Below, piece after piece: positions 1 to 64,000 of a stretch of 64,000 nucleotides of DNA (the stretch's first letter is position 1; each line of letters starts with the position of its first letter). The notes below the pieces were generated by a model. The model had not been told where the DNA came from and did no database searches. It saw only the letters and a program-made list of their open reading frames with translations. Source of the DNA: Acidobacteriaceae bacterium (GTDB taxonomy: Bacteria; Acidobacteriota; Terriglobia; Terriglobales; Acidobacteriaceae); the NCBI GenBank assembly GCA_035944135.1, contig DASZBM010000002.1, positions 1,178,001 to 1,242,000 on the forward strand. Direction: 5' to 3'. Made by a program: the position numbers and the translations under genes.

Positions 1-522
1 GCCGGTTGCGTCAATCGCGAGAGCGACGGGATGATTCAGCGACGCGGACGTTGCGAGGCTGCCGTCGCCGCTGTATCCGCGCGCACCGTTGCCTCCAAAT
101 GTGGTGATGCTGCCACTCTTCACGGCGCGAATGCGCTGATTGCCGGTGTCGGCGATATACAGCGTGCCATCCGCACCGATGGCAACCGACGACGGAGAGT
201 TCAACTCCGCAGCGCTGGCTGGGCCGCCATCGCCTGAGAATCCCTGCGTGCCGTTCCCTGCGACTGCCGTGATGGCGCCGCCAATAGAAATTTCGAAAAC
301 CTGATTACGCGCGCTGTCGGCGATGAACAGATCGCCCGCGGAATCGTATGCGATGCCTGCCGGGCGCAGCAGCGGCGATGAGGCGGTCTGCGCCTGCGCC
401 GACGACATTGCGACAACCGCAAAGCTCAGCGCAGCCCAGACAAACTTCAGCCCTCGAAGCCCGGCGACCAGGAATCCTCCTCTGCGTTTATCGCGGATTC
501 TGGGTCGATCATACCGTCGCAC
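1..522 (-). CDS. NHL-repeat exported protein (3' end outside window)
   Basis: About 174 N-terminal codons are present and the gene runs off the left edge. A GTG start at 522 gives a basic N-terminus, a hydrophobic segment (VWAALSFAVVAMSSAQA) and a likely signal-peptidase site after AQA, so the protein is probably exported. The mature part shows repeated blade signatures such as GIAYDSAGDLFIADSARNQ followed by VFEI and ITAVAGNGTQGFSGDGG, and later LYIADTGNQRIR with ITTFGGNGARGYSGDG. These are NHL-type beta-propeller repeats, common in secreted Acidobacteriota proteins with unknown ligands. It lies about 50 bp after the SIS gene on the same strand and is in the same frame as that gene's TAG at 571-573, so the start must be downstream of it. 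Function beyond a propeller scaffold is unknown. Confidence 0.8.
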   Translation of the reverse strand, partial: MRRYDRPRIRDKRRGGFLVAGLRGLKFVWAALSFAVVAMSSAQAQTASSPLLRPAGIAYDSAGDLFIADSARNQVFEISIGGAITAVAGNGTQGFSGDGGPASAAELNSPSSVAIGADGTLYIADTGNQRIRAVKSGSITTFGGNGARGYSGDGSLATSASLNHPVALAIDATG

Positions 523-570
523 GCGGCCCAGGCAGCAGCCGCGAAAGTGGGATGGCCTGCGCTCCGACGG

Positions 571-1704
571 CTACTCCTGCACAACCGCCTTCACCAGGTT
601 GCGCGGGCGGTCGACGTCGACGCCATTCTCCAGCGCCATGTAGTACGCGAAGAGTTGCAGCGGAATAACTTCCGTAATGGGCAGAAGGTACTCGTTGGCC
701 GGCTCGATCTCGACAAGGTCGGTGGCGACCTCGCGGAGCTTCGCGTCCCCCGTGTTCCCGAGCACGATGGTGCGCGCACCCTGCGCTTTCAGATCGCTCA
801 GAAGCGAGACCGTCTTTTCGTAGCGCAGCACGGACTCGGCGTCCTGCCAGTCAACCGTCGCGAGCGCCACCAGCGGCACTTCATCCGAAACCAGCGCGTT
901 CGGGCCGTGCTTCAACTCGCCGGCCGGATAGCCCTCCGCGTGCATGTAGGACGACTCCTTGAGCTTCAACGCGCCTTCGCGTGCGATCGGATAGTGAATG
1001 CCGCGGCCGAGATACAGCAGCGTCTTCGCGGAACTGTAGCGCGATGCGAGGCGCTCGGTCGTCTCACGCCATCCGTCGAGTTGCCGCTCGATCATCGGCG
1101 GAATCTCCCATAGCTCGGCAAGCTGGCGCTGCATCTCGTTCGCATCGATCGTGCCGCGCGCATCGGCCGCCTCAAGGCTCAGCAGACGGAGCACAAGAAG
1201 CTGCGCGGTGAAGCTCTTGGTCGCGGGAATCGCGCGCTCCACCCCGGCATGCGTCGGCAGGTACAGATCGGCTTCGTTCGCCATCGAAGAGTGCTCTACG
1301 TTCGTAACGGCAAGCGTGGGATGTTTGCGCTGCCGGGCTTCGCGGAGCGCGGCCAGCGTATCGGCCGTCTCACCGGACTGCGAGATGACCAGCACAGCGG
1401 GGTCGCGCTTCGTATTCGTCGAGCGCGTGATGTACTCGCTGGCGTACTCCACATCCACGGCCAGGCCGGAGGCGTCCTCAAGCATGATCTCGGCAGCCAT
1501 GCCCGCGTGCCGGCTCGATCCGCTGGCCGCAATCACCAGGTCCTTATGCTTCCGGAAGCACTCGGCCGCATCGGTCAGGCTCTTCATCTGGATGCGGAGC
1601 TCGGCCCCGGTGGAGGCGACATACTGCTCCATCGTGCGCGCCAGCGCATCGGGTTGTTCGTAGATCTCGCGAAGCATCGCGTGCGCAAAAGTGCGATCGC
1701 TCAT
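571..1704 (-). CDS. SIS-domain protein, GlmS isomerase-like without glutaminase domain
   Basis: 377 residues made of two sugar-isomerase (SIS) domains, about residues 35-180 and 205-345. The second domain carries the GlmS hallmarks EGALKLKESSYMHAEGYPAG and ELKHGPNAL, and the C-terminus RPRNLVKAVVQE resembles the GlmS tail. The N-terminal glutamine amidotransferase domain of GlmS, with its catalytic Cys1, is absent. Family knowledge: such proteins act as ammonia-dependent glucosamine-6-phosphate synthases or, in the catabolic direction, as deaminases (GlmD/NagB-II type). The sequence cannot separate these. ATG at 1704 has a GGAGA-like ribosome site. The gene is divergent from engB and upstream of the NHL gene. 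Confidence 0.85.
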   Translation of the reverse strand: MSDRTFAHAMLREIYEQPDALARTMEQYVASTGAELRIQMKSLTDAAECFRKHKDLVIAASGSSRHAGMAAEIMLEDASGLAVDVEYASEYITRSTNTKRDPAVLVISQSGETADTLAALREARQRKHPTLAVTNVEHSSMANEADLYLPTHAGVERAIPATKSFTAQLLVLRLLSLEAADARGTIDANEMQRQLAELWEIPPMIERQLDGWRETTERLASRYSSAKTLLYLGRGIHYPIAREGALKLKESSYMHAEGYPAGELKHGPNALVSDEVPLVALATVDWQDAESVLRYEKTVSLLSDLKAQGARTIVLGNTGDAKLREVATDLVEIEPANEYLLPITEVIPLQLFAYYMALENGVDVDRPRNLVKAVVQE

Positions 1705-1762
1705 CGGTGATGGTCTCCAAAGGCTTCATTGTAGCGAGAGCGAACGCGTTAGTCTGGTGAGG

Positions 1763-2377
1763 ATGCGCCTCGTTCCCAAATTCCTCCTGTCCGCGACTTC
1801 GCCCGAACACTTCCCCGATGCCGCGCGCACTGCCGACGCGCCCGAGATCGCATTCCTCGGCCGATCAAACGTCGGCAAGTCATCGCTCATTAACGCGCTA
1901 CTGGGGTCCGCCGAGGCAAAGGTTTCCTCAACGCCGGGACGCACGCGCGCCATCAACTTCTTCGCTCTGCATGAAGGAACGCAGCAAAAATTCAAGCAGC
2001 GCCCCGCGCTGATCTTCGCTGATCTGCCCGGTTACGGCTACGCGAAGATTTCGAAGTCAATCTCGGCGGAATGGCCGAAGTTCATCGAGCCGTATCTCGC
2101 CGAACGCGAGACTCTCGCGCTCTGCGTGTGTCTCGTAGACTCAAATATCCCGCCGCAGCCGAGCGACACGCAGCTTCTTGAAGCCCTGCGACAGATGCAG
2201 CGCCCGCATCTGGTCGTCGCTACAAAGGCCGACCGCCTCGGCGGCAACCAACTCGCGAAGTCGCTCGCTGCATTGAAGCGCGCGCACGGCGAGGAGCACA
2301 TCCTTCCCGTCTCGTCGAAGTCCGAGAACGGCGTGAAGGCACTATGGGCCGAAATTCTGAGCGTTCTTCCGGACTAA
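1763..2377 (+). CDS. engB: Ribosome-biogenesis GTPase EngB (YsxC/YihA)
   Basis: 204 residues, the usual size for EngB, a GTPase needed for late assembly of the large ribosomal subunit. The G1 P-loop GRSNVGKSSL starts near residue 33. G2 lies around STPGRTRAINFF, G3 is DLPGYGYA, G4 is TKAD, and an SSK motif near the end serves as G5. ATG at 1763 is chosen because MRLVPKFLLSA matches the family's short N-terminus; an in-frame GTG at 1757 and an ATG at 1691 are alternatives. It is divergent from the SIS gene and ends at the bidirectional terminator that precedes the inositol-phosphate synthase gene on the other strand. Confidence 0.93.
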   Translation: MRLVPKFLLSATSPEHFPDAARTADAPEIAFLGRSNVGKSSLINALLGSAEAKVSSTPGRTRAINFFALHEGTQQKFKQRPALIFADLPGYGYAKISKSISAEWPKFIEPYLAERETLALCVCLVDSNIPPQPSDTQLLEALRQMQRPHLVVATKADRLGGNQLAKSLAALKRAHGEEHILPVSSKSENGVKALWAEILSVLPD

Positions 2378-2383
2378 AGCAAA

Positions 2384-2410
2384 AAGCCCTGCAGCATCGC
2401 CGCAGGGCTT
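2384..2410 (-). terminator. Bidirectional Rho-independent terminator
   Basis: A 9-bp perfect stem (AAGCCCTGC / GCAGGGCTT) with a 9-nt loop lies between two convergent genes. Read on the minus strand it is followed by TTTTTGC, giving a good terminator for the inositol-phosphate synthase gene. Read on the plus strand it can also end engB. Confidence 0.8.
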
Positions 2411-2429
2411 CCGCATTTCTTGTCTGCGA

Positions 2430-3776
2430 CTACTCGCCGTAGTAATCCAGCCCGAGGTGCGTAATCAAATCCTCGCCCATAATGTGACGGAGGGTGTTCT
2501 TCAGCTTCATCGACTGGATGAACAGATCATGCTCCGGATACACACCCGGCGCGGAGTCCGGATCCTTGAAGTAGAAGCTCAGCCACTCTTGGATGCCTAG
2601 GTTCCTGAGCGCCGGCGTACGTTGCGCGAGATCCATAAACAGGCACAGATCGAGCGCCAGCGGAGCGGCAAGAATCGAATCGCGGCAGAGGAAGTCCACC
2701 TTGATCTGCATCGGATAGCCGAGCCAACCAAAGATATCGATGTTGTCCCAGCCTTCCTTGTTGTCGCCACGCGGCGGATAGTAGTTGATCCGCACCTTGT
2801 GGTAGATGTCGCCGTAAAGTTCCTTGTTCTTCTCCGGCTGGAAGATGTACTCCAGCACGCCGAGCTTCGAAACTTCCTTGGTCTTGAAGTTGTCCGGATC
2901 GTCGAGCACCTCGCCGTCGCGGTTGCCAAGAATATTCGTCGAGTACCATCCGCTCACACCAAGTTGCCGCGCCTTGAAGCCCGGCGCAAGCACCGTCTTG
3001 ATCAGCGTCTGTCCGGTCTTGAAGTCCTTGCCGCAGATCGGCGCGCCCATCTTCTTCGAGAGCTCCAGCAGCGCAGGAATATCCACGCACAGATTCGGCG
3101 CGCCGTTCGCAAACGGAATCCCTTCCTTCAGCGCCGCCCACGCATAAAGCATCGAGGGCGAAATATCCGGATCGTCGTCGACAAGTCCCTTCTCGAACGC
3201 AGCCAGCGATTGATGGACCGCCTTCTGCTCCTTGTAAATCTCCGTCGAGCCGCACCAGATCATCACCTGGCGATCCGTGCCCGACTTCGCGCGGAACTCG
3301 GCGATGTCATTGCGAATCTGGTTGGCGAGATCGCACTTGTTCTTGCCCTTCTTCTGCACCTTCGGCGTCAGCCGCTTCACCCACTCCTGGTCGAACGCCG
3401 CCGGCATCGGCTGAATGGACTCGAGGAACGGACGCATCTGCTCAATCTGATCGCGCTCGAGCACCGCTGCAGTCTTCGCCGCTTCGTACAGGTTGCCGCC
3501 GAAGATATCCCATCCGGTGAAAACGAGATCCTCAAGCGGAGCCAGCGGAACGAAATCCTTCACCAGTGGCGTGCGATCCTCCGTGCGCTTGCCCAGACGA
3601 ATGGTGCCCATCTGCGTCAGCGAACCGAACGGCTTCGCGTATCCGCGGCGCACCGCTTCTACGCCCGCGATCAGCGTCGTCGCGACCGCGCCCATGCCCG
3701 GGATCATGATGCCAAGTTTTCCAGTGTGTGGCTTGATGCTCGTTGCGCCAGTCTGCGCGGCGTCGTTATTCGACAT
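2430..3776 (-). CDS. ino1: Inositol-3-phosphate synthase, long form
   Basis: 448 residues. The enzyme turns glucose-6-phosphate into inositol-3-phosphate using tightly bound NAD. The N-terminal dinucleotide motif is GMGAVATTLIAGV, and the catalytic region contains PICGKDFKTGQTLIKTVLAP and GWYSTNILGNRDGEVL, both typical of MIPS. An in-frame ATG further upstream exists, but MSNNDAAQTG at 3776 is the sensible start with an AAGG ribosome site, because the upstream extension would run through the DedA gene. The gene lies about 90 bp downstream of the DedA gene on the same strand, so the two may be co-transcribed. Inositol could feed phosphatidylinositol-type lipids or compatible solutes. Confidence 0.92.
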   Translation of the reverse strand: MSNNDAAQTGATSIKPHTGKLGIMIPGMGAVATTLIAGVEAVRRGYAKPFGSLTQMGTIRLGKRTEDRTPLVKDFVPLAPLEDLVFTGWDIFGGNLYEAAKTAAVLERDQIEQMRPFLESIQPMPAAFDQEWVKRLTPKVQKKGKNKCDLANQIRNDIAEFRAKSGTDRQVMIWCGSTEIYKEQKAVHQSLAAFEKGLVDDDPDISPSMLYAWAALKEGIPFANGAPNLCVDIPALLELSKKMGAPICGKDFKTGQTLIKTVLAPGFKARQLGVSGWYSTNILGNRDGEVLDDPDNFKTKEVSKLGVLEYIFQPEKNKELYGDIYHKVRINYYPPRGDNKEGWDNIDIFGWLGYPMQIKVDFLCRDSILAAPLALDLCLFMDLAQRTPALRNLGIQEWLSFYFKDPDSAPGVYPEHDLFIQSMKLKNTLRHIMGEDLITHLGLDYYGE

Positions 3777-3865
3777 GAAAAGAACTGCCCTTCTCTGTGT
3801 TGCGATTTTCCTTAAGCGGATCAAGCTAGTATCGCGCACGCCCGGAACGCGGTGCAACTTCACCG

Positions 3866-4492
3866 CTAACGCTCTTCCGTGTGCACGCGGTTCTTCCAGT
3901 GTGTCCACAGGAACCACACAATGCCGATGACGATCACGACTTCCACGCCAAACTGGAATCGATGAAAGACCGCTTTGAACTGAGGATCTGAATCCCAGTG
4001 ATTGCCCAGCTTCATGCCGATGTACGCGAGCGCGAAGCACCACGGCCACGAGCCGATGAACGTGTAGATATGAAAACGTACCTGGTTCATCTTTGCGATG
4101 CCCGCCGGAAACGCGATGAACGTGCGCACAATCGGCAGCATGCGGCCAACGAGCACGGTGATCGAGCCATAGCGATTGAAGAACCGCTCCGCAAGATCCA
4201 GATCGCGGCGGTTCAGCAGGATGTAGCGTCCGTAACGCTCCACCATCGGACGTCCGCCCACTGCGCCCAGCCAGTACGCCGGGATCGACCCAATATTCGA
4301 GGCAATCGACGCGACCGTCGCCACCAGAACAAGACCGGCCCAGTCATGTGCGAGCTTGTAGCCCGCGAACGGCATGATGATCTCCGACGGAATCGGAATG
4401 CACGCCGATTGCAGAGCCATCAATAAAAAGACAACGGTATACGCGGCGCCGACGGACAGGCCGGCGAGCAGAACGGTGAACTTATTAAGCAT
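3866..4492 (-). CDS. DedA-family inner-membrane protein
   Basis: 208 residues, the usual DedA length, with several hydrophobic helices. It has the family features PSEIIMPFAGY near residue 37, the glycine-rich block NIGSIPAYWLGAVGGR, and VGRMLPIVRTFIAFPAGIAKM. DedA proteins are membrane proteins linked to lipid flipping and membrane homeostasis; some act as undecaprenyl-phosphate or phospholipid scramblases. The exact substrate cannot be read from sequence. It is upstream of the inositol-phosphate synthase gene on the same strand. Confidence 0.9.
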   Translation of the reverse strand: MLNKFTVLLAGLSVGAAYTVVFLLMALQSACIPIPSEIIMPFAGYKLAHDWAGLVLVATVASIASNIGSIPAYWLGAVGGRPMVERYGRYILLNRRDLDLAERFFNRYGSITVLVGRMLPIVRTFIAFPAGIAKMNQVRFHIYTFIGSWPWCFALAYIGMKLGNHWDSDPQFKAVFHRFQFGVEVVIVIGIVWFLWTHWKNRVHTEER

Positions 4493-4557
4493 TCCATAGC
4501 AGTATAGCGAGCGAGCGTGACATCCACGTCATTTGAACCCGCTCGCCTCGCCCGCTA

Positions 4558-5820
4558 TCACGATGTCTTTACAAACTCCACGCGCCGATTGTTCGCCTTG
4601 CCGTCCGGCGTGTCATTGGACGCCATCGGCTTTGTGTCGCCATAGCCCTTTGTTGTCAGGCGATCTTCACTGATGCCCATCGACACAAGCTGCGCCTTCA
4701 CCGCCTCCGCGCGCTCTTGTGAGAGCGCCTGGTTGTGCGCTGCGTCGCCACTGTTATCTGTGTGGCCATCAATCTCGAACTTGAGCGATGGATCACTCGT
4801 CATCACCGCTTTGATCTGGTTCAGCACGCCCATGCTCTCCGGCCGGATCGTCGCCTGATCCACGTCGAAGTTGATGCCATGCGTCACGATCTTCGCCTCG
4901 GTGAACTTCCGCCCGATCATGTTCATTCCACCGCCCGCAGCGATACGGACATTCTTGAAAATGATCGGCTTCTCTTGATCTCCGGACCCTCCGAACTGCA
5001 CCCACTCTGGAGACAGCTTCGTATCCGGGATGGTCATCACGCGGTACTGATCGATATAAAGCTTCATCTGCTGGTTGTGGTACGCGACCGCGATGTGATG
5101 CCACTTGTTATCGAATGCCTGGTCCCGTATGGAAGCGGGCGGGGAGCTCGTGAGGTCCACTCCATCGGCGTAATACTTCAGCTCCCTTCGACCCGTTACG
5201 AGCTGCGCCGATTCGTTCTGATGCCGGAAGAAGATACGCAGAGGCTCCGCCCCTGGAACCGAGAAATAATCGCACTCCACCGTGAACTGCTCCGGCAGAT
5301 AGTTCTTCGTCTTCATGCGCGGATTCACAGTCCCGTAACTTCCCGCCGTTATCGCAAACGCCTCGTATCCAGCCTGCTGATTGACGACGGCTTGTCCTTT
5401 ATCCATCTCCCACTGGCTCGGGAACTCGCCATCCGGAGTAGTCGTGAAGTCGTCAGCGAAGAGGATCTTTTCTCCAGGAACAAAGTCATAGCTCTGATAT
5501 GCGGCGATGCTCGTCGGCACATTGGGCGCTCCGCCGCTCGGCGCGGCAGCCGCAGTGTTGCCTGCGTTTCCAGTTGTAGTCGCGCTTGAGCCGCTCGTAG
5601 TCGAGCTGCTGGCAGAGCTTGCGTTCTTGCTCGAAGTGCCGCCGTTTGTCGGATCGGCCGCGTTCACCGCCGTACTCGCTGCGTTATCTTCCTTCTGATC
5701 GACCTTCGCCTTGGCCTTGGCCTTGATGCGGTCCATGATGCTTTGCGAATGTGCCGCGGGAACAGCTGCGCCCAGCACGCAACCGATCAGAACCATAGGC
5801 AGCCAATATCTGCTTTTCAT
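4558..5820 (-). CDS. OmpA-family exported protein with LamG-like middle region
   Basis: 420 residues from ATG 5820, which has an AAGGAG ribosome site 8 nt upstream. The signal peptide ends near AAHSQS. Residues about 30-105 are a lysine-rich then Ser/Thr/Ala/Asn-rich linker. Residues about 125-310 form a beta-rich region (ILFADDFTTTPDGEFPSQWE, KWHHIAVAYHNQQMKLYIDQ) that resembles concanavalin/LamG folds. The C-terminal 110 residues are an OmpA peptidoglycan-binding domain with INFDVDQATIRPES, GHTDNSGD and NNRRVEF. It likely tethers a beta-sandwich domain to peptidoglycan in the periplasm. Confidence 0.85.
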   Translation of the reverse strand: MKSRYWLPMVLIGCVLGAAVPAAHSQSIMDRIKAKAKAKVDQKEDNAASTAVNAADPTNGGTSSKNASSASSSTTSGSSATTTGNAGNTAAAAPSGGAPNVPTSIAAYQSYDFVPGEKILFADDFTTTPDGEFPSQWEMDKGQAVVNQQAGYEAFAITAGSYGTVNPRMKTKNYLPEQFTVECDYFSVPGAEPLRIFFRHQNESAQLVTGRRELKYYADGVDLTSSPPASIRDQAFDNKWHHIAVAYHNQQMKLYIDQYRVMTIPDTKLSPEWVQFGGSGDQEKPIIFKNVRIAAGGGMNMIGRKFTEAKIVTHGINFDVDQATIRPESMGVLNQIKAVMTSDPSLKFEIDGHTDNSGDAAHNQALSQERAEAVKAQLVSMGISEDRLTTKGYGDTKPMASNDTPDGKANNRRVEFVKTS

Positions 5821-5990
5821 GGGTTCACTCCTTGAGTGGGAAAGGAGCCCGAACGTCCATTTGTGCATAGCAGCCTACTCCTGCCGGCGCCGCACTGCAC
5901 ACATATTTTTGGGCTGTTTACCCCCTTTTTGCGGCCATTTTTGTACTTAGTTTGCCCCATCGCACATAGCTGCTTTGCTAGCATGAACTT

Positions 5991-6773
5991 ATGCCGGAAG
6001 CAGTAACCACAGCCGTCCCCGTCGAAGCCTCAACACCCGCCAGCCAGCCCCAAACCTCACGTCCGGCCCACGGCGGACCACCCGTCAAACGACAGATCGT
6101 CTGCTTCAGCTTCTACAAGGTCATGCCGGAGTGGCGACGCCTGCCTGCCTCCGAACGCACCGAGCACAAAGCCGCCTTCGTCGCAGTGCTGGAGCGCTGG
6201 AACAAGCCCGGCGAGTTCGTCTCCATCACCTACTCGACCATCGGCACACGCGGCGACGTCGACTTCTGCGTCTGGACCATCGGATACGCGATCGACGAAT
6301 TAAATCGCATGCGCTCCGAGCTCATGGCCACCCCCCTCGGCGGCTATCTCGAAACCCCGCATAATTTCCTCGCGATGACGAAGCGTTCGGTCTACCAGAT
6401 CGATCGCGTCGACGAATCGGAAGGCGAAGGCCGCGGGGCTATTCGTCCGGGAGGACAAAAGTACATCTTCATCTACCCGTTCTGGAAGACCCGCGCCTGG
6501 TACTTGCTCTCGCTCGAAGAGCGCAAGCGCCTCATGGACGAGCACATCCGCATCGGCCTCAAGTATCCGCGCGTGAAACTCAACACCACTTACTCCTTCG
6601 GCCTCGACGACCAGGAGTTCGTCGTCGCCTTCGAGACCAACTTCCCCGAAGACTTCCTCGATCTCGTCCAGCAACTCCGCGAAACCGAAATCTCCATGTA
6701 CACCCTCAAGGACTACCCAATCTTCTCCTGCGTCCGCCTGAAACCGCAGGAGATGCTCGACAGACTAGGCTGA
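5991..6773 (+). CDS. hemQ: Chlorite-dismutase-family protein, probable HemQ (coproheme decarboxylase)
   Basis: 260 residues. After a Pro/Thr-rich leader of about 30 residues come typical HemQ blocks: KRQIVCFSFYKVMPEWRRL, WYLLSLEERKRLMDEHIRIG (with the expected proximal heme histidine) and SFGLDDQEFVVAFE. HemQ decarboxylates coproheme to heme b in the coproporphyrin-dependent pathway. My hand alignment suggests that the residue matching the catalytic distal Arg of true chlorite dismutases (Gln in Gram-positive HemQ) is Leu here, so chlorite breakdown is not expected. The gene stands alone with ATG 5991. Other heme genes (hemD, hemC, hemA) occur elsewhere in the window. Confidence 0.85.
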   Translation: MPEAVTTAVPVEASTPASQPQTSRPAHGGPPVKRQIVCFSFYKVMPEWRRLPASERTEHKAAFVAVLERWNKPGEFVSITYSTIGTRGDVDFCVWTIGYAIDELNRMRSELMATPLGGYLETPHNFLAMTKRSVYQIDRVDESEGEGRGAIRPGGQKYIFIYPFWKTRAWYLLSLEERKRLMDEHIRIGLKYPRVKLNTTYSFGLDDQEFVVAFETNFPEDFLDLVQQLRETEISMYTLKDYPIFSCVRLKPQEMLDRLG

Positions 6774-6814
6774 CACTTCAGTCGCCAGCTCGTGGAATGA
6801 AAGATCGACCGTTT

Positions 6815-7207
6815 TCACTCGGGGATTCCATCCCACCCTCTTCTGTCCCACACAGCCTGGAGCCGGGTCCACACTGCGTCGCTCATCGTGTATTTCCAAA
6901 CCCCGCCCAACAATTTGGCGAATTGGGGGTCTCGCCGTGCCTCAGCTTCTACGCGGTCGATAAATGCGTTGCCATGGTGCCCCAGTAGATTCTCAACCGG
7001 TCCCGCCGAAAGAACCTGCTGAATTGCGATCGATTGGTCCTGATGGTGAATTTCTAAAATGAGGAGCCAAAGCGTTTCGGGGTCGTTGTACTCCAAGTCG
7101 TAAAGGTCCGTGGCATCTGCGTACAAAGCGCGATCTGGCGAATCCTTAGGCGCATGCCAGTACTTAATCCAGTCGCTTGCGAGCGAAGCAAGTTCGTTCT
7201 GATTCAT
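6815..7207 (-). CDS. DUF6869-like small hypothetical protein
   Basis: 130 residues from ATG 7207; an in-frame ATG at 7237 lies inside the hairpin array and is less likely. The sequence has WIKYWH near the N-terminus, an acidic middle (LEYNDPETLWLLILEI), then AGPVENLLGHHGNAFIDRV and ends in DRRGWDGIPE. I recall these blocks from the DUF6869 family, for which no function is known. There is no signal peptide or membrane segment, so it is probably cytoplasmic. It converges with hemQ and lies back to back with nth, separated by the hairpin array. Confidence 0.7.
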   Translation of the reverse strand: MNQNELASLASDWIKYWHAPKDSPDRALYADATDLYDLEYNDPETLWLLILEIHHQDQSIAIQQVLSAGPVENLLGHHGNAFIDRVEAEARRDPQFAKLLGGVWKYTMSDAVWTRLQAVWDRRGWDGIPE

Positions 7208-7232
7208 GTAGCCAAGAGTAGTCGCCGGGTGC

Positions 7233-7403
7233 CCCATTCATGCGCAGTTTAATCGCGCATGAGTGGGATTCGCCGGGTGCCGGGTGGCCCATCCTTTCGC
7301 AAAGCGAAAGGGTGGGGTATCGCGCGTTAAGACGCGCGAGGTTGTTGCTGTTGTCTTTCGGATGGGCGCCGGGTGCCCCACATCTCGAGTATCGAGATGT
7401 GGG
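7233..7403. repeat. Array of four intergenic hairpins (REP-like)
   Basis: Four inverted repeats follow one another: 7233-7267 (CCCATTCATGCGC / GCGCATGAGTGGG), 7288-7316 (CCCATCCTTTCGC / GCGAAAGGGTGGG), 7320-7339 (TCGCGCGT / ACGCGCGA) and 7377-7403 (CCCACATCTCGA / TCGAGATGTGGG). Three begin with CCCA and end with TGGG but have different stem cores. The phrase GCCGGGTGCC recurs before them. This looks like a mobile or expandable palindromic repeat family rather than a terminator. Confidence 0.8.
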
Positions 7404-7454
7404 TTGGCAGGATGTCGGCACCGCCAACGGGACCCTTTGCGTTAAAGTTTTCCC

Positions 7455-8288
7455 ATGCCCGCCAAAGCCGCAAAGAAAACCTCCGCAACCGAGCGCGCTT
7501 CGAAAAAACTCCCGCCACCACAAAAGCTCTCCCATTCCAAGCGGGCCGCAGCCATCGAAGGCGTACCCCCCGCGAAGGCAAAAAAGATCGCCGCCCGCGA
7601 ACCCATCTCGCCCAAACTCAAGCCCGGCAAAACCAAAAACCCCCTCGCGCCCGACCGCATCGCCGCCATCCTCGACGCCCTCCGCAAAACCTACCCCAAC
7701 GTCGTCTGCGCGCTGAATCATCGCAACGCCTTCGAGCTCACCATCGCCACCATCCTCTCCGCTCAGACCACCGACGTCGGCGTCAACAAAGCCACGCCCG
7801 AGCTCTTCGCGCAGTTCCCCACCCCTGAGAAACTCGCAGCCGCCAACCCCATCGCCGTCGAGCAGTTAATCAAATCCACCGGCTTCTTTCGCAACAAAGC
7901 CAAAAGCATCATCGGCGCCTCACGCGTGCTCGTCGAAAAATTCCGCGGCAAAGTTCCTGAGACGATGGACGAGATGCTCGAGCTCCCCGGCGTCGCGCGC
8001 AAAACCGCCAACGTCGTCCTCGGCTCCTGGTACGGCATCCCCTCAGGCGTCGTCGTCGACACCCACGTCCTCCGCCTCAGCCGCCGCCTCGAACTCACCA
8101 CCAACACCGACCCCGTCAAAATCGAGCAGGACCTTATGAAAGTCATCCCGCAGGACCGCTGGATCCAGTTCTCTCACGAGCTCATCCATCACGGCCGCCA
8201 GGTCTGCATCGCGCGCAAGCCCGAATGCGAGCGCTGCACACTCGAACACCTCTGCAACTCCGCCGACAAAACCTGGTCTTCCCACTGA
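7455..8288 (+). CDS. nth: Endonuclease III (DNA glycosylase/AP lyase)
   Basis: 277 residues. It excises oxidised pyrimidines and cuts the AP site. A lysine/alanine-rich extension of about 60 residues precedes the conserved core. The core has ATILSAQTTDVGVNKATP, the helix-hairpin-helix LPGVARKTANVVLGSWYG with the catalytic Lys, and VVDTHV with the catalytic Asp. Near the C-terminus is a C-x6-C-x2-C-x5-C 4Fe-4S loop (CIARKPECERCTLEHLC). The basic tail is longer than in the E. coli enzyme (211 residues) and probably binds DNA. ATG 7455 follows the hairpin array. Confidence 0.95.
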   Translation: MPAKAAKKTSATERASKKLPPPQKLSHSKRAAAIEGVPPAKAKKIAAREPISPKLKPGKTKNPLAPDRIAAILDALRKTYPNVVCALNHRNAFELTIATILSAQTTDVGVNKATPELFAQFPTPEKLAAANPIAVEQLIKSTGFFRNKAKSIIGASRVLVEKFRGKVPETMDEMLELPGVARKTANVVLGSWYGIPSGVVVDTHVLRLSRRLELTTNTDPVKIEQDLMKVIPQDRWIQFSHELIHHGRQVCIARKPECERCTLEHLCNSADKTWSSH

Positions 8289-8322
8289 ACTCTGTCAACA
8301 ATCCACTGACATGCTGACTCGC

Positions 8323-9138
8323 TTATCTCCCGCTCGCGTCGATCGCCTGACGAACCGCCTCCGCCAGCGCGACAACCGACGCCTCAATCGCCTCCGCATG
8401 CGGCGGATACCCCAACCCGCGCAGCGTCTCGCTCGTGATCGGCCCGATCGACACTCGCAGCACTTCCACCGGCAGCTTCACACCCGCCGCTTCGCACAAC
8501 GCCAGCAAATTCCGCACTGTCGACGAGCTCGTAAATGTGATCGCCGCAACCCCCGCCCGCCCCCCAAACAAATCCCGTATCAGCTCAACCGACTCCGCCG
8601 GCACAACCGTCCGGTACGCCGGTGCCACCACCACCTCGGCCCCCGCTGCACGAAGCGCCTCCGGAACCACATCCCGCGCCTCCTCCGCACGCGCCAGCAG
8701 AAACCGCGCCGGCGACCCATCACTCTGCACAGCGTGCGGCACCAGCGCATCCCGAAGCGACTCTGCCACCGCCTGCGCCGGCACCAAATCCACTGCCAGC
8801 CCAATTGCCTCCAGCGCACGCGCAGTCGCTGGCCCAATCGCCGCAATCCGAGGCAACGCTCTCGACGAAAACGCACCCGCCTTCATCCGCCCCCGCATTG
8901 CCTCCACCGCATTCGCGCTCGTGAACACCACCCACTGAAAGCTCTCCAGCCGCGCCAGCGCCTCGTCCAGCACCGCATACGAACTCGGCGGCGCGACCTC
9001 AATCGCCGGCACAACCACCGGCTCCAGCCCCAGCTCCACCAGCTTCGTCGCAAGCTCCGACGATTGCCGCTCGGATCGCGTCACCAGCACCCGCGGATTG
9101 GACTTCGCACCCACGTCGCTGCTTCTTCCAGCCGTCAC
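8323..9138 (-). CDS. hemD: Uroporphyrinogen-III synthase
   Basis: 271 residues from GTG 9138, whose GTGA overlaps the stop of the DUF2252 gene and implies translational coupling; a longer start at 9183 is possible. HemD closes hydroxymethylbilane to uroporphyrinogen III. The family is weakly conserved, but RVLVTRSERQSSELATKLVE at the N-terminus, FTSANAVEAMRGR, AAIGPATARALEAIGL, and FTSSSTVRNLL followed by SIGPITSETLRGLG are the classic HemD signatures. hemC lies about 20 kb away in this window, so the usual hemC-hemD linkage is broken here. Confidence 0.9.
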   Translation of the reverse strand: MTAGRSSDVGAKSNPRVLVTRSERQSSELATKLVELGLEPVVVPAIEVAPPSSYAVLDEALARLESFQWVVFTSANAVEAMRGRMKAGAFSSRALPRIAAIGPATARALEAIGLAVDLVPAQAVAESLRDALVPHAVQSDGSPARFLLARAEEARDVVPEALRAAGAEVVVAPAYRTVVPAESVELIRDLFGGRAGVAAITFTSSSTVRNLLALCEAAGVKLPVEVLRVSIGPITSETLRGLGYPPHAEAIEASVVALAEAVRQAIDASGR

Positions 9139-10589
9139 CGCCCGCCCACCGGCCCCGCCTTCCGCGGATTTTGCTTCACCCACCGCCGAAGCGCCTCCCA
9201 GTCGCGCTCCGTCTTGTCCGCATAAGCCCGCGCGAACGCCACAATCGCGTCATCAAAACGCCCGCTCGACCCCAGATACGCAGAGATCGACACCGGATCG
9301 CCGGCACGCCCATGCCCCCTCGCCAGCAGCTCGCCACACAGGTCCGCATATCCGTGAAGGTTCGGCGCCGTCAGCGTCCCGAGGTTCAACGCCGCTTTAT
9401 GATCGTTCAGCTGTCGCACCAGGTAATCGCGGTTATCAATCGTCGTGTAGCCCAGAAATGGATCGCTCGTAAGCTGCATCGCCCGCTGCCCATCCATCAC
9501 CCGATGCCCTTGGTGCGTCCACGCCGCAGCGCCATCCGGGATATACCGCGCGTACGCCGACGCCGGCTCCTCCTTTATCTGCAGAAACAGAGGATCGGAA
9601 TGCGCCGGCCGCGCCTGGCCCTCCATGTACACCACATAATCCCGCAGCCCCACCGACCCCGTGCCCACCACCTTGAACCCCACATCCACCGCCGTGTACT
9701 GCGCCAGAAAATGCTGCCGCTCCGGCTGCAGCGTCCTCGTGTACTGCTCCAGCGAGTTCAAAATCTTTCGCGCATGCGCACCCACAATCCGCTCCAGCAG
9801 TGGTGGGTCCGACCGAAACTGCCGCGGTCCGCTCCCCATCTTCTTCAACTGCGCCGACGGGGATCCCAAACCCGCTTTCCCTGCGGACACGCTCGGCACT
9901 TTCTTCGCCGCACTCCCCGCGCCCGCGCTCTTCTTCGCCGCTGCCGAACCCACCGGCTCCGTCAGCTTTTCCAGCAGCCGCAGCGGAGTCGATCGCTCCG
10001 CCTGCGCAAAGATCGCCGGCATCGGCCCCACATGCCCCAGCCGATGAATCTGATACCGCGCCAGCTCCAGCACCGGCATATTTGAAAACCGCCGCATCGT
10101 CCGCCTGTAACGGCTCGTGAACGTCGCAACTGCCTCCTCGCGGTCCACACGCCGTATCCCTGCCTCGCGCCCTGCCAGGATGATGCTCGTCGCCAGCCGC
10201 TTCACGTCCCACTCAAATGGCCCGCGAATCGTCTCATCAAAATCATTCAGGTCGAACACAATCCTGTTGTCCAGCGCCGCAAACGCTCCCAGATTCTCCA
10301 CATGTGCATCACCGCACAGTTGCGTCGTCAACCCCGTTTTCGGATGACACGCCAGATCAGCCGCCATGATCGGACACGCGCCCCGAAAGAACCCAAACGG
10401 CGACGCTTCCATCCGCTGATATTTGATCGGAACAAGTTGCGGCACGCGCCCGCGCATCGAGTCCTGTAGAAGGACGAGCGGCTTCGGCGGGCATGCCTGC
10501 GGCTTAAAGTCCGCGTGCGCGCTGCGCGCAAGTTGCTTCCGCGCGTTGCGTCCCAACGCCTGCCGTTCTGCGTGCGTAAGTGGCTTCAC
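9135..10589 (-). CDS. DUF2252 protein with kinase-like motifs
   Basis: 484 residues. The N-terminal region has FFRGACPIMAADLA, LCGDAHVENLGAF and VFDLNDFDETIRGPFEWD, then VKRLATSI, all typical of DUF2252. GDAHxxN followed by DFD resembles the catalytic and metal loops of aminoglycoside-phosphotransferase-like kinases, but activity has not been established for the family as far as I know. A Lys/Ala/Gly/Ser-rich insert sits at about residues 213-245. There is no signal peptide. Its stop overlaps the hemD start, so the two genes are probably one transcript. ATG 10589 is used as start. Confidence 0.85.
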   Translation of the reverse strand: MKPLTHAERQALGRNARKQLARSAHADFKPQACPPKPLVLLQDSMRGRVPQLVPIKYQRMEASPFGFFRGACPIMAADLACHPKTGLTTQLCGDAHVENLGAFAALDNRIVFDLNDFDETIRGPFEWDVKRLATSIILAGREAGIRRVDREEAVATFTSRYRRTMRRFSNMPVLELARYQIHRLGHVGPMPAIFAQAERSTPLRLLEKLTEPVGSAAAKKSAGAGSAAKKVPSVSAGKAGLGSPSAQLKKMGSGPRQFRSDPPLLERIVGAHARKILNSLEQYTRTLQPERQHFLAQYTAVDVGFKVVGTGSVGLRDYVVYMEGQARPAHSDPLFLQIKEEPASAYARYIPDGAAAWTHQGHRVMDGQRAMQLTSDPFLGYTTIDNRDYLVRQLNDHKAALNLGTLTAPNLHGYADLCGELLARGHGRAGDPVSISAYLGSSGRFDDAIVAFARAYADKTERDWEALRRWVKQNPRKAGPVGGR

Positions 10590-10659
10590 GGTGACCTAGT
10601 GTATCTCGATCGCGCAGCCTCCTCCGAGAATGAGACCATCGAAGAAGCAGGAGCACGCG

Positions 10660-11544
10660 ATGCCAGAGAAGCCACTCACCGCCGCGGCCGCAGGAACACT
10701 CACCATCGGCGGCGACCTCACCGTCAACCGCCTCGGCTACGGCGCCATGCGCATCACCGGCGAAGGCATCTGGGGCCCGCCGAAAGACAAACCCGCCGCA
10801 CTCGCCACGCTCCGCCGCGCCATCGAGCTCAAGGTCAACATCATCGACACCGCCGACTCCTACGGCCCGAACGTCAGCGAAGAGCTCATCGCCGAAGCCC
10901 TCTTTCCCTACCCCGCTGACCTCGTCATCGCCACCAAAGCCGGATGGGAGCGCGTCGGCCCCGGCAAGTGGACCCACAACGCCAGCCCGCGCCATCTCGC
11001 CGACGCCCTCGAAGGCTCACTCTCCCGACTGAAACTCGACCGCATCGACATCTACCAGCTCCACGTCCCCGACCCCGCCGTCGCCTTCGAAGCCTCCATC
11101 GAAACCCTCGCTCGCCTCCGCGACGAAAGCAAGATCCGCCACGTCGCCCTCTCCAACGTCACCCGCGAGCACATTCAGCGCGCGCAGAAGATCGTACCTA
11201 TCGTCTCCGTGCAGAACCGCTACAGCTTCGCAGACCGCGAATCCGACTTCATCCTCGACTACTGCGAGCAGCAAGGCATCGCCTTCTTCCCCTGGGCTCC
11301 ACTCGGCCAGGCGCGCGAGGCACACGACGCTCTCAAGCAGGAATCGGAAACCCTCGGCGCGACCCCGCTGCAGGTGGCCCTCGCCTGGCTGCTGAAGCGC
11401 TCAAAATCCATCATCCCCATCCCCGGAACCTCCAACGTGAAACATCTCGAGGAAAACATCGCCGCCGCCAGCCTCAACCTCCCCGACGATGTCTACGCCC
11501 GCCTCGCCGCCATCAAAGTCCCGCCCGCCAGCCTACGCGGCTAA
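10660..11544 (+). CDS. Aldo/keto reductase
   Basis: 294 residues from ATG 10660, preceded by AGGAG 8 nt upstream; an earlier ATG at 10630 lacks this support. It is an NADPH-dependent oxidoreductase of TIM-barrel fold. The catalytic tetrad is visible: Asp and Tyr in NIIDTADSYGPN, Lys in VIATKAG, and His in IYQLHVPD. GAMRITGEGIWGPPKD and IPIPGTSNVKHLEENIAAA are typical of the subgroup found widely in soil bacteria. Substrate unknown. The gene is alone, divergent from the DUF2252-hemD pair. Confidence 0.92.
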   Translation: MPEKPLTAAAAGTLTIGGDLTVNRLGYGAMRITGEGIWGPPKDKPAALATLRRAIELKVNIIDTADSYGPNVSEELIAEALFPYPADLVIATKAGWERVGPGKWTHNASPRHLADALEGSLSRLKLDRIDIYQLHVPDPAVAFEASIETLARLRDESKIRHVALSNVTREHIQRAQKIVPIVSVQNRYSFADRESDFILDYCEQQGIAFFPWAPLGQAREAHDALKQESETLGATPLQVALAWLLKRSKSIIPIPGTSNVKHLEENIAAASLNLPDDVYARLAAIKVPPASLRG

Positions 11545-11628
11545 TGCGCCACGCCTGAGCGACGCAAATCTGCCGGTATCCTGAGCGCATGACAAACAAC
11601 CCGCCACCCTGAGCTCAAAAAAAGAGGC

Positions 11629-11673
11629 TGTCATCCTGAGCGAAGCGGCGAAGCCGCGCAGCCGAAGGACCCC
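11629..11673. repeat. Intergenic repeat of the TCATCCTGAGC...GAAGGA type
   Basis: The sequence begins GTCATCCTGAGCGAAGC and ends GCCGAAGGACC, with an internal GCGGC.../...GCCGC dyad. A shorter copy of the TCCTGAGCGCAT phrase precedes it near 11579. Related copies lie at 12927-12990. I recognise this as a phrase that recurs between genes in Acidobacteriota genomes. The remaining spacer 11545-11840 shows no gene. Confidence 0.7.
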
Positions 11674-11840
11674 GACAACGCTCGTCGCACCACAAGCTCC
11701 GAACCCTTTCTCACCAGCACGCCACCCGAACGCCGTCGAATCCCCAGCTCTTCGCACCACACCGCGGGTATAAACTACCGTCTCGCACAAACCGCGGCCG
11801 CCCTCTCGGCGGCCCGGTCTGTTGACCCACAGGAGCACCC

Positions 11841-12875
11841 ATGGCGGCCAATACTCAACCGGCAACCCGCACCGAACATCAGCACGCCCCCAGCCCCGCC
11901 GTCCCCATCGCCCTCCACGGCCGGTCCCTCACCCCCAACCACCGCATCCCGCTCGACCTCTCCTGGGTCGAAGAGGTCCGGGTCAACACCTCGGCCGTCG
12001 AGCGCCGCGCCGCCACCATCGGCACCCGCCGCTCCGTCAAAAAGGATTTCCAGGCCGCCTGGCTGCTCCGCGCCATCTCCTGCATGGACCTCACCACCCT
12101 CTCCGGCGACGACTCCGCCGAGCGCGTCAAGCGCCTCTGCGCCAAGGCCCGCCGCCCCCTCGAAGACCATCTCGTCAAGGCCCTCGGCATCGAGTCCCTC
12201 AACCTCCACGTCGGCGCCGTCTGCGTCTACCACCTCTTCGTCGAAACCGCCGTCAAGGCCCTCGAAGGCTCCGGCATCCCCGTCGCCGCCGTCTCCACCG
12301 GCTTCCCCGCCGGCCTCTCGCCGCTCGAAACTCGCGTCCAGGAGATCCGCCGCTCCGTCGAAGCCGGCGCCAGCGAGATCGATATCGTCATCACCCGCGC
12401 CCACGTCTTCAACGGCGAATGGAATGCCCTCTACGACGAGGTCGCCGCCTTCAAGGAAGCCTGCGGCCCCGCGCACATGAAAGCCATCCTCGGCACCGGC
12501 GATCTTCTCACTCTCCGCAATGTCGGCCGCGCCTCGGTCGTGGCGATGATGGCTGGCTCCGACTTCATCAAGACCTCCACCGGCAAGGAAGCCGTCAACG
12601 CCACACTTCCCGTCTCGCTCGTCATGGTCCGGGCCATTCGTGAATACGCCGAGCGCACCGGCATGGCTGTCGGCTACAAACCCGCGGGCGGCATCAAGAG
12701 CGCCAAACAGGCCATGGAATGGCTCGCTCTCATGAAGGACGAGCTCGGACGCCCCTGGCTCGAACCCTCGCTCTTCCGCTTCGGCGCCAGCTCCATGCTC
12801 GCCGACATCGAGCGCCAGCTCGAGCACCACGTCACCGGCCGCTACAGCGCCACCTACCGCCACCCCATCGCTTGA
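11841..12875 (+). CDS. deoC: Deoxyribose-phosphate aldolase, long form
   Basis: 344 residues with a CAGGAG ribosome site before ATG 11841. It cleaves 2-deoxyribose-5-phosphate into glyceraldehyde-3-phosphate and acetaldehyde through a Schiff base. The core shows AVCVYHLFVETAVKAL, STGFPAGLSPLETRVQEI, SDFIKTSTGKEAVNAT (Schiff-base Lys region) and VGYKPAGGIKSAKQA (second active-site Lys). A long N-terminal part of about 75 residues and a C-terminal extension make it longer than E. coli DeoC (259) and closer to the eukaryotic-like long forms. No other nucleoside-catabolism gene lies next to it. Confidence 0.93.
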   Translation: MAANTQPATRTEHQHAPSPAVPIALHGRSLTPNHRIPLDLSWVEEVRVNTSAVERRAATIGTRRSVKKDFQAAWLLRAISCMDLTTLSGDDSAERVKRLCAKARRPLEDHLVKALGIESLNLHVGAVCVYHLFVETAVKALEGSGIPVAAVSTGFPAGLSPLETRVQEIRRSVEAGASEIDIVITRAHVFNGEWNALYDEVAAFKEACGPAHMKAILGTGDLLTLRNVGRASVVAMMAGSDFIKTSTGKEAVNATLPVSLVMVRAIREYAERTGMAVGYKPAGGIKSAKQAMEWLALMKDELGRPWLEPSLFRFGASSMLADIERQLEHHVTGRYSATYRHPIA

Positions 12876-12926
12876 TGATCCGCTTAATGAGCTGTTCTCG
12901 GGATGACCTCCACTCTCCAATCCGCC

Positions 12927-12990
12927 GCCATCCTGAGTCACTTTCCTCCGCCGTCATCCTGAGCCGTAGGCGAAGGATCTCTGTATTTTG
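12927..12990. repeat. Two copies of the TCATCCTGAGC repeat phrase
   Basis: GCCATCCTGAGTCAC (near 12927) is followed by GTCATCCTGAGCCGTAGG then CGAAGGATCTCTGTATTT (12953-12988). The second copy is the canonical long form also seen at 11629. They lie between deoC and the next small gene together with a second, different repeat at 13014. Confidence 0.7.
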
Positions 12991-13013
12991 TTCGAAGCAG
13001 CACGATGTTCGAG

Positions 13014-13092
13014 CGGCCAGAAACCCGAAGGGCACGGCTTAAGCCGTGCCGCCAGAGCCGCAAAGAAAATCGGGCTTTAGCCCCTGAGGTAC
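13014..13092. repeat. Palindromic intergenic repeat with GGCACGGCTT/AAGCCGTGCC core
   Basis: A perfect 20-bp palindrome (13031-13050) is followed by CCAGAGCCGCAAAG and CGGGCTTTAGCCCCTGAGG, itself a small GGGCT/AGCCC dyad. The layout of a palindrome plus a fixed tail looks like a repeat element rather than a regulatory site. It overlaps the nominal upstream part of the reading frame of the following gene, so a start inside it is unlikely. Confidence 0.7.
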
Positions 13093-13100
13093 GTAAGGCA

Positions 13101-13673
13101 ATGTTGAGGCGGTCACTGCAGAACATCAAAACGATGCTGGCAGTCGCCGCCGTCGTGACGATGTTCCACTGCGCGATTGGTCTTCGCGCACAGATCATCC
13201 AGATCAAAATCGTAGATGGGAGGACCGGGCGCCCCGTGTCCGGCGCCTGTGTGGGTGCGTGGATAAAAGATGCCAGCAACAAGATGTCCCTTTTTATTCC
13301 AGCGGACAAGGATGGTGCTGCCCAGCTACGCGTTACCCAAAAAGAGAGGGACGTAGATATTTCCTATAACCCGAAACTAGGCTGCGGAGGTACGGGGGCA
13401 ATTAATCCGATTTTGAAATACGGCGACACGCTAAGTACCTATAGCACTGGCGATCATCCATCGTGCGCGTTCGCTGAGAGTATCCCGAACGCGCGCTGGA
13501 ACGAAATAGACTTCTCGACGGAGGAGGTGCTTCAGCATGGCGTTGCCTCGGCGAATACGTGCGGCAATGTCACGGTTTCGCCGAAGCCTGCGGAGGTGAT
13601 CCTCTTCGTCAGGCCGCGAAATTTCCACGAAAAGGTACAAGACTGGAAGGCTAGCGAGGCGTTTCCATTTTGA
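13101..13673 (+). CDS. Exported hypothetical protein with carboxypeptidase-regulatory-like fold
   Basis: 190 residues from ATG 13101, chosen because the frame upstream runs through the repeat. The hydrophobic segment MLAVAAVVTMFHCAIGLRAQ is a signal peptide. Next, IIQIKIVDGRTGRPVSGACVGAW looks like the start of a carboxypeptidase-regulatory or transthyretin-like beta sandwich, a common module in Acidobacteriota exported proteins. Three or four cysteines (LGCGG, HPSCAF, NTCGN) may form disulfides. No catalytic motif is seen and the role is unknown. Confidence 0.65.
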   Translation: MLRRSLQNIKTMLAVAAVVTMFHCAIGLRAQIIQIKIVDGRTGRPVSGACVGAWIKDASNKMSLFIPADKDGAAQLRVTQKERDVDISYNPKLGCGGTGAINPILKYGDTLSTYSTGDHPSCAFAESIPNARWNEIDFSTEEVLQHGVASANTCGNVTVSPKPAEVILFVRPRNFHEKVQDWKASEAFPF

Positions 13674-13723
13674 GCGGGGGATGAAGATCAAGTCCTTTAG
13701 CAATCGCCACGGAGCCATCACGC

Positions 13724-14371
13724 ATGAGCAAAGTACGAGTCGCCGCATTTTCCATATCGATCGACGGCTTCGGCGCAGGCTCAGAGCAGAGCCTGTCGAA
13801 TCCCATGGGGAATCGCGGCATGGAGTTGCACAAGTGGTTCATGCCGACGCGCACCTTCCACCAAATGACCAATAACTCGTCTCCTGGAACTGAAGGAGTC
13901 GATGACAGTTTCGCGGCGAAGTCCTTCGACAACCTCGGCGCGTGGATCCTTGGCCGCAACATGTTCGGCCCGGTCCGCGGCCCTTGGCCTGACGACTCGT
14001 GGAAGGGCTGGTGGGGCGACACGCCGCCCTACCATGTTCCTGTCTTCGTCCTGACCCACTACCCGCGTGCTCCACTCACCATGAACGGCGGCACTACGTT
14101 TCACTTCGTCACCGACGGAATCGATAGCGCGCTGGCGCAGGCCCGGCAAGCCGCTGCGGGCAAGGACGTCCGCATCGGTGGCGGCGTCAGTACAATCCGG
14201 CAATATCTCCTTGCCGGACACATCGACGAATTACACATCGCACAATCGCCCGTTCTGCTTGGCAAGGGCGAGAATCTATTCAGCGGCATCGATCTGCCCT
14301 CACTCGGCTACGCCACCACATCCCAGGCTCAGGGCGAACAAGCAACACACCTCACGATCAGGAGGGACTGA
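13724..14371 (+). CDS. RibD C-terminal/dihydrofolate-reductase-like protein
   Basis: 215 residues, close to the usual size of the stand-alone RibD_C family. It starts VRVAAFSISIDGFGAG, has the WILGRNMFGPVRGPW block and DVRIGGGVSTIRQYLLAG then IDELHIAQSPVLLGKGENLF, which are family hallmarks. Members are NADPH-dependent reductases of dihydrofolate-reductase fold, with substrates mostly unknown. The gene starts about 50 bp after the exported protein. No riboflavin genes are nearby. Confidence 0.88.
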   Translation: MSKVRVAAFSISIDGFGAGSEQSLSNPMGNRGMELHKWFMPTRTFHQMTNNSSPGTEGVDDSFAAKSFDNLGAWILGRNMFGPVRGPWPDDSWKGWWGDTPPYHVPVFVLTHYPRAPLTMNGGTTFHFVTDGIDSALAQARQAAAGKDVRIGGGVSTIRQYLLAGHIDELHIAQSPVLLGKGENLFSGIDLPSLGYATTSQAQGEQATHLTIRRD

Positions 14372-14552
14372 AAAAAGTGACCCCCTACCCGTTAACTACC
14401 CTGAATCCAAGACTTTAGCTGTAACCTGTTGAATCGACATACTTTACCGAGACACCACAAAAAAGTCCAACCCTAACCCCCATGTTCTGAAGACTTTGCA
14501 CAAAAACAGGGGGGAGGGGGTACCCTCGAATCACCACCAGAAGAGGCACCCA

Positions 14553-16973
14553 ATGGCAACCAGCATCCTTGAGAAGTTTCAGTCGATGGAATACGGTCCA
14601 GCTCCCGAAGACCCGGGCGAAGTAAACAAGTGGCTCGACGCCCACAAGCGCGCCTTCGGCCACTTCATCAATGGCGAGTGGACCAAGGTCTCGACCAGCT
14701 TCGAGACGAAGAATCCCGCGACCGGCGAAGTCCTCGCCAAGGTCGCACAAGCTGACGCCGCAGACGTCGACCGCGCCGTGAAAGCCGCCCGCGCTGCCCT
14801 TCCCGGCTGGCAGGCGCTTACCGGACATCAGCGCGCGCGCTATCTCTACGCCTTCGCGCGCCAGGTCCAGAAGCACTCGCGCCGCCTCGCCGTGCTTGAG
14901 TCCATGGACAACGGCAAGTCCATCCGCGAGTCCCGCGACATCGACATCCCCCTCGTCGCCCGCCACTTCTACCACCACGCCGGCTGGGCCCAGCTCCTCG
15001 GCGACCTCACCGACTCCGGCTTCGACGGGGAGGAGTTCCGCGGCTTCCAGCCCGTTGGCGTCGTCGGCCAAATCATCCCCTGGAACTTCCCGCTGCTGAT
15101 GTTCGCCTGGAAGGTCGCGCCCGCGCTCGCCGCCGGCAACACCGTCGTCATCAAGCCCGCGGAGTTCACGCCCCTCACCGCGATCGCCATGGCCGAGATC
15201 GCCGCCGAAGTCGGCCTCCCCAAAGGCGTCCTCAACGTCATCAACGGCGCAGGCGAAACCGGTGCCGCCCTCGTCGAGCACCCCGACATCGACAAAATCG
15301 CCTTCACCGGCTCGACCGAAGTCGGCCGCATCATCCGCAAGGCCACTGCCAAGACGCCGAAGAAGCTGAGCCTCGAGCTTGGCGGCAAAAGCCCCTTCAT
15401 CGTCTTCGACGACGCCGACCTCGACTCCGCCGTCGAAGGCCTGGTCGACGGCATCTGGTTCAACCAGGGCCAGGTCTGCTGCGCAGGAAGCAGACTCTTA
15501 GTCCAGGAGCGCGTCGCCGAGCGCCTCTACGACAAGATCCGCGCGCGCATGGAAACCCTCCGCGTCGGTTCCCCGCTCGACAAGGCCATCGACATCGGCG
15601 CCATCGTCGACCAGGTCCAGTACGACCGCATCCAGAAGCTCGTCGCCATGGGCATCGCCGAAGGCGCCACCTGCTGGCAGCCTGACATCCCGATGCCGAA
15701 GAACGGGCTCTTCCTCAAGCCCACGCTGCTCACCGACGTCCATCCCAGCTCCACCGTCGCGCAGCAGGAGATCTTCGGCCCCGTTCTCGCGTCCATGACC
15801 TTCCGCACCCCTACCGAGGCCGTCGAGCTCGCCAACAACACCACCTACGGGCTCGCCGCCTGCGTCTGGAGCGAGAACATCAACGTCGCGCTGGACGTCG
15901 CGGCGCAGGTTAAGGCTGGCGTGGTCTGGATCAACTCGACGAACCTCTTCGATGCGGCGTGCGGCTTCGGTGGCTACCGCGAATCCGGCTATGGCCGCGA
16001 GGGCGGCAAGGAAGGCATGTACGAGTACCTCGTGCCGGCGTGGACGCATGGCGCGAAGAAGGCCGAAACGATCGCAGAAGCAAGAGAACAGAGATCAGAG
16101 AACAGAGATCACGAGGGCAACGGAAGCATCGGCATCGACCGCACCGTGAAGCAGTACATCGGCGGCAAGCAGGCGCGGCCGGACTCCGGCTACAGCTTCC
16201 CGGTCTACAACCGCGAGGGCAAGCTCGTCGGCGAGGCCCCGCTCGGCAACCGCAAGGACATCCGCAACGCCGTCGAGGCTGCCCGCCCCGCGGGCGCGAA
16301 GTGGGCCAAAGCCCCCGCGCACGGTCGCGCGCAGATCCTCTATTACGTCGCTGAAAACCTCATCCAACGCCGCGCCGAGATCGTCTCGAAGCTCGCCGAG
16401 TTCGTCGGCCTCCCACAAGCCGAAGCCGAGTTCGATTCCTCGGTCGACCGCGCTTTCACCTACGCGGCCTGGTGCGACAAGTTCGAGGGCTCGGTCCATA
16501 ACCCGCCGTTCCGCATGGTCACGCTCGCGATGAAGGAAGCGATCGGCACGGTCGCGATCCTTGCCCCGGACGACGCTCCGCTCCTCGGCCTGCTCTCGCT
16601 CGTCCTTCCGGCGATTGCGATGGGCAATTCCGTGGTCGCCGTTCCCAGCGAACGCTGCGCCACCCTCATCGGCGACCTCTACCAGGTCTTTGACACCAGC
16701 GACCTCCCCGGCGGAGTCGTCAACTTCGTTGCCGGACGTCCGGCAGAGCTCGGCAAAACGCTATCGGAGCACGATGATGTCGACGCCATTTGGAGCTTCC
16801 GGGACGAGGCCGCAGCCAGCCTGGTGAAGCTCGGTTCCGTTGGTAACCTGAAGCAGGTCTGGACCAACGAAGGCCACGCCATCGACTGGTTCCATGCCCC
16901 GCAATCCCAAGGCCTCTGGTATCTCCATCACGCCACGCAGGTTAAGAACATCTGGGTGCCCTACGGCGAGTAG
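14553..16973 (+). CDS. Two-domain aldehyde dehydrogenase, ALDH16 family
   Basis: 806 residues from ATG 14553 with an AGAGG ribosome site. The first domain (about 20-505) is a complete NAD-dependent aldehyde dehydrogenase: VGQIIPWNFPLLMFAWKVAP, FTGSTEVGR, LELGGKSPF with the general-base Glu, and NQGQVCCAGSRLL with the catalytic Cys. A short charged linker leads to a second aldehyde-dehydrogenase-like domain (about 525-800). This second domain keeps the Rossmann-like part (TVAILAPDDAPLLGLLSLVL) but has no catalytic Cys loop. That full-plus-degenerate layout defines ALDH16, in which the second domain is thought to be structural. The linker is encoded partly by a 14-bp tandem repeat. Confidence 0.92.
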   Translation: MATSILEKFQSMEYGPAPEDPGEVNKWLDAHKRAFGHFINGEWTKVSTSFETKNPATGEVLAKVAQADAADVDRAVKAARAALPGWQALTGHQRARYLYAFARQVQKHSRRLAVLESMDNGKSIRESRDIDIPLVARHFYHHAGWAQLLGDLTDSGFDGEEFRGFQPVGVVGQIIPWNFPLLMFAWKVAPALAAGNTVVIKPAEFTPLTAIAMAEIAAEVGLPKGVLNVINGAGETGAALVEHPDIDKIAFTGSTEVGRIIRKATAKTPKKLSLELGGKSPFIVFDDADLDSAVEGLVDGIWFNQGQVCCAGSRLLVQERVAERLYDKIRARMETLRVGSPLDKAIDIGAIVDQVQYDRIQKLVAMGIAEGATCWQPDIPMPKNGLFLKPTLLTDVHPSSTVAQQEIFGPVLASMTFRTPTEAVELANNTTYGLAACVWSENINVALDVAAQVKAGVVWINSTNLFDAACGFGGYRESGYGREGGKEGMYEYLVPAWTHGAKKAETIAEAREQRSENRDHEGNGSIGIDRTVKQYIGGKQARPDSGYSFPVYNREGKLVGEAPLGNRKDIRNAVEAARPAGAKWAKAPAHGRAQILYYVAENLIQRRAEIVSKLAEFVGLPQAEAEFDSSVDRAFTYAAWCDKFEGSVHNPPFRMVTLAMKEAIGTVAILAPDDAPLLGLLSLVLPAIAMGNSVVAVPSERCATLIGDLYQVFDTSDLPGGVVNFVAGRPAELGKTLSEHDDVDAIWSFRDEAAASLVKLGSVGNLKQVWTNEGHAIDWFHAPQSQGLWYLHHATQVKNIWVPYGE
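16083..16110 (+). repeat. 14-bp perfect tandem repeat inside the ALDH16 gene
   Basis: AGAGAACAGAGATC occurs twice head to tail (16083-16096 and 16097-16110). As 14 is not a multiple of three, the two copies are read in different frames; together they encode the charged interdomain linker REQRSENRD. A change in copy number would shift the frame. Confidence 0.9.
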
Positions 16974-17101
16974 CGAGCAGCTGTCGTGCCAAAGGCTTGC
17001 CACGGTCGCGGCAATCGATATCGTCGAAAATTTGAGAGGAAACACAACCGACGGTGTTAGGTTCCCTAGTAGGCCAGCCTGAAGATTCTTTGGGACCTCG
17101 T

Positions 17102-19714
17102 ATGGGTAAATCCATTCACCGTCTACGCCTTCGCGCTCCGCTGATGCAGACCGCGCTGCTCGCGTGCTTTATGGTCGCGTTCGCCGCCCAGCTCGGGCTC
17201 TGGCGAAGCGACTGGCTCGCCCATGCCTTTGGTGACTCCTCGGTCACCGTGATGTATTGGCTGCGGATCGTGGCTGACAGCCTGACGCTGCTGGCCTGCG
17301 CCTGCGCCTGCTTCGTTCTTAGCCGATTGGTCTGGCTCATGCGCCGACACGCGGCCTTTCGGACAGCGGCCGTCGGTCTGATGCTGGTGCTTGGCCTGGC
17401 TGCCGCGAAGCGGGTACTGGACCTGATGGGCTACAACGTTGGCGCACCCGGTGAATCACCCACCATGCTCGGGCTGAGTTCACTGCTCTTGGCCAGCGGC
17501 GTTGTCCTTCTGCTGCCCATGCTCTACCAGGTCAAGGCCTTCGGAGAGGCCGCCGAACTGGCGCACGAGCGATTCGTCTCCGCGGCCGAGACCGGCCGCC
17601 AGGCCTTCTTCATCCTGGAAAGCGACCGCAGCCCGTTCAACAAAACCGGCGACTTCCGCTTCAGCTTCGTCAACGCCAACGCTGAAAAGCTGCTGCTGCA
17701 TCGCCGCCGCGATCTCATCGGAATGCCCCTCAGTCAGGCGCTGCCCACGCTGCCGGACGGCAGCCTGATCGAACGTCTGCGCCAGGTTGAGCGTACCGGG
17801 CTACCCTATTCAGGCGAGATCCGCTATCGCAGCGACTCAGGCGACGACCTGTGGTTCGAGATCCAAGCGGTCAAAATGCAGAGCGGCGTCGCCGTCACGC
17901 TGCACGATCTCTCCGCGGAACGCTCCGGCCAGCAGCAGGTCGAGCAGATGCATCGCTTCTCGCAGTCGCTCATCCATGACGCGCCCTTCGCCATCCTGAC
18001 GACCGATATCTCCGGCACCATTACCGCGATGAACCCAGCCGCAGAGCGCCTCACGGGGTTCAGCAGCGATGCCGTTGTCGGACACGCCTCCCTGGTCGAC
18101 CTGCATGATCCCGAGGAACTGCGAGACCGGGTCATGGGCCAGACCGGCCGCGACACCAGCGTGGCCGCAGTGAGCTTCGAGTCGCTCCTTCTGCTGCTCG
18201 GCGAGCGGTCCAGTGCCGAGGCCGACTGGCATTACGTCTGCCCGGACGGAGCCCGCGTTCCGGTCCACGTCTCCCTGACCGCTCTCCGCGGAGATAACAA
18301 CGAAATCTCCGGCTATCTTTCGACGGCGTATGACATCTCGGAGCGCAAGAAGCTAACGGACTCGATTACATTCCTCGCGCAACATGATGCATTGACAGGA
18401 CTTCCAAACAGGATGAAGCTGCGCCAGCGACTTGAGCAGGCGCTCGAGCGGGCCAGCCGACTCAACCAGCCTGTGGCGATCCTTTCCATCGGGCTCGATA
18501 ACTTCAAGCGTGTGAACGACTCGCTGGGCCACGCGGCGGGCGACGAGCTCCTCACGGTCTTCGCCGATCGGCTGCGCAGCTCCACCCGAGCCAACGATAC
18601 AGTTGCCCGCATCGGTGGCGACACCTTCGTCGTGGTCATGCCCAACTCCGGCAGCCAGGATGACGCGATGCGCGCCGCCGGCCGCCTCTCAGGCAAACTC
18701 CAAAGCGCTCTGAAGCTTGCAGGCAAAGAATTAAGCGTCACTGCAAGCTTCGGGCTGTGCCTGTTTCCGGAGTGGGGCACCGACGCAGCCACGCTGCTTC
18801 GCAACGCCGACGCTGCGATGTACGCCGCGAAACGCAGCGGCCGGAACTGCCTGCAGCTCTTCTCGGCCGCGCTGGGAGAGTTCGGCGCGGACGAGCTGGA
18901 GCTTGAATCCGACCTTCGGCGGTCGCTGATCAACGATCAGATGACGCTGTTCTACCAGCCGCAGATTGCCTGCCGCACCGGCGAGCTCGTAGGAGTTGAG
19001 GCGCTTCTGCGCTGGCGGCATCCGCACCGCGGCCTGCTCTCGCCGGAAGAGTTCATCTCCGCGGCGGAGGAGAGCGGCTTCATCCTGCCGCTGGGACAGT
19101 GGGTCCTTGAAAAGGCATGCGACGAAGCGCGCATCCTGCAGGAGCGCCTTGGCCGACGCATCACGATGGCTGTTAACCTGTCTCCTCGCCAGTTCTTACA
19201 GCAAAATCTTAGCGAGATCGTTGAGCAGGCGTTGCGCAGCTCCGGACTGGCGCCGGCTGACCTTGAGGTAGAGATCACGGAGTACACCCTGATGATCAGC
19301 TCTGCGGAGACGATTGCAGCGCTGAGCCGTCTGCGCGCCATGGGGGTCAAGTTCGCCCTGGACGACTTCGGCACGGGCTTCTCCAGCTTCAAGTACATCC
19401 TCGAATACAAGGTTGACCGCCTGAAGATCGACCGCAGCTTTGTCTCCCGCCTGCCCGAGGACGCGAACGCGGCTTCGATCGTGCGCACCGTGATCGCGAT
19501 GGCGCACGGCCTGCACATGGACGTCGTCGCCGAGGGTGTGGAGACTGAGGAGCAGCAGCGCTTCCTGGCCTGGCGCCGCTGCGATCAGGCGCAGGGCTAC
19601 TTCTACGGCCGTCCGATGCCGCTGGAGCAGCTTATCTCCATCTACTCCGGCCATTTCGTTCACCCGGTGAGGCCGGCCGGCGAAGAAATCTCGGTGCCTG
19701 AACTCACCTCCTGA
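17102..19714 (+). CDS. Membrane PAS-GGDEF(degenerate)-EAL protein, probable c-di-GMP phosphodiesterase
   Basis: 870 residues from ATG 17102; GTG 17054 is an alternative. The N-terminus has about four hydrophobic segments (residues 15-140). Two PAS-like regions follow (FFILESDRSPFNKTGDFRF and ILTTDISGTITAMNPAAERL), then a GGDEF domain and an EAL domain. The GGDEF motif reads GGDTF (505-509), losing the catalytic Glu, while the RxxD inhibitory site (RAND) is kept. The EAL domain is intact: EALLRW (Glu633), VNLSPRQF, EITEYTL, LDDFGTGFSS, DRLKIDRSF and AEGVETEEQ. It therefore probably degrades c-di-GMP, with the GGDEF half as a nucleotide-sensing regulator. Confidence 0.92.
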   Translation: MGKSIHRLRLRAPLMQTALLACFMVAFAAQLGLWRSDWLAHAFGDSSVTVMYWLRIVADSLTLLACACACFVLSRLVWLMRRHAAFRTAAVGLMLVLGLAAAKRVLDLMGYNVGAPGESPTMLGLSSLLLASGVVLLLPMLYQVKAFGEAAELAHERFVSAAETGRQAFFILESDRSPFNKTGDFRFSFVNANAEKLLLHRRRDLIGMPLSQALPTLPDGSLIERLRQVERTGLPYSGEIRYRSDSGDDLWFEIQAVKMQSGVAVTLHDLSAERSGQQQVEQMHRFSQSLIHDAPFAILTTDISGTITAMNPAAERLTGFSSDAVVGHASLVDLHDPEELRDRVMGQTGRDTSVAAVSFESLLLLLGERSSAEADWHYVCPDGARVPVHVSLTALRGDNNEISGYLSTAYDISERKKLTDSITFLAQHDALTGLPNRMKLRQRLEQALERASRLNQPVAILSIGLDNFKRVNDSLGHAAGDELLTVFADRLRSSTRANDTVARIGGDTFVVVMPNSGSQDDAMRAAGRLSGKLQSALKLAGKELSVTASFGLCLFPEWGTDAATLLRNADAAMYAAKRSGRNCLQLFSAALGEFGADELELESDLRRSLINDQMTLFYQPQIACRTGELVGVEALLRWRHPHRGLLSPEEFISAAEESGFILPLGQWVLEKACDEARILQERLGRRITMAVNLSPRQFLQQNLSEIVEQALRSSGLAPADLEVEITEYTLMISSAETIAALSRLRAMGVKFALDDFGTGFSSFKYILEYKVDRLKIDRSFVSRLPEDANAASIVRTVIAMAHGLHMDVVAEGVETEEQQRFLAWRRCDQAQGYFYGRPMPLEQLISIYSGHFVHPVRPAGEEISVPELTS

Positions 19715-20017
19715 GCAGATGGCCTACAGAGTGACTCAAGTCACACATTGCAAAAGAAATTGCCCGTAGATGCCCGTATCTGAATACTGTCTGTAAGGCA
19801 CGAAGGTAACCAAACTGACACATAGCTGTGCATTTCTGTGGCAGCTTGTGCGGGGAAATCCTGCATCTGTACAGGAAGAATCGTGAAAGGGACGGGCCTG
19901 TACGGTGGCTTTCGGATCGGCCGAGGTAACAGCTCCAGAGGGCATTCGGACGGCAGTGCAAAGGGCGCTGCTTGTGTTCGCCCACCCTGACGAAGACGTT
20001 ATTTCCGAGGTGAGCCT
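19715..20017. other. Intergenic region with possible deacetylase remnant
   Basis: No complete gene is visible. A 40-codon frame from GTG 19905 to TGA 20027 encodes a peptide with ALLVFAHPDEDVIS, which resembles the AHPDDE zinc motif at the start of PIG-L/LmbE deacetylases and then stops. A direct repeat (TGCCCGTAGA / TGCCCGTATC) lies at about 19761. The next gene begins before this peptide ends. The remnant call is weak on its own. Confidence 0.35.
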
Positions 20018-21082
20018 TTGCCCCTGACGGTCCTGAGTATTGCCTTCCCATTCGCCCCCGTCGGCCCCTGCGGTATCGGCGGCGCTGAGAAGATTCTCGC
20101 CGAGCTCGATGCGGGCCTCGTCGCGGCAGGCGACCGGTCGCTCGTAGTCGCGTGCGCCGGGTCGCTGGTCGCGGGCGAGCTCTTCGCGGCCCCCATGCCG
20201 GAGCGCGCGCTCATCAGCGACTCCGACCGCCGCTGGCATCGCTGGCGCTTTCAGGCCGCGATCGACCGCGCGCTGGCGAAATATCCCGTCGACCTCATCC
20301 ACATGCACGGCATGGATTTTGACCAGCACGTGCTGCCGCCGGACATCCCTGTCCTCGTGACTTTGCATGCACCCACTGCCTGGTACAGCCCTGACGCGTG
20401 GGCGGCCTACGCTGACCGCGTCCAGTTCCAGTGTGTTTCGGAGTTTCAGCGGCGCACGTGCGCGGAGCTTCTCGGCGACGTTCCCGTGGTTGAGAGCGGC
20501 GTTGCTCTGCCGAACATCCGCCTCGATCGGGACCGCGAAGACTTTGCTCTCGCGCTTGGCCGTATTTGCCCGGAGAAGAACGTGCATGCGGCGCTCGAGG
20601 CCGCCACGCTGGCAGGCACGCAGGTGCTCGTCGGCGGCCAGATGTTTCCCTGCCGTGAGCACGGCGAGTACTTTCACGACAAGGTCGAACCTCTGCTCAA
20701 GGGAGGGGCGGCGCATCGCTTTCTCGGCCCCATCGAGTCCGAGCGTCGTCAGCGCTTGCTCGCGCGCGCCAAGTGTCTGCTGCACCCCACCGTCGCGCCT
20801 GAGACGAGTTCGGTGGTCGCCATGGAAGCTCTTGCCGTTGGAACGCCGGTCATCGCGTACCGCTCCGGCGCTCTGCCTGACATCATCGAGGATGGCGTCA
20901 CAGGCTTCCTCGTCGACAACGTCGAGGAGATGGCGAATGCCATCCGCCGGGTCGACCAGATCCGCCCCGAAGACTGCCGCGCCGCCGCCGAAACGCGCTT
21001 CTCCCGCGAGCGCATGGTGAACGATTACTTCAATCTGTACGCGACCCTGGTTCATGAGCCGCAGGTTGCGATGACTGCCTGA
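20018..21082 (+). CDS. Glycosyltransferase family 4 protein
   Basis: 354 residues. The best start is TTG 20018, preceded by the strong ribosome site GAGGTGA; no ATG occurs near it. SIAFPFAPVGPCGIGGAEKIL is the N-terminal donor-domain glycine loop of GT4 retaining transferases. HMHGMDFDQHVLP and TLHAPTAWYSPD follow, and the C-terminal half has GRICPEKNVHAALEAA and the E-x7-E motif region ETSSVVAMEALAVGTPVIA. It should transfer a sugar from a nucleotide donor to a polysaccharide or lipid acceptor; the substrate is unknown. It sits between two apparent gene fragments. Confidence 0.88.
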   Translation: MPLTVLSIAFPFAPVGPCGIGGAEKILAELDAGLVAAGDRSLVVACAGSLVAGELFAAPMPERALISDSDRRWHRWRFQAAIDRALAKYPVDLIHMHGMDFDQHVLPPDIPVLVTLHAPTAWYSPDAWAAYADRVQFQCVSEFQRRTCAELLGDVPVVESGVALPNIRLDRDREDFALALGRICPEKNVHAALEAATLAGTQVLVGGQMFPCREHGEYFHDKVEPLLKGGAAHRFLGPIESERRQRLLARAKCLLHPTVAPETSSVVAMEALAVGTPVIAYRSGALPDIIEDGVTGFLVDNVEEMANAIRRVDQIRPEDCRAAAETRFSRERMVNDYFNLYATLVHEPQVAMTA

Positions 21083-21233
21083 GCCCGAGGTTGACGAAGG
21101 CATACGAGTTATCGATATGCTTCGTGGCGAAGAGGCGTATAAGCAAAGCTGGCACATGGAGCGCACGCCAACCTTTGGCTTCAAGTTGAGCCGCCGGCCC
21201 GAGCGCCAGGTCGCCATCGCCGCCGTGGCGTAG
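21075..21233 (+). pseudogene. C-terminal remnant of a CelD/BcsL-type GNAT acetyltransferase
   Basis: This frame overlaps the end of the glycosyltransferase and runs to TAG 21231-21233. It encodes EPEVDEGIRVIDMLRGEEA followed by YKQSWHMERTPTFGFKL. In the GNAT proteins of polysaccharide clusters (CelD/BcsL-like) the last 40 residues read like '...GVRVFDFLRGDEAYKxxW...', so this looks like a tail whose front has been deleted. There is no usable start. The next gene's ribosome site follows directly. Confidence 0.55.
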
Positions 21234-21258
21234 CCGCTCCCATGCAGAGGAAACCCCC

Positions 21259-21921
21259 GTGTTTGCCGATCGCATCGACGCCGGGCAGCGGCTCGGAGCC
21301 ACGCTCCGCGGGTTCATTCGGGAAGAATGCGCCGGCGAAGACACCGTTGTCCTCGCGCTCCCTCGCGGCGGCGTTCCGCTTGGATATGAGGTTGCAAAGG
21401 CGCTGGACGCTCCGCTGGATGTCTTTGTCGTCCGCAAGCTCGGCGCACCGATGCAGCCCGAGCTCGCCATGGGTGCGATTGCCTCGGGAGGCGTCCGCGT
21501 TATCAATGAGGAAATCGTGCGTGCGCTGCACGTCACACCGCAGCAGATGGAAGAGACCGCGCAGCGCGAGGGCCAGGAGCTCGAGCGGCGCGAACATGCC
21601 TACCGGGGCAATCGGGCTCCGCTCGATGTTACCGGCAGATGCGTTCTGCTGGTGGACGATGGCGTCGCTACCGGGTATACGATGCGCGCAGCGGTTGAGG
21701 CTCTGCGCCAACTTCACCCGAAGGAGATCATCGTCGCGGTGCCCGTCGCCGCGAAGGAGACGTGCGAGCAGTTGAAGCGGCATGCCGACGCAATCGTGTG
21801 TCTCTTTACACCCTTTGACTTCGTCGCTGTCGGCCAGTGGTACAGGCGCTTTGAACAGACCAGCGACGACGAGGTGCGCCTTTTGCTGGAACGTGCCGCT
21901 GAACAGACTGACTCGAACTAG
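21259..21921 (+). CDS. Phosphoribosyltransferase-domain protein
   Basis: 220 residues from GTG 21259. The PRPP-binding loop VLLVDDGVATGYTM is present at about residues 130-145, and VVLALPRGGVPLGYEVAKAL and DVFVVRKLGAP lie near the N-terminus. This matches the stand-alone phosphoribosyltransferase family often annotated next to dienelactone hydrolase or erythromycin esterase genes, whose substrate is not known. The residue block TPFDFVAVGQWYRRFEQTSDDEV near the end is family typical. It lies immediately upstream of the VWA protein on the same strand. Confidence 0.88.
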   Translation: MFADRIDAGQRLGATLRGFIREECAGEDTVVLALPRGGVPLGYEVAKALDAPLDVFVVRKLGAPMQPELAMGAIASGGVRVINEEIVRALHVTPQQMEETAQREGQELERREHAYRGNRAPLDVTGRCVLLVDDGVATGYTMRAAVEALRQLHPKEIIVAVPVAAKETCEQLKRHADAIVCLFTPFDFVAVGQWYRRFEQTSDDEVRLLLERAAEQTDSN

Positions 21922-21997
21922 TCTGCGGCCCCGAAGCGCCCGGATTCGTCTGATAAGCTGTGGTCGCCTTCCACACTCTCGGGCTCTGGGTGACGCA

Positions 21998-23545
21998 ATG
22001 AAGGGTTTGCTCTGCTGGGCTTTTCTTCCGTCGCTGTTTGCAGGAGCAGTTTCACTCGCTGCTGCGCAGACTGGCGGCAATAGCCAACCGCCGCAGAGCG
22101 GATACACATTGCATGCCAAGGTGCGCGAGGTCATCACCGACGTGCTGGTGACCGACCGCAACGGCAACCCTATTCATGGCCTAAGTGAGTCCGCCTTTCA
22201 CATCTTCGACAACGGCAAGCCGCAGCATCTCGCAGTCTTCGAGGAGCACACGCAGGCAGACGCCAGCGCCACGCTGCCGGGGCACGCCGCAAATGTTTAC
22301 AGCAATGACGTGATCGTGCACCCTCCGCGAGTCTTCAACATCATTCTGCTGGACACAGCGACCATCACAGTCCCGGACCAGATGTATCTGCGTCAGCAGC
22401 TCGATCACTTCATCAAGCAACTTCCGGCGGACGAGCCGTTCGCTGTGCTCGCGCGAAGCACTGAACACACGATCATGCTCGCGGACTTCACCACCGATCA
22501 TCAGAGACTGCTGTCTGCGATCCATCGCCAGCTTCCGCGGATCCTGCCGCCGGGCTCCCGCTACATGACGGATGGCCCACTTATGGCAGAGATCTGCAGC
22601 TATCTGCAGCAGTATCCTGGCCGCAAAAATGTTCTCTGGTTCAACGGAGGCTCGAACCTCGCGCTCACGCCGGACCCGACAACGGGACTGGTTGCTCTTC
22701 CGGATATGCGCTGGCTCTATGACCAGCTCGAACTTGCTCGCATTGCGCTCTATCCCATTGATGTGCGCGGCCTGCAGGTGGCGCCGTTTCCAGGTGAAAC
22801 AACTCAGCACTTCATTATGGAAGACGAGGCAGACACAACGGGAGGCCGCCTGGTCTTCAACAACAATGGCATTGCCGATGCGGCAAGGAAAATAGCCGAC
22901 ACTGATGCGAGCTTTTACACGCTGACCTATTCACCGCAGGACATAAAGCTCGACAACAAATGGCACAAGGTCAAAGTCACTGTCGACGGAGGTGGCTATC
23001 AGCTCAGCTATCGGCGCGGCTACTTCGACGACGGATCGAATCTCAAACAGGAACAGAATCCTGATAGAAAGCGGCTGCTTCAGAACGGAGAGGCCGTCGC
23101 CGATGCGCAGTTGCCGCCAATCGTCTTCGATGTGCGTGTGAATCCGGTGGACCAGACTCAATCCGCTGCAGTGCCGGCCGCCGGGCTCTCCCCCGCGGAG
23201 CCGCCCAAAAAGGGAGAGCACGCTTTCACGATGCACTACATCTTGCCCGCGGATGCGCTCCCGGAACAGACGGTCGGCACGGAAGAGAAGTTCACAGTCG
23301 GAGTTGGTGTACTCGGATTCAATGAGTACGGCCGCTCCGTCGCGCGCGTAACGAAGAAGGTCATATTGGGGGTCTCGCAGGAACACGCTGCGGCCTTGCA
23401 ATCAGGTGCGAAGATCTCGTTCGATCAAGTCGTCAATCTGCCCGATGGAAACGATTCCCTTTTCGTCGTTGTCTGGAATACAGACACCGGGCGGCTTGGA
23501 ACAGTGCAGATTCCGCTCACGGTTGGGAAGGCTCACGCGGACTGA
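21998..23545 (+). CDS. VWFA-related Acidobacterial-domain exported protein
   Basis: 515 residues from ATG 21998 with a signal peptide ending near SLAAAQ. Early on it has KVREVITDVLVTDRNGNPIHGLSESAFHIFDNGKPQ, the TIGR03436-type start, then a von Willebrand A-like fold with FNIILLDTATITVPDQMYLRQQ, and NVLWFNGGSNLAL. The strand FYTLTYSPQDIKLDNKWHKV marks the end of the domain. The classical DxSxS metal site is changed (LLDTAT), so metal-dependent adhesion is uncertain. This domain is expanded in Acidobacteriota, with unknown ligands. The gene converges with the histidine kinase, sharing 13 bp at the 3' ends. Confidence 0.9.
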   Translation: MKGLLCWAFLPSLFAGAVSLAAAQTGGNSQPPQSGYTLHAKVREVITDVLVTDRNGNPIHGLSESAFHIFDNGKPQHLAVFEEHTQADASATLPGHAANVYSNDVIVHPPRVFNIILLDTATITVPDQMYLRQQLDHFIKQLPADEPFAVLARSTEHTIMLADFTTDHQRLLSAIHRQLPRILPPGSRYMTDGPLMAEICSYLQQYPGRKNVLWFNGGSNLALTPDPTTGLVALPDMRWLYDQLELARIALYPIDVRGLQVAPFPGETTQHFIMEDEADTTGGRLVFNNNGIADAARKIADTDASFYTLTYSPQDIKLDNKWHKVKVTVDGGGYQLSYRRGYFDDGSNLKQEQNPDRKRLLQNGEAVADAQLPPIVFDVRVNPVDQTQSAAVPAAGLSPAEPPKKGEHAFTMHYILPADALPEQTVGTEEKFTVGVGVLGFNEYGRSVARVTKKVILGVSQEHAAALQSGAKISFDQVVNLPDGNDSLFVVVWNTDTGRLGTVQIPLTVGKAHAD

Positions 23546-24981
23546 TCTGCCAGCGGCAGCTGGATGCGGAACGCGGTGCGGAACCCGTGCGGCAGACCTT
23601 CCGTCCTCACCTCGATGTCTCCACCGCGTTTCGCGGCGAGCTCTCGCGTAACCCACAGGCCGATGCCGGTGCCGACGTCAGGCTTCGTCGTGAAGAACGG
23701 ATCGAAGATGTGGTCGAGATTCTCCGGGGCGATCCCGACGCCGTTGTCGCGCACTTCAATCATGGCGAACTCGTCATCGGCCCAGACATCGATCGCGATG
23801 AGACCCGAAGGGCCTTCGATGGCGTCGCAGGCATTTGAGACGAGGTTTGTGAGCATCTGGCGAACTTCGTCAGCGGGCGCGGCCACGATCAGGTCCGGGT
23901 TGCGAAGTAACTGGATGGCTCCGCCTCGCGATGCGCAACGCGGCCGAAACATCTCCGCCACCGCTTCGGTAATCCCTGCAATGTGCGCAGGACCGCCGGA
24001 AGAGTGCGGCCGGGCAAAGCTGAGCGTGTGCCGCGCAATGCTCGCCAGACGGCCAAGCTCCTGGTCCGCAGACGAGAGATAAGCCCTTGTCTCCGGTGAC
24101 AGGCTGGTGTCCGTAGAACAGAGAAACAGCAGGTTTGTCACCGCCTCGAGCGGATTGTTCATCTCGTGCGCGATGGTGGCCGAAAGACGTCCGATGGCTG
24201 CGAGCTTCTCTGAGCGCACCAGCGCCGTTTCCGCAGTTTTGCGTTCGGTGATATCGAGCGTGACGCCTCGCCAGAGATTCTTCTGACGCGGGGATGGCCT
24301 GCCGCGGCTCTCAAACCAGCGAACCTCGCCGCTCGGCATGCGGCTGCGAAACTGAAGCTGAAACGGCGTGTCCGTCGCGAAGGAGCCATCGAATATCTCC
24401 TCAACCGCATGGCGGTCTTCCTCGAGGACGAGATCGAGCGGCAGGCCGGACATCGAAGGACCGTCGAAGGGGCGGCCGAAGATGGGGGGGCCGCCCTCGG
24501 CCCAGTGGATGCGGCGGGCATGGGTGTCGTAGGTCCAGGCGACGGAACTGGAGGCCTGTTGGGCCTCGATCAGACCGTCGGTCTTGACCTGCAGGGTGGC
24601 GACGGCGTCGCGCAACCGCTCGCTGGTGATGCGCTGTCGCTCGCACAGGTAGGTCAACACTACCCCGAGCAGAACGATGACGAGGGTGTGGATGATCTCG
24701 CGCGGGCCGTGGGTGAACGGTACATTGTCGGGGGCGATCTCATAGGCATACGAGACGGCCGTGCTGATCGAGGCTACGATGCCCGGGCCGAAACCGCTGA
24801 TAAGCGAGACGACAGCGATGCAGGCGAAGCTGATTCCCAGCGGTGTGCCGCGGAAAGGACTTGTGTGCAGGCTGATAACGGCGCCGAGCGCGGGAAGCAC
24901 GAGCGCAACGGCGTAGCTCGCGAGGAGTTTGAGGAGGCCGGTGAGGCGAGCGAGCTTTTCAGATGCAGGCTGCGGCTTCAC
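23533..24981 (-). CDS. Membrane sensor histidine kinase with PAS domain
   Basis: 482 residues. Three or four N-terminal membrane segments (about 15-115) resemble the DUF4118/MASE-type sensor region. A PAS domain (about 140-255) ends in GVTLDITERKTAE. The HisKA domain carries the phospho-acceptor His272 in IAHEMNNPLEAV, and the ATPase domain has NLVSNACDAIEG (N box), DNGVGIAPENLDHIFDPFFTTK (G1/F boxes) and VGTGIGLWV (G2). It should phosphorylate a response regulator that is not encoded next to it, so it is an orphan kinase here. It overlaps the VWA gene tail to tail. Confidence 0.9.
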   Translation of the reverse strand: MKPQPASEKLARLTGLLKLLASYAVALVLPALGAVISLHTSPFRGTPLGISFACIAVVSLISGFGPGIVASISTAVSYAYEIAPDNVPFTHGPREIIHTLVIVLLGVVLTYLCERQRITSERLRDAVATLQVKTDGLIEAQQASSSVAWTYDTHARRIHWAEGGPPIFGRPFDGPSMSGLPLDLVLEEDRHAVEEIFDGSFATDTPFQLQFRSRMPSGEVRWFESRGRPSPRQKNLWRGVTLDITERKTAETALVRSEKLAAIGRLSATIAHEMNNPLEAVTNLLFLCSTDTSLSPETRAYLSSADQELGRLASIARHTLSFARPHSSGGPAHIAGITEAVAEMFRPRCASRGGAIQLLRNPDLIVAAPADEVRQMLTNLVSNACDAIEGPSGLIAIDVWADDEFAMIEVRDNGVGIAPENLDHIFDPFFTTKPDVGTGIGLWVTRELAAKRGGDIEVRTEGLPHGFRTAFRIQLPLADQSA

Positions 24982-25153
24982 GAGTCTCGTTCCCAGAGGT
25001 TCTAGCGCTGCGGCGTGATGGTCGAGTAGATCTTTGTTACAAAGATATCGCAGGGTTGAGGAGGGGGTACCCCTCCCCTGCTTTTTTGCGCAAAATCTTC
25101 ATATTGCGAGGCTTAGGTCTGGACCTAAGAGATTCCCAAGCGTACGCAAGCGG

Positions 25154-25184
25154 TCGAAAAATAAAGCCCGGCGAGCTGCCGGGC
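25154..25184 (-). terminator. Rho-independent terminator
   Basis: On the minus strand GCCCGGC-AGCTC-GCCGGGC is followed by TTTATTTTT. It lies about 50 bp after the stop of the gene at 25236-26552 and fits an intrinsic terminator for it. Confidence 0.85.
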
Positions 25185-25235
25185 GGATGTGGTTCCCTGT
25201 TGCTTTAATTATAGCGCCCGTGTCAAACGAGGCCG

Positions 25236-26552
25236 TTACAGGTGGTTGTTTACCGGCGCTTTCTCAGCGGGCTTCGCGGAGGCGTGGTCGGTTTCGGTGC
25301 GGGAGACGAGCTGGACTTCGACCTCGGTGTCGCGCGGGAAGGTTACCTGGTGACCGCGGTCAAGGTAACGGAAGTAGACCGACTTCGCTAGACCATACAT
25401 GCCGAAGCCCAAGGCGACGTTCTTGTTGTTGGAAAAAGCGACGAAGCGAGCGATCAGACCGAAGCCGTTGGAGCCGCCTACCGTCCAGCGGACGTTGCTG
25501 TCGTCGTCGGCGCCGCGGCTGGCGGTCCAGAGGAGCAGGAGCGGAGCGAGAACTTTGCCCTTGTCTGGGTTGGCTTTGACGTTGCCCTCGTCGTCGACGG
25601 TGAGGTTCTCGCCTTTGGCGCCGGCCGCACCGGTGACATTGCCATCGACGTGCGTGGTTCCGGCTTCATCGGCGAGGCCGCGGAAGCCGAAGCGGAGCTC
25701 GCCGTTACGACCGAGGCGGCGCGCGGGTTTCGCGCGCGTGACCGTGCCTTCGAGGGTTGCGCCTTCGGGAATGAGGAGATTGTGGCTGCTGTCGAAGACG
25801 GGTTGTGTGACGGTTGCGGTGACGGGATCGCCTGGTTTGGAGGTTGCGGAGTTGAGGGACGTGTCGAGGCGCGCCGAGACGGTGATGGAGTCCAGGCTCG
25901 CGGAGGAGGAGAGCGGAATGGGCGCGGGTTGCGAGGAGGAGAGGTCCAGCGGAGCGTTCAGTTCAGCGATGAAGCCTGTGCCGGCCCAGATGCGCTGCGG
26001 ATGATACGGGAGCTGCGAGTAGAGAAGCCGCAGAGCGCGGTCGGTGCGGCCGGGGGTGAAGAAGGTGTCGTGAACGGATTTGACCTGCGCGCGGACCATG
26101 TCTTCGCCCTGCTGGACGTAGGTCGGGCGCTTCTTTCTAGCGACAAAGCTGACGAGCTGAGTGTCGCGCATGAGACCGCGGCTGGAGATGGCGATCTGTT
26201 GCGAGGAGTTGGGGAGCTGGAGACTGTCGAAGTCGACCACAGGGTCGTGGAGGGGCGTGACGTCACCGTTGAGGAGCGCCTGGGCACGAAGCTTGCGATC
26301 GACAGGAGCATAGGCCGCGACGGTGCCGCGGATGATGGTGTTCTGCGGGAGGACGAGGTGGTCGTGGAGGTAAACGGGTTCCGTTAGGACGCCGGTGACC
26401 GGGGCGCCGATGTGCAGGTGCGCGGTGTGGGTGACGCGAATGCGGAGCGGGACGCCGGAGGGTAGAGCGTCAGGCGCGGTGAGGCTCTGGGCCGAGCCGA
26501 GGGCGGCGAAGAGGCTCAGCGGAAGAAGAGCGAAACGAGCGGATGCAAGCAT
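25236..26552 (-). CDS. Exported protein with two repeated beta modules
   Basis: 438 residues from ATG 26552, where the signal peptide MLASARFALLPLSLFAALGSAQ begins; a start at 26666 would add an unlikely 38-residue leader. Two similar modules are visible. The first, near residues 30-80, is RIRVTHTAHLHIGAPVTGVL then LVLPQNTIIRGTV. The second, near residues 230-300, is ARLDTSLNSATSKPGDPVTA then LLIPEGATLEGTV. This 'gives the range of a property, then a default' pattern resembles modules seen in TrbI/VirB10-like and other cell-envelope proteins, but I cannot name the family. It is divergent from the multicopper oxidase gene. Confidence 0.7.
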   Translation of the reverse strand: MLASARFALLPLSLFAALGSAQSLTAPDALPSGVPLRIRVTHTAHLHIGAPVTGVLTEPVYLHDHLVLPQNTIIRGTVAAYAPVDRKLRAQALLNGDVTPLHDPVVDFDSLQLPNSSQQIAISSRGLMRDTQLVSFVARKKRPTYVQQGEDMVRAQVKSVHDTFFTPGRTDRALRLLYSQLPYHPQRIWAGTGFIAELNAPLDLSSSQPAPIPLSSSASLDSITVSARLDTSLNSATSKPGDPVTATVTQPVFDSSHNLLIPEGATLEGTVTRAKPARRLGRNGELRFGFRGLADEAGTTHVDGNVTGAAGAKGENLTVDDEGNVKANPDKGKVLAPLLLLWTASRGADDDSNVRWTVGGSNGFGLIARFVAFSNNKNVALGFGMYGLAKSVYFRYLDRGHQVTFPRDTEVEVQLVSRTETDHASAKPAEKAPVNNHL

Positions 26553-26807
26553 GCGATGGGCCGGGTTCTTACATAGGTTAGACGGCTGCGGAGGGGTTCT
26601 GCGGCGGAGGTGCAGGATGACGAAGAGTTCATGATTGGTGACTGCGAACGCGTGGAATCGGCGCACTGGCTTTGGATGACAATGTGTTCAGCCGACGATG
26701 GCACAACGCGCTTTAGACTGTAGCTGCTGGGGCTTGCTGCGCGCGCGGAGAAGAGCCTCCGGCAATCCGCGAGATCGCTGTCACCTTTGGAAGATCAATA
26801 CAAGCAA

Positions 26808-28172
26808 ATGACGCGGCGTGAGTTGCTCGGCCTGGGCGCGGGTGCGGCTGCGTGTGCCGCGTTGCCGAAGATGGCGCGGGCGCAGGAGAGGCCGGATAGC
26901 ACGCTAACGATTGGGGCGTGCATGCTGGACGCTTCGCCGAAGCATTTGATCAAGACGGTGGGGTATAACGGCACGATTCCGGGGCCGCTGCTGCGGCTGC
27001 GCGAGGGGCGGCGCGCGCTGATCGAGGTTGTGAACAATACGCGCGAGCCGGAGATTGTGCACTGGCATGGGCTGAAGATTCCGTCCGCAATGGACGGCGC
27101 GATGGAAGAGGGATCGCCGATGATTCAGCCGGGACAGCGGCTGGTGTATGAGTACACGCCGCGGCCTGCGGGCTTCCGGTGGTATCACACGCACACTACA
27201 GCCGGTGGCGATCTGCGCAAGGCACAGTACACCGGACAGCATGGGTTTCTTTACGTCGAGCCGGCGAATGATGCGGGAGCGTACGACCGCGAGGAGTTCC
27301 TGGCGTTGCATGACTGGCGTGGGGAGCTGGTTGCGAACGCCGATGGAGCGATGAATCCGGCGTATGAGGTTACGACGATCAATGGAAAGATGCTGGGGCA
27401 TGGAGAACCAATCCGGGTGAAGCAGGGCGAGCGGCTGCTGCTGCATGTGCTGAACTCGAGCGCGACGGAGGTTCACTGGATCGCGCTGGCGGGGCATGAA
27501 TTCCAGGTGATCGCGCTGGATGGGAATCCAGTGCCGAAGCCGGCGGTGGTGCCGATGCTGCGGCTCGCGCCGGCGGAACGCGTTTGCGCGATTGTGGAGA
27601 TGAAGAACCCGGGCGTGTGGGTGATGGGCGAGGTCCGCAAGCATGTGCAGGCCGCGGGAATGGGCGTGGTTGTGGAGTATGCGGGAGCAACGGGCGCGGC
27701 GAAGTGGGAGCAGCCGATGGAACTCGTGTGGAATTATGAACAGTTCGGAAACAACGCAGGTGAGCCGGAGGAGCGCGGCGATGTGGAGGAGATTCCGCTG
27801 GTGATTGAGTCGCGGTTTATGGGCCATGGCGCGATGGAGAGGTGGATGATCAATGGGAAGTCGTATCCGGATGTGCCTGAGCCTGTGCTGACTGAGGGAC
27901 GACGATATCGGCTGCGGATGCAGAACAAAAGCATGGACGATCATCCGATGCATATGCACCGGCATACCTTTGAGCTGAAGCAATTGCCGGGAGCGAAGAG
28001 CGGGGCGGCGGCGATCCAGACGCGTGGAATCATGAAGGACACAGTGCTGGCGCGTGCGGGCGCGGAGACGGTCGTGGAGGTTGTCGCAGACGATCCCGGC
28101 AAGACGCTGTTCCATTGCCATCAACAGAACCACATGGATCTTGGGTTCATGATGCTGTTTCGGTATGCGTAG
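26808..28172 (+). CDS. Tat-exported multicopper oxidase
   Basis: 454 residues from ATG 26808 (TTG 26787 is possible). The twin-arginine signal TRRELLGLGAGAAACAALP sends a folded copper enzyme to the periplasm. All four copper-binding segments are present: HWHGLKIP, WYHTHTT, HPMHMHRH and HCHQQNH (436-442). Type 1 copper would be held by Cys437 and two His. The position after the last glycine, which is Met in CueO, is Phe (HMDLGFM). It should oxidise a phenol, metal ion or similar substrate and reduce O2 to water. The next gene overlaps it by 8 bp. Confidence 0.92.
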   Translation: MTRRELLGLGAGAAACAALPKMARAQERPDSTLTIGACMLDASPKHLIKTVGYNGTIPGPLLRLREGRRALIEVVNNTREPEIVHWHGLKIPSAMDGAMEEGSPMIQPGQRLVYEYTPRPAGFRWYHTHTTAGGDLRKAQYTGQHGFLYVEPANDAGAYDREEFLALHDWRGELVANADGAMNPAYEVTTINGKMLGHGEPIRVKQGERLLLHVLNSSATEVHWIALAGHEFQVIALDGNPVPKPAVVPMLRLAPAERVCAIVEMKNPGVWVMGEVRKHVQAAGMGVVVEYAGATGAAKWEQPMELVWNYEQFGNNAGEPEERGDVEEIPLVIESRFMGHGAMERWMINGKSYPDVPEPVLTEGRRYRLRMQNKSMDDHPMHMHRHTFELKQLPGAKSGAAAIQTRGIMKDTVLARAGAETVVEVVADDPGKTLFHCHQQNHMDLGFMMLFRYA

Positions 28173-28980
28173 AGGAATCTCTCATCCGCTGTGGGGGCTG
28201 CTCGCGAGTGTGCTGTCACTGCTTGCGTTCGCTGCCTCCGCGCGCGCGCAGGGCAACTACGAGATCCAGGTGTATGGCGCGGACACGGTCGCGCCGAAGA
28301 GCACGATGGTCGAGCTGCATTCGAACTACACGGTGGAGGGGCAGCGATATGTTGTCGATGGCGTGTATCCGACGTATCACCAGGAGCACGAGACCATAGA
28401 GATTACGAACGGGATCAACGACTGGTCAGAGGTGGGGTTTTATATCTTCACGAGCGAGCAGGACGGGCACGGTGTGCAGTGGGTGGGCGATCACATCCGG
28501 CCGCGCGTGCGGGTGCCGGATAGCTGGCACTGGCCGGTGGGCGTGAGCCTCTCGACGGAGGTGGGGTATCAGCGCGCGGTGTACTCGCCAGATACGTGGA
28601 CGTGGGAGCTACGGCCGATCGTGGACAAGTCGATTGGGCGATGGTATTTCGCGTTCAACCCGGCGTTGGAACGCACGTGGCACGGGCCGGATGTGAACCA
28701 GGGGCTGGGATTCGCTCCCGCTGTGAAGGTGAGCTACGACATCAATCGCGTGGTGAGCGTGGGACCGGAGTACTACGCGGACTTCGGAAGGTTGTGGCAC
28801 TTCGATTCGCTGCACGAGCAGCAGCAGCAGATCTTCGTCGTGACGGACCTGAACGTGTCGCCGAAGTGGGAGATCAATATTGGAGTGGGTTTAGGGCCGA
28901 CTGCGGCGACCGACCACCTGATCGTCAAGGGCATCCTGGGCCGGCGTTTCGACTGGACGAAGCATCCGGATATTGAGTGA
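28165..28980 (+). CDS. Outer-membrane beta-barrel-like hypothetical protein
   Basis: 271 residues with a signal peptide ending near SARAQG. The mature part alternates polar and aromatic residues (YEIQVYGADTV, VEVGYQRAV-like strands, RWYFAFNPALERTW, VSVGPEYYADFGRLW) in a way that suggests beta strands of a membrane barrel. It overlaps the multicopper oxidase by 8 bp, so they are co-translated and it may work with the oxidase, for example as a copper or substrate pore. I recognise no named family. A strong terminator follows. Confidence 0.7.
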   Translation: MRRGISHPLWGLLASVLSLLAFAASARAQGNYEIQVYGADTVAPKSTMVELHSNYTVEGQRYVVDGVYPTYHQEHETIEITNGINDWSEVGFYIFTSEQDGHGVQWVGDHIRPRVRVPDSWHWPVGVSLSTEVGYQRAVYSPDTWTWELRPIVDKSIGRWYFAFNPALERTWHGPDVNQGLGFAPAVKVSYDINRVVSVGPEYYADFGRLWHFDSLHEQQQQIFVVTDLNVSPKWEINIGVGLGPTAATDHLIVKGILGRRFDWTKHPDIE

Positions 28981-28998
28981 TGCCTCGTAGTGCTTGGG

Positions 28999-29036
28999 AG
29001 ACACAAAAGGCCCCCGGGGCAGGGCCTTTTTGTGTC
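28999..29036. terminator. Bidirectional intrinsic terminator
   Basis: GAGACACAAAAGGCCC and GGGCCTTTTTGTGTC form a long stem around a short GC-rich loop between the convergent barrel gene and the cold-shock gene. The T-tract on either strand makes it usable in both directions. Confidence 0.85.
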
Positions 29037-29056
29037 CCCGCATGTTGAGCCGGTCT

Positions 29057-29296
29057 TCAGTTGGATGGCGACCCCATCGACGCTCTGGAGATGCAAGCTA
29101 CATGATCGGCCTGGGGACGTCCCTGGGCTCCGGAGATGACGTTGTACTCCACCTGATCGCCTTCCTTCAGGGTCTTGTAACCGTCCTTTTGAATGGCCGA
29201 GTAGTGAACGAATACGTCGGGACCGCCATCGCGACCGAGAAAGCCATAGCCCTTGGCGTTATTGAACCAGCGCACTACTCCACGGAATTGTGACAT
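29057..29296 (-). CDS. Cold-shock protein (CspA family)
   Basis: 79 residues from ATG 29296 with a strong AGGAGGT ribosome site 9 nt upstream. The single OB-fold domain has [16 protein letters not shown] (RNP1) and [10 protein letters not shown] (RNP2), then [14 protein letters not shown]. It binds single-stranded RNA or DNA and acts as an RNA chaperone. More than 100 nt of leader is likely upstream, as is usual for csp genes. It could be induced by cold or be constitutive; the sequence does not say. Confidence 0.95.
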
Positions 29297-29434
29297 CGCC
29301 GTACGACCTCCTGACAAGAACGTATCGGCTAAACGCAGGTTCGTCCTACTAGGAACATCCCGAGGGAAATTCCCGAGCAGTTCATTACGCCGAAGGATTG
29401 TTGACCGCATCAAGAAGCGATCTTGGAGTAAAAC

Positions 29435-30418
29435 CTACGCAGCGTCCGGAGCCAGTTCCGCCAGGAGCTCGAGAGCGCCGCGCTGTTTGAGGGCTTCGGC
29501 GGCGCGCTGGCCGAGCTCTTCCGGGGCGATGCCGTGCGGGGCGCGGTCAAGGACCTGGGCGACCTGTTCGCCGTCTGGGCTGACAACCATGGCGTGCAGA
29601 TGCCAGGTTTCGTCGACGAGATGACAGACCGCGCCGAGCGGGAGATTGCAGCCGCCGCCGAGAGAGTTGAGCACCGCGCGCTCAGCGTGCACCGCGAAGG
29701 CTACAGCCGGATTGTTGAGCGCGGCGACGGCGGCGTGGATGGCCGTGTCTTGTGCGGTGTGCGGGGCGGTATCAGGACATCGGGTTTCGAGGGCGAGCGC
29801 GCCCTGGCCGGGTGCGGGACAAAGCTCGTCGACGGCGAAGCGCTGGTGGACGTGCGAGGCGCGATTGAGACGATCGAGGCCTGAGGATGCCAGAACAAGG
29901 GCGTCGGCCTGGCCCTCCTGCCACTTGCGCAGGCGGGTATCGACGTTGCCACGCAGTTCGACAAAGCGGAGGTCGGGGCGGAGGGCGAGGAGCATTGCCT
30001 TGCGGCGAGGTGAAGTCGTGCCGATGCGCGCGCCCATGGGCAGCATGTGCAGGCCCCAGAAGCTCTCGCAGACGAAGGCGTCCCGGGCGTCCGCGCGCTC
30101 GGGGACGGCGGCGAGAGTGAAGCGCGGATCGAGCTGGGTGGGGAGATCTTTCAGCGAGTGCACGGCGAGATCGATGCGACCGGCGACGAGGGAGTCTTCG
30201 ATTTCTTTGATGAAGATTCCTTTTGCGTCGAGGGGTGAGCCGTCGGGGAATGTGGCAGGGGCCGTGAAGGCGGGGTCCTGCATGCGGTCGCCGGTGGTGC
30301 GGATGATCTCGACGGAGACCTGGTGGCCGCGGGCGCGGAGCTGATCGGCGATGTGATTGGCCTGCCAGAGCGCGAGCTCGGAGCCGCGGGTACCGATGCG
30401 GAGGGTTGGAGTGCTCAT
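29435..30418 (-). CDS. hemC: Hydroxymethylbilane synthase (porphobilinogen deaminase)
   Basis: 327 residues. It joins four porphobilinogen units into hydroxymethylbilane. RIGTRGSELALWQANHIADQL is the canonical N-terminus. SLKDLPTQL, GTTSPRRKAMLLALRPD and VELRGNVDTRLRKW follow, and LGGGCNLPLGA contains the Cys that holds the dipyrromethane cofactor. It is alone, divergent from an oxidoreductase gene with about 70 bp between starts. The other heme genes are elsewhere in the window. Confidence 0.97.
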   Translation of the reverse strand: MSTPTLRIGTRGSELALWQANHIADQLRARGHQVSVEIIRTTGDRMQDPAFTAPATFPDGSPLDAKGIFIKEIEDSLVAGRIDLAVHSLKDLPTQLDPRFTLAAVPERADARDAFVCESFWGLHMLPMGARIGTTSPRRKAMLLALRPDLRFVELRGNVDTRLRKWQEGQADALVLASSGLDRLNRASHVHQRFAVDELCPAPGQGALALETRCPDTAPHTAQDTAIHAAVAALNNPAVAFAVHAERAVLNSLGGGCNLPLGAVCHLVDETWHLHAMVVSPDGEQVAQVLDRAPHGIAPEELGQRAAEALKQRGALELLAELAPDAA

Positions 30419-30486
30419 CGAATTAAGGATACGCGGGTGGCGGGAGATGGTTCCGCGAGTGAGATACTTGCGCGCGAGGAAAATGC

Positions 30487-31176
30487 ATGAGAGTGCTGCT
30501 GTTTGGCGCGACAGGAATGGTGGGACAAGGCGTGCTGCGCGAGTGCCTGCAGGCGCAGGATGTGAGCGAGGTTGTCGCGATTGTACGGTCGCCGCTGGAT
30601 CGGATTCCGGCGTTTGGCTTGACGGAGGTGCGGCACGAGAACTTCTTCGACTGGGGCGGTGTGGATCTCAGCGGATTCGATGCCTGCTTCTTCTGCCTGG
30701 GCGTGTCGTCGCTGGGCAAGCGCGAGGCCGAGTACAGGCAAGTGACGTACGACCTGACGCTAAGGGTCGCAGAGGCGCTGCTGAAGCAGTCGCCGCAGGC
30801 GGTGTTCTGCTATGTGTCGGGCGCGGGGACGAATGCGAACGGCAAGCAGATGTGGGCTCGCGTGAAGGGCGCGACGGAGAACGCGCTGCTGGCGATGCCG
30901 TTTCGCGGCGTGTACTGCTTCCGCCCGGCGTACATTCAGCCGTTACATGGAGTGCGCTCGAAGGTGCGGTGGTACAACGCGATCTACACGGTGCTGGGAT
31001 GGGCCGAGCCGCTGATGATGCGGTTCGCGCCGAAGTACGTGACGACCACCGAGGCGGTTGGACGCGCGATGCTGAAGGTCGCAAGAGATGGATGGCCGCA
31101 GCCGGTGCTCGACAGCGCGGCGATTAATGCGGCGGCGGAGCAGTGGGCGTCTGTGGAGGCATCTGTTCGATCTTGA
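30487..31176 (+). CDS. NAD(P)-binding Rossmann epimerase-like protein
   Basis: 229 residues from ATG 30487, behind GAGGAAA. The N-terminus LLFGATGMVGQGVLREC has the GxxGxxG nucleotide loop of an extended short-chain dehydrogenase. The middle shows CFFCLGVSSLGKREAEYRQ, then YVSGAGTNANGKQMWARVKG with the YxxxK-like catalytic region altered to MWARVK, so classical epimerase chemistry is uncertain. Members of this group are annotated as 'NAD-dependent epimerase' or 'semialdehyde dehydrogenase-like'. Its 3' end overlaps the convergent MscS gene by 53 bp. Confidence 0.82.
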   Translation: MRVLLFGATGMVGQGVLRECLQAQDVSEVVAIVRSPLDRIPAFGLTEVRHENFFDWGGVDLSGFDACFFCLGVSSLGKREAEYRQVTYDLTLRVAEALLKQSPQAVFCYVSGAGTNANGKQMWARVKGATENALLAMPFRGVYCFRPAYIQPLHGVRSKVRWYNAIYTVLGWAEPLMMRFAPKYVTTTEAVGRAMLKVARDGWPQPVLDSAAINAAAEQWASVEASVRS

Positions 31177-32128
31177 TCGGCGGGAAGCCGACGATATTGT
31201 AGGTGCCAGACGCGATGCCGATTCCGGCGGCGTCGAATCCATCCATGATCTCGCGGCTGATGGCGTCTTTGAGGGCGCGGATATTGTGGGTGCGGACCAG
31301 GAAACGGACGGAGAACTCGATCCAGTTGTCGGTGATGCGCATGAAGCTGCGCGGCTTGAGGTCGGCAGCTTCGATGAAGAAGCGCTGCTTGAGGCGGTCG
31401 AGCTCGGGCTGGGCGAGGTTGCGGATGTCTTCGGTGTGGCGGTTGATGGCTTCGAGGATGACGGGCTCGGCGCGCTGGCGGTCGCTATAGACGATGGGAA
31501 AGTGCATCTCTTCCCAGATGTAGGGGAAGTCGCGGCTGTAGTTGTAGACGGGCTCATCGAAGATGGAGGAGTTGGCGATGGTGACGATGCGGCCGGAGTA
31601 CTGCCGGGAGTGAACCCACATGCCGGGATCTTCTTCCTGCACCGCCGGCGGCTCCCCCATCTCCATGATGACGGTCTGGATGAAGTTGAGGCTGATGACG
31701 TCGCCGCGGACGGAGCCCATCTTGATGCGGTCGCCCACGTTGAAGGTCTTGCCGCGGAGGATAACGAAGTAGCCGGCGAAGCTGGTGATGACCTTCTGGA
31801 GCGCGAAGGCGACGCCGGCAGAGATGAGACCGGCGCCGGTGGTGAGGCGCGCCGGGTTGTCAAACCAGATGGAGCAGAAGCCAATGATGGCCAGGAGAAA
31901 CGTCGTGAGGCTGATGCCCTGGCGAGTCCAGAAGGCGGTCTTCTGGCGCGCTCCGCCGATCTTGTGGGCTGCAAAGCGAAGGGTCTTGGAGAGCGCGTAG
32001 AGGAACGCGAAGAGAATGAGCGTGAAGAGAAGCTTGTGGCCGTTGTGGGCATTCAAGCCGAGGAGCTTAACTCCTCCAAGCGTGAGTGCGTGATCGGGGC
32101 CGGTGAACTGGACAAACGGGCCGTTCAT
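31124..32128 (-). CDS. MscS-family mechanosensitive channel
   Basis: 334 residues. Three membrane segments occur at about residues 30-130; the third, TGAGLISAGVAFALQKVITSFAGYFVIL, is the pore-lining helix with small residues, followed by the beta domain (FNVGDRIKMGSVRGDVISLNF). The cytoplasmic cage region comes next and a proline-rich tail ends the protein. It should open under membrane tension to release solutes. ATG 32128 overlaps the stop of the small upstream gene by 4 bp (ATGA), suggesting coupling. The 3' end overlaps the convergent oxidoreductase gene. Confidence 0.9.
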   Translation of the reverse strand: MNGPFVQFTGPDHALTLGGVKLLGLNAHNGHKLLFTLILFAFLYALSKTLRFAAHKIGGARQKTAFWTRQGISLTTFLLAIIGFCSIWFDNPARLTTGAGLISAGVAFALQKVITSFAGYFVILRGKTFNVGDRIKMGSVRGDVISLNFIQTVIMEMGEPPAVQEEDPGMWVHSRQYSGRIVTIANSSIFDEPVYNYSRDFPYIWEEMHFPIVYSDRQRAEPVILEAINRHTEDIRNLAQPELDRLKQRFFIEAADLKPRSFMRITDNWIEFSVRFLVRTHNIRALKDAISREIMDGFDAAGIGIASGTYNIVGFPPIKIEQMPPQTPTAPPPH

Positions 32129-32445
32129 AATGGATGGGATGCCGAACGGTCCCGAAGAGGAAAGGGCCTGCAGCGTGTGGCTGCAAGCCCTTTGAGTATT
32201 TGTGAACAGGTGAACTCAGCGGCGAGGATTTCTTCGATGCGGACTTGCGGCCCCCGGTGGATCCTCCGTCGCGCCCGCGGGCGGCGGAGGTCTTCGATGA
32301 GGTTGGGCGCTCCGGGGAACTCCAGACGAATGATCCCGGTCTGGTCATCGCCTTCGGTGCTGGTAACGACAGCGGCTCTGCCACCTCGCTCTTCAGCCCA
32401 GCGGCGAATCTCGTCGTGGTCGCGTGTTGTCTTCGACAATGCCAT
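32125..32445 (-). CDS. Small hypothetical protein, C-terminus uncertain
   Basis: 106 residues from ATG 32445 with a GAAGG site. MALSKTTRDHDEIRRWAEER and RLEFPGAPN are well-conserved phrases of a small acidobacterial and proteobacterial protein that I recall as usually continuing with an acidic EISWDEFFEKF block. That block is missing here and the tail (RRPRARRRIHRGP...) is basic. A hairpin (32161-32193) lies inside the frame. A +1 frame would give a Lys/Ser-rich tail instead. Either a divergent form or a frameshifted copy; the ATGA overlap with the MscS start supports the frame given. Confidence 0.5.
   Translation of the reverse strand: MALSKTTRDHDEIRRWAEERGGRAAVVTSTEGDDQTGIIRLEFPGAPNLIEDLRRPRARRRIHRGPQVRIEEILAAEFTCSQILKGLAATRCRPFPLRDRSASHPL
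32161..32193. repeat. Hairpin between the small gene and the MscS start
   Basis: AAAGGGCCTGCAG and CTGCAAGCCCTTT pair with one mismatch around a 7-nt loop (32174-32180). The minus-strand tail is CCTTTCC, only partly T-rich. It may be a weak terminator that limits read-through into mscS, or an RNA structure that tunes mscS translation. Confidence 0.55.
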
Positions 32446-32559
32446 CTTTGTTGCCTTCTGTGGCGTGGTGCTGCGCAAGTTCGATGCTTGCTGTGCGGAT
32501 GCGATGTTCCGGCACGCGCGGAAATGAAGCGATAGCATGCATAGTGAAGGAGTTTTTGA

Positions 32560-33432
32560 ATGATTCACGGGCCGACGAAGATGTTGCGGTGGGCGGCCGC
32601 AGCAACGCTGATGATCGCAATGAGCGCGGCAGCGCAGGGGTACTCGGTGGAGAAGCCGCTGGGTATGGCAGCGCAACAGCGGCCGGACTACCTGGCGCAT
32701 GCCGGACTGGAGCAGAGGCTGGGACAGCCGCTGCCGATGCAGGCGCAGTTCACGGATGAGACGGGAAAGACGGCGCCGCTGGCGAGCTGGTTCGGCGGCA
32801 AACCCGTGGTAATGGTGGAGATGTACTACAAGTGCTCGATGCTGTGCCCCCAGGTGCTGCATGGGCTGGCGCAGGGACTGAAGCAGACGACGCTGGCTCC
32901 TGGCAAGGACTATGAGGTGCTGACGTTTTCGATTGATCCGACGGACACGCCGGCGGATGCAGCGGCGGAGAAGCGAACGTTTTTGAGCGAGATGGGGCGG
33001 CCGGACGCGGCGAGCGACAAATCAGAAGCCGCTGGCGCTGTCCACTTTCTGACGGGCAGCCAGGCTTCGATTGATGCGATCAGCGGGTCGACAGGATTTC
33101 ACTTCGTACGCGTGCCGGGACCGGACGGCAAGATGGATCAGTTCGCGCACTCGAGTGTGATCATGTTCGCGACGCCGGATGGAAGGATGTCGAAGTACCT
33201 GGCAGGGATTGAATATCAGCCGCGCGATTTGCGCATGGCCCTGCTGGAAGCGAGTAACAGGAAGATCAGCAACCCGGTGGATCTGCTGATCCTGTATTGC
33301 TGCAACTATAGCCCGTCGGCGGGTAGGTACACGGTGTCGGTGATTCGGGTGCTTGGGCTTGCAGGGATGGCGTCAATGGCAGGATTGATTACGCTGATGG
33401 TGCTGCTGACGCGGAAGCCGAAGACGGCGTGA
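32560..33432 (+). CDS. SCO1/SenC/PrrC-family copper protein
   Basis: 290 residues from ATG 32560, after AAGGAG. A signal peptide ends near SAAAQG. The thioredoxin-like domain has the metal-binding CxxxC in YYKCSMLCPQV and the conserved His in QFAHSSVIMF, typical of SCO proteins that deliver copper to the CuA site of cytochrome oxidase. The form is longer than usual and ends in a hydrophobic segment (VLGLAGMASMAGLITLMVLL), so it is anchored at the C-terminus. No oxidase subunit gene is in this window. It is divergent from the small gene upstream. Confidence 0.88.
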   Translation: MIHGPTKMLRWAAAATLMIAMSAAAQGYSVEKPLGMAAQQRPDYLAHAGLEQRLGQPLPMQAQFTDETGKTAPLASWFGGKPVVMVEMYYKCSMLCPQVLHGLAQGLKQTTLAPGKDYEVLTFSIDPTDTPADAAAEKRTFLSEMGRPDAASDKSEAAGAVHFLTGSQASIDAISGSTGFHFVRVPGPDGKMDQFAHSSVIMFATPDGRMSKYLAGIEYQPRDLRMALLEASNRKISNPVDLLILYCCNYSPSAGRYTVSVIRVLGLAGMASMAGLITLMVLLTRKPKTA

Positions 33433-33465
33433 AAAGTAAATAGCAGGTAGCGAAGAAGAGCGAGG

Positions 33466-34770
33466 CTATTCTTCGTCGCGGCGCCTGGGGTCGGTACTGC
33501 GCAAGGCCATGATCTGCGGGTGGAGCAGCTTGTTGGTGATTGAGCGCGTGAGGTGCTCGATGGCGGACTGTTGTTCGGGCGTGAGCGGCAGGTTGAGGTT
33601 GGCGAGCCGCTGGGCGGTGCGGGCGAGCTCGGCCTCGCGCATGGCTTCTGCGGCGGATTGAAGCTGCTTAATGGCCTCGGTGGTTGGGCCCTGGGCGAGT
33701 CGCTCGCCATAGCGGTCGGCCTCGAGCTGCACGATGGATTCGGCCGTCTGGGCCTCGCGGCTGCGGAGCGTGCGGTTCTCCTGCGCGACCTGCTGGAGGT
33801 CGTCGATGTCGTAGACAAAGCAGCCTTCGAGATTGTTGACCGCGGGGTTGACGTCGCGCGGAACGGCTATGTCGATGAAGAAGACGGGGCGGTTGCGCCG
33901 GCGATGAACGAGCGCGCGGCCGTTATCGGGAGAGAAGATCTGGCCGGCTCCCGTTGAAGTGATGATGATGTCGGCGCGATGCGTCTGCTCGTGAAGCTGA
34001 GCAAAGGGGATGACGCCGGTGGTAATGGCGGGGGTGCGCAACGCGTCGGCGATCTTTTCGGCACGCGCCTCAGTACGGTTAGAGACGAGAAGCGTGGTCG
34101 CGCCCTGCTGGATGAGGTGCTTCGCCGCAAGGTCGCTCATCTTCCCTGCACCGACGAGCAGGATGGTCTTGTTGGCGAGTGAGCCGAAGATCTTGCGCGC
34201 GAGCTCGGCCGCAACCGAGGCGATGGAGACGGAGGAGCTGCCGATCTGGGTCTCGGTGCGCACGCGCTTGGCAACGGAGAAGGCGCGCTGCAGCAACGGG
34301 TCCAGCATCGAGCTGAAAGCTGCGGTGGAGTTGATCGCGCCGACTTCGCGGGCGATGTTCCAGGACTCCTTCACCTGACCGAGGATCTGGGGCTCGCCGA
34401 CGACCATGGAGTCCAGCGAACTCGCGACGCGGAAGATGTGCCGGATGGCCTCGCGCTCACGCAGCGTGTAAAGGTGCGGCGTAACGGCCGCGGACGGAAT
34501 GTTCAGGTATTCGTGCAGGAAGTTGAGCGCGATCGCGGGCTCTGCGCCGTCTTCCGGGCCTTCTGCGCTTTCGGTGACGGTGAGGAGTTCGACGCGATTG
34601 CATGTGGAGAGGATTAGGGCTTCGCGAATGCCGGGCTGGCCGGCGAGCGAGCGCGTCGCGTCGGCGAGGCGAGCGAGCGGGATGGCGAGGCGCTCGCGGA
34701 TGTCAAGCGGCGCGGTCGTGTGGTTTACACCGACGAGGAGCAAGGAGCCGAGTTTTGTCTGATCACTCAC
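33466..34770 (-). CDS. hemA: Glutamyl-tRNA reductase
   Basis: 434 residues from GTG 34770, 5 nt after the stop of the membrane gene, so translation is coupled. The enzyme starts C5 tetrapyrrole synthesis by reducing glutamyl-tRNA to glutamate-1-semialdehyde. VGVNHTTAPLDIRERLAI, the catalytic Cys in ILSTCNRVELLTV, and HIFRVASSLDSMVVGEPQIL are diagnostic. The NADPH domain shows ILLVGAGKMSDLAAKHL and LVSNRTEARAEKIA. It supplies 5-aminolevulinate precursors for the hemC, hemD and hemQ steps. Confidence 0.97.
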   Translation of the reverse strand: MSDQTKLGSLLLVGVNHTTAPLDIRERLAIPLARLADATRSLAGQPGIREALILSTCNRVELLTVTESAEGPEDGAEPAIALNFLHEYLNIPSAAVTPHLYTLREREAIRHIFRVASSLDSMVVGEPQILGQVKESWNIAREVGAINSTAAFSSMLDPLLQRAFSVAKRVRTETQIGSSSVSIASVAAELARKIFGSLANKTILLVGAGKMSDLAAKHLIQQGATTLLVSNRTEARAEKIADALRTPAITTGVIPFAQLHEQTHRADIIITSTGAGQIFSPDNGRALVHRRRNRPVFFIDIAVPRDVNPAVNNLEGCFVYDIDDLQQVAQENRTLRSREAQTAESIVQLEADRYGERLAQGPTTEAIKQLQSAAEAMREAELARTAQRLANLNLPLTPEQQSAIEHLTRSITNKLLHPQIMALRSTDPRRRDEE

Positions 34771-34775
34771 GGAGC

Positions 34776-35591
34776 TTATGGAGTTTTGAACCTGTGCACG
34801 ACGGAAAGCTGGTTCGCGGCCCAGACCGCGAGGACGATAAGAAAGACGAACCCGGAGAGATAAATTGCGCGGCGTCCGCGCAGGCCGGAGTGGCGGCGGA
34901 TGAAGATCATGGCGATGTAGACGACCCACATCGCGAGCGAGAGCAGAACCTTGGGGTCCGCGAAGAACCTCGGGCCGATGGTTTCCAGTGCGACAACGGA
35001 GCCGATGAGCAGGCCGGCGGTCATGCATGGCAGGCCGAAAAGAAGTGACTTGAGGGCGATCTGGTCGGTGGTTTCGAGCGGAGGCAGCCAGCTGCGGGCC
35101 TGCGAGGTGCGCTTCTGCTTCAGGCGGCGCTCCTGCACGAGATAAAGGACGCTGGCGATGAGTGAAATGAGCAACGCAGCGTATGCGGCAAGCAGCAGGG
35201 CAACGTGGAGGAACAGCCACCCGGTGTGGAGCAGAGGGTAATTCAGAAGCTCGGCGCCGGGGCGAAACGCCGGCACGACGGTGAGGAGGGCCGCAACCGG
35301 CAGAAGGAAGATGCCGAAGGAGACGGTGCGGTATCGGACGGCGAGGACGAGGAACGCAGCGCCCAGAAGCAGACCGAGCATCGACAGTGTCTCGTGGGTG
35401 TCGACCGGAAGGGCGTGGTGCGCCGCGTTGAGCATCTCCGCCAGCGCGACGAAGTGGAAGAAGACCGCGCAGAGCGCCGCCGGCATGGCTATGTGACGCC
35501 AGCGCGGGCGGTTATAGAGTGCCGCGGGCAGCACGGTAAGCGCGGCGATGCCGTAGAGAAGAACCGCGACTCGGAGCCAGAGGAGGGTCAT
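34776..35591 (-). CDS. hemX: HemX/CcsA-like membrane protein
   Basis: 271 residues with about seven hydrophobic helices. It matches the cytochrome c assembly (CcsA/HemX/YpjD) group: HALPVDTHETLSMLGLLLG, HTGWLFLHVALLLAAYAALL and SVLYLVQERRLKQK occur at the expected places. The tryptophan-rich WWD motif of true heme-handling CcsA is not clear, so HemX, which lowers GtrR (HemA) level in Bacillus, is the better name. It is directly upstream of hemA on the same strand, which supports this role. Confidence 0.85.
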   Translation of the reverse strand: MTLLWLRVAVLLYGIAALTVLPAALYNRPRWRHIAMPAALCAVFFHFVALAEMLNAAHHALPVDTHETLSMLGLLLGAAFLVLAVRYRTVSFGIFLLPVAALLTVVPAFRPGAELLNYPLLHTGWLFLHVALLLAAYAALLISLIASVLYLVQERRLKQKRTSQARSWLPPLETTDQIALKSLLFGLPCMTAGLLIGSVVALETIGPRFFADPKVLLSLAMWVVYIAMIFIRRHSGLRGRRAIYLSGFVFLIVLAVWAANQLSVVHRFKTP

Positions 35592-35669
35592 TCGGACGTG
35601 CGCCTGTAAGATTCTGCGCGAATCCTCAGTATATCGTCCGGATCCTTATCCCGGGCTCGCTCCACGGCG

Positions 35670-35921
35670 TCAGGCGGGCCGGTCGAGCTCAGTTAGGCCC
35701 TTCTGGATATAGCTGCGCATCTGCGACTCAATGGTGCTGAGGGGCATGAAGAACGGCTTGTCGATGATCTCGATCGTAAGCAGGTTGTTGGCGTAGTTGT
35801 AGCGGGCGGTAACGCCGCTGCGCGAGAGCGTTCCAGAGGGGCCGGTGAGGTTGACTCCGTAAGCCTGCAGCCGCTTGCCGGCCGCGGCGAACTGATCCTC
35901 GGTGAGGGGGACTTCGATCAT
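35670..35921 (-). CDS. Small hypothetical protein
   Basis: 83 residues from ATG 35921; longer frames would enter the mutS promoter area. MIEVPLTEDQFAAAGKRLQA, then GPSGTLSRSGVTARYNYANN and LLTIEIIDKPFFMPLSTIES show a compact alternating beta and helix pattern without signal peptide. I do not recognise a family. It is divergent from mutS and followed by hemX on the same strand. Confidence 0.6.
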   Translation of the reverse strand: MIEVPLTEDQFAAAGKRLQAYGVNLTGPSGTLSRSGVTARYNYANNLLTIEIIDKPFFMPLSTIESQMRSYIQKGLTELDRPA

Positions 35922-36004
35922 TCTTCGAGTGTACGGCGGTGACCGATTTTCGGCCCAGTTATGCAGAGGGGCGAAGACGATATCCTGAGCCTTCCAGCAT
36001 AGTG

Positions 36005-38779
36005 ATGGCCGTGGTGAAAGACATGACGGGCGAGGCGGGGCTGACCCCGGCAACCACCCCAGCGAGCACAGACCGCTCGCAGGGGACCCCGGCGATGCGG
36101 CAGTATCGCGCGGCCAAGGAGGCCCATCCTGATGCCCTGCTCTTCTTCCGGATGGGCGACTTCTACGAGCTGTTCTATGAGGACGCGATTGTGGCGTCGC
36201 GCGAGCTGCAACTGACGCTGACGGCCCGCGATAAGGCGCGCTCCGTGCCGATGTGCGGCGTGCCGTATCACGCGGCGGGCGGATACCTGCAGCGCTTGTT
36301 GCGCAAGGGGTTCAAGGTCGCGATATGCGACCAGATGGAAGATCCGAAGCTCGCAAAGACGGTCGTGCGGCGTGAAGTGACTCGCGTGCTGACGCCGGGC
36401 ACGGCGCTTGACGCGGCTTTGGGTGCGGGCGAGAGCCAGTGGCTCGCGAGTACAGCGAGTGTGGGAACGGGCGCGAACGCATGCGTGGGTGTCGCGTCCA
36501 TCGATCTGTCGACCGGTGAGTTTCGTGCCACGGAGTTCAACGGAGCGCATGCATGGGCGCTGGCGTGTGATGAACTGGCGCGGATGAGTCCGGCAGAGAT
36601 GCTGCTGGCGCGCGGAGCGACGTTCGGCGGTGCTGGGAGCAGGAAGCAGCCGACCCTTGCGCGCAATGGCGATGAATCTGCCGGTTTCGGCGAAGACGAG
36701 AATGCGCCGCAGGATGTTGCGGGAGCGCGCACGGAGCTCGACGAGTGGGTGTTCACGGAAGACTACGCGGTTCCCTTGTTGCGGCAGCAGTTGCGTGTGC
36801 ACTCGCTCGACGGCATGGGGCTGAGCGGGCACGCGGCCGCAGCCGTTGCCGCGGGTGCGATTGTGCACTACCTGCGCGCGACGAAGCAGGGCGCGCTGGA
36901 GCATCTGGACGGCCTGCGCTTCTATGAGAAGCGCGAGAGCCTGGAGCTCGATGCTGTGAGCGTGCGGAATCTCGAACTTGTGGAGCCGTTGTTTTCGAGC
37001 GAAGGGCCGCAGACGACGCTGTTGTGGACGATGGACGCGTGCTCGACGCCGATGGGTAAGCGGCTGCTGCGCGCGCAACTGCTACGGCCGATGCAGTCGC
37101 TAGAGGTCATCAACGCGCGACTGGATGCAGTGTCACTCGCAGTAGGTGATCTGCGCAGACGCGAGGGAGTTCGGCGCGCGCTGGATGGTGTGCTCGATCT
37201 CGAACGGCTGCTGGGCCGCGTGGCGCTGGATTCAGCGGGTCCGCGTGAGGTGGTGTCGCTGGGAGTGACGATCGGCAAATTGCCCGGTGTGCTCGCAGCC
37301 GTGAAGGAATGTGCATCGGATGCGTTGCGATGGGCAGAGCTCGCGCGCGCGCTCGATCCGCTAAGTGATTTGCAGGAGATGATTGCGCGCACGCTGATTG
37401 AGGAGCCGCCACTAACGCTGACGGATGGTGGTGCGATTCGCGAGGGCGTCGATGCGGAGCTCGATGAATTGCGCAATCTTTCGCAGAACGGCCGCAGAAT
37501 GATCGCAGCCATTGAGGAGCGCGAGCGCGGACGTACGGGAATCGCGTCGCTGAAGGTCAGGTTCAACTCGGTTTTCGGTTATTACATCGAGGTGACGAAG
37601 GCGAATTCGAAGGCGGTGCCGGCGGACTACGAGCGCAAGCAAACGCTGGTAAACGCCGAGCGATTCACGACGCCGGAGTTGAAGGAACTCGAGACAAAGA
37701 TCCTGACCGCGCAGGAGCGTTCCGGCGATATCGAGCGCAGGATCTTTGCAGAGCTCCGGCGGCAGTTGCTCGCAAACGCATCGCGTGTGCGCGAGACGGC
37801 GCGGCACGTTGCGGAGATCGATCTGCTGGCGTGCTTCGCCCATGTCGCTGCCATGCGCGGGTGGACGAGGCCGCAGGTGGATGCAAGTGGAATACTGGAA
37901 GTGATCGGCGGTCGTCATCCTGTGGTCGAGCGCAGATTGGAGGAGTCGGGCGGCGGTCGCTTTGTGCCGAACTCAGTGTACCTGTGCGCGGGCGAAGGAT
38001 GCGAAGGGCCTTCCCTGCTGCTGATCACAGGCCCGAACATGGGAGGCAAAAGTACCTATCTGCGCCAGGCAGCGTTGCTGACCATTCTCGCGCAGTGCGG
38101 ATCGTTTGTGCCTGCCGAGCGCATGCGACTGGGACTGGTGGACCGCATCTACACCCGCATTGGCGCCAGTGACAACGTGGCGCGCGGGCGCTCCACCTTC
38201 ATGGTTGAGATGACCGAGACCGCCGCGATTCTGAACACCGCGACCGATCGTTCCCTGGTGCTGCTCGACGAGATGGGGCGTGGCACGGCGACATACGATG
38301 GCCTCTCGCTCGCGTGGGCGACCGTAGAGCATCTGCACGATCGCATCGGCGCACGCACGTTATTTGCAACTCACTATCACGAGCTGACGCTGCTGAGCGA
38401 GCGGTTGGCGCAAATGCAGAATGCGCGCGTTACAGTGCGGGAGGGTGCGGCAGGAATCGTATTCCTGCACACGGTTGAAGCTGGCGCGGCGAACAAAAGT
38501 TATGGCATTGAAGTCGCGCGGCTGGCAGGTTTGCCACAGACTGTCGTCGAGCGCGCGCGCGAGGTTTTGAGACTGCATGAACGCGCGGAGTCTCAGCAGG
38601 TTCGTGAAGCTGTGCCGGTGAAGGAGCGCTTGCCCACACTGCAGATGACGATGTTCACGCCTCTCTCGCAGAAGATTGTCGATCGTGTAGAAGGCCTCGA
38701 TGTGGATGGCCTGACACCGCGGGAGGCTCTGCAGATTCTCGCCGAGTTGCAGCGCGAGTTGAAAGGCGGCGCGGCGTGA
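36005..38779 (+). CDS. mutS: DNA mismatch repair protein MutS
   Basis: 924 residues from ATG 36005; GTG 35939 and ATG 36023 are alternatives. The mismatch-reading motif FYE is in FFRMGDFYELFYEDA. The lever and clamp regions follow, and the ATPase has Walker A in LLITGPNMGGKSTYLRQAAL and the signature around GRSTFMVEMTETAAIL. VLLDEMGRGTATYDGLSLAW is Walker B. A short insert (GSRKQPTLARNGDESAGFGE) is present at about residue 215. It recognises mismatches with MutL, whose gene is not here. anmK overlaps its stop by 4 bp (GTGA). Confidence 0.97.
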   Translation: MAVVKDMTGEAGLTPATTPASTDRSQGTPAMRQYRAAKEAHPDALLFFRMGDFYELFYEDAIVASRELQLTLTARDKARSVPMCGVPYHAAGGYLQRLLRKGFKVAICDQMEDPKLAKTVVRREVTRVLTPGTALDAALGAGESQWLASTASVGTGANACVGVASIDLSTGEFRATEFNGAHAWALACDELARMSPAEMLLARGATFGGAGSRKQPTLARNGDESAGFGEDENAPQDVAGARTELDEWVFTEDYAVPLLRQQLRVHSLDGMGLSGHAAAAVAAGAIVHYLRATKQGALEHLDGLRFYEKRESLELDAVSVRNLELVEPLFSSEGPQTTLLWTMDACSTPMGKRLLRAQLLRPMQSLEVINARLDAVSLAVGDLRRREGVRRALDGVLDLERLLGRVALDSAGPREVVSLGVTIGKLPGVLAAVKECASDALRWAELARALDPLSDLQEMIARTLIEEPPLTLTDGGAIREGVDAELDELRNLSQNGRRMIAAIEERERGRTGIASLKVRFNSVFGYYIEVTKANSKAVPADYERKQTLVNAERFTTPELKELETKILTAQERSGDIERRIFAELRRQLLANASRVRETARHVAEIDLLACFAHVAAMRGWTRPQVDASGILEVIGGRHPVVERRLEESGGGRFVPNSVYLCAGEGCEGPSLLLITGPNMGGKSTYLRQAALLTILAQCGSFVPAERMRLGLVDRIYTRIGASDNVARGRSTFMVEMTETAAILNTATDRSLVLLDEMGRGTATYDGLSLAWATVEHLHDRIGARTLFATHYHELTLLSERLAQMQNARVTVREGAAGIVFLHTVEAGAANKSYGIEVARLAGLPQTVVERAREVLRLHERAESQQVREAVPVKERLPTLQMTMFTPLSQKIVDRVEGLDVDGLTPREALQILAELQRELKGGAA

Positions 38780-39969
38780 TCGCTGTTAAACCGAAGGCGA
38801 TGATCGTTGCAGGCGTGATGAGCGGGACGTCGGCGGACGGTGTTGACATCGCCATCTGCCGCGTGTCGCCGGGAGCAGAGCGTGTGCCGCGCGTAAAGGT
38901 GCTGGCGCATCACGCGATGGCGTATCCAACGAAACTGCGCGCGGCGGTGCTGGCGGCGATGGATGCGACGAACACAAGCACGGCGGAGATGGCGCGACTG
39001 AACTGGCGACTCGGCGAGGTCTACGCGGAAGCTGTCGAGACTGCGGCGCGCAACGCGGGCCTGAAGCCGCAGTTGATCGCATGCCATGGGCAGACGATCT
39101 ACCACCAGGGCTCCGCGACGAAATATCTTGGCGTGCCCGTGCGATGCACGTGGCAGACGGGCGAGGCGGCGGTTATCGCCGAGCGCATGCGCGTGCCGGT
39201 AGTGAGCGACTTTCGGGCTGCCGATATGGCCGCAGGCGGACAGGCAGCGCCACTGGTTCCAATGTTCGATTTCTGCGTGTTCCGGCACGCAAAGCGCAGT
39301 CGCCTGCTGCTGAACCTTGGTGGCATCGCAAATGTCACGGTGCTTCCGGCAGCGTGCCGTGCGGAGGATGTCGTGGCGTTCGATACAGGCCCCGCCAACA
39401 TGGTGATCGACGCCTGCATGGAGCGCTTGTTCGGACGCGGGTTTGATCGCAATGGCACGATCGCTGCGCAAGGGCGCGTGCTTGAGAGTGTCCTGGCGAA
39501 GCTGCTGCGCATGCGCTACTTCTCCGCCCCACCGCCAAAATCGTGTGGGCGCGAAGAGTACGGGGAAGCATTCGTGAGCCGGTTCATTGCGGCATGCGAG
39601 CGCAACTCGGCTCGCAAGGAAGATGTGATTGCGACTGCGACGGCGTTGACCGCGGCCACCATCGCTGATGCGTTCGTGCGGTTTTGCAATCCGCTGCTCG
39701 AAAAACTCGCGCCGAGAGCTAAGGTGGAGTTGATTGCTGCAGGCGGCGGGGTAAGGAATTCCACCTTGATACGAATGTTGAGTGAATCGCTTAGGCCTCA
39801 GGGAGTGCGCGTGCGTTCGATCGAAGAGACTGGCCTGAATCCAGGCGCAAAAGAAGCCGCCGCATTTGCGTTGCTCGGCTGGTTGACCTGGCATGGTATG
39901 CCCGGCAACCTGCCGAGCGCGACCGGCGCGAAACGGCCGGTCGTTCTGGGCAAGGTGACGCTCGCGTGA
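38776..39969 (+). CDS. anmK: Anhydro-N-acetylmuramic acid kinase
   Basis: 397 residues from GTG 38776, overlapping the mutS TGA. It phosphorylates and hydrolyses 1,6-anhydro-MurNAc to MurNAc-6-phosphate in cell-wall recycling. VAGVMSGTSADGVDIAICR is the signature N-terminus, VVSDFRAADMAAGGQAAPLV and DTGPANMVIDACM are other AnmK hallmarks, and AAGGGVRNSTLIRML lies near the ATP site. The next gene's start overlaps its stop (GTGA), making a three-gene operon with the peptide-binding protein. Confidence 0.95.
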   Translation: MIAVKPKAMIVAGVMSGTSADGVDIAICRVSPGAERVPRVKVLAHHAMAYPTKLRAAVLAAMDATNTSTAEMARLNWRLGEVYAEAVETAARNAGLKPQLIACHGQTIYHQGSATKYLGVPVRCTWQTGEAAVIAERMRVPVVSDFRAADMAAGGQAAPLVPMFDFCVFRHAKRSRLLLNLGGIANVTVLPAACRAEDVVAFDTGPANMVIDACMERLFGRGFDRNGTIAAQGRVLESVLAKLLRMRYFSAPPPKSCGREEYGEAFVSRFIAACERNSARKEDVIATATALTAATIADAFVRFCNPLLEKLAPRAKVELIAAGGGVRNSTLIRMLSESLRPQGVRVRSIEETGLNPGAKEAAAFALLGWLTWHGMPGNLPSATGAKRPVVLGKVTLA

Positions 39970-41507
39970 GGATTCGAGCACTGTGCGCCGCAGCACTGGC
40001 CGCGCTGCTGTTGCCGCTCGTTGCATGCAACGGACGGCAGCAGGATGCGGAGACGCTGCGATTCCTCATCGAGAGCTCGCCAAACAATCTGGACCTGCGA
40101 CAAGGAACGGACGCGCAGTCCGAGCGCGTTGGCGGCTTGATCTACGACGCGCTGGCGAAGAAAGACGCGCACTTCGTTCTGCAGCCATGGCTCGCAACAA
40201 GTTGGGAGCGGCCGGATCCGCTGACGTGGATCTTTCACGTTCGCAGTGGTGTGCACTTCCACGATGGTAAGTCGCTGACCGCCGATGATGTTGCGTGGTC
40301 GATCAAGAGCATGATTGACGGCACGCTGATTACCGCAAAAGGCGGCGCTGCGCTGGCCGATGTGAGCTCAATAGTTACGAGCGGGCCGCTAACTGTCGTC
40401 GTACGCACGAAGCAGCCTGAGGCCAGCTTACTTTTCGATCTAAGTGATGGACTGTTCGGCGTCGTAGAAAAGGGCGCAGGACGCGACGAGGGCCTGCACC
40501 CCGTCGGCACAGGCCCATTCCGATTCGTGAGCCAGATGCAGGACAAAGAGGTCGTTCTCGAGCGCAACGCGAACTACTGGGCGGGTGCGCCGAAGATCCA
40601 ACGGGTGCGATTCGAAGTTGTGCCCGACACGATTACAGCGGCGCTCGAAATGCGCAAGGGCTCTGGCGACGTGGAGAGCAATGTGCTCACACCCGACATG
40701 GTGGACGCTTTGCGCAAAGAGCATAACGTCATCGTTCAGTCCGGACCGGGTGCGATCGTGATGTACGCAAACTTCAACACGCAGGATCCGAAGCTGCGCG
40801 ATCCACGTGTGCGGCAGGCGATCGCATGTGCGATCGACAGGCCCGAGTTGATCGCAGCGTTGTGGCGTGGCGATGCGCGCATTGCCGACACGCTGCTACC
40901 CGAAGGACATTGGGCCGCGGCGAGCCCTGCCGAGCTGCCGCAGTACCCGCACGATGTCGCACGTGCGGTGAAGTTGCTCGACGATGCTGGTCTGAAGCCC
41001 GGCAAAGATGGCATCCGCTTGCGGCTCACGCTCAAAACCTCTACGGATGAAACGACGCGGCTCGTGGCGCAGGCCATGCAGCAGCAAGTGCGTGCTGCGG
41101 GGATCGAGCTTTCGATTCGATCAGCGGAGTTTGGCACCTTCTACTCCGACGTCACGCGCGGCGCGTTCGAGATGTATATGCTGCGCTGGATTGGCTCGAA
41201 CGAGGACCCGGACTTTCTAACCTACGCGTTTGCAAGCTCGAGCTTTCCGCCCAAGGGCGGCAACCGCGGGCGTTATGCGAACCCGCAGGTGGATTCATTG
41301 CTGATGCAGGCGAATGCCGAGACGAATGAAGTGGCAAGAAGGCGCGACTACGTCGAGGTCCAGCAGATCTTGGCGCGCGATCTGCCATCGATTCCGCTGT
41401 GGTATCCCAACAACGAGGTTGTGCACTCAACGCGCATAACCGGAGTACAGCTGGACCCCGGCGGAACGTTTGATTTTCTCAGGACCGCGGAGCTCTACGC
41501 GCATTAA
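39966..41507 (+). CDS. Peptide/oligopeptide ABC-transporter binding lipoprotein (SBP family 5)
   Basis: 513 residues from GTG 39966. A lipoprotein signal has the lipobox LVAC. The mature part carries family-5 blocks: [22 protein letters not shown] (here WIFHVRSG), [31 protein letters not shown] and [18 protein letters not shown]. Family 5 binds peptides, nickel, or murein peptides (MppA). The overlap with anmK suggests uptake of murein peptides, an inference. No permease or ATPase gene follows, so partners must be elsewhere. A truncated galK lies convergent to its 3' end. Confidence 0.9.
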
Positions 41508-41673
41508 TGAACGCCTGAGTGTAGAACGGAATGGCAACCGGCATCACCAGGCCATCCGTATAGTCCGTTTGCTCTCCCAACAAATTCACACGCGCCGGTG
41601 CAGATAACGAGGCGCCGGGGACTGCGTCGGTTAGACGTGCGCGCACAGCGATATTTGCGCTTCTTTCCTTCAT
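41508..41673 (-). pseudogene. galK: Truncated galactokinase (5' remnant)
   Basis: From ATG 41673 the minus strand encodes about 55 residues containing [21 protein letters not shown] then [11 protein letters not shown], matching the substrate-binding start of galactokinases (A-P-G-R-V-N-L-I-G-E-H-T-D-Y). The match stops right at 41508, next to the stop codon of the binding-protein gene. The following frame (INARRAPRS, stop at 41479) is antisense to that gene. The last 85% of GalK is missing. The E in GEQTDY replaces the usual EH. Confidence 0.85.
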
Positions 41674-41698
41674 AAGGGGGCTGCTTCTTGAATGATTC

Positions 41699-41732
41699 TT
41701 TGACACGACGTCAAAGATACGTGTACGTTACC
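41699..41732 (+). promoter_or_regulatory. Promoter and LacI-type operator 1
   Basis: A perfect -35 TTGACA (41700-41705) is followed by 18 nt and TACGTT (41724-41729). GTGTACGTTACC (41721-41732) covers the -10, as expected for repression. The -35 lies inside an inverted repeat TTTGAC-N5-GTCAAA. It probably drives the epimerase and GH36 genes. Confidence 0.75.
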
Positions 41733-41827
41733 GCCAAATGGTAAAGACCGAGACAAAGCCTTATCAAGATAAGCTTTGTCTCGCTGTTTGTTTGGCCCTA
41801 ACCGGAAACTGTGGCGCACGAGAGCGT

Positions 41828-42796
41828 ATGCACTCGCTTCAAGAGTACACTTTGCAAAACTTAGATCTACGGGTGTTGATAAAGCCTGCGGAAGGCGGAC
41901 GGGTGGCGTCGTTGAAGAGCGTTCACACCGGCGTTGAGTTTTTGGCACAGTCTCAGCATTCAACGACTCCCATTCAACCCGGGTGGGACACTAAGTTCCA
42001 GAACGGCGCCTGCGCGGGGATCGAGGAGTGCATTCCTACGATTGGTGCGTGTGGCGAAGGCATGGTAGGCGGGCCCGTTCCTGATCATGGCGATTTCTGG
42101 CAAATAGACTGGACGGTGACAGATCGTTCGCTCACACGACTTCATCTCGAGGCAATGGGCTTCAGTCGTCCTCTGTTCTTCCAGAAGGAAATCTCTCTCC
42201 AGGGCAATAGGCTCAACATCGGGTACCGGGTAACAAACTTGAGCAAATCCGAGGTGCCATTTCTCTATGCATGCCATCCCCTTTTCGCAATCGAAGAGGG
42301 AGATCGAGTCTGCCTGGCGCAAGAGGTTTCATCATTGTCTTTGTACTATTCGCGGGAGAGCCGACTCGGGAGGCAGGGCACTCATGTCTCATGGCCGGTC
42401 ACTTCCCTAGGCGTAAACCTTGAAAGAGTATTGCCCGTTCAAACCGGCTTCGCTGAAATGTTGTATACCGACCGTCTTCATACAGGTCGTTGCGGGCTCT
42501 ATCGAAATGCCGCACAGCAAGGACTTTGTCTTCATTTCGATCCGGCGGTACTTCCCTATCTCGGACTGTGGCTCTGTTACGGTGGCTGGCCTGAGTCGGC
42601 CGTGGGCCCAAAACAATATGCCATTGCATTGGAACCGACCTTCGCACCCGCCAACACGCTCTCAGAGGCTATCGATATGGGATTAGCCGTACGACTGCCG
42701 GCCAACGAAAGTGCCTCATGGAACATCGCCTTCGAAATCAGTTCCCCGAGCCTTCCTTTGTCGCAATTTCGCTCTATGGTGAAGGGCTCAGTCTAG
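41828..42796 (+). CDS. Aldose 1-epimerase-like protein (galactose mutarotase fold)
   Basis: 322 residues from ATG 41828; a longer frame from 41738 begins only 6 nt after the operator. Typical phrases are VLIKPAEGGRVASLKSVHTG, FQNGACAGIEECIPTIGAC, RLNIGYRVTNLSKSEVPFL and ALEPTFAPANTL. It resembles the galactose-mutarotase/aldose-1-epimerase superfamily that equilibrates sugar anomers. A catalytic His-Glu pair is plausible (ACHPLF, IALEPT) but the subgroup is not the canonical GalM. It overlaps the reading frame upstream of the GH36 gene, and the two are one transcription unit under operator 1. Confidence 0.82.
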   Translation: MHSLQEYTLQNLDLRVLIKPAEGGRVASLKSVHTGVEFLAQSQHSTTPIQPGWDTKFQNGACAGIEECIPTIGACGEGMVGGPVPDHGDFWQIDWTVTDRSLTRLHLEAMGFSRPLFFQKEISLQGNRLNIGYRVTNLSKSEVPFLYACHPLFAIEEGDRVCLAQEVSSLSLYYSRESRLGRQGTHVSWPVTSLGVNLERVLPVQTGFAEMLYTDRLHTGRCGLYRNAAQQGLCLHFDPAVLPYLGLWLCYGGWPESAVGPKQYAIALEPTFAPANTLSEAIDMGLAVRLPANESASWNIAFEISSPSLPLSQFRSMVKGSV

Positions 42797-42852
42797 GCGA
42801 GGGTAATCGTGCCTCGATAATAGGCCCCAAGGCCGCAAAGGATGACTACGTA

Positions 42853-45123
42853 ATGAGAAATCTTTCACTGATAGTCGGGCGCTATAATCCCGAATCTCAA
42901 TCGCCCCGCAGAGCATTGGCAGTGAGGATCGCGATCTTCATCGCGCTGTTCCTCGGTTACACGAGCGATGCTCAGTCCCTCAATGCGCTGATCCGATATG
43001 ACGCCGCCTCACAGACCTTTCGAATCGATGCTGCTGAGACCACCTATGTGCTGGGAATAAATGAAAAAAAACAGGTACAGACGATCTATTGGGGGAAACA
43101 CCTCAACCAGACAGATGCGTTTGCTCAGGCTCGATCCATGCGTGGAGGAGGATTTGATTTTTCGGCCTCAAGAACACCCCAGGAGTTTGTAGGCTGGGGC
43201 GGTGGGCTTGCGGTTGAACCCGATCTGAAAATCACATTTCCAGATGGCAATCGCGATCTCGTCCTTCAATATGTGTCGCACCGCATTGAGGGCAGCACGC
43301 TTGAGATCGTGATGAAGGATATCTCGCGCGAAGTCTATGTGACGCTCGTGTACCAGGCGGACTCCGAGACTGGGATAATCCGTCGGTTTGCAACTGTAGA
43401 AAATCGGACGAGACTGCCGTTCACCATCGAACAGGTAGCTGCGGGGACATGGAATCTGCCTAGCGCCGGTGATTATAGAGTGCGCTATCTCGCGGGTCGC
43501 TGGGCGGCGGAGTGGAACGCCGAGGAGCAGCAGTTGCGTCCAGGAAAGCTTGTGCTGGAGAGCCGTAGTGGGTCGACCGGGGCACAGAATAATCCATGGT
43601 TTGCGATCGAGGAGGCAGAAGGCTCAGAGGGCCAATCGAATGATGTGTGGTTCGGCGCATTGGGCTGGAGCGGTTCATGGCAGATTTCTATTGAGCAGGA
43701 TCTCTCGCAGACAGTGCGTATCACTGGCGGCCCCAATGCCTTTGACTTCGGATACCTGCTAGCCAGCGGGAAAACCTTTGAGACATCCTCCTTTTATGGA
43801 GGCTATTCGGACGCTGGAATCGGAGGGGCTTCCCGACTACTGCATCGTTATGAAATAGATTCCATCCTGCCACACCATCCAGCACCGCGGCTTCGGCCGG
43901 TCCTTTACAACTCTTGGGAGGCGACGGGCTTTGATGTCAATGAGGCAGGCCAAATCGCTCTGGCTGAAAAGGCGGCCAGCATAGGTGTTGAACGCTTCGT
44001 TATGGATGACGGCTGGTTCGGCGAGCGTAAGGACGATCATGCTGGCTTGGGCGACTGGTACGTGAACCCGCAGAAGTTTCCGCATGGACTCACGCCTCTG
44101 ATCGACAAGGTGCACTCGCTTGGTATGGACTTTGGACTTTGGGTGGAACCAGAGATGGTCAATCCAGACAGCGACCTTTATCGCAAACATCCGGACTGGG
44201 TTTTGTACTTTCCCGGCAGACCGCACACGGAAGGCCGCAATCAGTTGGTGTTGAACCTCGCACGGCCTGATGTCCGCGCTTACGTGTTTGGCGTGTTGGA
44301 CAAGCTCCTGCGCGACAACGATATTGCCTTTCTCAAATGGGACTACAACCGGTACTGGTCTGAGCCTGGATGGCCATCTGTGCCGCCGGCTCAGCAAAAG
44401 AATGTCTATGTTGATTTTGTCCAGAATTTCTACTCCATTCTTGCTGAAGTGCGGCAGAAGCACCCTAACGTTGAGATCGAATCCTGCTCAGGAGGCGGCA
44501 GTCGCGTGGATCTCGGTGTGATGCAGTACACGGATGAAGTATGGCCCTCGGACAACACTGACGCCTACGATCGCCTCTCGATCCAAGATGGCTTCACCTA
44601 CGCTTATAGTCCGGGCGTGATGATGGCTTGGGTCACAGATTCGCCGACCTGGGTTAACAACCGTATGCTTTCCCTCGAGTATCGTTTCCTTTCGTCGATG
44701 CAGGGAGCACTGGGCATCGGCGCGAACCTGAACAAATGGACCCCGGAGAACTTCGCAAAAGCACGCGAGATGATCGCCTTGTACAAGACCATCCGCGAGA
44801 CGGTTCAGCGGGGCGAACTCTATCGCCTCATTCCTGCCGAACACGACAGCGAGCAATCCGTCACCGAGACAGTATCGCGCGACGGGACGCAGGTCGTTAC
44901 GTTTGCGTTCTTGCATTCAAGTACGGAGCTGTTTCCATTTCCCCGTATCTTCCTTAGAGGACTGGATGAGAACGGGATCTATAGGATCAGCACGCTTGCG
45001 GGTAAAGTGGACAGCAATACCCCGGCAGAGGCGAGCGGAGCCTATTGGATGCACCATGGAATTGACCTCGATCTCCGAAGTGATTTTCAGGCGGCGGCTT
45101 TTGAATTGACCCGGATTCACTGA
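42853..45123 (+). CDS. GH36 alpha-galactosidase
   Basis: 756 residues from ATG 42853, with a basic N-terminal stretch then a hydrophobic segment (VRIAIFIALFLGYTSDAQ) acting as signal peptide or anchor. An N-terminal beta-sandwich (about 45-345) precedes the TIM barrel. VMDDGWFGERKDD, FGLWVEPEMVNPDSDLYRK and LVLNLARPDVR are GH36 hallmarks. The nucleophile is Asp497 in FLKWDYNR, and the acid/base is Asp567 in WPSDNTDA. It hydrolyses terminal alpha-galactosides, here probably in the periplasm. It follows the epimerase-like gene with about 57 bp between. Confidence 0.93.
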   Translation: MRNLSLIVGRYNPESQSPRRALAVRIAIFIALFLGYTSDAQSLNALIRYDAASQTFRIDAAETTYVLGINEKKQVQTIYWGKHLNQTDAFAQARSMRGGGFDFSASRTPQEFVGWGGGLAVEPDLKITFPDGNRDLVLQYVSHRIEGSTLEIVMKDISREVYVTLVYQADSETGIIRRFATVENRTRLPFTIEQVAAGTWNLPSAGDYRVRYLAGRWAAEWNAEEQQLRPGKLVLESRSGSTGAQNNPWFAIEEAEGSEGQSNDVWFGALGWSGSWQISIEQDLSQTVRITGGPNAFDFGYLLASGKTFETSSFYGGYSDAGIGGASRLLHRYEIDSILPHHPAPRLRPVLYNSWEATGFDVNEAGQIALAEKAASIGVERFVMDDGWFGERKDDHAGLGDWYVNPQKFPHGLTPLIDKVHSLGMDFGLWVEPEMVNPDSDLYRKHPDWVLYFPGRPHTEGRNQLVLNLARPDVRAYVFGVLDKLLRDNDIAFLKWDYNRYWSEPGWPSVPPAQQKNVYVDFVQNFYSILAEVRQKHPNVEIESCSGGGSRVDLGVMQYTDEVWPSDNTDAYDRLSIQDGFTYAYSPGVMMAWVTDSPTWVNNRMLSLEYRFLSSMQGALGIGANLNKWTPENFAKAREMIALYKTIRETVQRGELYRLIPAEHDSEQSVTETVSRDGTQVVTFAFLHSSTELFPFPRIFLRGLDENGIYRISTLAGKVDSNTPAEASGAYWMHHGIDLDLRSDFQAAAFELTRIH

Positions 45124-45214
45124 GGCCCATCAACGCGGTGGGTTACATCTGGGTCCCGTAGTTGAAATAAGTGCATTTAACAGGCAGTAGACACCCATGG
45201 CACTCACTATCTGC

Positions 45215-45257
45215 TTGACATTGCAAGCTGTCAGGTCATAAAAGCGTGTACGTACAC
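45215..45257 (+). promoter_or_regulatory. Promoter and LacI-type operator 2
   Basis: TTGACA (45215-45220), then about 16-17 nt, then CATAAA/ATAAAA near 45238. The perfect 12-bp palindrome GTGTACGTACAC is at 45246-45257, just downstream of the -10, so a bound repressor would block the start. It lies 36 bp before the phosphatase-like gene. Confidence 0.8.
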
Positions 45258-45292
45258 TATCACCTTCTTCGAAGAGAGTGAGAGGTCGCGCT

Positions 45293-46447
45293 GTGGCTTC
45301 GCATAAATTGGCCCCACACGAAATCGGAAAACAGCTCTCATACGGCCGGCGCGAGTTTCTGCGCAGTTCCGCAGGTCTGGCATTAGGGAGCACGCTCTTA
45401 CGGTCACCGTTTGCTCGTGCAGCGACCGCCAGGGACAGGAAGGTAGTAGTCGTCACGTTCGGCGGCGGCGCGCGAGATCAAGAGACTTTCGCTCCCGAAG
45501 GTCAGGAAAACATTCCGCATATGATGGGGGATCTGATTCCGCGCGCCACATTCTTCACCCAGGTCGTAAATCGCGGAATTCTTGGCCATTACGTGGCGAC
45601 CGCCAGCCTCGTAACCGGGGCATATGAGACGTTCAATAATTTCTCTGCGATCCCTCCCGATAACCCGACAGTCTTCGAGTATTACCGCAAAGGTTTGAAG
45701 CGCCCGTCATCTGATGCGTGGGTTGTAGCTCCGAGCAACGGGTTCAATTGCATCGGAGAGAGCCGTCATCGCTCGTATGGAGAAGGCATGGGCGCCAGGG
45801 TGATTCTTCCGAAGTATCTATTGAAAACTGCGATGTCGGGCGGTGCCGCCGATTACGAACACCTGCTGCGCGACAATTACGAGAATCCCTATTTCACGCC
45901 GGACATCGAGAGCAGGGAGTTCGAACTCGATCAGATGGAGACGATCCTGAAGCTTTCTGCGAGTGACTTCAGGGAGCACGCGAAAACACTTTCGAGCCCC
46001 GATGAGCTTTCACTGTTTATCGTGCGCCGGCTGATTCAGCAGGTGGCTCCGAGCTTTCTCTGGATCACAATGCACGATATCGATATCGCACACGCCGGTG
46101 CGTATTCGCTGTATCTCGAAGGCATCCGGCGGACGGACAGACTGTGTGGGGAGTTGTGGCAACTGCTCGAGAGCGAGCCCGAATACGCAGGCAAGACGAC
46201 TCTTCTCGTGCTTCCGGATTTTGGAAGGGATGCGGACGAAGATGCGGGAGGGAATGGCTTCCAGCACCACCGCACTGGCGATGCTGTCGCGCGTACTACG
46301 TGGCTTATGGCCCTTGGCTCAGGCGTTCGGGAAGGTGTCGTTTGCGATCGGGCGGTGGAATCCATCGACCTGGTGCCAACACTGGGAGCCATGCTGGGTT
46401 TCTCACCTATATATGCGAAGGGTAAGCCTATTCAGGAGCTGTTGTAA
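45293..46447 (+). CDS. Tat-exported alkaline-phosphatase-superfamily protein
   Basis: 384 residues from GTG 45293 with GAGAGG upstream; GTG 45278 is an alternative. A Tat signal (GRREFLRSSAGLALGS) exports it. The core follows the alkaline phosphatase/sulfatase/phosphoglycerate-mutase fold: VVVVTFGGGARDQETF, GHYVATASLVTGAYE (nucleophile-loop position), WITMHDIDIAHAGAYS with metal Asp/His, LLVLPDFGRDADED and FQHHRTGD with metal His. It lacks a sulfatase C-x-P-x-R signature. Substrate unknown. The next gene starts 1 nt after its stop. Operator 2 links it to the galactoside locus. Confidence 0.8.
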   Translation: MASHKLAPHEIGKQLSYGRREFLRSSAGLALGSTLLRSPFARAATARDRKVVVVTFGGGARDQETFAPEGQENIPHMMGDLIPRATFFTQVVNRGILGHYVATASLVTGAYETFNNFSAIPPDNPTVFEYYRKGLKRPSSDAWVVAPSNGFNCIGESRHRSYGEGMGARVILPKYLLKTAMSGGAADYEHLLRDNYENPYFTPDIESREFELDQMETILKLSASDFREHAKTLSSPDELSLFIVRRLIQQVAPSFLWITMHDIDIAHAGAYSLYLEGIRRTDRLCGELWQLLESEPEYAGKTTLLVLPDFGRDADEDAGGNGFQHHRTGDAVARTTWLMALGSGVREGVVCDRAVESIDLVPTLGAMLGFSPIYAKGKPIQELL

Positions 46448-47656
46448 TTGCTGCCGCGCGACCTAGGTTCGGTCGATTTTAGAAGCTATCCGCCCCAAGC
46501 GAGACAGCTGGCGATCGAGAATATATCAATCTTGCGGCGGTTGCCACTCGGTCTGCTATCGAGCTTGCTTGCAGAGTTGATCGAATACGATTTCAAATTC
46601 CCTGCTGAGCGAACACGGTTATCGAGGGAGCTGGCGAGCCTGGGCGCACTCACTGATGCGCAGCTTAGTGAGCTACTAAAAGGGTTCTTCAAAATATCGC
46701 TCACCTCACAGCTCGAAAATCTGAATTGGGTGAACTCGCCGGCGCAGTTTGTGGAACAGCTTTCGGCGCATCTGTGGAGGACCGGGCAGCAGGATGCTTT
46801 CAGCATCGCCGCCGTAAAGTACGATGATCATCTCACCGCGACGACGGCCGCACAGGCTCCTCCCATTCCACGACTTGGCATCGTCATCATCGGCCGGGGC
46901 GTCGCGTCGTACGATGGACAGCTGTTCCGCAGGCTGCGTCCTTACGCTACTTATTTCAGCCGCGTAAGACCGGAAAATGGGTTGCGGCTGTTACTCGATG
47001 CAATCGCATCAAGAGCGGAAGCGCACCCAGCTGCATACGCGCATTGGTACATTGATGGCGGTGAGCCAGAGAACCACGATTCGAGGCTCACCGCAATTTC
47101 GTGGGCGGCCCTCGCTCCGGTGCGCACCGCACTCCTGGGCCACATTCATTCAGAGATAGAACGTCCCGGCATGGGGCCCGAAAAGCTTCGCAGTATCATG
47201 GCGCGAACAACGCCGTCGGAACTCGGCATGAAAACAGCGGCCGGGGATGAAGTGCTGCAGCGATTCCAACTCAGACTGCTGACTGAGGGCTCCGGAACCC
47301 AGCTCTTCAGCACTAGCTTCGCACAGTGGGGGGCTCGCGAGGCGCTTCGACGGGCTCAGCCGATAACGCTGCTAGTTCGGTTTGCGCCGCGCCAGCGGCT
47401 GAAGCCAATGAATGAGTTACTCTCTGCGCAATCTGGGGCGCCAGAGACAGACCCGTTGGGATCGCTGATTGATGCCGACATGGCTGCCTGGTACACCTGG
47501 CTGGATCAGCAGCGCCTGCCTGGCGCAGACCGGAGTTGCTTTCTCGTCTGGTTTGAAGCCCAGAGGTTGGCGCTGGCCATCAGTCCCCAACTGCCGCGCG
47601 GAACGGAGTCATCGTCAGAGGTAGGCCTCGAAAAATTGCTAGCGTGGATGACCTGA
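46448..47656 (+). CDS. Unrecognised 402-residue cytoplasmic protein
   Basis: Start is TTG 46448, directly after the TAA of the phosphatase-like gene and 8 nt after GGAG. No signal peptide or membrane segment. The N-terminal 110 residues are helical (LLSSLLAELIEYDFKFPAERT, LLKGFFKISLTSQLENLNW). The middle has a Rossmann-like strand LGIVIIGRGVASYDGQLFRRL and an AHWYIDGGEP block, the C-terminal half alternates strand and helix. I recognise no family. Coupled translation with the exported enzyme suggests a shared role, perhaps maturation of that enzyme or turnover of its product. Confidence 0.75.
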   Translation: MLPRDLGSVDFRSYPPQARQLAIENISILRRLPLGLLSSLLAELIEYDFKFPAERTRLSRELASLGALTDAQLSELLKGFFKISLTSQLENLNWVNSPAQFVEQLSAHLWRTGQQDAFSIAAVKYDDHLTATTAAQAPPIPRLGIVIIGRGVASYDGQLFRRLRPYATYFSRVRPENGLRLLLDAIASRAEAHPAAYAHWYIDGGEPENHDSRLTAISWAALAPVRTALLGHIHSEIERPGMGPEKLRSIMARTTPSELGMKTAAGDEVLQRFQLRLLTEGSGTQLFSTSFAQWGAREALRRAQPITLLVRFAPRQRLKPMNELLSAQSGAPETDPLGSLIDADMAAWYTWLDQQRLPGADRSCFLVWFEAQRLALAISPQLPRGTESSSEVGLEKLLAWMT

Positions 47657-47752
47657 TACGAGCACAGCAACGGGATCGCGCGCCGACGGTTCGTGTAAAC
47701 GCACACCGCATATTCGATTAGACGACCTAATTCCTGACTGTTGATTTTTCTC

Positions 47753-47805
47753 TTGACAGATCAATTCGCAGAAGTATATGAAGAGTCGTCACCGTGAACG
47801 TTCAC
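47753..47805 (+). promoter_or_regulatory. Promoter and LacI-type operator 3
   Basis: TTGACA (47753-47758), 16 nt, TATATG (47775-47780), then GTGAACGTTCAC (47794-47805), which is a perfect 12-bp palindrome (14 bp counting the flanking C and G). The operator sits at the expected transcription start of the GH30 gene. Confidence 0.85.
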
Positions 47806-47840
47806 GTTAATATTTAGATCACTACTAACGGAGGCCTGCA

Positions 47841-50123
47841 ATGCACTGGAAAAGCAGACACTACCAACGATTCACGGGGTTGATTGTTGCAATCGCTACA
47901 GCCTTCTGCATGCCTCCATTGTTAGCTCAGACCGTGAACGTTGACGTATCCATGTCGAACCAAACGCTTGAAGGCTGGGGCACTTCCCTGGCCTGGTTCG
48001 CCAACGGTGTCGGCGGCTGGACGAACACTACCAACCAGACGGGCCTCATGGACGCGCTTTTCAATCCCACCTCGGGTTTGGGCCTCACTTACCTCCGCTA
48101 CAACATCGGCGGAGGCGACAATCCGAACTGCGGCCAATCGGGGTACTACGCCTGCATTAGCTCCCCGCAGAATGCGGTTCCGGGCTACCAGCCGGCGCCA
48201 GGAACCTACAACTGGAACGCGGACGCGAACCAGCGGTGGGTAGCGCAGACAGCCCAATCAATGGGAGCCAATCTCTTCGAAGCTATCTCCTACTCCCCAC
48301 CCTACTGGATGACCAACAGCGGCACCAGCCAGGGCGGTGCTAGCGGCGCCGAGAATCTGGCCAGCGGATATTACGGCTCCGGCTCAGGCACCTTCGCCGA
48401 TTACCTGACGACGGTGGCGCAGCACTACGCCGAAAATTGGAGCATCACGTTTCATCATCTGGAGCCATTGAACGAGTCCGGGCAGAACTGGTGGGTCGCC
48501 GGCGACGCGAAGCAAGAGGGTTGCGCGTTCAGCCTGGCCGATCAACAGACCACGATCCAGAATGTGCAAGCATCGCTGACGGCAAAGGGGCTGACCACGC
48601 AGGTCTCCGCTATGGACGAGTACCAGGAGGGCGTGCTCAATTCCACCGCCGCCACGACTGCCTACGAGTTCCACAACTACAACTCGACTACGGTTGGCGA
48701 TTTTACGGCGCTCAATACTCACGGCTACTCATCAACTCTGGGCAGCGTGGCGGTGGCGACATCGGCTCAACACGCGGGCAAGCGCGTGACGGTGTCGGAG
48801 TGGGGAAGCAACGACAGCACCGGACAAGACCTGTCCAATCAAATTCTCGCGGACATCTATTTGACACGTCCTGTGGCATGGTCGATTTGGCAGCCGGATT
48901 GGCCGGAACTGATGTCGATCAACTATACCGGCCAATCCTACACATTGAACGAAGGGTATTACGTCTACGAAAATTACACCAAGTTCATCCGGCCGGGATT
49001 CCAATTCATCGCCATCTCCGATCCGCAGTCGCTGGCCGCATACAACGCGCGCACTCAGACGCTGGTAATAGTCACGCAGAACTGGACGTCGAGCAGCCGC
49101 AGCGTTACCTATCAGCTCAACAACTTCACTTCATTGGGCTCGGCGGCCGCAGTCTATCAAACTTCATCAAGCGAGCAATTCGCCTCGCTCGGAAACGTCA
49201 GTGTGGTAAGCGGCACCTTCAGCGACTCGGTGCCTTCCCAATCCGTGACGACTTTCATTATCTCGAACGCGGTATATCAGCCTGCGGCGACGACGGTGAA
49301 CGACAACACCACGGGGACCGGATTGAACCAGTTCAACTACGTTGGCAGCTGGAGTTACTATGCCGGCCAAACTGGCGCCTACGATAACGACAATCACTGG
49401 AGCAGCACCACAAACAATTACTACACGTTCGAGTTCAGCGGCCAGCAGGCGCGTGTGTATGCGTCTCTGGCGCCGAACAGCGGCATCGCGGCAATCTCGG
49501 TGGATAACGGCGCGGAGACCTACTTCGATACCTACGCTGCGACTCGCGTGGACAACGTGTTTCTGTTTGCTACACCGACGCTCGGCAATGGCACACACAC
49601 TTTGAAAGTTCGCGTGAGCGGCCTTAAGAACTCCGCTTCCGGCGGGTACAACGTGTCCGCAGATCGCATAGACGTGGTCGGCTCCGGTTCCGAAGTCGGC
49701 CAGGACATCTACAAAATCGTCAACGTCAAGAGCGGGCTCGATCTGGAAGTAAACTCGGCCAGCTTGGCGGACGGCGGCACAGTTGACACTTACAAGGATG
49801 TTTCCGGCGCCAACAACGAGCACTGGAACCTGATGGCGGTTGGAGATGGATCCTACCGAATCGTAAACGTAAACAGCGGGCTCGACCTCGAAGTGCATGG
49901 CGCCAGCAAATCAAATGGTGGGACAGTTGATCAGTGGCAGGACAGCGGTTCCAGCGTGACCAATGAGCATTGGACGCTGGTTCCGGTTTCCGGAGGATAC
50001 CGGATCGTCAATCTCAACAGCGGGCTCGACCTGGAAGTGAATGGAACGTCAGGGGTAGTTGACCAATGGCAGGACATCGCGGGCGCGTCGAATGAGCACT
50101 GGACACTGACCCTTACAAATTAA
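47841..50123 (+). CDS. GH30 glycosidase, probable endo-beta-1,6-galactanase, with ricin-type repeats
   Basis: 760 residues with a signal peptide ending near PPLLAQ. The GH30 barrel opens with LEGWGTSLAWFANGVGG and GLTYLRYNIGGGDNP, phrases typical of the endo-beta-1,6-galactanase subfamily (GH30_5). The acid/base is Glu212 in LEPLNESGQNWW and the nucleophile Glu320 in TVSEWGSND. A C-terminal beta domain of the barrel comes next. About 490-605 is a beta module (YVGSWSYYAGQTGAYDNDNH), followed by three ricin-type repeats of about 45 residues, each beginning YKIVNVKSGLDLEV or close to it. It should cut beta-1,6-galactan, as in plant arabinogalactan. Confidence 0.9.
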   Translation: MHWKSRHYQRFTGLIVAIATAFCMPPLLAQTVNVDVSMSNQTLEGWGTSLAWFANGVGGWTNTTNQTGLMDALFNPTSGLGLTYLRYNIGGGDNPNCGQSGYYACISSPQNAVPGYQPAPGTYNWNADANQRWVAQTAQSMGANLFEAISYSPPYWMTNSGTSQGGASGAENLASGYYGSGSGTFADYLTTVAQHYAENWSITFHHLEPLNESGQNWWVAGDAKQEGCAFSLADQQTTIQNVQASLTAKGLTTQVSAMDEYQEGVLNSTAATTAYEFHNYNSTTVGDFTALNTHGYSSTLGSVAVATSAQHAGKRVTVSEWGSNDSTGQDLSNQILADIYLTRPVAWSIWQPDWPELMSINYTGQSYTLNEGYYVYENYTKFIRPGFQFIAISDPQSLAAYNARTQTLVIVTQNWTSSSRSVTYQLNNFTSLGSAAAVYQTSSSEQFASLGNVSVVSGTFSDSVPSQSVTTFIISNAVYQPAATTVNDNTTGTGLNQFNYVGSWSYYAGQTGAYDNDNHWSSTTNNYYTFEFSGQQARVYASLAPNSGIAAISVDNGAETYFDTYAATRVDNVFLFATPTLGNGTHTLKVRVSGLKNSASGGYNVSADRIDVVGSGSEVGQDIYKIVNVKSGLDLEVNSASLADGGTVDTYKDVSGANNEHWNLMAVGDGSYRIVNVNSGLDLEVHGASKSNGGTVDQWQDSGSSVTNEHWTLVPVSGGYRIVNLNSGLDLEVNGTSGVVDQWQDIAGASNEHWTLTLTN

Positions 50124-50182
50124 AGCAGCAAGCAAAAGCCCCAGCTCACCGGATCTTGGTGGGAGGGCCCAATCAAAAAAAC

Positions 50183-50194
50183 GTGTACGTTACC
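50183..50194 (+). promoter_or_regulatory. LacI-type operator 4
   Basis: GTGTACGTTACC, identical to operators 1 and 5, lies 30 bp before the TonB-receptor start and 60 bp after the GH30 stop. A TACACT (50195-50200) follows. I see no matching -35, so it may act on a weak promoter or on read-through. Confidence 0.75.
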
Positions 50195-50224
50195 TACACT
50201 GCATTACTGAAAAGGAGTTTGAAA

Positions 50225-53200
50225 ATGAGGCCACACGCAAATTCGATCGCCGCAAGTTGGTTGTTCTTTCTTGCGCTCGCGCTGCTCTGCATCGGCTTGC
50301 CCACGGCTGCGCGTGCCCAGGTTGACGCCGGCGCGGTGCGCGGCACCGTTAGCGACGCTAGCAAAGCTGTCATTCCCGGAGCGAAAGTTACTCTCGTCAA
50401 TGTTGGCACCGGTCTGACGACCTCAGTGGTCACCGCTAAGGACGGTGCCTACACCTTCAGCCCCGTAAAAGTCGGGTCATATAAGGTCACAGCGGAGTTT
50501 TCCGGCTTTCGCACTGACGTCCTGCACGTTACTGTCAACGTCCAGGACCAGGTTCGCGCTGATTTCACTCTCGTTCCCGGAGAGGTGACGCAGCAGGTGC
50601 AAGTGACATCAGTAGCGCCTCAACTGCAAACACAGGATGCGTCGGTGGGCGCAACAGCCACGCACGAGCAGATCGAAAATCTCCCCCTCAACGGGCGCAA
50701 CTACACCTTCCTTGCCCAGTTGAACGCGGGAGTCACCAGCCTCAACCCGACCCGCGGTCTTGATCAGACCGGAAGCTTTGTGGCCAACGGCCTTACGTCG
50801 GTTCACAACAACTACATCCTTGACGGTATCGACAACAATAACGACACAGTCGACTTCCTTAACGGGGCAGCGTACGTGAATTTGCCGCCTCCTGATGCAA
50901 TTCAGGAGTTCAAGCTGCAGACCAGCAACTTCAGTGCAGAGTTCGGCAGGGCCGGCGGCGCTGTCGTCAACGCCTCCGTCAAGTCCGGTACGAACCAGTT
51001 CCACGGCTCGCTTTGGGAGTTCTTGCGCAACAACGACTTGGACGCGCATCCGTTGAGCGAATACTTCAACTCCGCCAGCAATCGGCCCGTGGTCCCTTAC
51101 AAATGGAACCAGTTTGGCGGGTCGGCCGGCCTCCCCATTCTGAAGAACAAACTCTTTATCTTTGGCGACTATGAAGGCATGAGGATCCGCCAGGGAGACC
51201 AGACCTCAGCGACTGTGCCGACCCCAGCTGAAGTAACGAGCAAATACACCAACTTCAGCGACCTCTTTCAGTCGACTTCGGCAACCGCGACCGATGCTCT
51301 GGGCCGCATCATGAACGTTGAAACTATTCTTGATCCGGCAACGACGCGCCAGGTTACGCAGGGGCAGGTGGATCCGGTTTCGGGGCTGGTTGCCGCGCAA
51401 ACCGGCTACGTGCGTGACCCTTTTTATACCGGGGGTAGCATCGCGGGAATTACGAACTTTACAACGTTGAGTTCTCAGTTGAACCAAATGCCCGCGAACC
51501 GTCTCGACCCGAACGCTATTAAGCTGCTGCAGCTTTATCCGGCGGCCAATCAAACCACCGGCGCCAATGAATTCACCAGCAACTACGCGGTTAACCAGCC
51601 CGAGCCCGATAACCGCCAGCACTTCGACGTGCGCGTGGATTACAACCTCGGCAGCAGAGACCAGATGTTCGTGCGCGAGAGCTACGGCCGCAGAATCGCG
51701 AACATTCCATCTTCGATCAATGGTCTCGGAGCCAACCCAGGCTTCGGTTCAGGTGTCTTTCAGGATTTGTCGAACAACCTTGCAGCGAGTGAGACGCACG
51801 AATTTTCAGCAACGCTGATAAATGAGGCCCGCTTCGGCTACAGCCATCTGTATACCTCGGCGGAGCCTCCAGTTGCGAGTCAAAGCGGAATTCCGACGCA
51901 GTTCGGCATTCAGGGAATTCCTCAAGGTCCTGGAAATGGCGGTCTCCCGAACATCAACGTCGGCGGTTTGACCTCTTTGGGCCCAGGCGGCTACGCGAGC
52001 CCGAACGACCGAACCAGCAATACCATTCAGTTCACAGAAAACCTGACGAAAATATGGAGCGGGCACAGTCTGAAAGTGGGCATGGAATACCAGCGACTGA
52101 GCTTCCCCTGGGTATGCCCACCGTATTCGCGCGGTTACTTCGCGTTTTCCGGTTATTCCGGCATCCCTAATGTGACCAACGGCGTCGGGGCGGCGGACTT
52201 GATGCTGACACCTATCCCATCAACCGTCACGAATAGCTCCACGGGCGTTAAGGGCGTGGACTATGTTGGGGGACCAAACAATACTCAGGTCTCTACGATC
52301 GATGCACCGAATGATCTTCGCAGCTATTACGGAGCGTATGTTCAGGATGATTGGAAAGCTACGCGGAAACTCACCGTCAATCTCGGCCTTCGTTGGGAGG
52401 CGTTTTTGGCCATTTCAGAAGCGAGCGGTTCGCAGGCCGGCCTGATTCCGTCGGCGGATCAGACGACCGCCACGTACAACATCCTCTCGCAACAGAAGAG
52501 CGTTCAGCTGTCCAACTCCTTCCTCTCGCTGCTGGCCAAAGACAATATCCCCCTGAAATATGTTGGAGGATCGAGCATCCTGGCAGGCCAAAAGGCAAAC
52601 TTTGCGCCGCGAATCGGTATGGCTTATCAGTTCACGCCGAAGCTCGTCGCCCGGGCAAGTTACGGCGTGTTTTACGGAGGATTTGAAAACATCGGCGGCT
52701 CCCCTGACCCGGCCGAGAACTACCCCTTCTACGTTTATCTCAGCATATCGAGGCCAGACGCCTCACACCCCATGATCTATGGAGACGGAAACAGGGCAAC
52801 GCTCGAAGACGGTCTGAACGATGCTGAACCCGATCCCAACAATCCAGCTTTCAATGCCGAATACCTCGGCCCGATTGCATATCAGCAGAATCCGAAGACT
52901 CCTTATACCCAGGAATGGAATGCGTCGGTGCAGTATCAACTCAGAGCCAACGAGGCGGTGACTGTTGCCTACGTCGGCAATAACAGCCAGCACATGCTCA
53001 ATGGCGCGTATACCAACCAGCCAACAGAGATCCTGCCGCCGGGAACCAATCCACAGAATTACATTCAGTTCCCGGATCTTTCGCGCAGCCTCAATTACAT
53101 GGTTAACAACGGCTCCTCTTACTATCACAACTTCGAAGTAACCTACGAGCGCAGGTACAGCAATGGAGTGCAATTCCTGGCGAACTATACGCGCTCAGTC

Positions 53201-53887
53201 TGCAAGACCGACAATCGCAACATCCTGAACATAGGCGAGGGAGCGGCTGCCCGCGCCTATGAGTTGCCCGGCTGGGGTCCGGAAAAGGACTACACCTATT
53301 GCGGAGACGATGTTCCTAACATCTTCCACGCCAGCGGCATCTATGCCCTTCCGTTCGGAAAGGGCCAGCATTTCGCTTCAAATGCATCCACGCCGGTAGA
53401 TGCCGTGATCGGAGGCTGGAGCGTGCAGGGAATTTATACCCTTCAGGATGGATTCCCATTCTCGATCGGTTGCCCGGTGAGCACCACCGCCGACTACGGA
53501 TGCTATGCCAACCTGGTTGCGGGACAGAACATCTACAGCCACACAAGCAATTCTTTAGGAACGCAGTTCCTGAATCCGGCAGCTTTCGCCAATCCGCCTG
53601 TGGCCACGAGTATCGGCCAGTCCGATACATCGCCACTCGGCGGCACCGGGATGCAGGCGCACGGCCCGGATTATGACGACATTGACCTGTCGTTATTCAA
53701 ACAATTCCAGACCACAGAGCGTACGCATCTGGAATTCCGTGCGGAGGCTTTCAACGCTCTCAATCACCCGAACTTCGCGGCAGGTTTCCGCTCGCTTGAC
53801 TTCAGAAATACACAATACTTTGGAGTCATCGATGCAATCCGCGGAAATTCTCGCGAACTGCAGTTGGCATTGAAGTTCCACTGGTAG
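50225..53887 (+). CDS. TonB-dependent receptor, Oar-like, with N-terminal carboxypeptidase-regulatory domain
   Basis: 1220 residues from ATG 50225 after AAGGAG, with a signal peptide ending near AARAQ. A carboxypeptidase-regulatory domain follows: GAVRGTVSDASKAVIPGAKVTL and DGAYTFSPVKVGSYKV. A plug domain shows LPLNGRNYTFLAQLNAGV and ILDGIDNNNDTVDF. A long outer-membrane beta barrel makes the rest, ending in the aromatic LALKFHW typical of outer-membrane barrels. Such receptors without a SusD partner are the main polysaccharide-fragment importers in Acidobacteriota. Placement between GH30 and the TPR gene suggests galacto-oligosaccharide import. Confidence 0.92.
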   Translation: MRPHANSIAASWLFFLALALLCIGLPTAARAQVDAGAVRGTVSDASKAVIPGAKVTLVNVGTGLTTSVVTAKDGAYTFSPVKVGSYKVTAEFSGFRTDVLHVTVNVQDQVRADFTLVPGEVTQQVQVTSVAPQLQTQDASVGATATHEQIENLPLNGRNYTFLAQLNAGVTSLNPTRGLDQTGSFVANGLTSVHNNYILDGIDNNNDTVDFLNGAAYVNLPPPDAIQEFKLQTSNFSAEFGRAGGAVVNASVKSGTNQFHGSLWEFLRNNDLDAHPLSEYFNSASNRPVVPYKWNQFGGSAGLPILKNKLFIFGDYEGMRIRQGDQTSATVPTPAEVTSKYTNFSDLFQSTSATATDALGRIMNVETILDPATTRQVTQGQVDPVSGLVAAQTGYVRDPFYTGGSIAGITNFTTLSSQLNQMPANRLDPNAIKLLQLYPAANQTTGANEFTSNYAVNQPEPDNRQHFDVRVDYNLGSRDQMFVRESYGRRIANIPSSINGLGANPGFGSGVFQDLSNNLAASETHEFSATLINEARFGYSHLYTSAEPPVASQSGIPTQFGIQGIPQGPGNGGLPNINVGGLTSLGPGGYASPNDRTSNTIQFTENLTKIWSGHSLKVGMEYQRLSFPWVCPPYSRGYFAFSGYSGIPNVTNGVGAADLMLTPIPSTVTNSSTGVKGVDYVGGPNNTQVSTIDAPNDLRSYYGAYVQDDWKATRKLTVNLGLRWEAFLAISEASGSQAGLIPSADQTTATYNILSQQKSVQLSNSFLSLLAKDNIPLKYVGGSSILAGQKANFAPRIGMAYQFTPKLVARASYGVFYGGFENIGGSPDPAENYPFYVYLSISRPDASHPMIYGDGNRATLEDGLNDAEPDPNNPAFNAEYLGPIAYQQNPKTPYTQEWNASVQYQLRANEAVTVAYVGNNSQHMLNGAYTNQPTEILPPGTNPQNYIQFPDLSRSLNYMVNNGSSYYHNFEVTYERRYSNGVQFLANYTRSVCKTDNRNILNIGEGAAARAYELPGWGPEKDYTYCGDDVPNIFHASGIYALPFGKGQHFASNASTPVDAVIGGWSVQGIYTLQDGFPFSIGCPVSTTADYGCYANLVAGQNIYSHTSNSLGTQFLNPAAFANPPVATSIGQSDTSPLGGTGMQAHGPDYDDIDLSLFKQFQTTERTHLEFRAEAFNALNHPNFAAGFRSLDFRNTQYFGVIDAIRGNSRELQLALKFHW

Positions 53888-53889
53888 AG

Positions 53890-53927
53890 TTTACGGAGCA
53901 TAGGGCTTATGCCCTATGCTCCGTAAA
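53890..53927 (+). terminator. Strong hairpin after the TonB-receptor gene
   Basis: TTTACGGAGCATAGGGC pairs perfectly over 17 bp with GCCCTATGCTCCGTAAA around a TTAT loop, starting 3 bp after the stop. A late GGGTTTT follows, so it can serve as terminator or as a 3' stabilising stem. Confidence 0.8.
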
Positions 53928-53966
53928 TAGCAAGGGTTTTAGAGTGTCTCCGACCAGGATAAGGCT

Positions 53967-55163
53967 GTGACGGCCAGTCTGCCGCGACCGATTACTGATC
54001 TATTCTTCAAGTGCATGGCAAGGTTAAGTCGTAATCTAGTCCCGGCGCTTCTGGTTATGCTTCTGTCCGCAGCCCTACCGACGGATCGACTGACATATGC
54101 GCAAGCACCGCCAGCCAAACGTAGCCTGTGTCAAAATCCCGCCACCGGGTTAACCGGACACTTCGGCGTGCAGCAAAGCATGGCCTTCGCGGAGCAGTAC
54201 CTCAATCTCGGCCGTACGAGTGAAGCGATTCCCTGCCTAGAGAATGCCTACTCGGCCGATCGCGAGGATCCGAAGATAGCCTATGAGCTTTCCGTCGCAT
54301 ACCTTGCAACGCGAAACAGCGGAGCAGCCCGTGAGGTTGTCGAAGACCAGCTAAAAATTCAGGAGAGCGCGACATTTCATAGTCTGCTAGGGACGATCGA
54401 CGCGCAGCAAGGTCAATTTCGGGAAGCAACGGCACAATTTCAGCAGGCCACACGGGAGGACCCGAGCGAACGAAACACATTTGATTTTGGGACCTCCTTG
54501 CTCCGGTTTCAGGGGAACTCCGCAGAACAAATATTTCGTTACGGCATCTCGCGTTTTCCTGATTCGGTTCGCATGCATATGGGCCTCGGATATTCGCTAT
54601 GGATTCAAGGCCACACCATCGAAGCAGTGCAGGAAATGTGCGCAGCGGAGCAAATGGATCCTGACGATCCGCGCCCGATGGAGATGCTGGGCGATATCGA
54701 GCAAATCCCATCTTCCGTGGCAGAGCGCGTCACAGCGCAGCTGGCTGGGCTGGTCAAACAGCATCCGGACAACGGACAACTGCTTTTCTATTATGCGATG
54801 GCGCTGTCCGGCGTATGGTCCGGGCAGGATTCGTCTCATCTGAATGCTGTCCTCCCCATGATCGAGCACGCTCTCGCTCTCAACCCGAAGCTTGTGAAAG
54901 CGTATTTTTATCTCGCAGAGAACGAAGAACAAAAGGGCGAAAAGCAGAAAGCATTGCAAAACTATCAGCGAGCTGCAGAGCTAAACCCTAACGACGAACG
55001 CATTGCTTACCGTTTGGCTTTTGCCTACAAACAGGCGGGTGACGATGCGATGTTTCGGAAGCAGTTGCAGAAATTCAGGGCGCTCCATGAAAAGGCCGCC
55101 GACAACGCAAGTGCGGCTGCGGTTGAAGAACTAAACGCCGGGAATTCAGCAAAGGAGCCATAA
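53967..55163 (+). CDS. TPR-repeat exported protein
   Basis: 398 residues from GTG 53967 with AAGG upstream. A signal or anchor segment lies at LVPALLVMLLSAALPTDRL. The rest is made of tetratricopeptide-like helices: MAFAEQYLNLGRTSEAIPCL, AYELSVAYLATRNSGAAREV, FHSLLGTIDAQQGQFREATA, VKAYFYLAENEEQKGEKQKA and RIAYRLAFAYKQAGDDAMF. TPR proteins act as scaffolds. It is between the TonB-receptor terminator and the operator 5 promoter, so it may be transcribed from its own weak promoter. The partner is unknown. Confidence 0.85.
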   Translation: MTASLPRPITDLFFKCMARLSRNLVPALLVMLLSAALPTDRLTYAQAPPAKRSLCQNPATGLTGHFGVQQSMAFAEQYLNLGRTSEAIPCLENAYSADREDPKIAYELSVAYLATRNSGAAREVVEDQLKIQESATFHSLLGTIDAQQGQFREATAQFQQATREDPSERNTFDFGTSLLRFQGNSAEQIFRYGISRFPDSVRMHMGLGYSLWIQGHTIEAVQEMCAAEQMDPDDPRPMEMLGDIEQIPSSVAERVTAQLAGLVKQHPDNGQLLFYYAMALSGVWSGQDSSHLNAVLPMIEHALALNPKLVKAYFYLAENEEQKGEKQKALQNYQRAAELNPNDERIAYRLAFAYKQAGDDAMFRKQLQKFRALHEKAADNASAAAVEELNAGNSAKEP

Positions 55164-55475
55164 CACCAATTGCACTACCAGGACACGCTTCGCGCGCTTC
55201 GTCTGAAACCCATGCCGGACCTCGACCTCGAATGAATGCCCACAACGATGCGAGTTTCCAGCCGGAGACTGTGCGGTCCTAGAGTTTCTCCCCCGCGCGA
55301 ATATAATCGGGCCGCCATTCTGACGATCTCAAATGGCCAACCAGGCAACGTTTGTTGACAATCGTTTATGCTACCGTGTACGTTACCGACACCTGCCGTT
55401 TCCCGCATTCATGTTCAGTTCGGGCTCGGCATTTGTGCGGCGGCAGACTAACGTTGAGTGCGGGGTGCGAATCCG
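55164..55475. other. Intergenic regulatory region upstream of the DUF5107 operon
   Basis: This stretch of about 310 bp has no credible gene. It contains the operator 5 promoter at 55355-55387. The part 55175-55340 shows no clear structure. Confidence 0.7.
55355..55387 (+). promoter_or_regulatory. Promoter and LacI-type operator 5
   Basis: TTGACA (55355-55360), 18 nt, TACGTT (55379-55384), with GTGTACGTTACC (55376-55387) covering the -10. It has the same architecture as operator 1 (TTGACA-N18-TACGTT). It should drive the DUF5107-MFS-GH59-LacI operon. Confidence 0.85.
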
Positions 55476-58400
55476 GTGAATGTTGCGAACAAGTGCGAAG
55501 CCGTGAGCTGCTACGAACGGGAGATCATACTTCCGACGTATCCTGTGCAGGATGCCGATCCTAACCCCATGTTCCTCGAGAAACGTGTCTACCAGGGAAG
55601 CAGCGGCAAGGTCTACCCGAACCCGTTCACTGATCGCGTCGCCCTGACGAGAGAGGATAGATCCTATCGCGCGATATTCCTCGAAAACGAGTTCGTTCGG
55701 CTAATGATCCTACCGGAGATCGGCGGGAGAATTCACGCGGCCACCGACAAGACGAATCAGTACGATTTCTTTTATCGCCAGCAGGTGATCAAGCCCGCGT
55801 TAGTCGGCCTGCTCGGGCCGTGGATCTCAGGGGGGGTAGAGTTCAATTGGCCGCAGCATCACCGTCCCTCCACCTACATGCCCGTCCATGCCGCGATTGA
55901 ACACAATGATGAAGGCGGCTGTACGGTGTGGCTCAGCGAGCATGACCCCATGTTGCGCATGAAGGGGATGGTTGGCATCCATCTTGCGCCTGGTAAGTCG
56001 ATCATTGAGGCACGTGTGAGGCTCTTCAATCGCACGCCGCTGCCGCAAACTTTTCTATGGTGGGCCAATGTCGCGGTGCGGGTGCACGATCAGTACCAGA
56101 GCTTTTTCCCGCCCGACGTGAGCTTCGTCGCGGATCACGCCAAACGTGCCATCTCTTCGTTCCCGATCGCGCGGAACTTCTACTACGGAGTTGATTACCG
56201 CCCGGGCACCGACATTTCGTGGTACAAGAACATCCCCGTACCCACTTCATACATGGTGACGGAGTCGAAGTACGATTTCTTCGGCGGTTACGATCACGCG
56301 CAACGTGCCGGTGTGGTGCACACCTCAAACCACCGTATAGCGCCTGGCAAAAAACAGTGGACGTGGGGCAACGCCGAGTTTGGCTACGCCTGGGATCGCA
56401 ACCTGACAGATGAAGATGGTCCTTACGTAGAGTTAATGGCCGGCGCTTACACCGACAACCAGCCCGACTTCTCCTGGCTTCAACCGTACGAGACCAAGAC
56501 CTTCAGCCAGTACTGGTATCCGATCCAGGAGATCGGACCGGCAAAAAATGCCAATACCGAGGCCGCGCTGAATCTCGAATTTCGCGACGGCCGAATCTTG
56601 GCGGGCGTCTGCGTAACCTCCTTACGCACTATTCGAGTGCTGCTTGCACGCGATGGAGTTGCCCTCTTTGACGAAACCGTCGAAGCCGCTCCGGGCAGAC
56701 CTTTCACCAGGACTATTGAATTCGCCACAGAGGATCCGACCCACTTCCGCCTTGCCATTCTTGCGGAAGACGGCTGCGAACTGCTTGCCTGGCAACCGGA
56801 GTCATTGCCAGAACGTGAGCTTCCAGCGCCCGCTACCGAACCTCCATTGCCAGCGGAAATCGACAGCACGGAGGAACTCTACCTTACCGGCCTGCATCTG
56901 GAGCAGTACCGGCACGCGACGCGCTCGCCCGAGGCGTATTGGAGCGAGGGCCTGCGCCGCGATCCCGATGACGCGCGCCTGAACAATGCCATGGGCCTCG
57001 CGCTGTTGCGCAACGGCCTCTTCACCGAAGCCGAGCAGCACTTCGCGCGGGCGGTTCGCCGCCTGACCTTCCGCAACCCCAATCCTTACGACGGGGAGCC
57101 GTTTTATAACCTCGGCCTGGCGTGTCTCTATCAGGGCAAGGACGCAGATGCCTACACCGCTTTTCATAAGGCCGTATGGAATTACGCATGGCAGAGCGCG
57201 GGCTACTTCTGGCTTGCCAGCCTCAGCCTCAAGCGCGGTGAGCTTGCTCTCGCTCTTGAGCAGATAGAGCGGAGCCTCTCGACAAACACGCCAAACCTAA
57301 GCGCGCGAGCATTGAAGGCAAGCGTATTGCGCCGCATAGGGCGCGCGCAGGCGACTCGAGAGATCATAGACAAAACTCTGGCTCTCGATCCTCTCTTCTT
57401 CCGCATGGTCGCCGAGCGTTTTCTGCTCAGCCGCGATCCTGCGGATCTGGAAGCATTCTTTCAATCACTTGAAGGCGATGTGCAGACGCTGCTCGACGTG
57501 GTTTACGAACTCGCTTGGGCGGGTCTGCACGAAGATGCGTTCACGCTACTCAAGGCCGCCGCCGATACGGTTCACTTCAAACATCCGATGATCGGCTACA
57601 CGCTCGCGTGGCTCGTTTCACAGCTAGGCCGCGCGACAGAGGCAAAGCCATTCATCGACTGGGCCGAAGCCGCATCGCCGCTCTACTGCTTCCCTGCGCG
57701 TCTCGAAGAGATGCTCGTGCTGGAGGATACCATCGTGCGGCGCCCTGAATCCGCTCGCGCACACTGCTACCTCGGCAACCTCTACTACGACAAACGCCGC
57801 TACCAAGGCGCAATTCATTGCTGGCGCCGGTCCGTAGAGCTCGATGCCTCCTACTCCGTTCCATGGCGCAATCTCGGCCTCGCCGAGTTCAACGTCCTCC
57901 ACGATCCCGTTGCAGCGGACCGCATGTATGAACGCGCCTTTGCCGCCAATCCGCGCGATGCGCGCCTTTTGTATGAATGGGACCAACTGAAGAAACGGGA
58001 CGGCCTCGCCTCGCCGGATGATCGTCTTCGCATACTGGAGCAGCACAACGAGCTCGTCAATCATCGCGACGATCTCACGGTCGAACTCATTACGCTGCTT
58101 AATCAGACCGGACGTTTCGCGGAAGCGCTCCGCCGCCTCGAGTCGCGACGTTTCAGCCCTTGGGAGGGCGGTGAAGGCCTCGTCTCAGCGCAGTTCGTCT
58201 TCGCGCACAAGGCTCTCGGCCATGCCGCTCTCGTCACAGATGACGCCGCTAAAGCGCTGAAGCACTTCGAGGCTGCCCGCGACTATCCGGAAAATCTCGG
58301 CGAGGGCAAGCACCTGCTCACCTTGGAGCGCGATCTGGATATTCTCTGCGGTCTCGCTGCCGAACAACTGGGCGATGGCGCCGACGCGCAGAGGTATTGG

Positions 58401-58805
58401 CGAGCGGCCGCAGCGCCGCTGCCTTCCGTTGGGTATCATTCGTTTTTCCAGGCGTTCGCAGTCCAAAGGCTCGGCAACCCGCAGGAGGCCCGCGAGATCC
58501 TCTGTGGTCTCGCCCACTTCGCGGGTACACAAATGAACATCGAGCCCAGGATCGACTACTTCGCCACTTCCCTGCCCAATTTCCTGCTCTTCGACGACGA
58601 CCTTGCAAAGCGCAATCGCATCGAGTGCACCTTCCTGAAAGGGCTTGCGCATTACGGCCTGGGAGAAATCGACTCAGCGACACGTGAGATCGAGAACGTT
58701 CTTTCCGAGGATCCCAATTACCTTGCGGCGCTAGAGATTATTAGCTGGATCAAGACCGGAACGAGGGTCGCGCCTGCAATGGCAGAAGCTGAATCCATCC
58801 GATGA
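55476..58805 (+). CDS. DUF5107 and TPR protein (mutarotase-like N-terminus)
   Basis: 1109 residues from GTG 55476 behind GGGGTG; GTG 55458 and GTG 55503 are alternatives. The first 350 residues are DUF5107: NPMFLEKRVYQGSSGKVYPN, LMILPEIGGRIHAATDKTN and WISGGVEFNWPQHHRPST, with a galactose-mutarotase-like fold. The C-terminal two thirds are TPR repeats (LALLRNGLFTEAEQHFARAV, CYLGNLYYDKRRYQGAIHCW). No signal peptide. DUF5107 proteins appear in sugar-utilisation loci, and the active-site chemistry is not known. It is first gene of the operon and overlaps the MFS gene by 4 bp (ATGA). Confidence 0.88.
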   Translation: MNVANKCEAVSCYEREIILPTYPVQDADPNPMFLEKRVYQGSSGKVYPNPFTDRVALTREDRSYRAIFLENEFVRLMILPEIGGRIHAATDKTNQYDFFYRQQVIKPALVGLLGPWISGGVEFNWPQHHRPSTYMPVHAAIEHNDEGGCTVWLSEHDPMLRMKGMVGIHLAPGKSIIEARVRLFNRTPLPQTFLWWANVAVRVHDQYQSFFPPDVSFVADHAKRAISSFPIARNFYYGVDYRPGTDISWYKNIPVPTSYMVTESKYDFFGGYDHAQRAGVVHTSNHRIAPGKKQWTWGNAEFGYAWDRNLTDEDGPYVELMAGAYTDNQPDFSWLQPYETKTFSQYWYPIQEIGPAKNANTEAALNLEFRDGRILAGVCVTSLRTIRVLLARDGVALFDETVEAAPGRPFTRTIEFATEDPTHFRLAILAEDGCELLAWQPESLPERELPAPATEPPLPAEIDSTEELYLTGLHLEQYRHATRSPEAYWSEGLRRDPDDARLNNAMGLALLRNGLFTEAEQHFARAVRRLTFRNPNPYDGEPFYNLGLACLYQGKDADAYTAFHKAVWNYAWQSAGYFWLASLSLKRGELALALEQIERSLSTNTPNLSARALKASVLRRIGRAQATREIIDKTLALDPLFFRMVAERFLLSRDPADLEAFFQSLEGDVQTLLDVVYELAWAGLHEDAFTLLKAAADTVHFKHPMIGYTLAWLVSQLGRATEAKPFIDWAEAASPLYCFPARLEEMLVLEDTIVRRPESARAHCYLGNLYYDKRRYQGAIHCWRRSVELDASYSVPWRNLGLAEFNVLHDPVAADRMYERAFAANPRDARLLYEWDQLKKRDGLASPDDRLRILEQHNELVNHRDDLTVELITLLNQTGRFAEALRRLESRRFSPWEGGEGLVSAQFVFAHKALGHAALVTDDAAKALKHFEAARDYPENLGEGKHLLTLERDLDILCGLAAEQLGDGADAQRYWRAAAAPLPSVGYHSFFQAFAVQRLGNPQEAREILCGLAHFAGTQMNIEPRIDYFATSLPNFLLFDDDLAKRNRIECTFLKGLAHYGLGEIDSATREIENVLSEDPNYLAALEIISWIKTGTRVAPAMAEAESIR

Positions 58806-60232
58806 CTGTGCCCGTTCACGCCTCGGCTGCTGCCGCGCCGCAGGGCAATGCCTCAGTACGCACCGTGTATCTTTGGCTCGCCGCCGCTTCAGGCGCATTA
58901 GGCGGTCTGCTCTTTGGCTACGACTGGGTAGTTATCGGCGGAGCCAAGCCCTTTTACGAAATCTACTTTCATCTCACTTCGCCCGAGTTGCAGGGCTGGG
59001 CCATGAGCTGCGCACTCATCGGCTGTCTTGCCGGCGCCGTGGCTGCAGGTCGGCTCAGCGATCGCTTTGGAAGAAAGCGTCTGCTGAAACTATCGGCGCT
59101 CGTGTTCGCGTTGTCGTCGCTGGGAACTGCACTGGTGACGCATTTCGCTGTCTTCGTCACTTGGCGCATTCTGGGCGGGTTTGCGATCGGGCTCGCCTCG
59201 GGCGTCTCGCCTATGTATATCGCAGAGATTTCTCCGGCCCACCTGCGCGGCCGTCTCGTCTCTCTCAACCAGATGGCGATCGTCATCGGCATCCTGCTGG
59301 CACAGGTCGTCAATTGGCTCCTCGCTCGTCCCGTGCCCTCCGGCGCCACCGCCGCACAAATATTGGTTTCGTGGAATGGCCAATTTGGCTGGCGCTGGAT
59401 GTTCGGTGTCACCGCGATTCCTTCGCTGCTGTTCCTCGCGGCCACCTTTTTCCTTCCAGAGAGCCCTCGCTGGCTGGCCACCAAAGGGTGCGATCAGCAG
59501 GCGCTACGCGTTCTCGAACATCTAGGCGGCGAACCATACGCTCGCCAGGTCATGGACGAATTTCGCATGACGAGCGGCGAGCAGAATACTATATCTCTGC
59601 TCCGCGAGCTCGCCCGTCCCGGCGTCCCCCGTGCGCTTTTGCTGGGCTTGGTGCTCGCCGTACTGCAGCAGTGGTGCGGCATCAACGTCATCTTCAATTA
59701 CGCACAGGAAATCTTTGCCGCCGCCGGGTACCAGATCTCAGGCATCCTCTTCAATATCGTTATCACCGGCGCCGTCAACGTTGTCTTCACAGTGATCGCG
59801 CTTGGCACTATTGACCGCTTCGGTCGGCGCGTCTTGCTGCTCACCGGCGTCACCGGCTTGACCATCATCTATACCGTCCTCGGCCTGCTCTATCGTCTGC
59901 ACTTCCACGGAATCCCCATGCTGGTCCTCGTGCTTGCTGCCATCGCCTGCTATGCCATGTCGCTTGCGCCGGTCACGTGGGTCGTCATCTCCGAAATCTT
60001 TCCCAACCGCATTCGTGCGAGCGCCGTTTCCGTGGTTGTCACCGCACTGTGGATCGCCTGCTTCATCCTCACCTACACCTTTCCGTTATTGAATGCCATC
60101 AGCACCGCGGGCGTCTTCTTCCTGTACGCCGCAATCTGTCTTGCGGGACTCTTGTATCTATCCTCGCGCCTACCGGAGACACGCAACCGCACCCTTGAAG
60201 AGATTGAAGCGACCCTTCGAGGTGCCGAGTAA
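58802..60232 (+). CDS. Sugar porter of the major facilitator superfamily
   Basis: 476 residues, 12 hydrophobic helices. Sugar-porter signatures are GRLSDRFGRKRLL in loop 2-3, PESPRWLATKG before the central loop, QQWCGINVIFNYAQEIF in helix 7, IDRFGRRVLLL in loop 8-9, and PETRNRTLEEIE after helix 12. It should import a monosaccharide, probably galactose, by proton symport. ATG 58802 overlaps the upstream stop (ATGA). GH59 follows 11 bp later. Confidence 0.92.
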   Translation: MTVPVHASAAAAPQGNASVRTVYLWLAAASGALGGLLFGYDWVVIGGAKPFYEIYFHLTSPELQGWAMSCALIGCLAGAVAAGRLSDRFGRKRLLKLSALVFALSSLGTALVTHFAVFVTWRILGGFAIGLASGVSPMYIAEISPAHLRGRLVSLNQMAIVIGILLAQVVNWLLARPVPSGATAAQILVSWNGQFGWRWMFGVTAIPSLLFLAATFFLPESPRWLATKGCDQQALRVLEHLGGEPYARQVMDEFRMTSGEQNTISLLRELARPGVPRALLLGLVLAVLQQWCGINVIFNYAQEIFAAAGYQISGILFNIVITGAVNVVFTVIALGTIDRFGRRVLLLTGVTGLTIIYTVLGLLYRLHFHGIPMLVLVLAAIACYAMSLAPVTWVVISEIFPNRIRASAVSVVVTALWIACFILTYTFPLLNAISTAGVFFLYAAICLAGLLYLSSRLPETRNRTLEEIEATLRGAE

Positions 60233-60243
60233 CAAGGGAGACC

Positions 60244-62262
60244 ATGCACCCACGATCTATCTCTTCCAAGCGGCGCCGCAATTCCTCTGCGAGAAATACT
60301 CTTGCGTTGGTTCTCGCAATGTTCGGCGTCGGTGCCTTTGGCCATGCACAGCAGACGACGATCCTTCTGAACGGCAACAGTACCGGCCGCATCTTCGATG
60401 GTCTCGGCGCGGTCAGCGCCGGAGCGTCTTCGCGATTGCTCTACGACTATCCCGAACCGCAACGGGGCCAGATCCTTGATTACTTGTTCAAGCCCGGATA
60501 TGGAGCGGCGCTGCAACGCCTCAAGATTGAGGTCGGCGCCGACGTGAACTCCACCGATGGCTCTGAGCCCAGCTTCATGCGCGCGCCGCAAGACCACGAC
60601 TCCTCTCGCGGTTACGAATGGTGGTTGATGGCCGAGGCGCATAAACGCAACCCCAACATCATTCTGGAAATTCTCCCATGGGGCGCACCCCGCTGGATCG
60701 ATCCTCGGCCAAGTGCAGAGTCCACGCTTTACACGGCCAGGATGGCCACGTACATGGTGGATTTCATCAAAACCGCGAAGCGCAACTACGGCCTCGAGAT
60801 CCGCTATGTGGGCCTGTGGAACGAAAAGGTCTACGACCTTGGTTATCTCAGGGACTTACATCGCCAACTTGTCGATAATCATCTCGCGACGAGGATCGTG
60901 TGCTGCGATGAGTACGCCGGAGAAGGCGCGGGCCAGTGGGCCATCGCGGGCGCCATGCTCAAGGATCCGTCGATTGCCCAGGAAGTCTCTGCGATCGGCG
61001 TTCACTACCCCAAAGTAAACGGCAAAATCTCTACCACCGATGCTGCGCGCCGCACTGGCAAGCCGCTCTGGTCCAGTGAGGACCAGCCCAACGGCGGCAG
61101 CGGTCCCTTTGTCAGCCGCGACTGGGCCATCGGCGGCCGCATCCTCGCTCATCTTTATAACGAGAACTACCTCGAAGGCTCGCTCACCGCCACTGAGATT
61201 TGGAGCCCTGTTACTTCTTACTATGACATCCTCGCAGCGCCCAATTCTGGCCTTATGTATGCCAACACCCCGTGGTCCGGGCACTATGATGTTCAGGGCA
61301 CCATCTGGGCGACCGCGCACACCACGCAGTTCGCTCAGCCGGGCTGGCAGTATCTCGACTCCGCCTCCGGGTCTTTGCCCGGCGGAGGGACCTACGTTTC
61401 TCTCCGTTCGCCCAATAGAAAAGACTGGAGCGTCATTTTAGAAACGATCTCTGCACAGAACCCGCAGATCGTTTCCTTCCACATTGACGGCGGCCTCGCC
61501 GCATCAACTATCGACATTTGGGAGACGAACGGCACGCGAACTTTCGAACACGTGGCCCGGGTGACGCCCGCCGATCATGCCTTCACGTTCACGTTCGAGC
61601 CCGGGTCAGTCTATTCGCTCACGACGACCAGGGGCCAAGCCAAAGGCTCCGCGCAGCCGCCACCGGCCGCTCCGTTCCCGCTGCCTTACGAAGACGACTT
61701 CGAAAATACTCCGTTTGCTCGGGCACCAAAGTATCTCTCCGATCAGGACGGCGCCTTCGAGGTCCACGCCTGCTCAGGCCGCGCTGGTCGCTGCCTCGAA
61801 CAGGTCATCGTTACGCCTCCGATTCCCTGGGGACCTCTGCCAGATCCTTTTACAGTCGCCGGCAACGCCAGTTGGACGGACTACACCGTCTCCACCGATG
61901 TACGCTTTCTCTCCGCATCTTCGGCTGCGGTGATGGGCAGGATCGACTCCGCCGACGTTTTCCGGGACGGGCGCGCGCGGTGGCCCAGCGGCTATGTGCT
62001 TCGCATCGAGCCCAACGGCGCGTGGGAGTTGCTATCGGCCGAGTACAAGAAACCTGTCGTCACGCTGGCTTCCGGTACCGCAATTTTGGATCGCGCAAGA
62101 TGGCATCGTCTGAGCCTGCACTTTCAGGGCAAACACATCACAGCCATGCTCGACGGCACCCAGCTCACTGCGGTGGCCGATGCGTCGCACACGCATGGTA
62201 TGTTTGCGCTCGGCACGGAATGGGGCCGCCTTCAGTTTGATAATCTCGGAGTCACACCATAA
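60244..62262 (+). CDS. GH59 galactosidase, resembling animal galactocerebrosidase
   Basis: 672 residues from ATG 60244 after AGGGAG; a signal peptide ends near FGHAQQ. The sequence tracks human galactocerebrosidase closely: FDGLGAVSAGASSRLLYDYP, QILDYLFKPGYGAALQRLKI, SRGYEWWLMAEAHKRNPNII, HTTQFAQPGWQYLDSA. The acid/base is Glu194 (LWNEKVYD) and the nucleophile Glu279 (LWSSEDQ). The last 200 residues form a LamG-like beta domain (WTDYTVSTDVRFLSASSAAV). GH59 cleaves terminal beta-galactose. Export and neighbours suggest oligosaccharide or galactolipid substrates. Confidence 0.93.
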   Translation: MHPRSISSKRRRNSSARNTLALVLAMFGVGAFGHAQQTTILLNGNSTGRIFDGLGAVSAGASSRLLYDYPEPQRGQILDYLFKPGYGAALQRLKIEVGADVNSTDGSEPSFMRAPQDHDSSRGYEWWLMAEAHKRNPNIILEILPWGAPRWIDPRPSAESTLYTARMATYMVDFIKTAKRNYGLEIRYVGLWNEKVYDLGYLRDLHRQLVDNHLATRIVCCDEYAGEGAGQWAIAGAMLKDPSIAQEVSAIGVHYPKVNGKISTTDAARRTGKPLWSSEDQPNGGSGPFVSRDWAIGGRILAHLYNENYLEGSLTATEIWSPVTSYYDILAAPNSGLMYANTPWSGHYDVQGTIWATAHTTQFAQPGWQYLDSASGSLPGGGTYVSLRSPNRKDWSVILETISAQNPQIVSFHIDGGLAASTIDIWETNGTRTFEHVARVTPADHAFTFTFEPGSVYSLTTTRGQAKGSAQPPPAAPFPLPYEDDFENTPFARAPKYLSDQDGAFEVHACSGRAGRCLEQVIVTPPIPWGPLPDPFTVAGNASWTDYTVSTDVRFLSASSAAVMGRIDSADVFRDGRARWPSGYVLRIEPNGAWELLSAEYKKPVVTLASGTAILDRARWHRLSLHFQGKHITAMLDGTQLTAVADASHTHGMFALGTEWGRLQFDNLGVTP

Positions 62263-62297
62263 TGGCTTACTAAACTCATTGGAAGAAACGTGTGCCC

Positions 62298-63383
62298 ATG
62301 AAGAAGGAAGAGAACCAGACTGCCGCGGGCATCAAGGAGATTGCCAAACTTCTGGGAATCTCAATCGGGACAGTCGACCGCGCGTTGCACGCACGGCCGG
62401 GAATCAGCCCGAAGACTCGCGCCAAAGTACTCAAGAAGGCCGAAGAGCTCAATTACAGACCCAACGTCGCAGCCCGAAGCCTGAAGCTGAATCGCCGTCT
62501 TCGCATCGCTGTTCATCTTCCACATCAGATCACCTCCTTTTTTGATCCGCTCCGCGATGGCATTCGGTCAGCTGCGGCCGCGAGCGCCGGCGTCGCCGTG
62601 GATTTGGACTTTCGCACCTATCCCTATATCGGCAAGGGCGACGTCGAATCGTTGGAAGCCGACATTGGCGGCGGCTTTGACGGCATAATTCTGACTCCAG
62701 GGGATCCGGCGAAATTCGATCCGCTGATCAGGCGCATTACTGCGCAGGGCATCCCGGTCGTCTGCGTGGCCAGCGATGCTCCCCGGAGCGGCCGCCTGGC
62801 ATCAGTGACGGTGGACGCAGGAATCAGCGGGGCAATTGCTGCCGAGCTGTTTTCGCGAACGCTGAAGAAGCCGGGAACGGTTGCGACCATCACAGGCGAT
62901 CTGAACACGCTCGATCACGCTGAGAAGCTGAAGGGATTTGCGGCTGCACTGGCGACCATGGCACCTCATCTTTCGCTCCGCCCTGCGATCGAGAGTCACG
63001 ATCGTCCGAAAGACGCTGCTCGCGCGACGGTCGCGCTTATAAATCACAAGCCCCGTCCTGCGGGAATCTACATCAGCACCGCGAATAGCCTGCCGGTCCT
63101 TAGCGCGCTGGAAGAGCGGAATGTACTCGATCAGATTCACGTGATCGCCACCGACCTCTTTCCAGAGCTGCTTAGTTTTTTGGAACATGGGAAGATCCTG
63201 GCTACGCTCTACCAACGGCCTTTCACTCAAGGCAAAGTCGCCTTCGAAGCGCTGATCCGCTACTTGCGAGATGGGGTCGCGCCCGACCCGGCGACGCGCT
63301 TAGCACCGCATATCATTTTACGTAGCAATCTGCCTCTGTTTGCTGATCGCCTTGCGCAGGAAGGGACTGAGAACGATAGCTGA
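62298..63383 (+). CDS. LacI-family transcriptional regulator
   Basis: 361 residues from ATG 62298; GTG 62292 is closer to the GGAAGA site and equally possible. The DNA-binding helix-turn-helix is GIKEIAKLLGISIGTVDRAL then HARPGISPKTRAKVL, followed by the hinge ELNYRPNVAARSLKLNRR. The TVDRAL form marks a subgroup with periplasmic-binding-like sensor domains of sugar type. The sensor shows GFDGIILTPGDPAKFDPLI and VCVASDAPRSGRLASVTVDA. It is the last gene of the operon under operator 5 and the best candidate for the protein that binds all five operators, including its own promoter. Confidence 0.93.
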   Translation: MKKEENQTAAGIKEIAKLLGISIGTVDRALHARPGISPKTRAKVLKKAEELNYRPNVAARSLKLNRRLRIAVHLPHQITSFFDPLRDGIRSAAAASAGVAVDLDFRTYPYIGKGDVESLEADIGGGFDGIILTPGDPAKFDPLIRRITAQGIPVVCVASDAPRSGRLASVTVDAGISGAIAAELFSRTLKKPGTVATITGDLNTLDHAEKLKGFAAALATMAPHLSLRPAIESHDRPKDAARATVALINHKPRPAGIYISTANSLPVLSALEERNVLDQIHVIATDLFPELLSFLEHGKILATLYQRPFTQGKVAFEALIRYLRDGVAPDPATRLAPHIILRSNLPLFADRLAQEGTENDS

Positions 63384-63404
63384 GCTAGCTTGAGCGGTCT
63401 TCGT

Positions 63405-63668
63405 GGACAGAGAAATACGGTGGTCGCACTAACGGCTTGGCCTATGTCGAGTGCAATAGTGTAGAGACCATCAGCGCGCGGAATCACTTCCCGAACTTCA
63501 CGCGTGATGACGATTTCGGCCCGAAATTTTGTCGCCTGCCTGAAGGCGCGTTGGCTCAGGTCATCTCCTGATATTCCGTTGGGAATCCCAGATAATTTTC
63601 GATTCGAAACGAGGTGCCGGCTTGGCCGCCTGGTGCTTTCCTACAGGTGATTTCAAGGGCTTCAACCC
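63405..63668 (-). pseudogene. Internal fragment of a thioredoxin-reductase-like gene, frameshifted
   Basis: On the minus strand one frame (about 63668-63577) encodes APGGQAGTSFRIENYLGFPT. The next frame continues with GISGDDLSQRAFRQATKFRA then EIVITREV and VSATTVFL down to about 63405. These join into the FAD-side core of a thioredoxin reductase/FAD-NAD oxidoreductase once one base (a G, at about 63577) is restored. Both the N-terminal FAD loop and the CxxC/NADPH half are missing. No start codon is present. It is a decayed internal segment. Confidence 0.85.
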
Positions 63669-63793
63669 GGCGGCTCAGTACCGGAGAAGGTGGTGGATGT
63701 CGGAGGAATCGTAATCACGTTGTCGAGCGCGTTTATGTAGACGGTGTCCATGGGGCTTCTCTCAGATAAAGAATGGTGGAATGTTTTCCTTGC
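63669..63793. other. Short intergenic region
   Basis: A 29-codon minus-strand frame (MDTVYINALDNVITIPP..., 63662-63751) is present but has no family match and weak start signals, so I do not call it a gene. Nothing else is seen. Confidence 0.4.
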
Positions 63794-64000
63794 CTATCTA
63801 ATGACCTTGACTGAATTCCCGTAGTCTGAAGAGCCTGGCACGCCGCCAACCAGGGTGTTCGCAAAGACCTCAACCGGCTTCTCACTCCCAGGTCCGCCGC
63901 CGAGACCGAAGATCTCGATGGTGACATGGTTGTCCTGGCTCAAAGGAGCCAGCGCTGCCGACAGCGACCGGGCGCCGATGGCAGCCAAATCCGATCGCGC
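63794..64000 (-). CDS. Unrecognised protein, C-terminal part only
   Basis: The last 68 residues of a minus-strand gene that continues past the window edge: ARSDLAAIGARSLSAALAPL, then SQDNHVTIEIFGLGGGPGSE and KPVEVFANTLVGGVPGSSDY, ending VKVIR with stop at 63794. The sequence alternates short strands and glycine turns and could be the end of a secreted beta-rich protein. I do not recognise a family. A shorter start inside the window exists but the frame is open to the edge. Confidence 0.55.
   Translation of the reverse strand, partial: ARSDLAAIGARSLSAALAPLSQDNHVTIEIFGLGGGPGSEKPVEVFANTLVGGVPGSSDYGNSVKVIR

Follow-up and report, generated by a model that had tools for sequence, protein, structure and literature searches.

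A conserved gene pair in Acidobacteria encodes a Tat-motif protein and a predicted degenerate alkaline-phosphatase-fold partner and is often linked to TonB-dependent receptors

Comparison of genomes and gene neighborhoods shows that two adjacent genes, here called A and B, are a real, stable conserved unit in soil Acidobacteria, and that this pair often belongs to a cassette with a TonB-dependent receptor (TBDR) and a TPR protein. Protein A is a divergent, distant relative of DUF1501 within the alkaline-phosphatase (AP) superfamily, and B, a new family as far as its sequence can be judged against Pfam, NCBIfam and PHROGs, appears from structure modeling to share the fold of its neighbor over residues 138-402. 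With rather less than even confidence, we propose that A and B together form an extracytoplasmic complex in the service of the TBDR uptake cassette, with B being exported by hitchhiking through Tat. The initial annotation of this DNA had pointed to the pair as a candidate for an undescribed component, and the literature searched, in the portions available, describes neither the A-B pair nor its receptor linkage; the accessible part of PMC3174227 likewise contains nothing bearing on the pair.

Genomic setting of the A-B pair

The gene order in the window (the whole 64-kb stretch of DNA that was analyzed) is GH36, A, B, GH30, receptor, TPR, DUF5107, MFS, GH59, LacI, and the features that matter here are as follows.

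42718..45123, + strand: GH36 alpha-galactosidase, directly upstream of A
45246..45257, no strand assigned: operator-like palindrome GTGTACGTACAC, upstream of A (pattern scan)
45293..46447, + strand: gene A, DUF1501-like, AP superfamily, with a Tat motif (profile match, low-confidence model)
46448..47656, + strand: gene B, 402 aa, with a predicted helical N-terminal part (about residues 1-135) and a predicted degenerate AP-fold domain (138-402; model)
47794..47805, no strand assigned: palindrome GTGAACGTTCAC, of the same kind as GTGTACGTACAC, upstream of the GH30 gene (pattern scan)
47841..50123, + strand: GH30-type glycosidase carrying a ricin-type lectin domain; its gene separates A-B from the receptor
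50156..53887, + strand: TBDR (OMP_b-brl_4, CarboxypepD_reg), grouping in a tree with A-B-linked receptors of other genomes
53967..55163, + strand: TPR protein; in the loci read, the relatives that score best against it are found between receptor and pair
62292..63383, + strand: LacI-family regulator, candidate for the window operators

Both open reading frames lie where the initial annotation had placed them and adjoin without a spacer, as it had described: the stop codon of A is TAA at 46445-46447 and the start codon of B is TTG at 46448. All 28 members compared have a start codon at the aligned start of B (ATG in 23, TTG in four, GTG in one). The reading frame of A is open from GTG 45278, with an alternative start at GTG 45293, a few bases upstream of which an AGAGG can be seen by eye.

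Two other genes of the window can be mentioned in their own right. The GH59-type protein (60244-62262), which belongs to the galactocerebrosidase family in Pfam, is found here within a bacterial galactoside locus, and a DUF5107 and TPR protein of 1115 aa (55458-58805) lies close to the receptor and TPR genes and has a relative that is also near A-B in another locus (L087).

Conservation of the pair

The initial annotation had made genome-wide co-occurrence of the two genes a check on its proposal, and the two genes do co-occur: among 300 genomes of the bacterial family of the window, searched with cut-offs of E 1e-10 for B and 1e-30 for A, B is present in 126 and A in 122, with both in 121, B alone in five and A alone in one. 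The five genomes with B alone are G532, in which A is present and cut by the contig end, G187, in which a receptor fragment is followed directly by the C-terminal part of B (L098, about 8300-9900), as a deletion would leave, and G343, G517 and G555. Across 297 genomes of the phylum, searched at E 0.001, B occurs in 23 and A in 75, the latter count including distant AP kin; a profile search of 386 genomes recovered B in 29, of which 26 are from the family of the window.

Gene order is conserved along with presence. Among the matches listed, A lies directly upstream of B on the same strand, with a median spacing of 4 nt, at 141 of the 150 B places; the other nine include one reversed pair and one place in G343, and the rest look, by their coordinates, like contig ends or broken genes. 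Nine of the 150 A places among the matches listed have no listed B downstream, which, given that the listing covers 150 places for each gene, does not amount to nine loci lacking B. The pair is kept even in the reversed instance, L124 (G356), where the order is TBDR-TPR-B-A.

Two unusual arrangements came to light in the same survey. L187 (G501:C13:8000-22000) has two dissimilar A-B pairs in facing orientation: the first, preceded by a receptor and a TPR gene, is of the window type, and the second is closer to the distant type of G163. At L093 (G019), a distant A-B pair adjoins a gene with DUF1585/1587/1588/1592/1595 domains, which are the usual partners of other AP-like Tat proteins.

Protein A, a distant relative of DUF1501

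The window A protein has no match in Pfam or NCBIfam at E up to 10 or in PHROGs at E up to 0.1, and fails the Pfam gathering score for DUF1501 (PF07394). Its kinship becomes visible at the level of the family: weak Pfam matches among 28 members are to DUF1501 in 15 (best E 1.9e-4), Metalloenzyme in 11, TAT_signal in 10 and Phosphodiest in eight, and in hhalign the 28-member profile aligns with a DUF1501 profile, composed of 16 proteins from the same bacterial family as the window, over 336 columns (prob 95.3, E 2.1e-8). Moreover, the best chains in a sequence-profile search of the PDB with A are sulfatases (top E 0.0019), and the matches listed for the structure model of A belong to the AP superfamily; this model is poor (pLDDT just 51.7), and with that quality it aligns with PafA in VIA-align at Z 12.4 (rmsd 4.5, 233 aligned).

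Besides the profile alignment, A resembles DUF1501 in the Tat motif and in a [DE]FGR motif, the Phe of which is present in 25/28 A members and 16/16 DUF1501 proteins. It differs in that the window A has no Pfam match at E 10 and in that B does not match the Pfam model of DUF1800, the conserved partner with which DUF1501 genes occur in two-gene operons of unknown function, according to the accessible part of PMC5122149. The twin-arginine motif of the window A reads GRREFL and is accompanied by an AxA site identified by eye; the corresponding pattern (RR-x-hydrophobic pair within the first 110 residues) recurs in 27/28 members, the exception being L094, in keeping with the initial annotation, which had one of the two proteins exported through Tat.

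Seven residues (H99, D262, H267, D282, D313, D315 and H326) are invariant in 28/28 A members and could bind metal. At the canonical Asp-His metal pair, as placed by the PDB sequence-profile alignment, A has Asp/Glu followed by Phe (25/28), Met, Leu or Cys, and never His. A search of A for the Ser/Thr/Cys nucleophile of the AP superfamily gave no confident position, and neither a sulfatase cysteine motif nor a cofactor motif was seen in A. Of the earlier label "phosphatase-fold enzyme," the fold is retained on the low-confidence model, and the word "enzyme" is to be read as putative, the Asp-His pair reading Asp-Phe as in DUF1501.

Protein B, a sequence orphan with a predicted AP fold

Protein B has no match in Pfam or NCBIfam at E up to 10 and none in PHROGs at E up to 0.1. 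PDB sequences and plasmid records gave nothing useful, with no plasmid record matching B at E 0.001, and a comparison of B with DUF1501 likewise yielded nothing. The A and B profiles do not match each other significantly (prob 3.9, E 0.011), the short match between them aligning both first strands.

The structure model of B, derived from 13 sequences, has a pLDDT of 82.5 and a pTM of 0.77. A Foldseek search of the PDB with this model gave no match at E 0.001; its first seven matches are all to the AP superfamily (E 3.4e-3 to 3.6e-2, TM-scores around 0.3). In VIA-align, residues 138-402 align with chains of the AP superfamily, at best with Z 13.0 (rmsd 5.3, 211 aligned) for one chain and 12.9 (rmsd 3.8, 216 aligned) for another. 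Against 996 chains, Z is at least 8 for 217 and between 5 and 8 for one; the 50 entries listed of the 996 belong, to judge by their names, to the AP superfamily. The statement in the initial annotation that the 402-residue protein has no recognizable family holds for its sequence, and the profile and structure-model searches that it had suggested qualify the statement for the main domain, which the model predicts to have the AP fold of the partner.

Like the sulfatases, NPP, iPGM and PafA, which represent the AP superfamily in this comparison, A and residues 138-402 of B have the predicted AP fold; unlike these, A has no His in the Asp-His pair, and conserved His ligands are missing from B. 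Not one His is shared by all 28 B members (the best reaches 89%), and the ligand position at the end of the first strand, as placed by sequence position rather than by superposed coordinates, is occupied by Gly in 25/28. Since B lacks a twin-arginine motif (absent from 28/28 members), a clear signal peptide and any invariant His, it is probably a pseudoenzyme, that is, a degenerate protein of the modeled AP fold that has lost the usual metal ligands.

Several simple predictors bear on the localization of B, which to the initial annotation looked cytoplasmic. A crude rule for Sec-type signals flags 1/28 B members (L085, with the window B not flagged) and 0/28 A members, and because it finds none of the 28 A signals, this rule is blind to signals of the Tat type. 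A composition classifier for localization (cross-validated AUC 0.897) scores above 0.5 for 10/28 B members and for just 19/28 A members, with scores of 0.18 and 0.20 for the window A and B, respectively. The median cysteine content of B is 0.25%, compared with 0.97% for cytoplasmic-like and 0.41% for exported proteins of the genome, and leans weakly to export, the argument being a weak one because A, with its Tat motif, stands at 0.74%.

Linkage to a TonB-dependent receptor

We read 59 loci with A, the window included, most of them picked for a match to B. One contig is present twice (L012 and L133), and L005 and G441:C151 are probably also the same contig. The 59 include L096, which has A without B, and L141, where the gene caller missed B and the genome search for B placed it; L098 (the B remnant in G187), L099 (G134, a weak match), L011 (no A called, contig end) and L184-L187 lie outside the 59. 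Genes at these loci were named by Pfam for one representative each and by phmmer matches above 60 bits for the rest.

In 37/59 loci a TBDR gene of the same strand precedes the pair at a distance of one or two genes, or, in one of these 37 (L081, where the TPR gene is split), of three; the order TBDR-TPR-pair is seen in 32/59. In 22/59 loci there is no receptor just upstream, in some of them for reason of contig ends. A divergent FG-GAP/ASPIC-UnbV gene is found within two genes of the receptor in 21/59 loci, and a LacI gene in six. At L073 (3-3158) and similar loci, the FG-GAP/ASPIC-UnbV protein divergent from the receptor has a redoxin domain and, by eye, a twin-arginine start.

A quick tree was built from 50 receptors, every one of them from these loci; in it the window TBDR groups, on a long branch, with 28 of the 36 A-B-linked receptors (support 99), although the GH30 gene separates it from the pair. 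The remaining eight linked receptors share a branch with six unlinked ones, and the linked set is not one clade.

At least one labeled glycoside hydrolase type is present in 25 of the 58 other loci, and GH36 in seven. These counts, and the frequent presence of the pair in a TBDR/TPR cassette, call for a revision of the earlier view that it has no obvious place in galactoside breakdown. In its setting the pair represents a variation on uptake loci already known: as in Sus-like polysaccharide utilization loci, a TBDR, glycoside hydrolases and a sugar regulator are combined in one locus, whereas the position expected for SusD is taken by a TPR protein and A-B, and no SusD domain was found among the 11 window proteins scanned.

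Operator-like sites

The initial annotation had assigned to the pair a promoter of its own with a perfect operator. The palindrome is indeed there, at 45246-45257, and the pattern GTGNACGTNCAC, which was drawn from the same two sites that it counts, occurs in the 64 kb at two sites only, before A and before GH30 (expected 0.04; 0/100 shuffles with two). Looser palindrome scans of the window are not striking, their counts being reached in 4/100 and 6/100 shuffles, and perfect palindromes of 12 bases alone are expected by arithmetic about 16 times per 64 kb. It is plausible that the LacI protein encoded at 62292 acts on the palindromes at 45246 and 47794. The separate promoter was not borne out: a consensus scan found no forward site upstream of A, where just a TTGACA box near 45215 can be picked out by eye.

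A LacI-type site, TGTAANCGNTTACA, with at most one mismatch lies upstream of 17/34 linked receptors (control 0.000), and with at most two mismatches upstream of 19/34 (control 0.009), the other 15/34 having three or more; the 34 upstream regions include near-copies, and the pattern came from sites already seen. This site is absent from the window, the palindrome of which differs in sequence.

Functional implications

Given that B is without an evident signal, it would pair with A inside the cell and be carried out via Tat. In the mechanism that we envisage, A would bring the twin-arginine signal, and B would fold and pair with it in the cytoplasm and then leave with it through Tat as a hitchhiker. 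Once in the periplasm, A and B together would bind or process whatever ligand the partner receptor imports, probably a glycan, or a glycan with a phosphate or sulfate group. B would contribute as a non-catalytic, structural or ligand-binding subunit, and the cassette would be switched by sugar-responsive repressors of the LacI type. According to the available portions of PMC10924467 and PMC4273604, hydrogenase, formate dehydrogenase and PaoABC are established examples of Tat hitchhiking, in which, as in A-B, one partner has a twin-arginine signal and the other has none; unlike A-B, for which we infer co-export, the cases named there are redox enzymes.

One point counted against an export complex is that DUF1501 proteins carry Tat signals anyway. 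B might instead be a cytoplasmic partner, namely a dedicated REMP-like chaperone or quality-control protein that keeps hold of A until Tat export and itself remains inside. The lack of a twin-arginine motif in 28/28 B members, the position of the gene right after A, and the helical part preceding the AP-like domain would all fit such a role. Chaperones of the REMP type, however, serve enzymes loaded with a cofactor (redox enzymes), while A shows no cofactor motif, and the low cysteine content of B leans, weakly, the other way; we consider a chaperone role unlikely, if worth keeping in view. Still less probable, in our estimate, is that B is a cytoplasmic protein with a task of its own in sugar metabolism or regulation that merely shares the operon of A, as the several sugar genes at the locus and the LacI-type sites before half of the linked receptors might suggest. 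Against such independence stands a tie that is to A specifically, as seen at 141 of the 150 listed B places, and that holds in the reversed order of G356 and in loci with no receptor just upstream.

We give similarly little credence to A being a conventional secreted phosphatase or sulfatase that acts on decorated galactans, with B as a minor accessory. The predicted AP fold of A, the seven invariant Asp/His residues that could bind metal, and the glycoside hydrolases nearby in part of the loci are compatible with this explanation, but the Phe in place of the metal-binding His (25/28, never His) and the lack of a visible sulfatase cysteine motif speak against it, as does the fact that B is kept as strictly as A. 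A co-exported A-B complex is the most economical and preferred explanation, if a tentative one. Its strongest form, which we hold to be doubtful, is that A and B are an obligate AP-fold heteromer with one degenerate member, exported by Tat hitchhiking, and that this heteromer is the dedicated ligand-handling partner of one group of TBDRs of Acidobacteria, a role corresponding to that of SusD in Bacteroidota.

Soils harbor many Acidobacteria, and these bacteria have large numbers of TBDRs, the periplasmic partners of which are largely an open question. A gene pair that is present in about four of every ten genomes of one family, often beside one receptor group and LacI-type sites, provides a concrete handle on this question, being deletable, localizable and purifiable. 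Furthermore, B, an orphan by sequence, appears by its predicted fold to fall in the superfamily of its neighbor, which would leave one unknown fewer. We know of no Tat hitchhiker outside redox enzymes; if the proposed complex is real, A-B would be such a case and would, moreover, exemplify a pseudoenzyme role for the AP fold.
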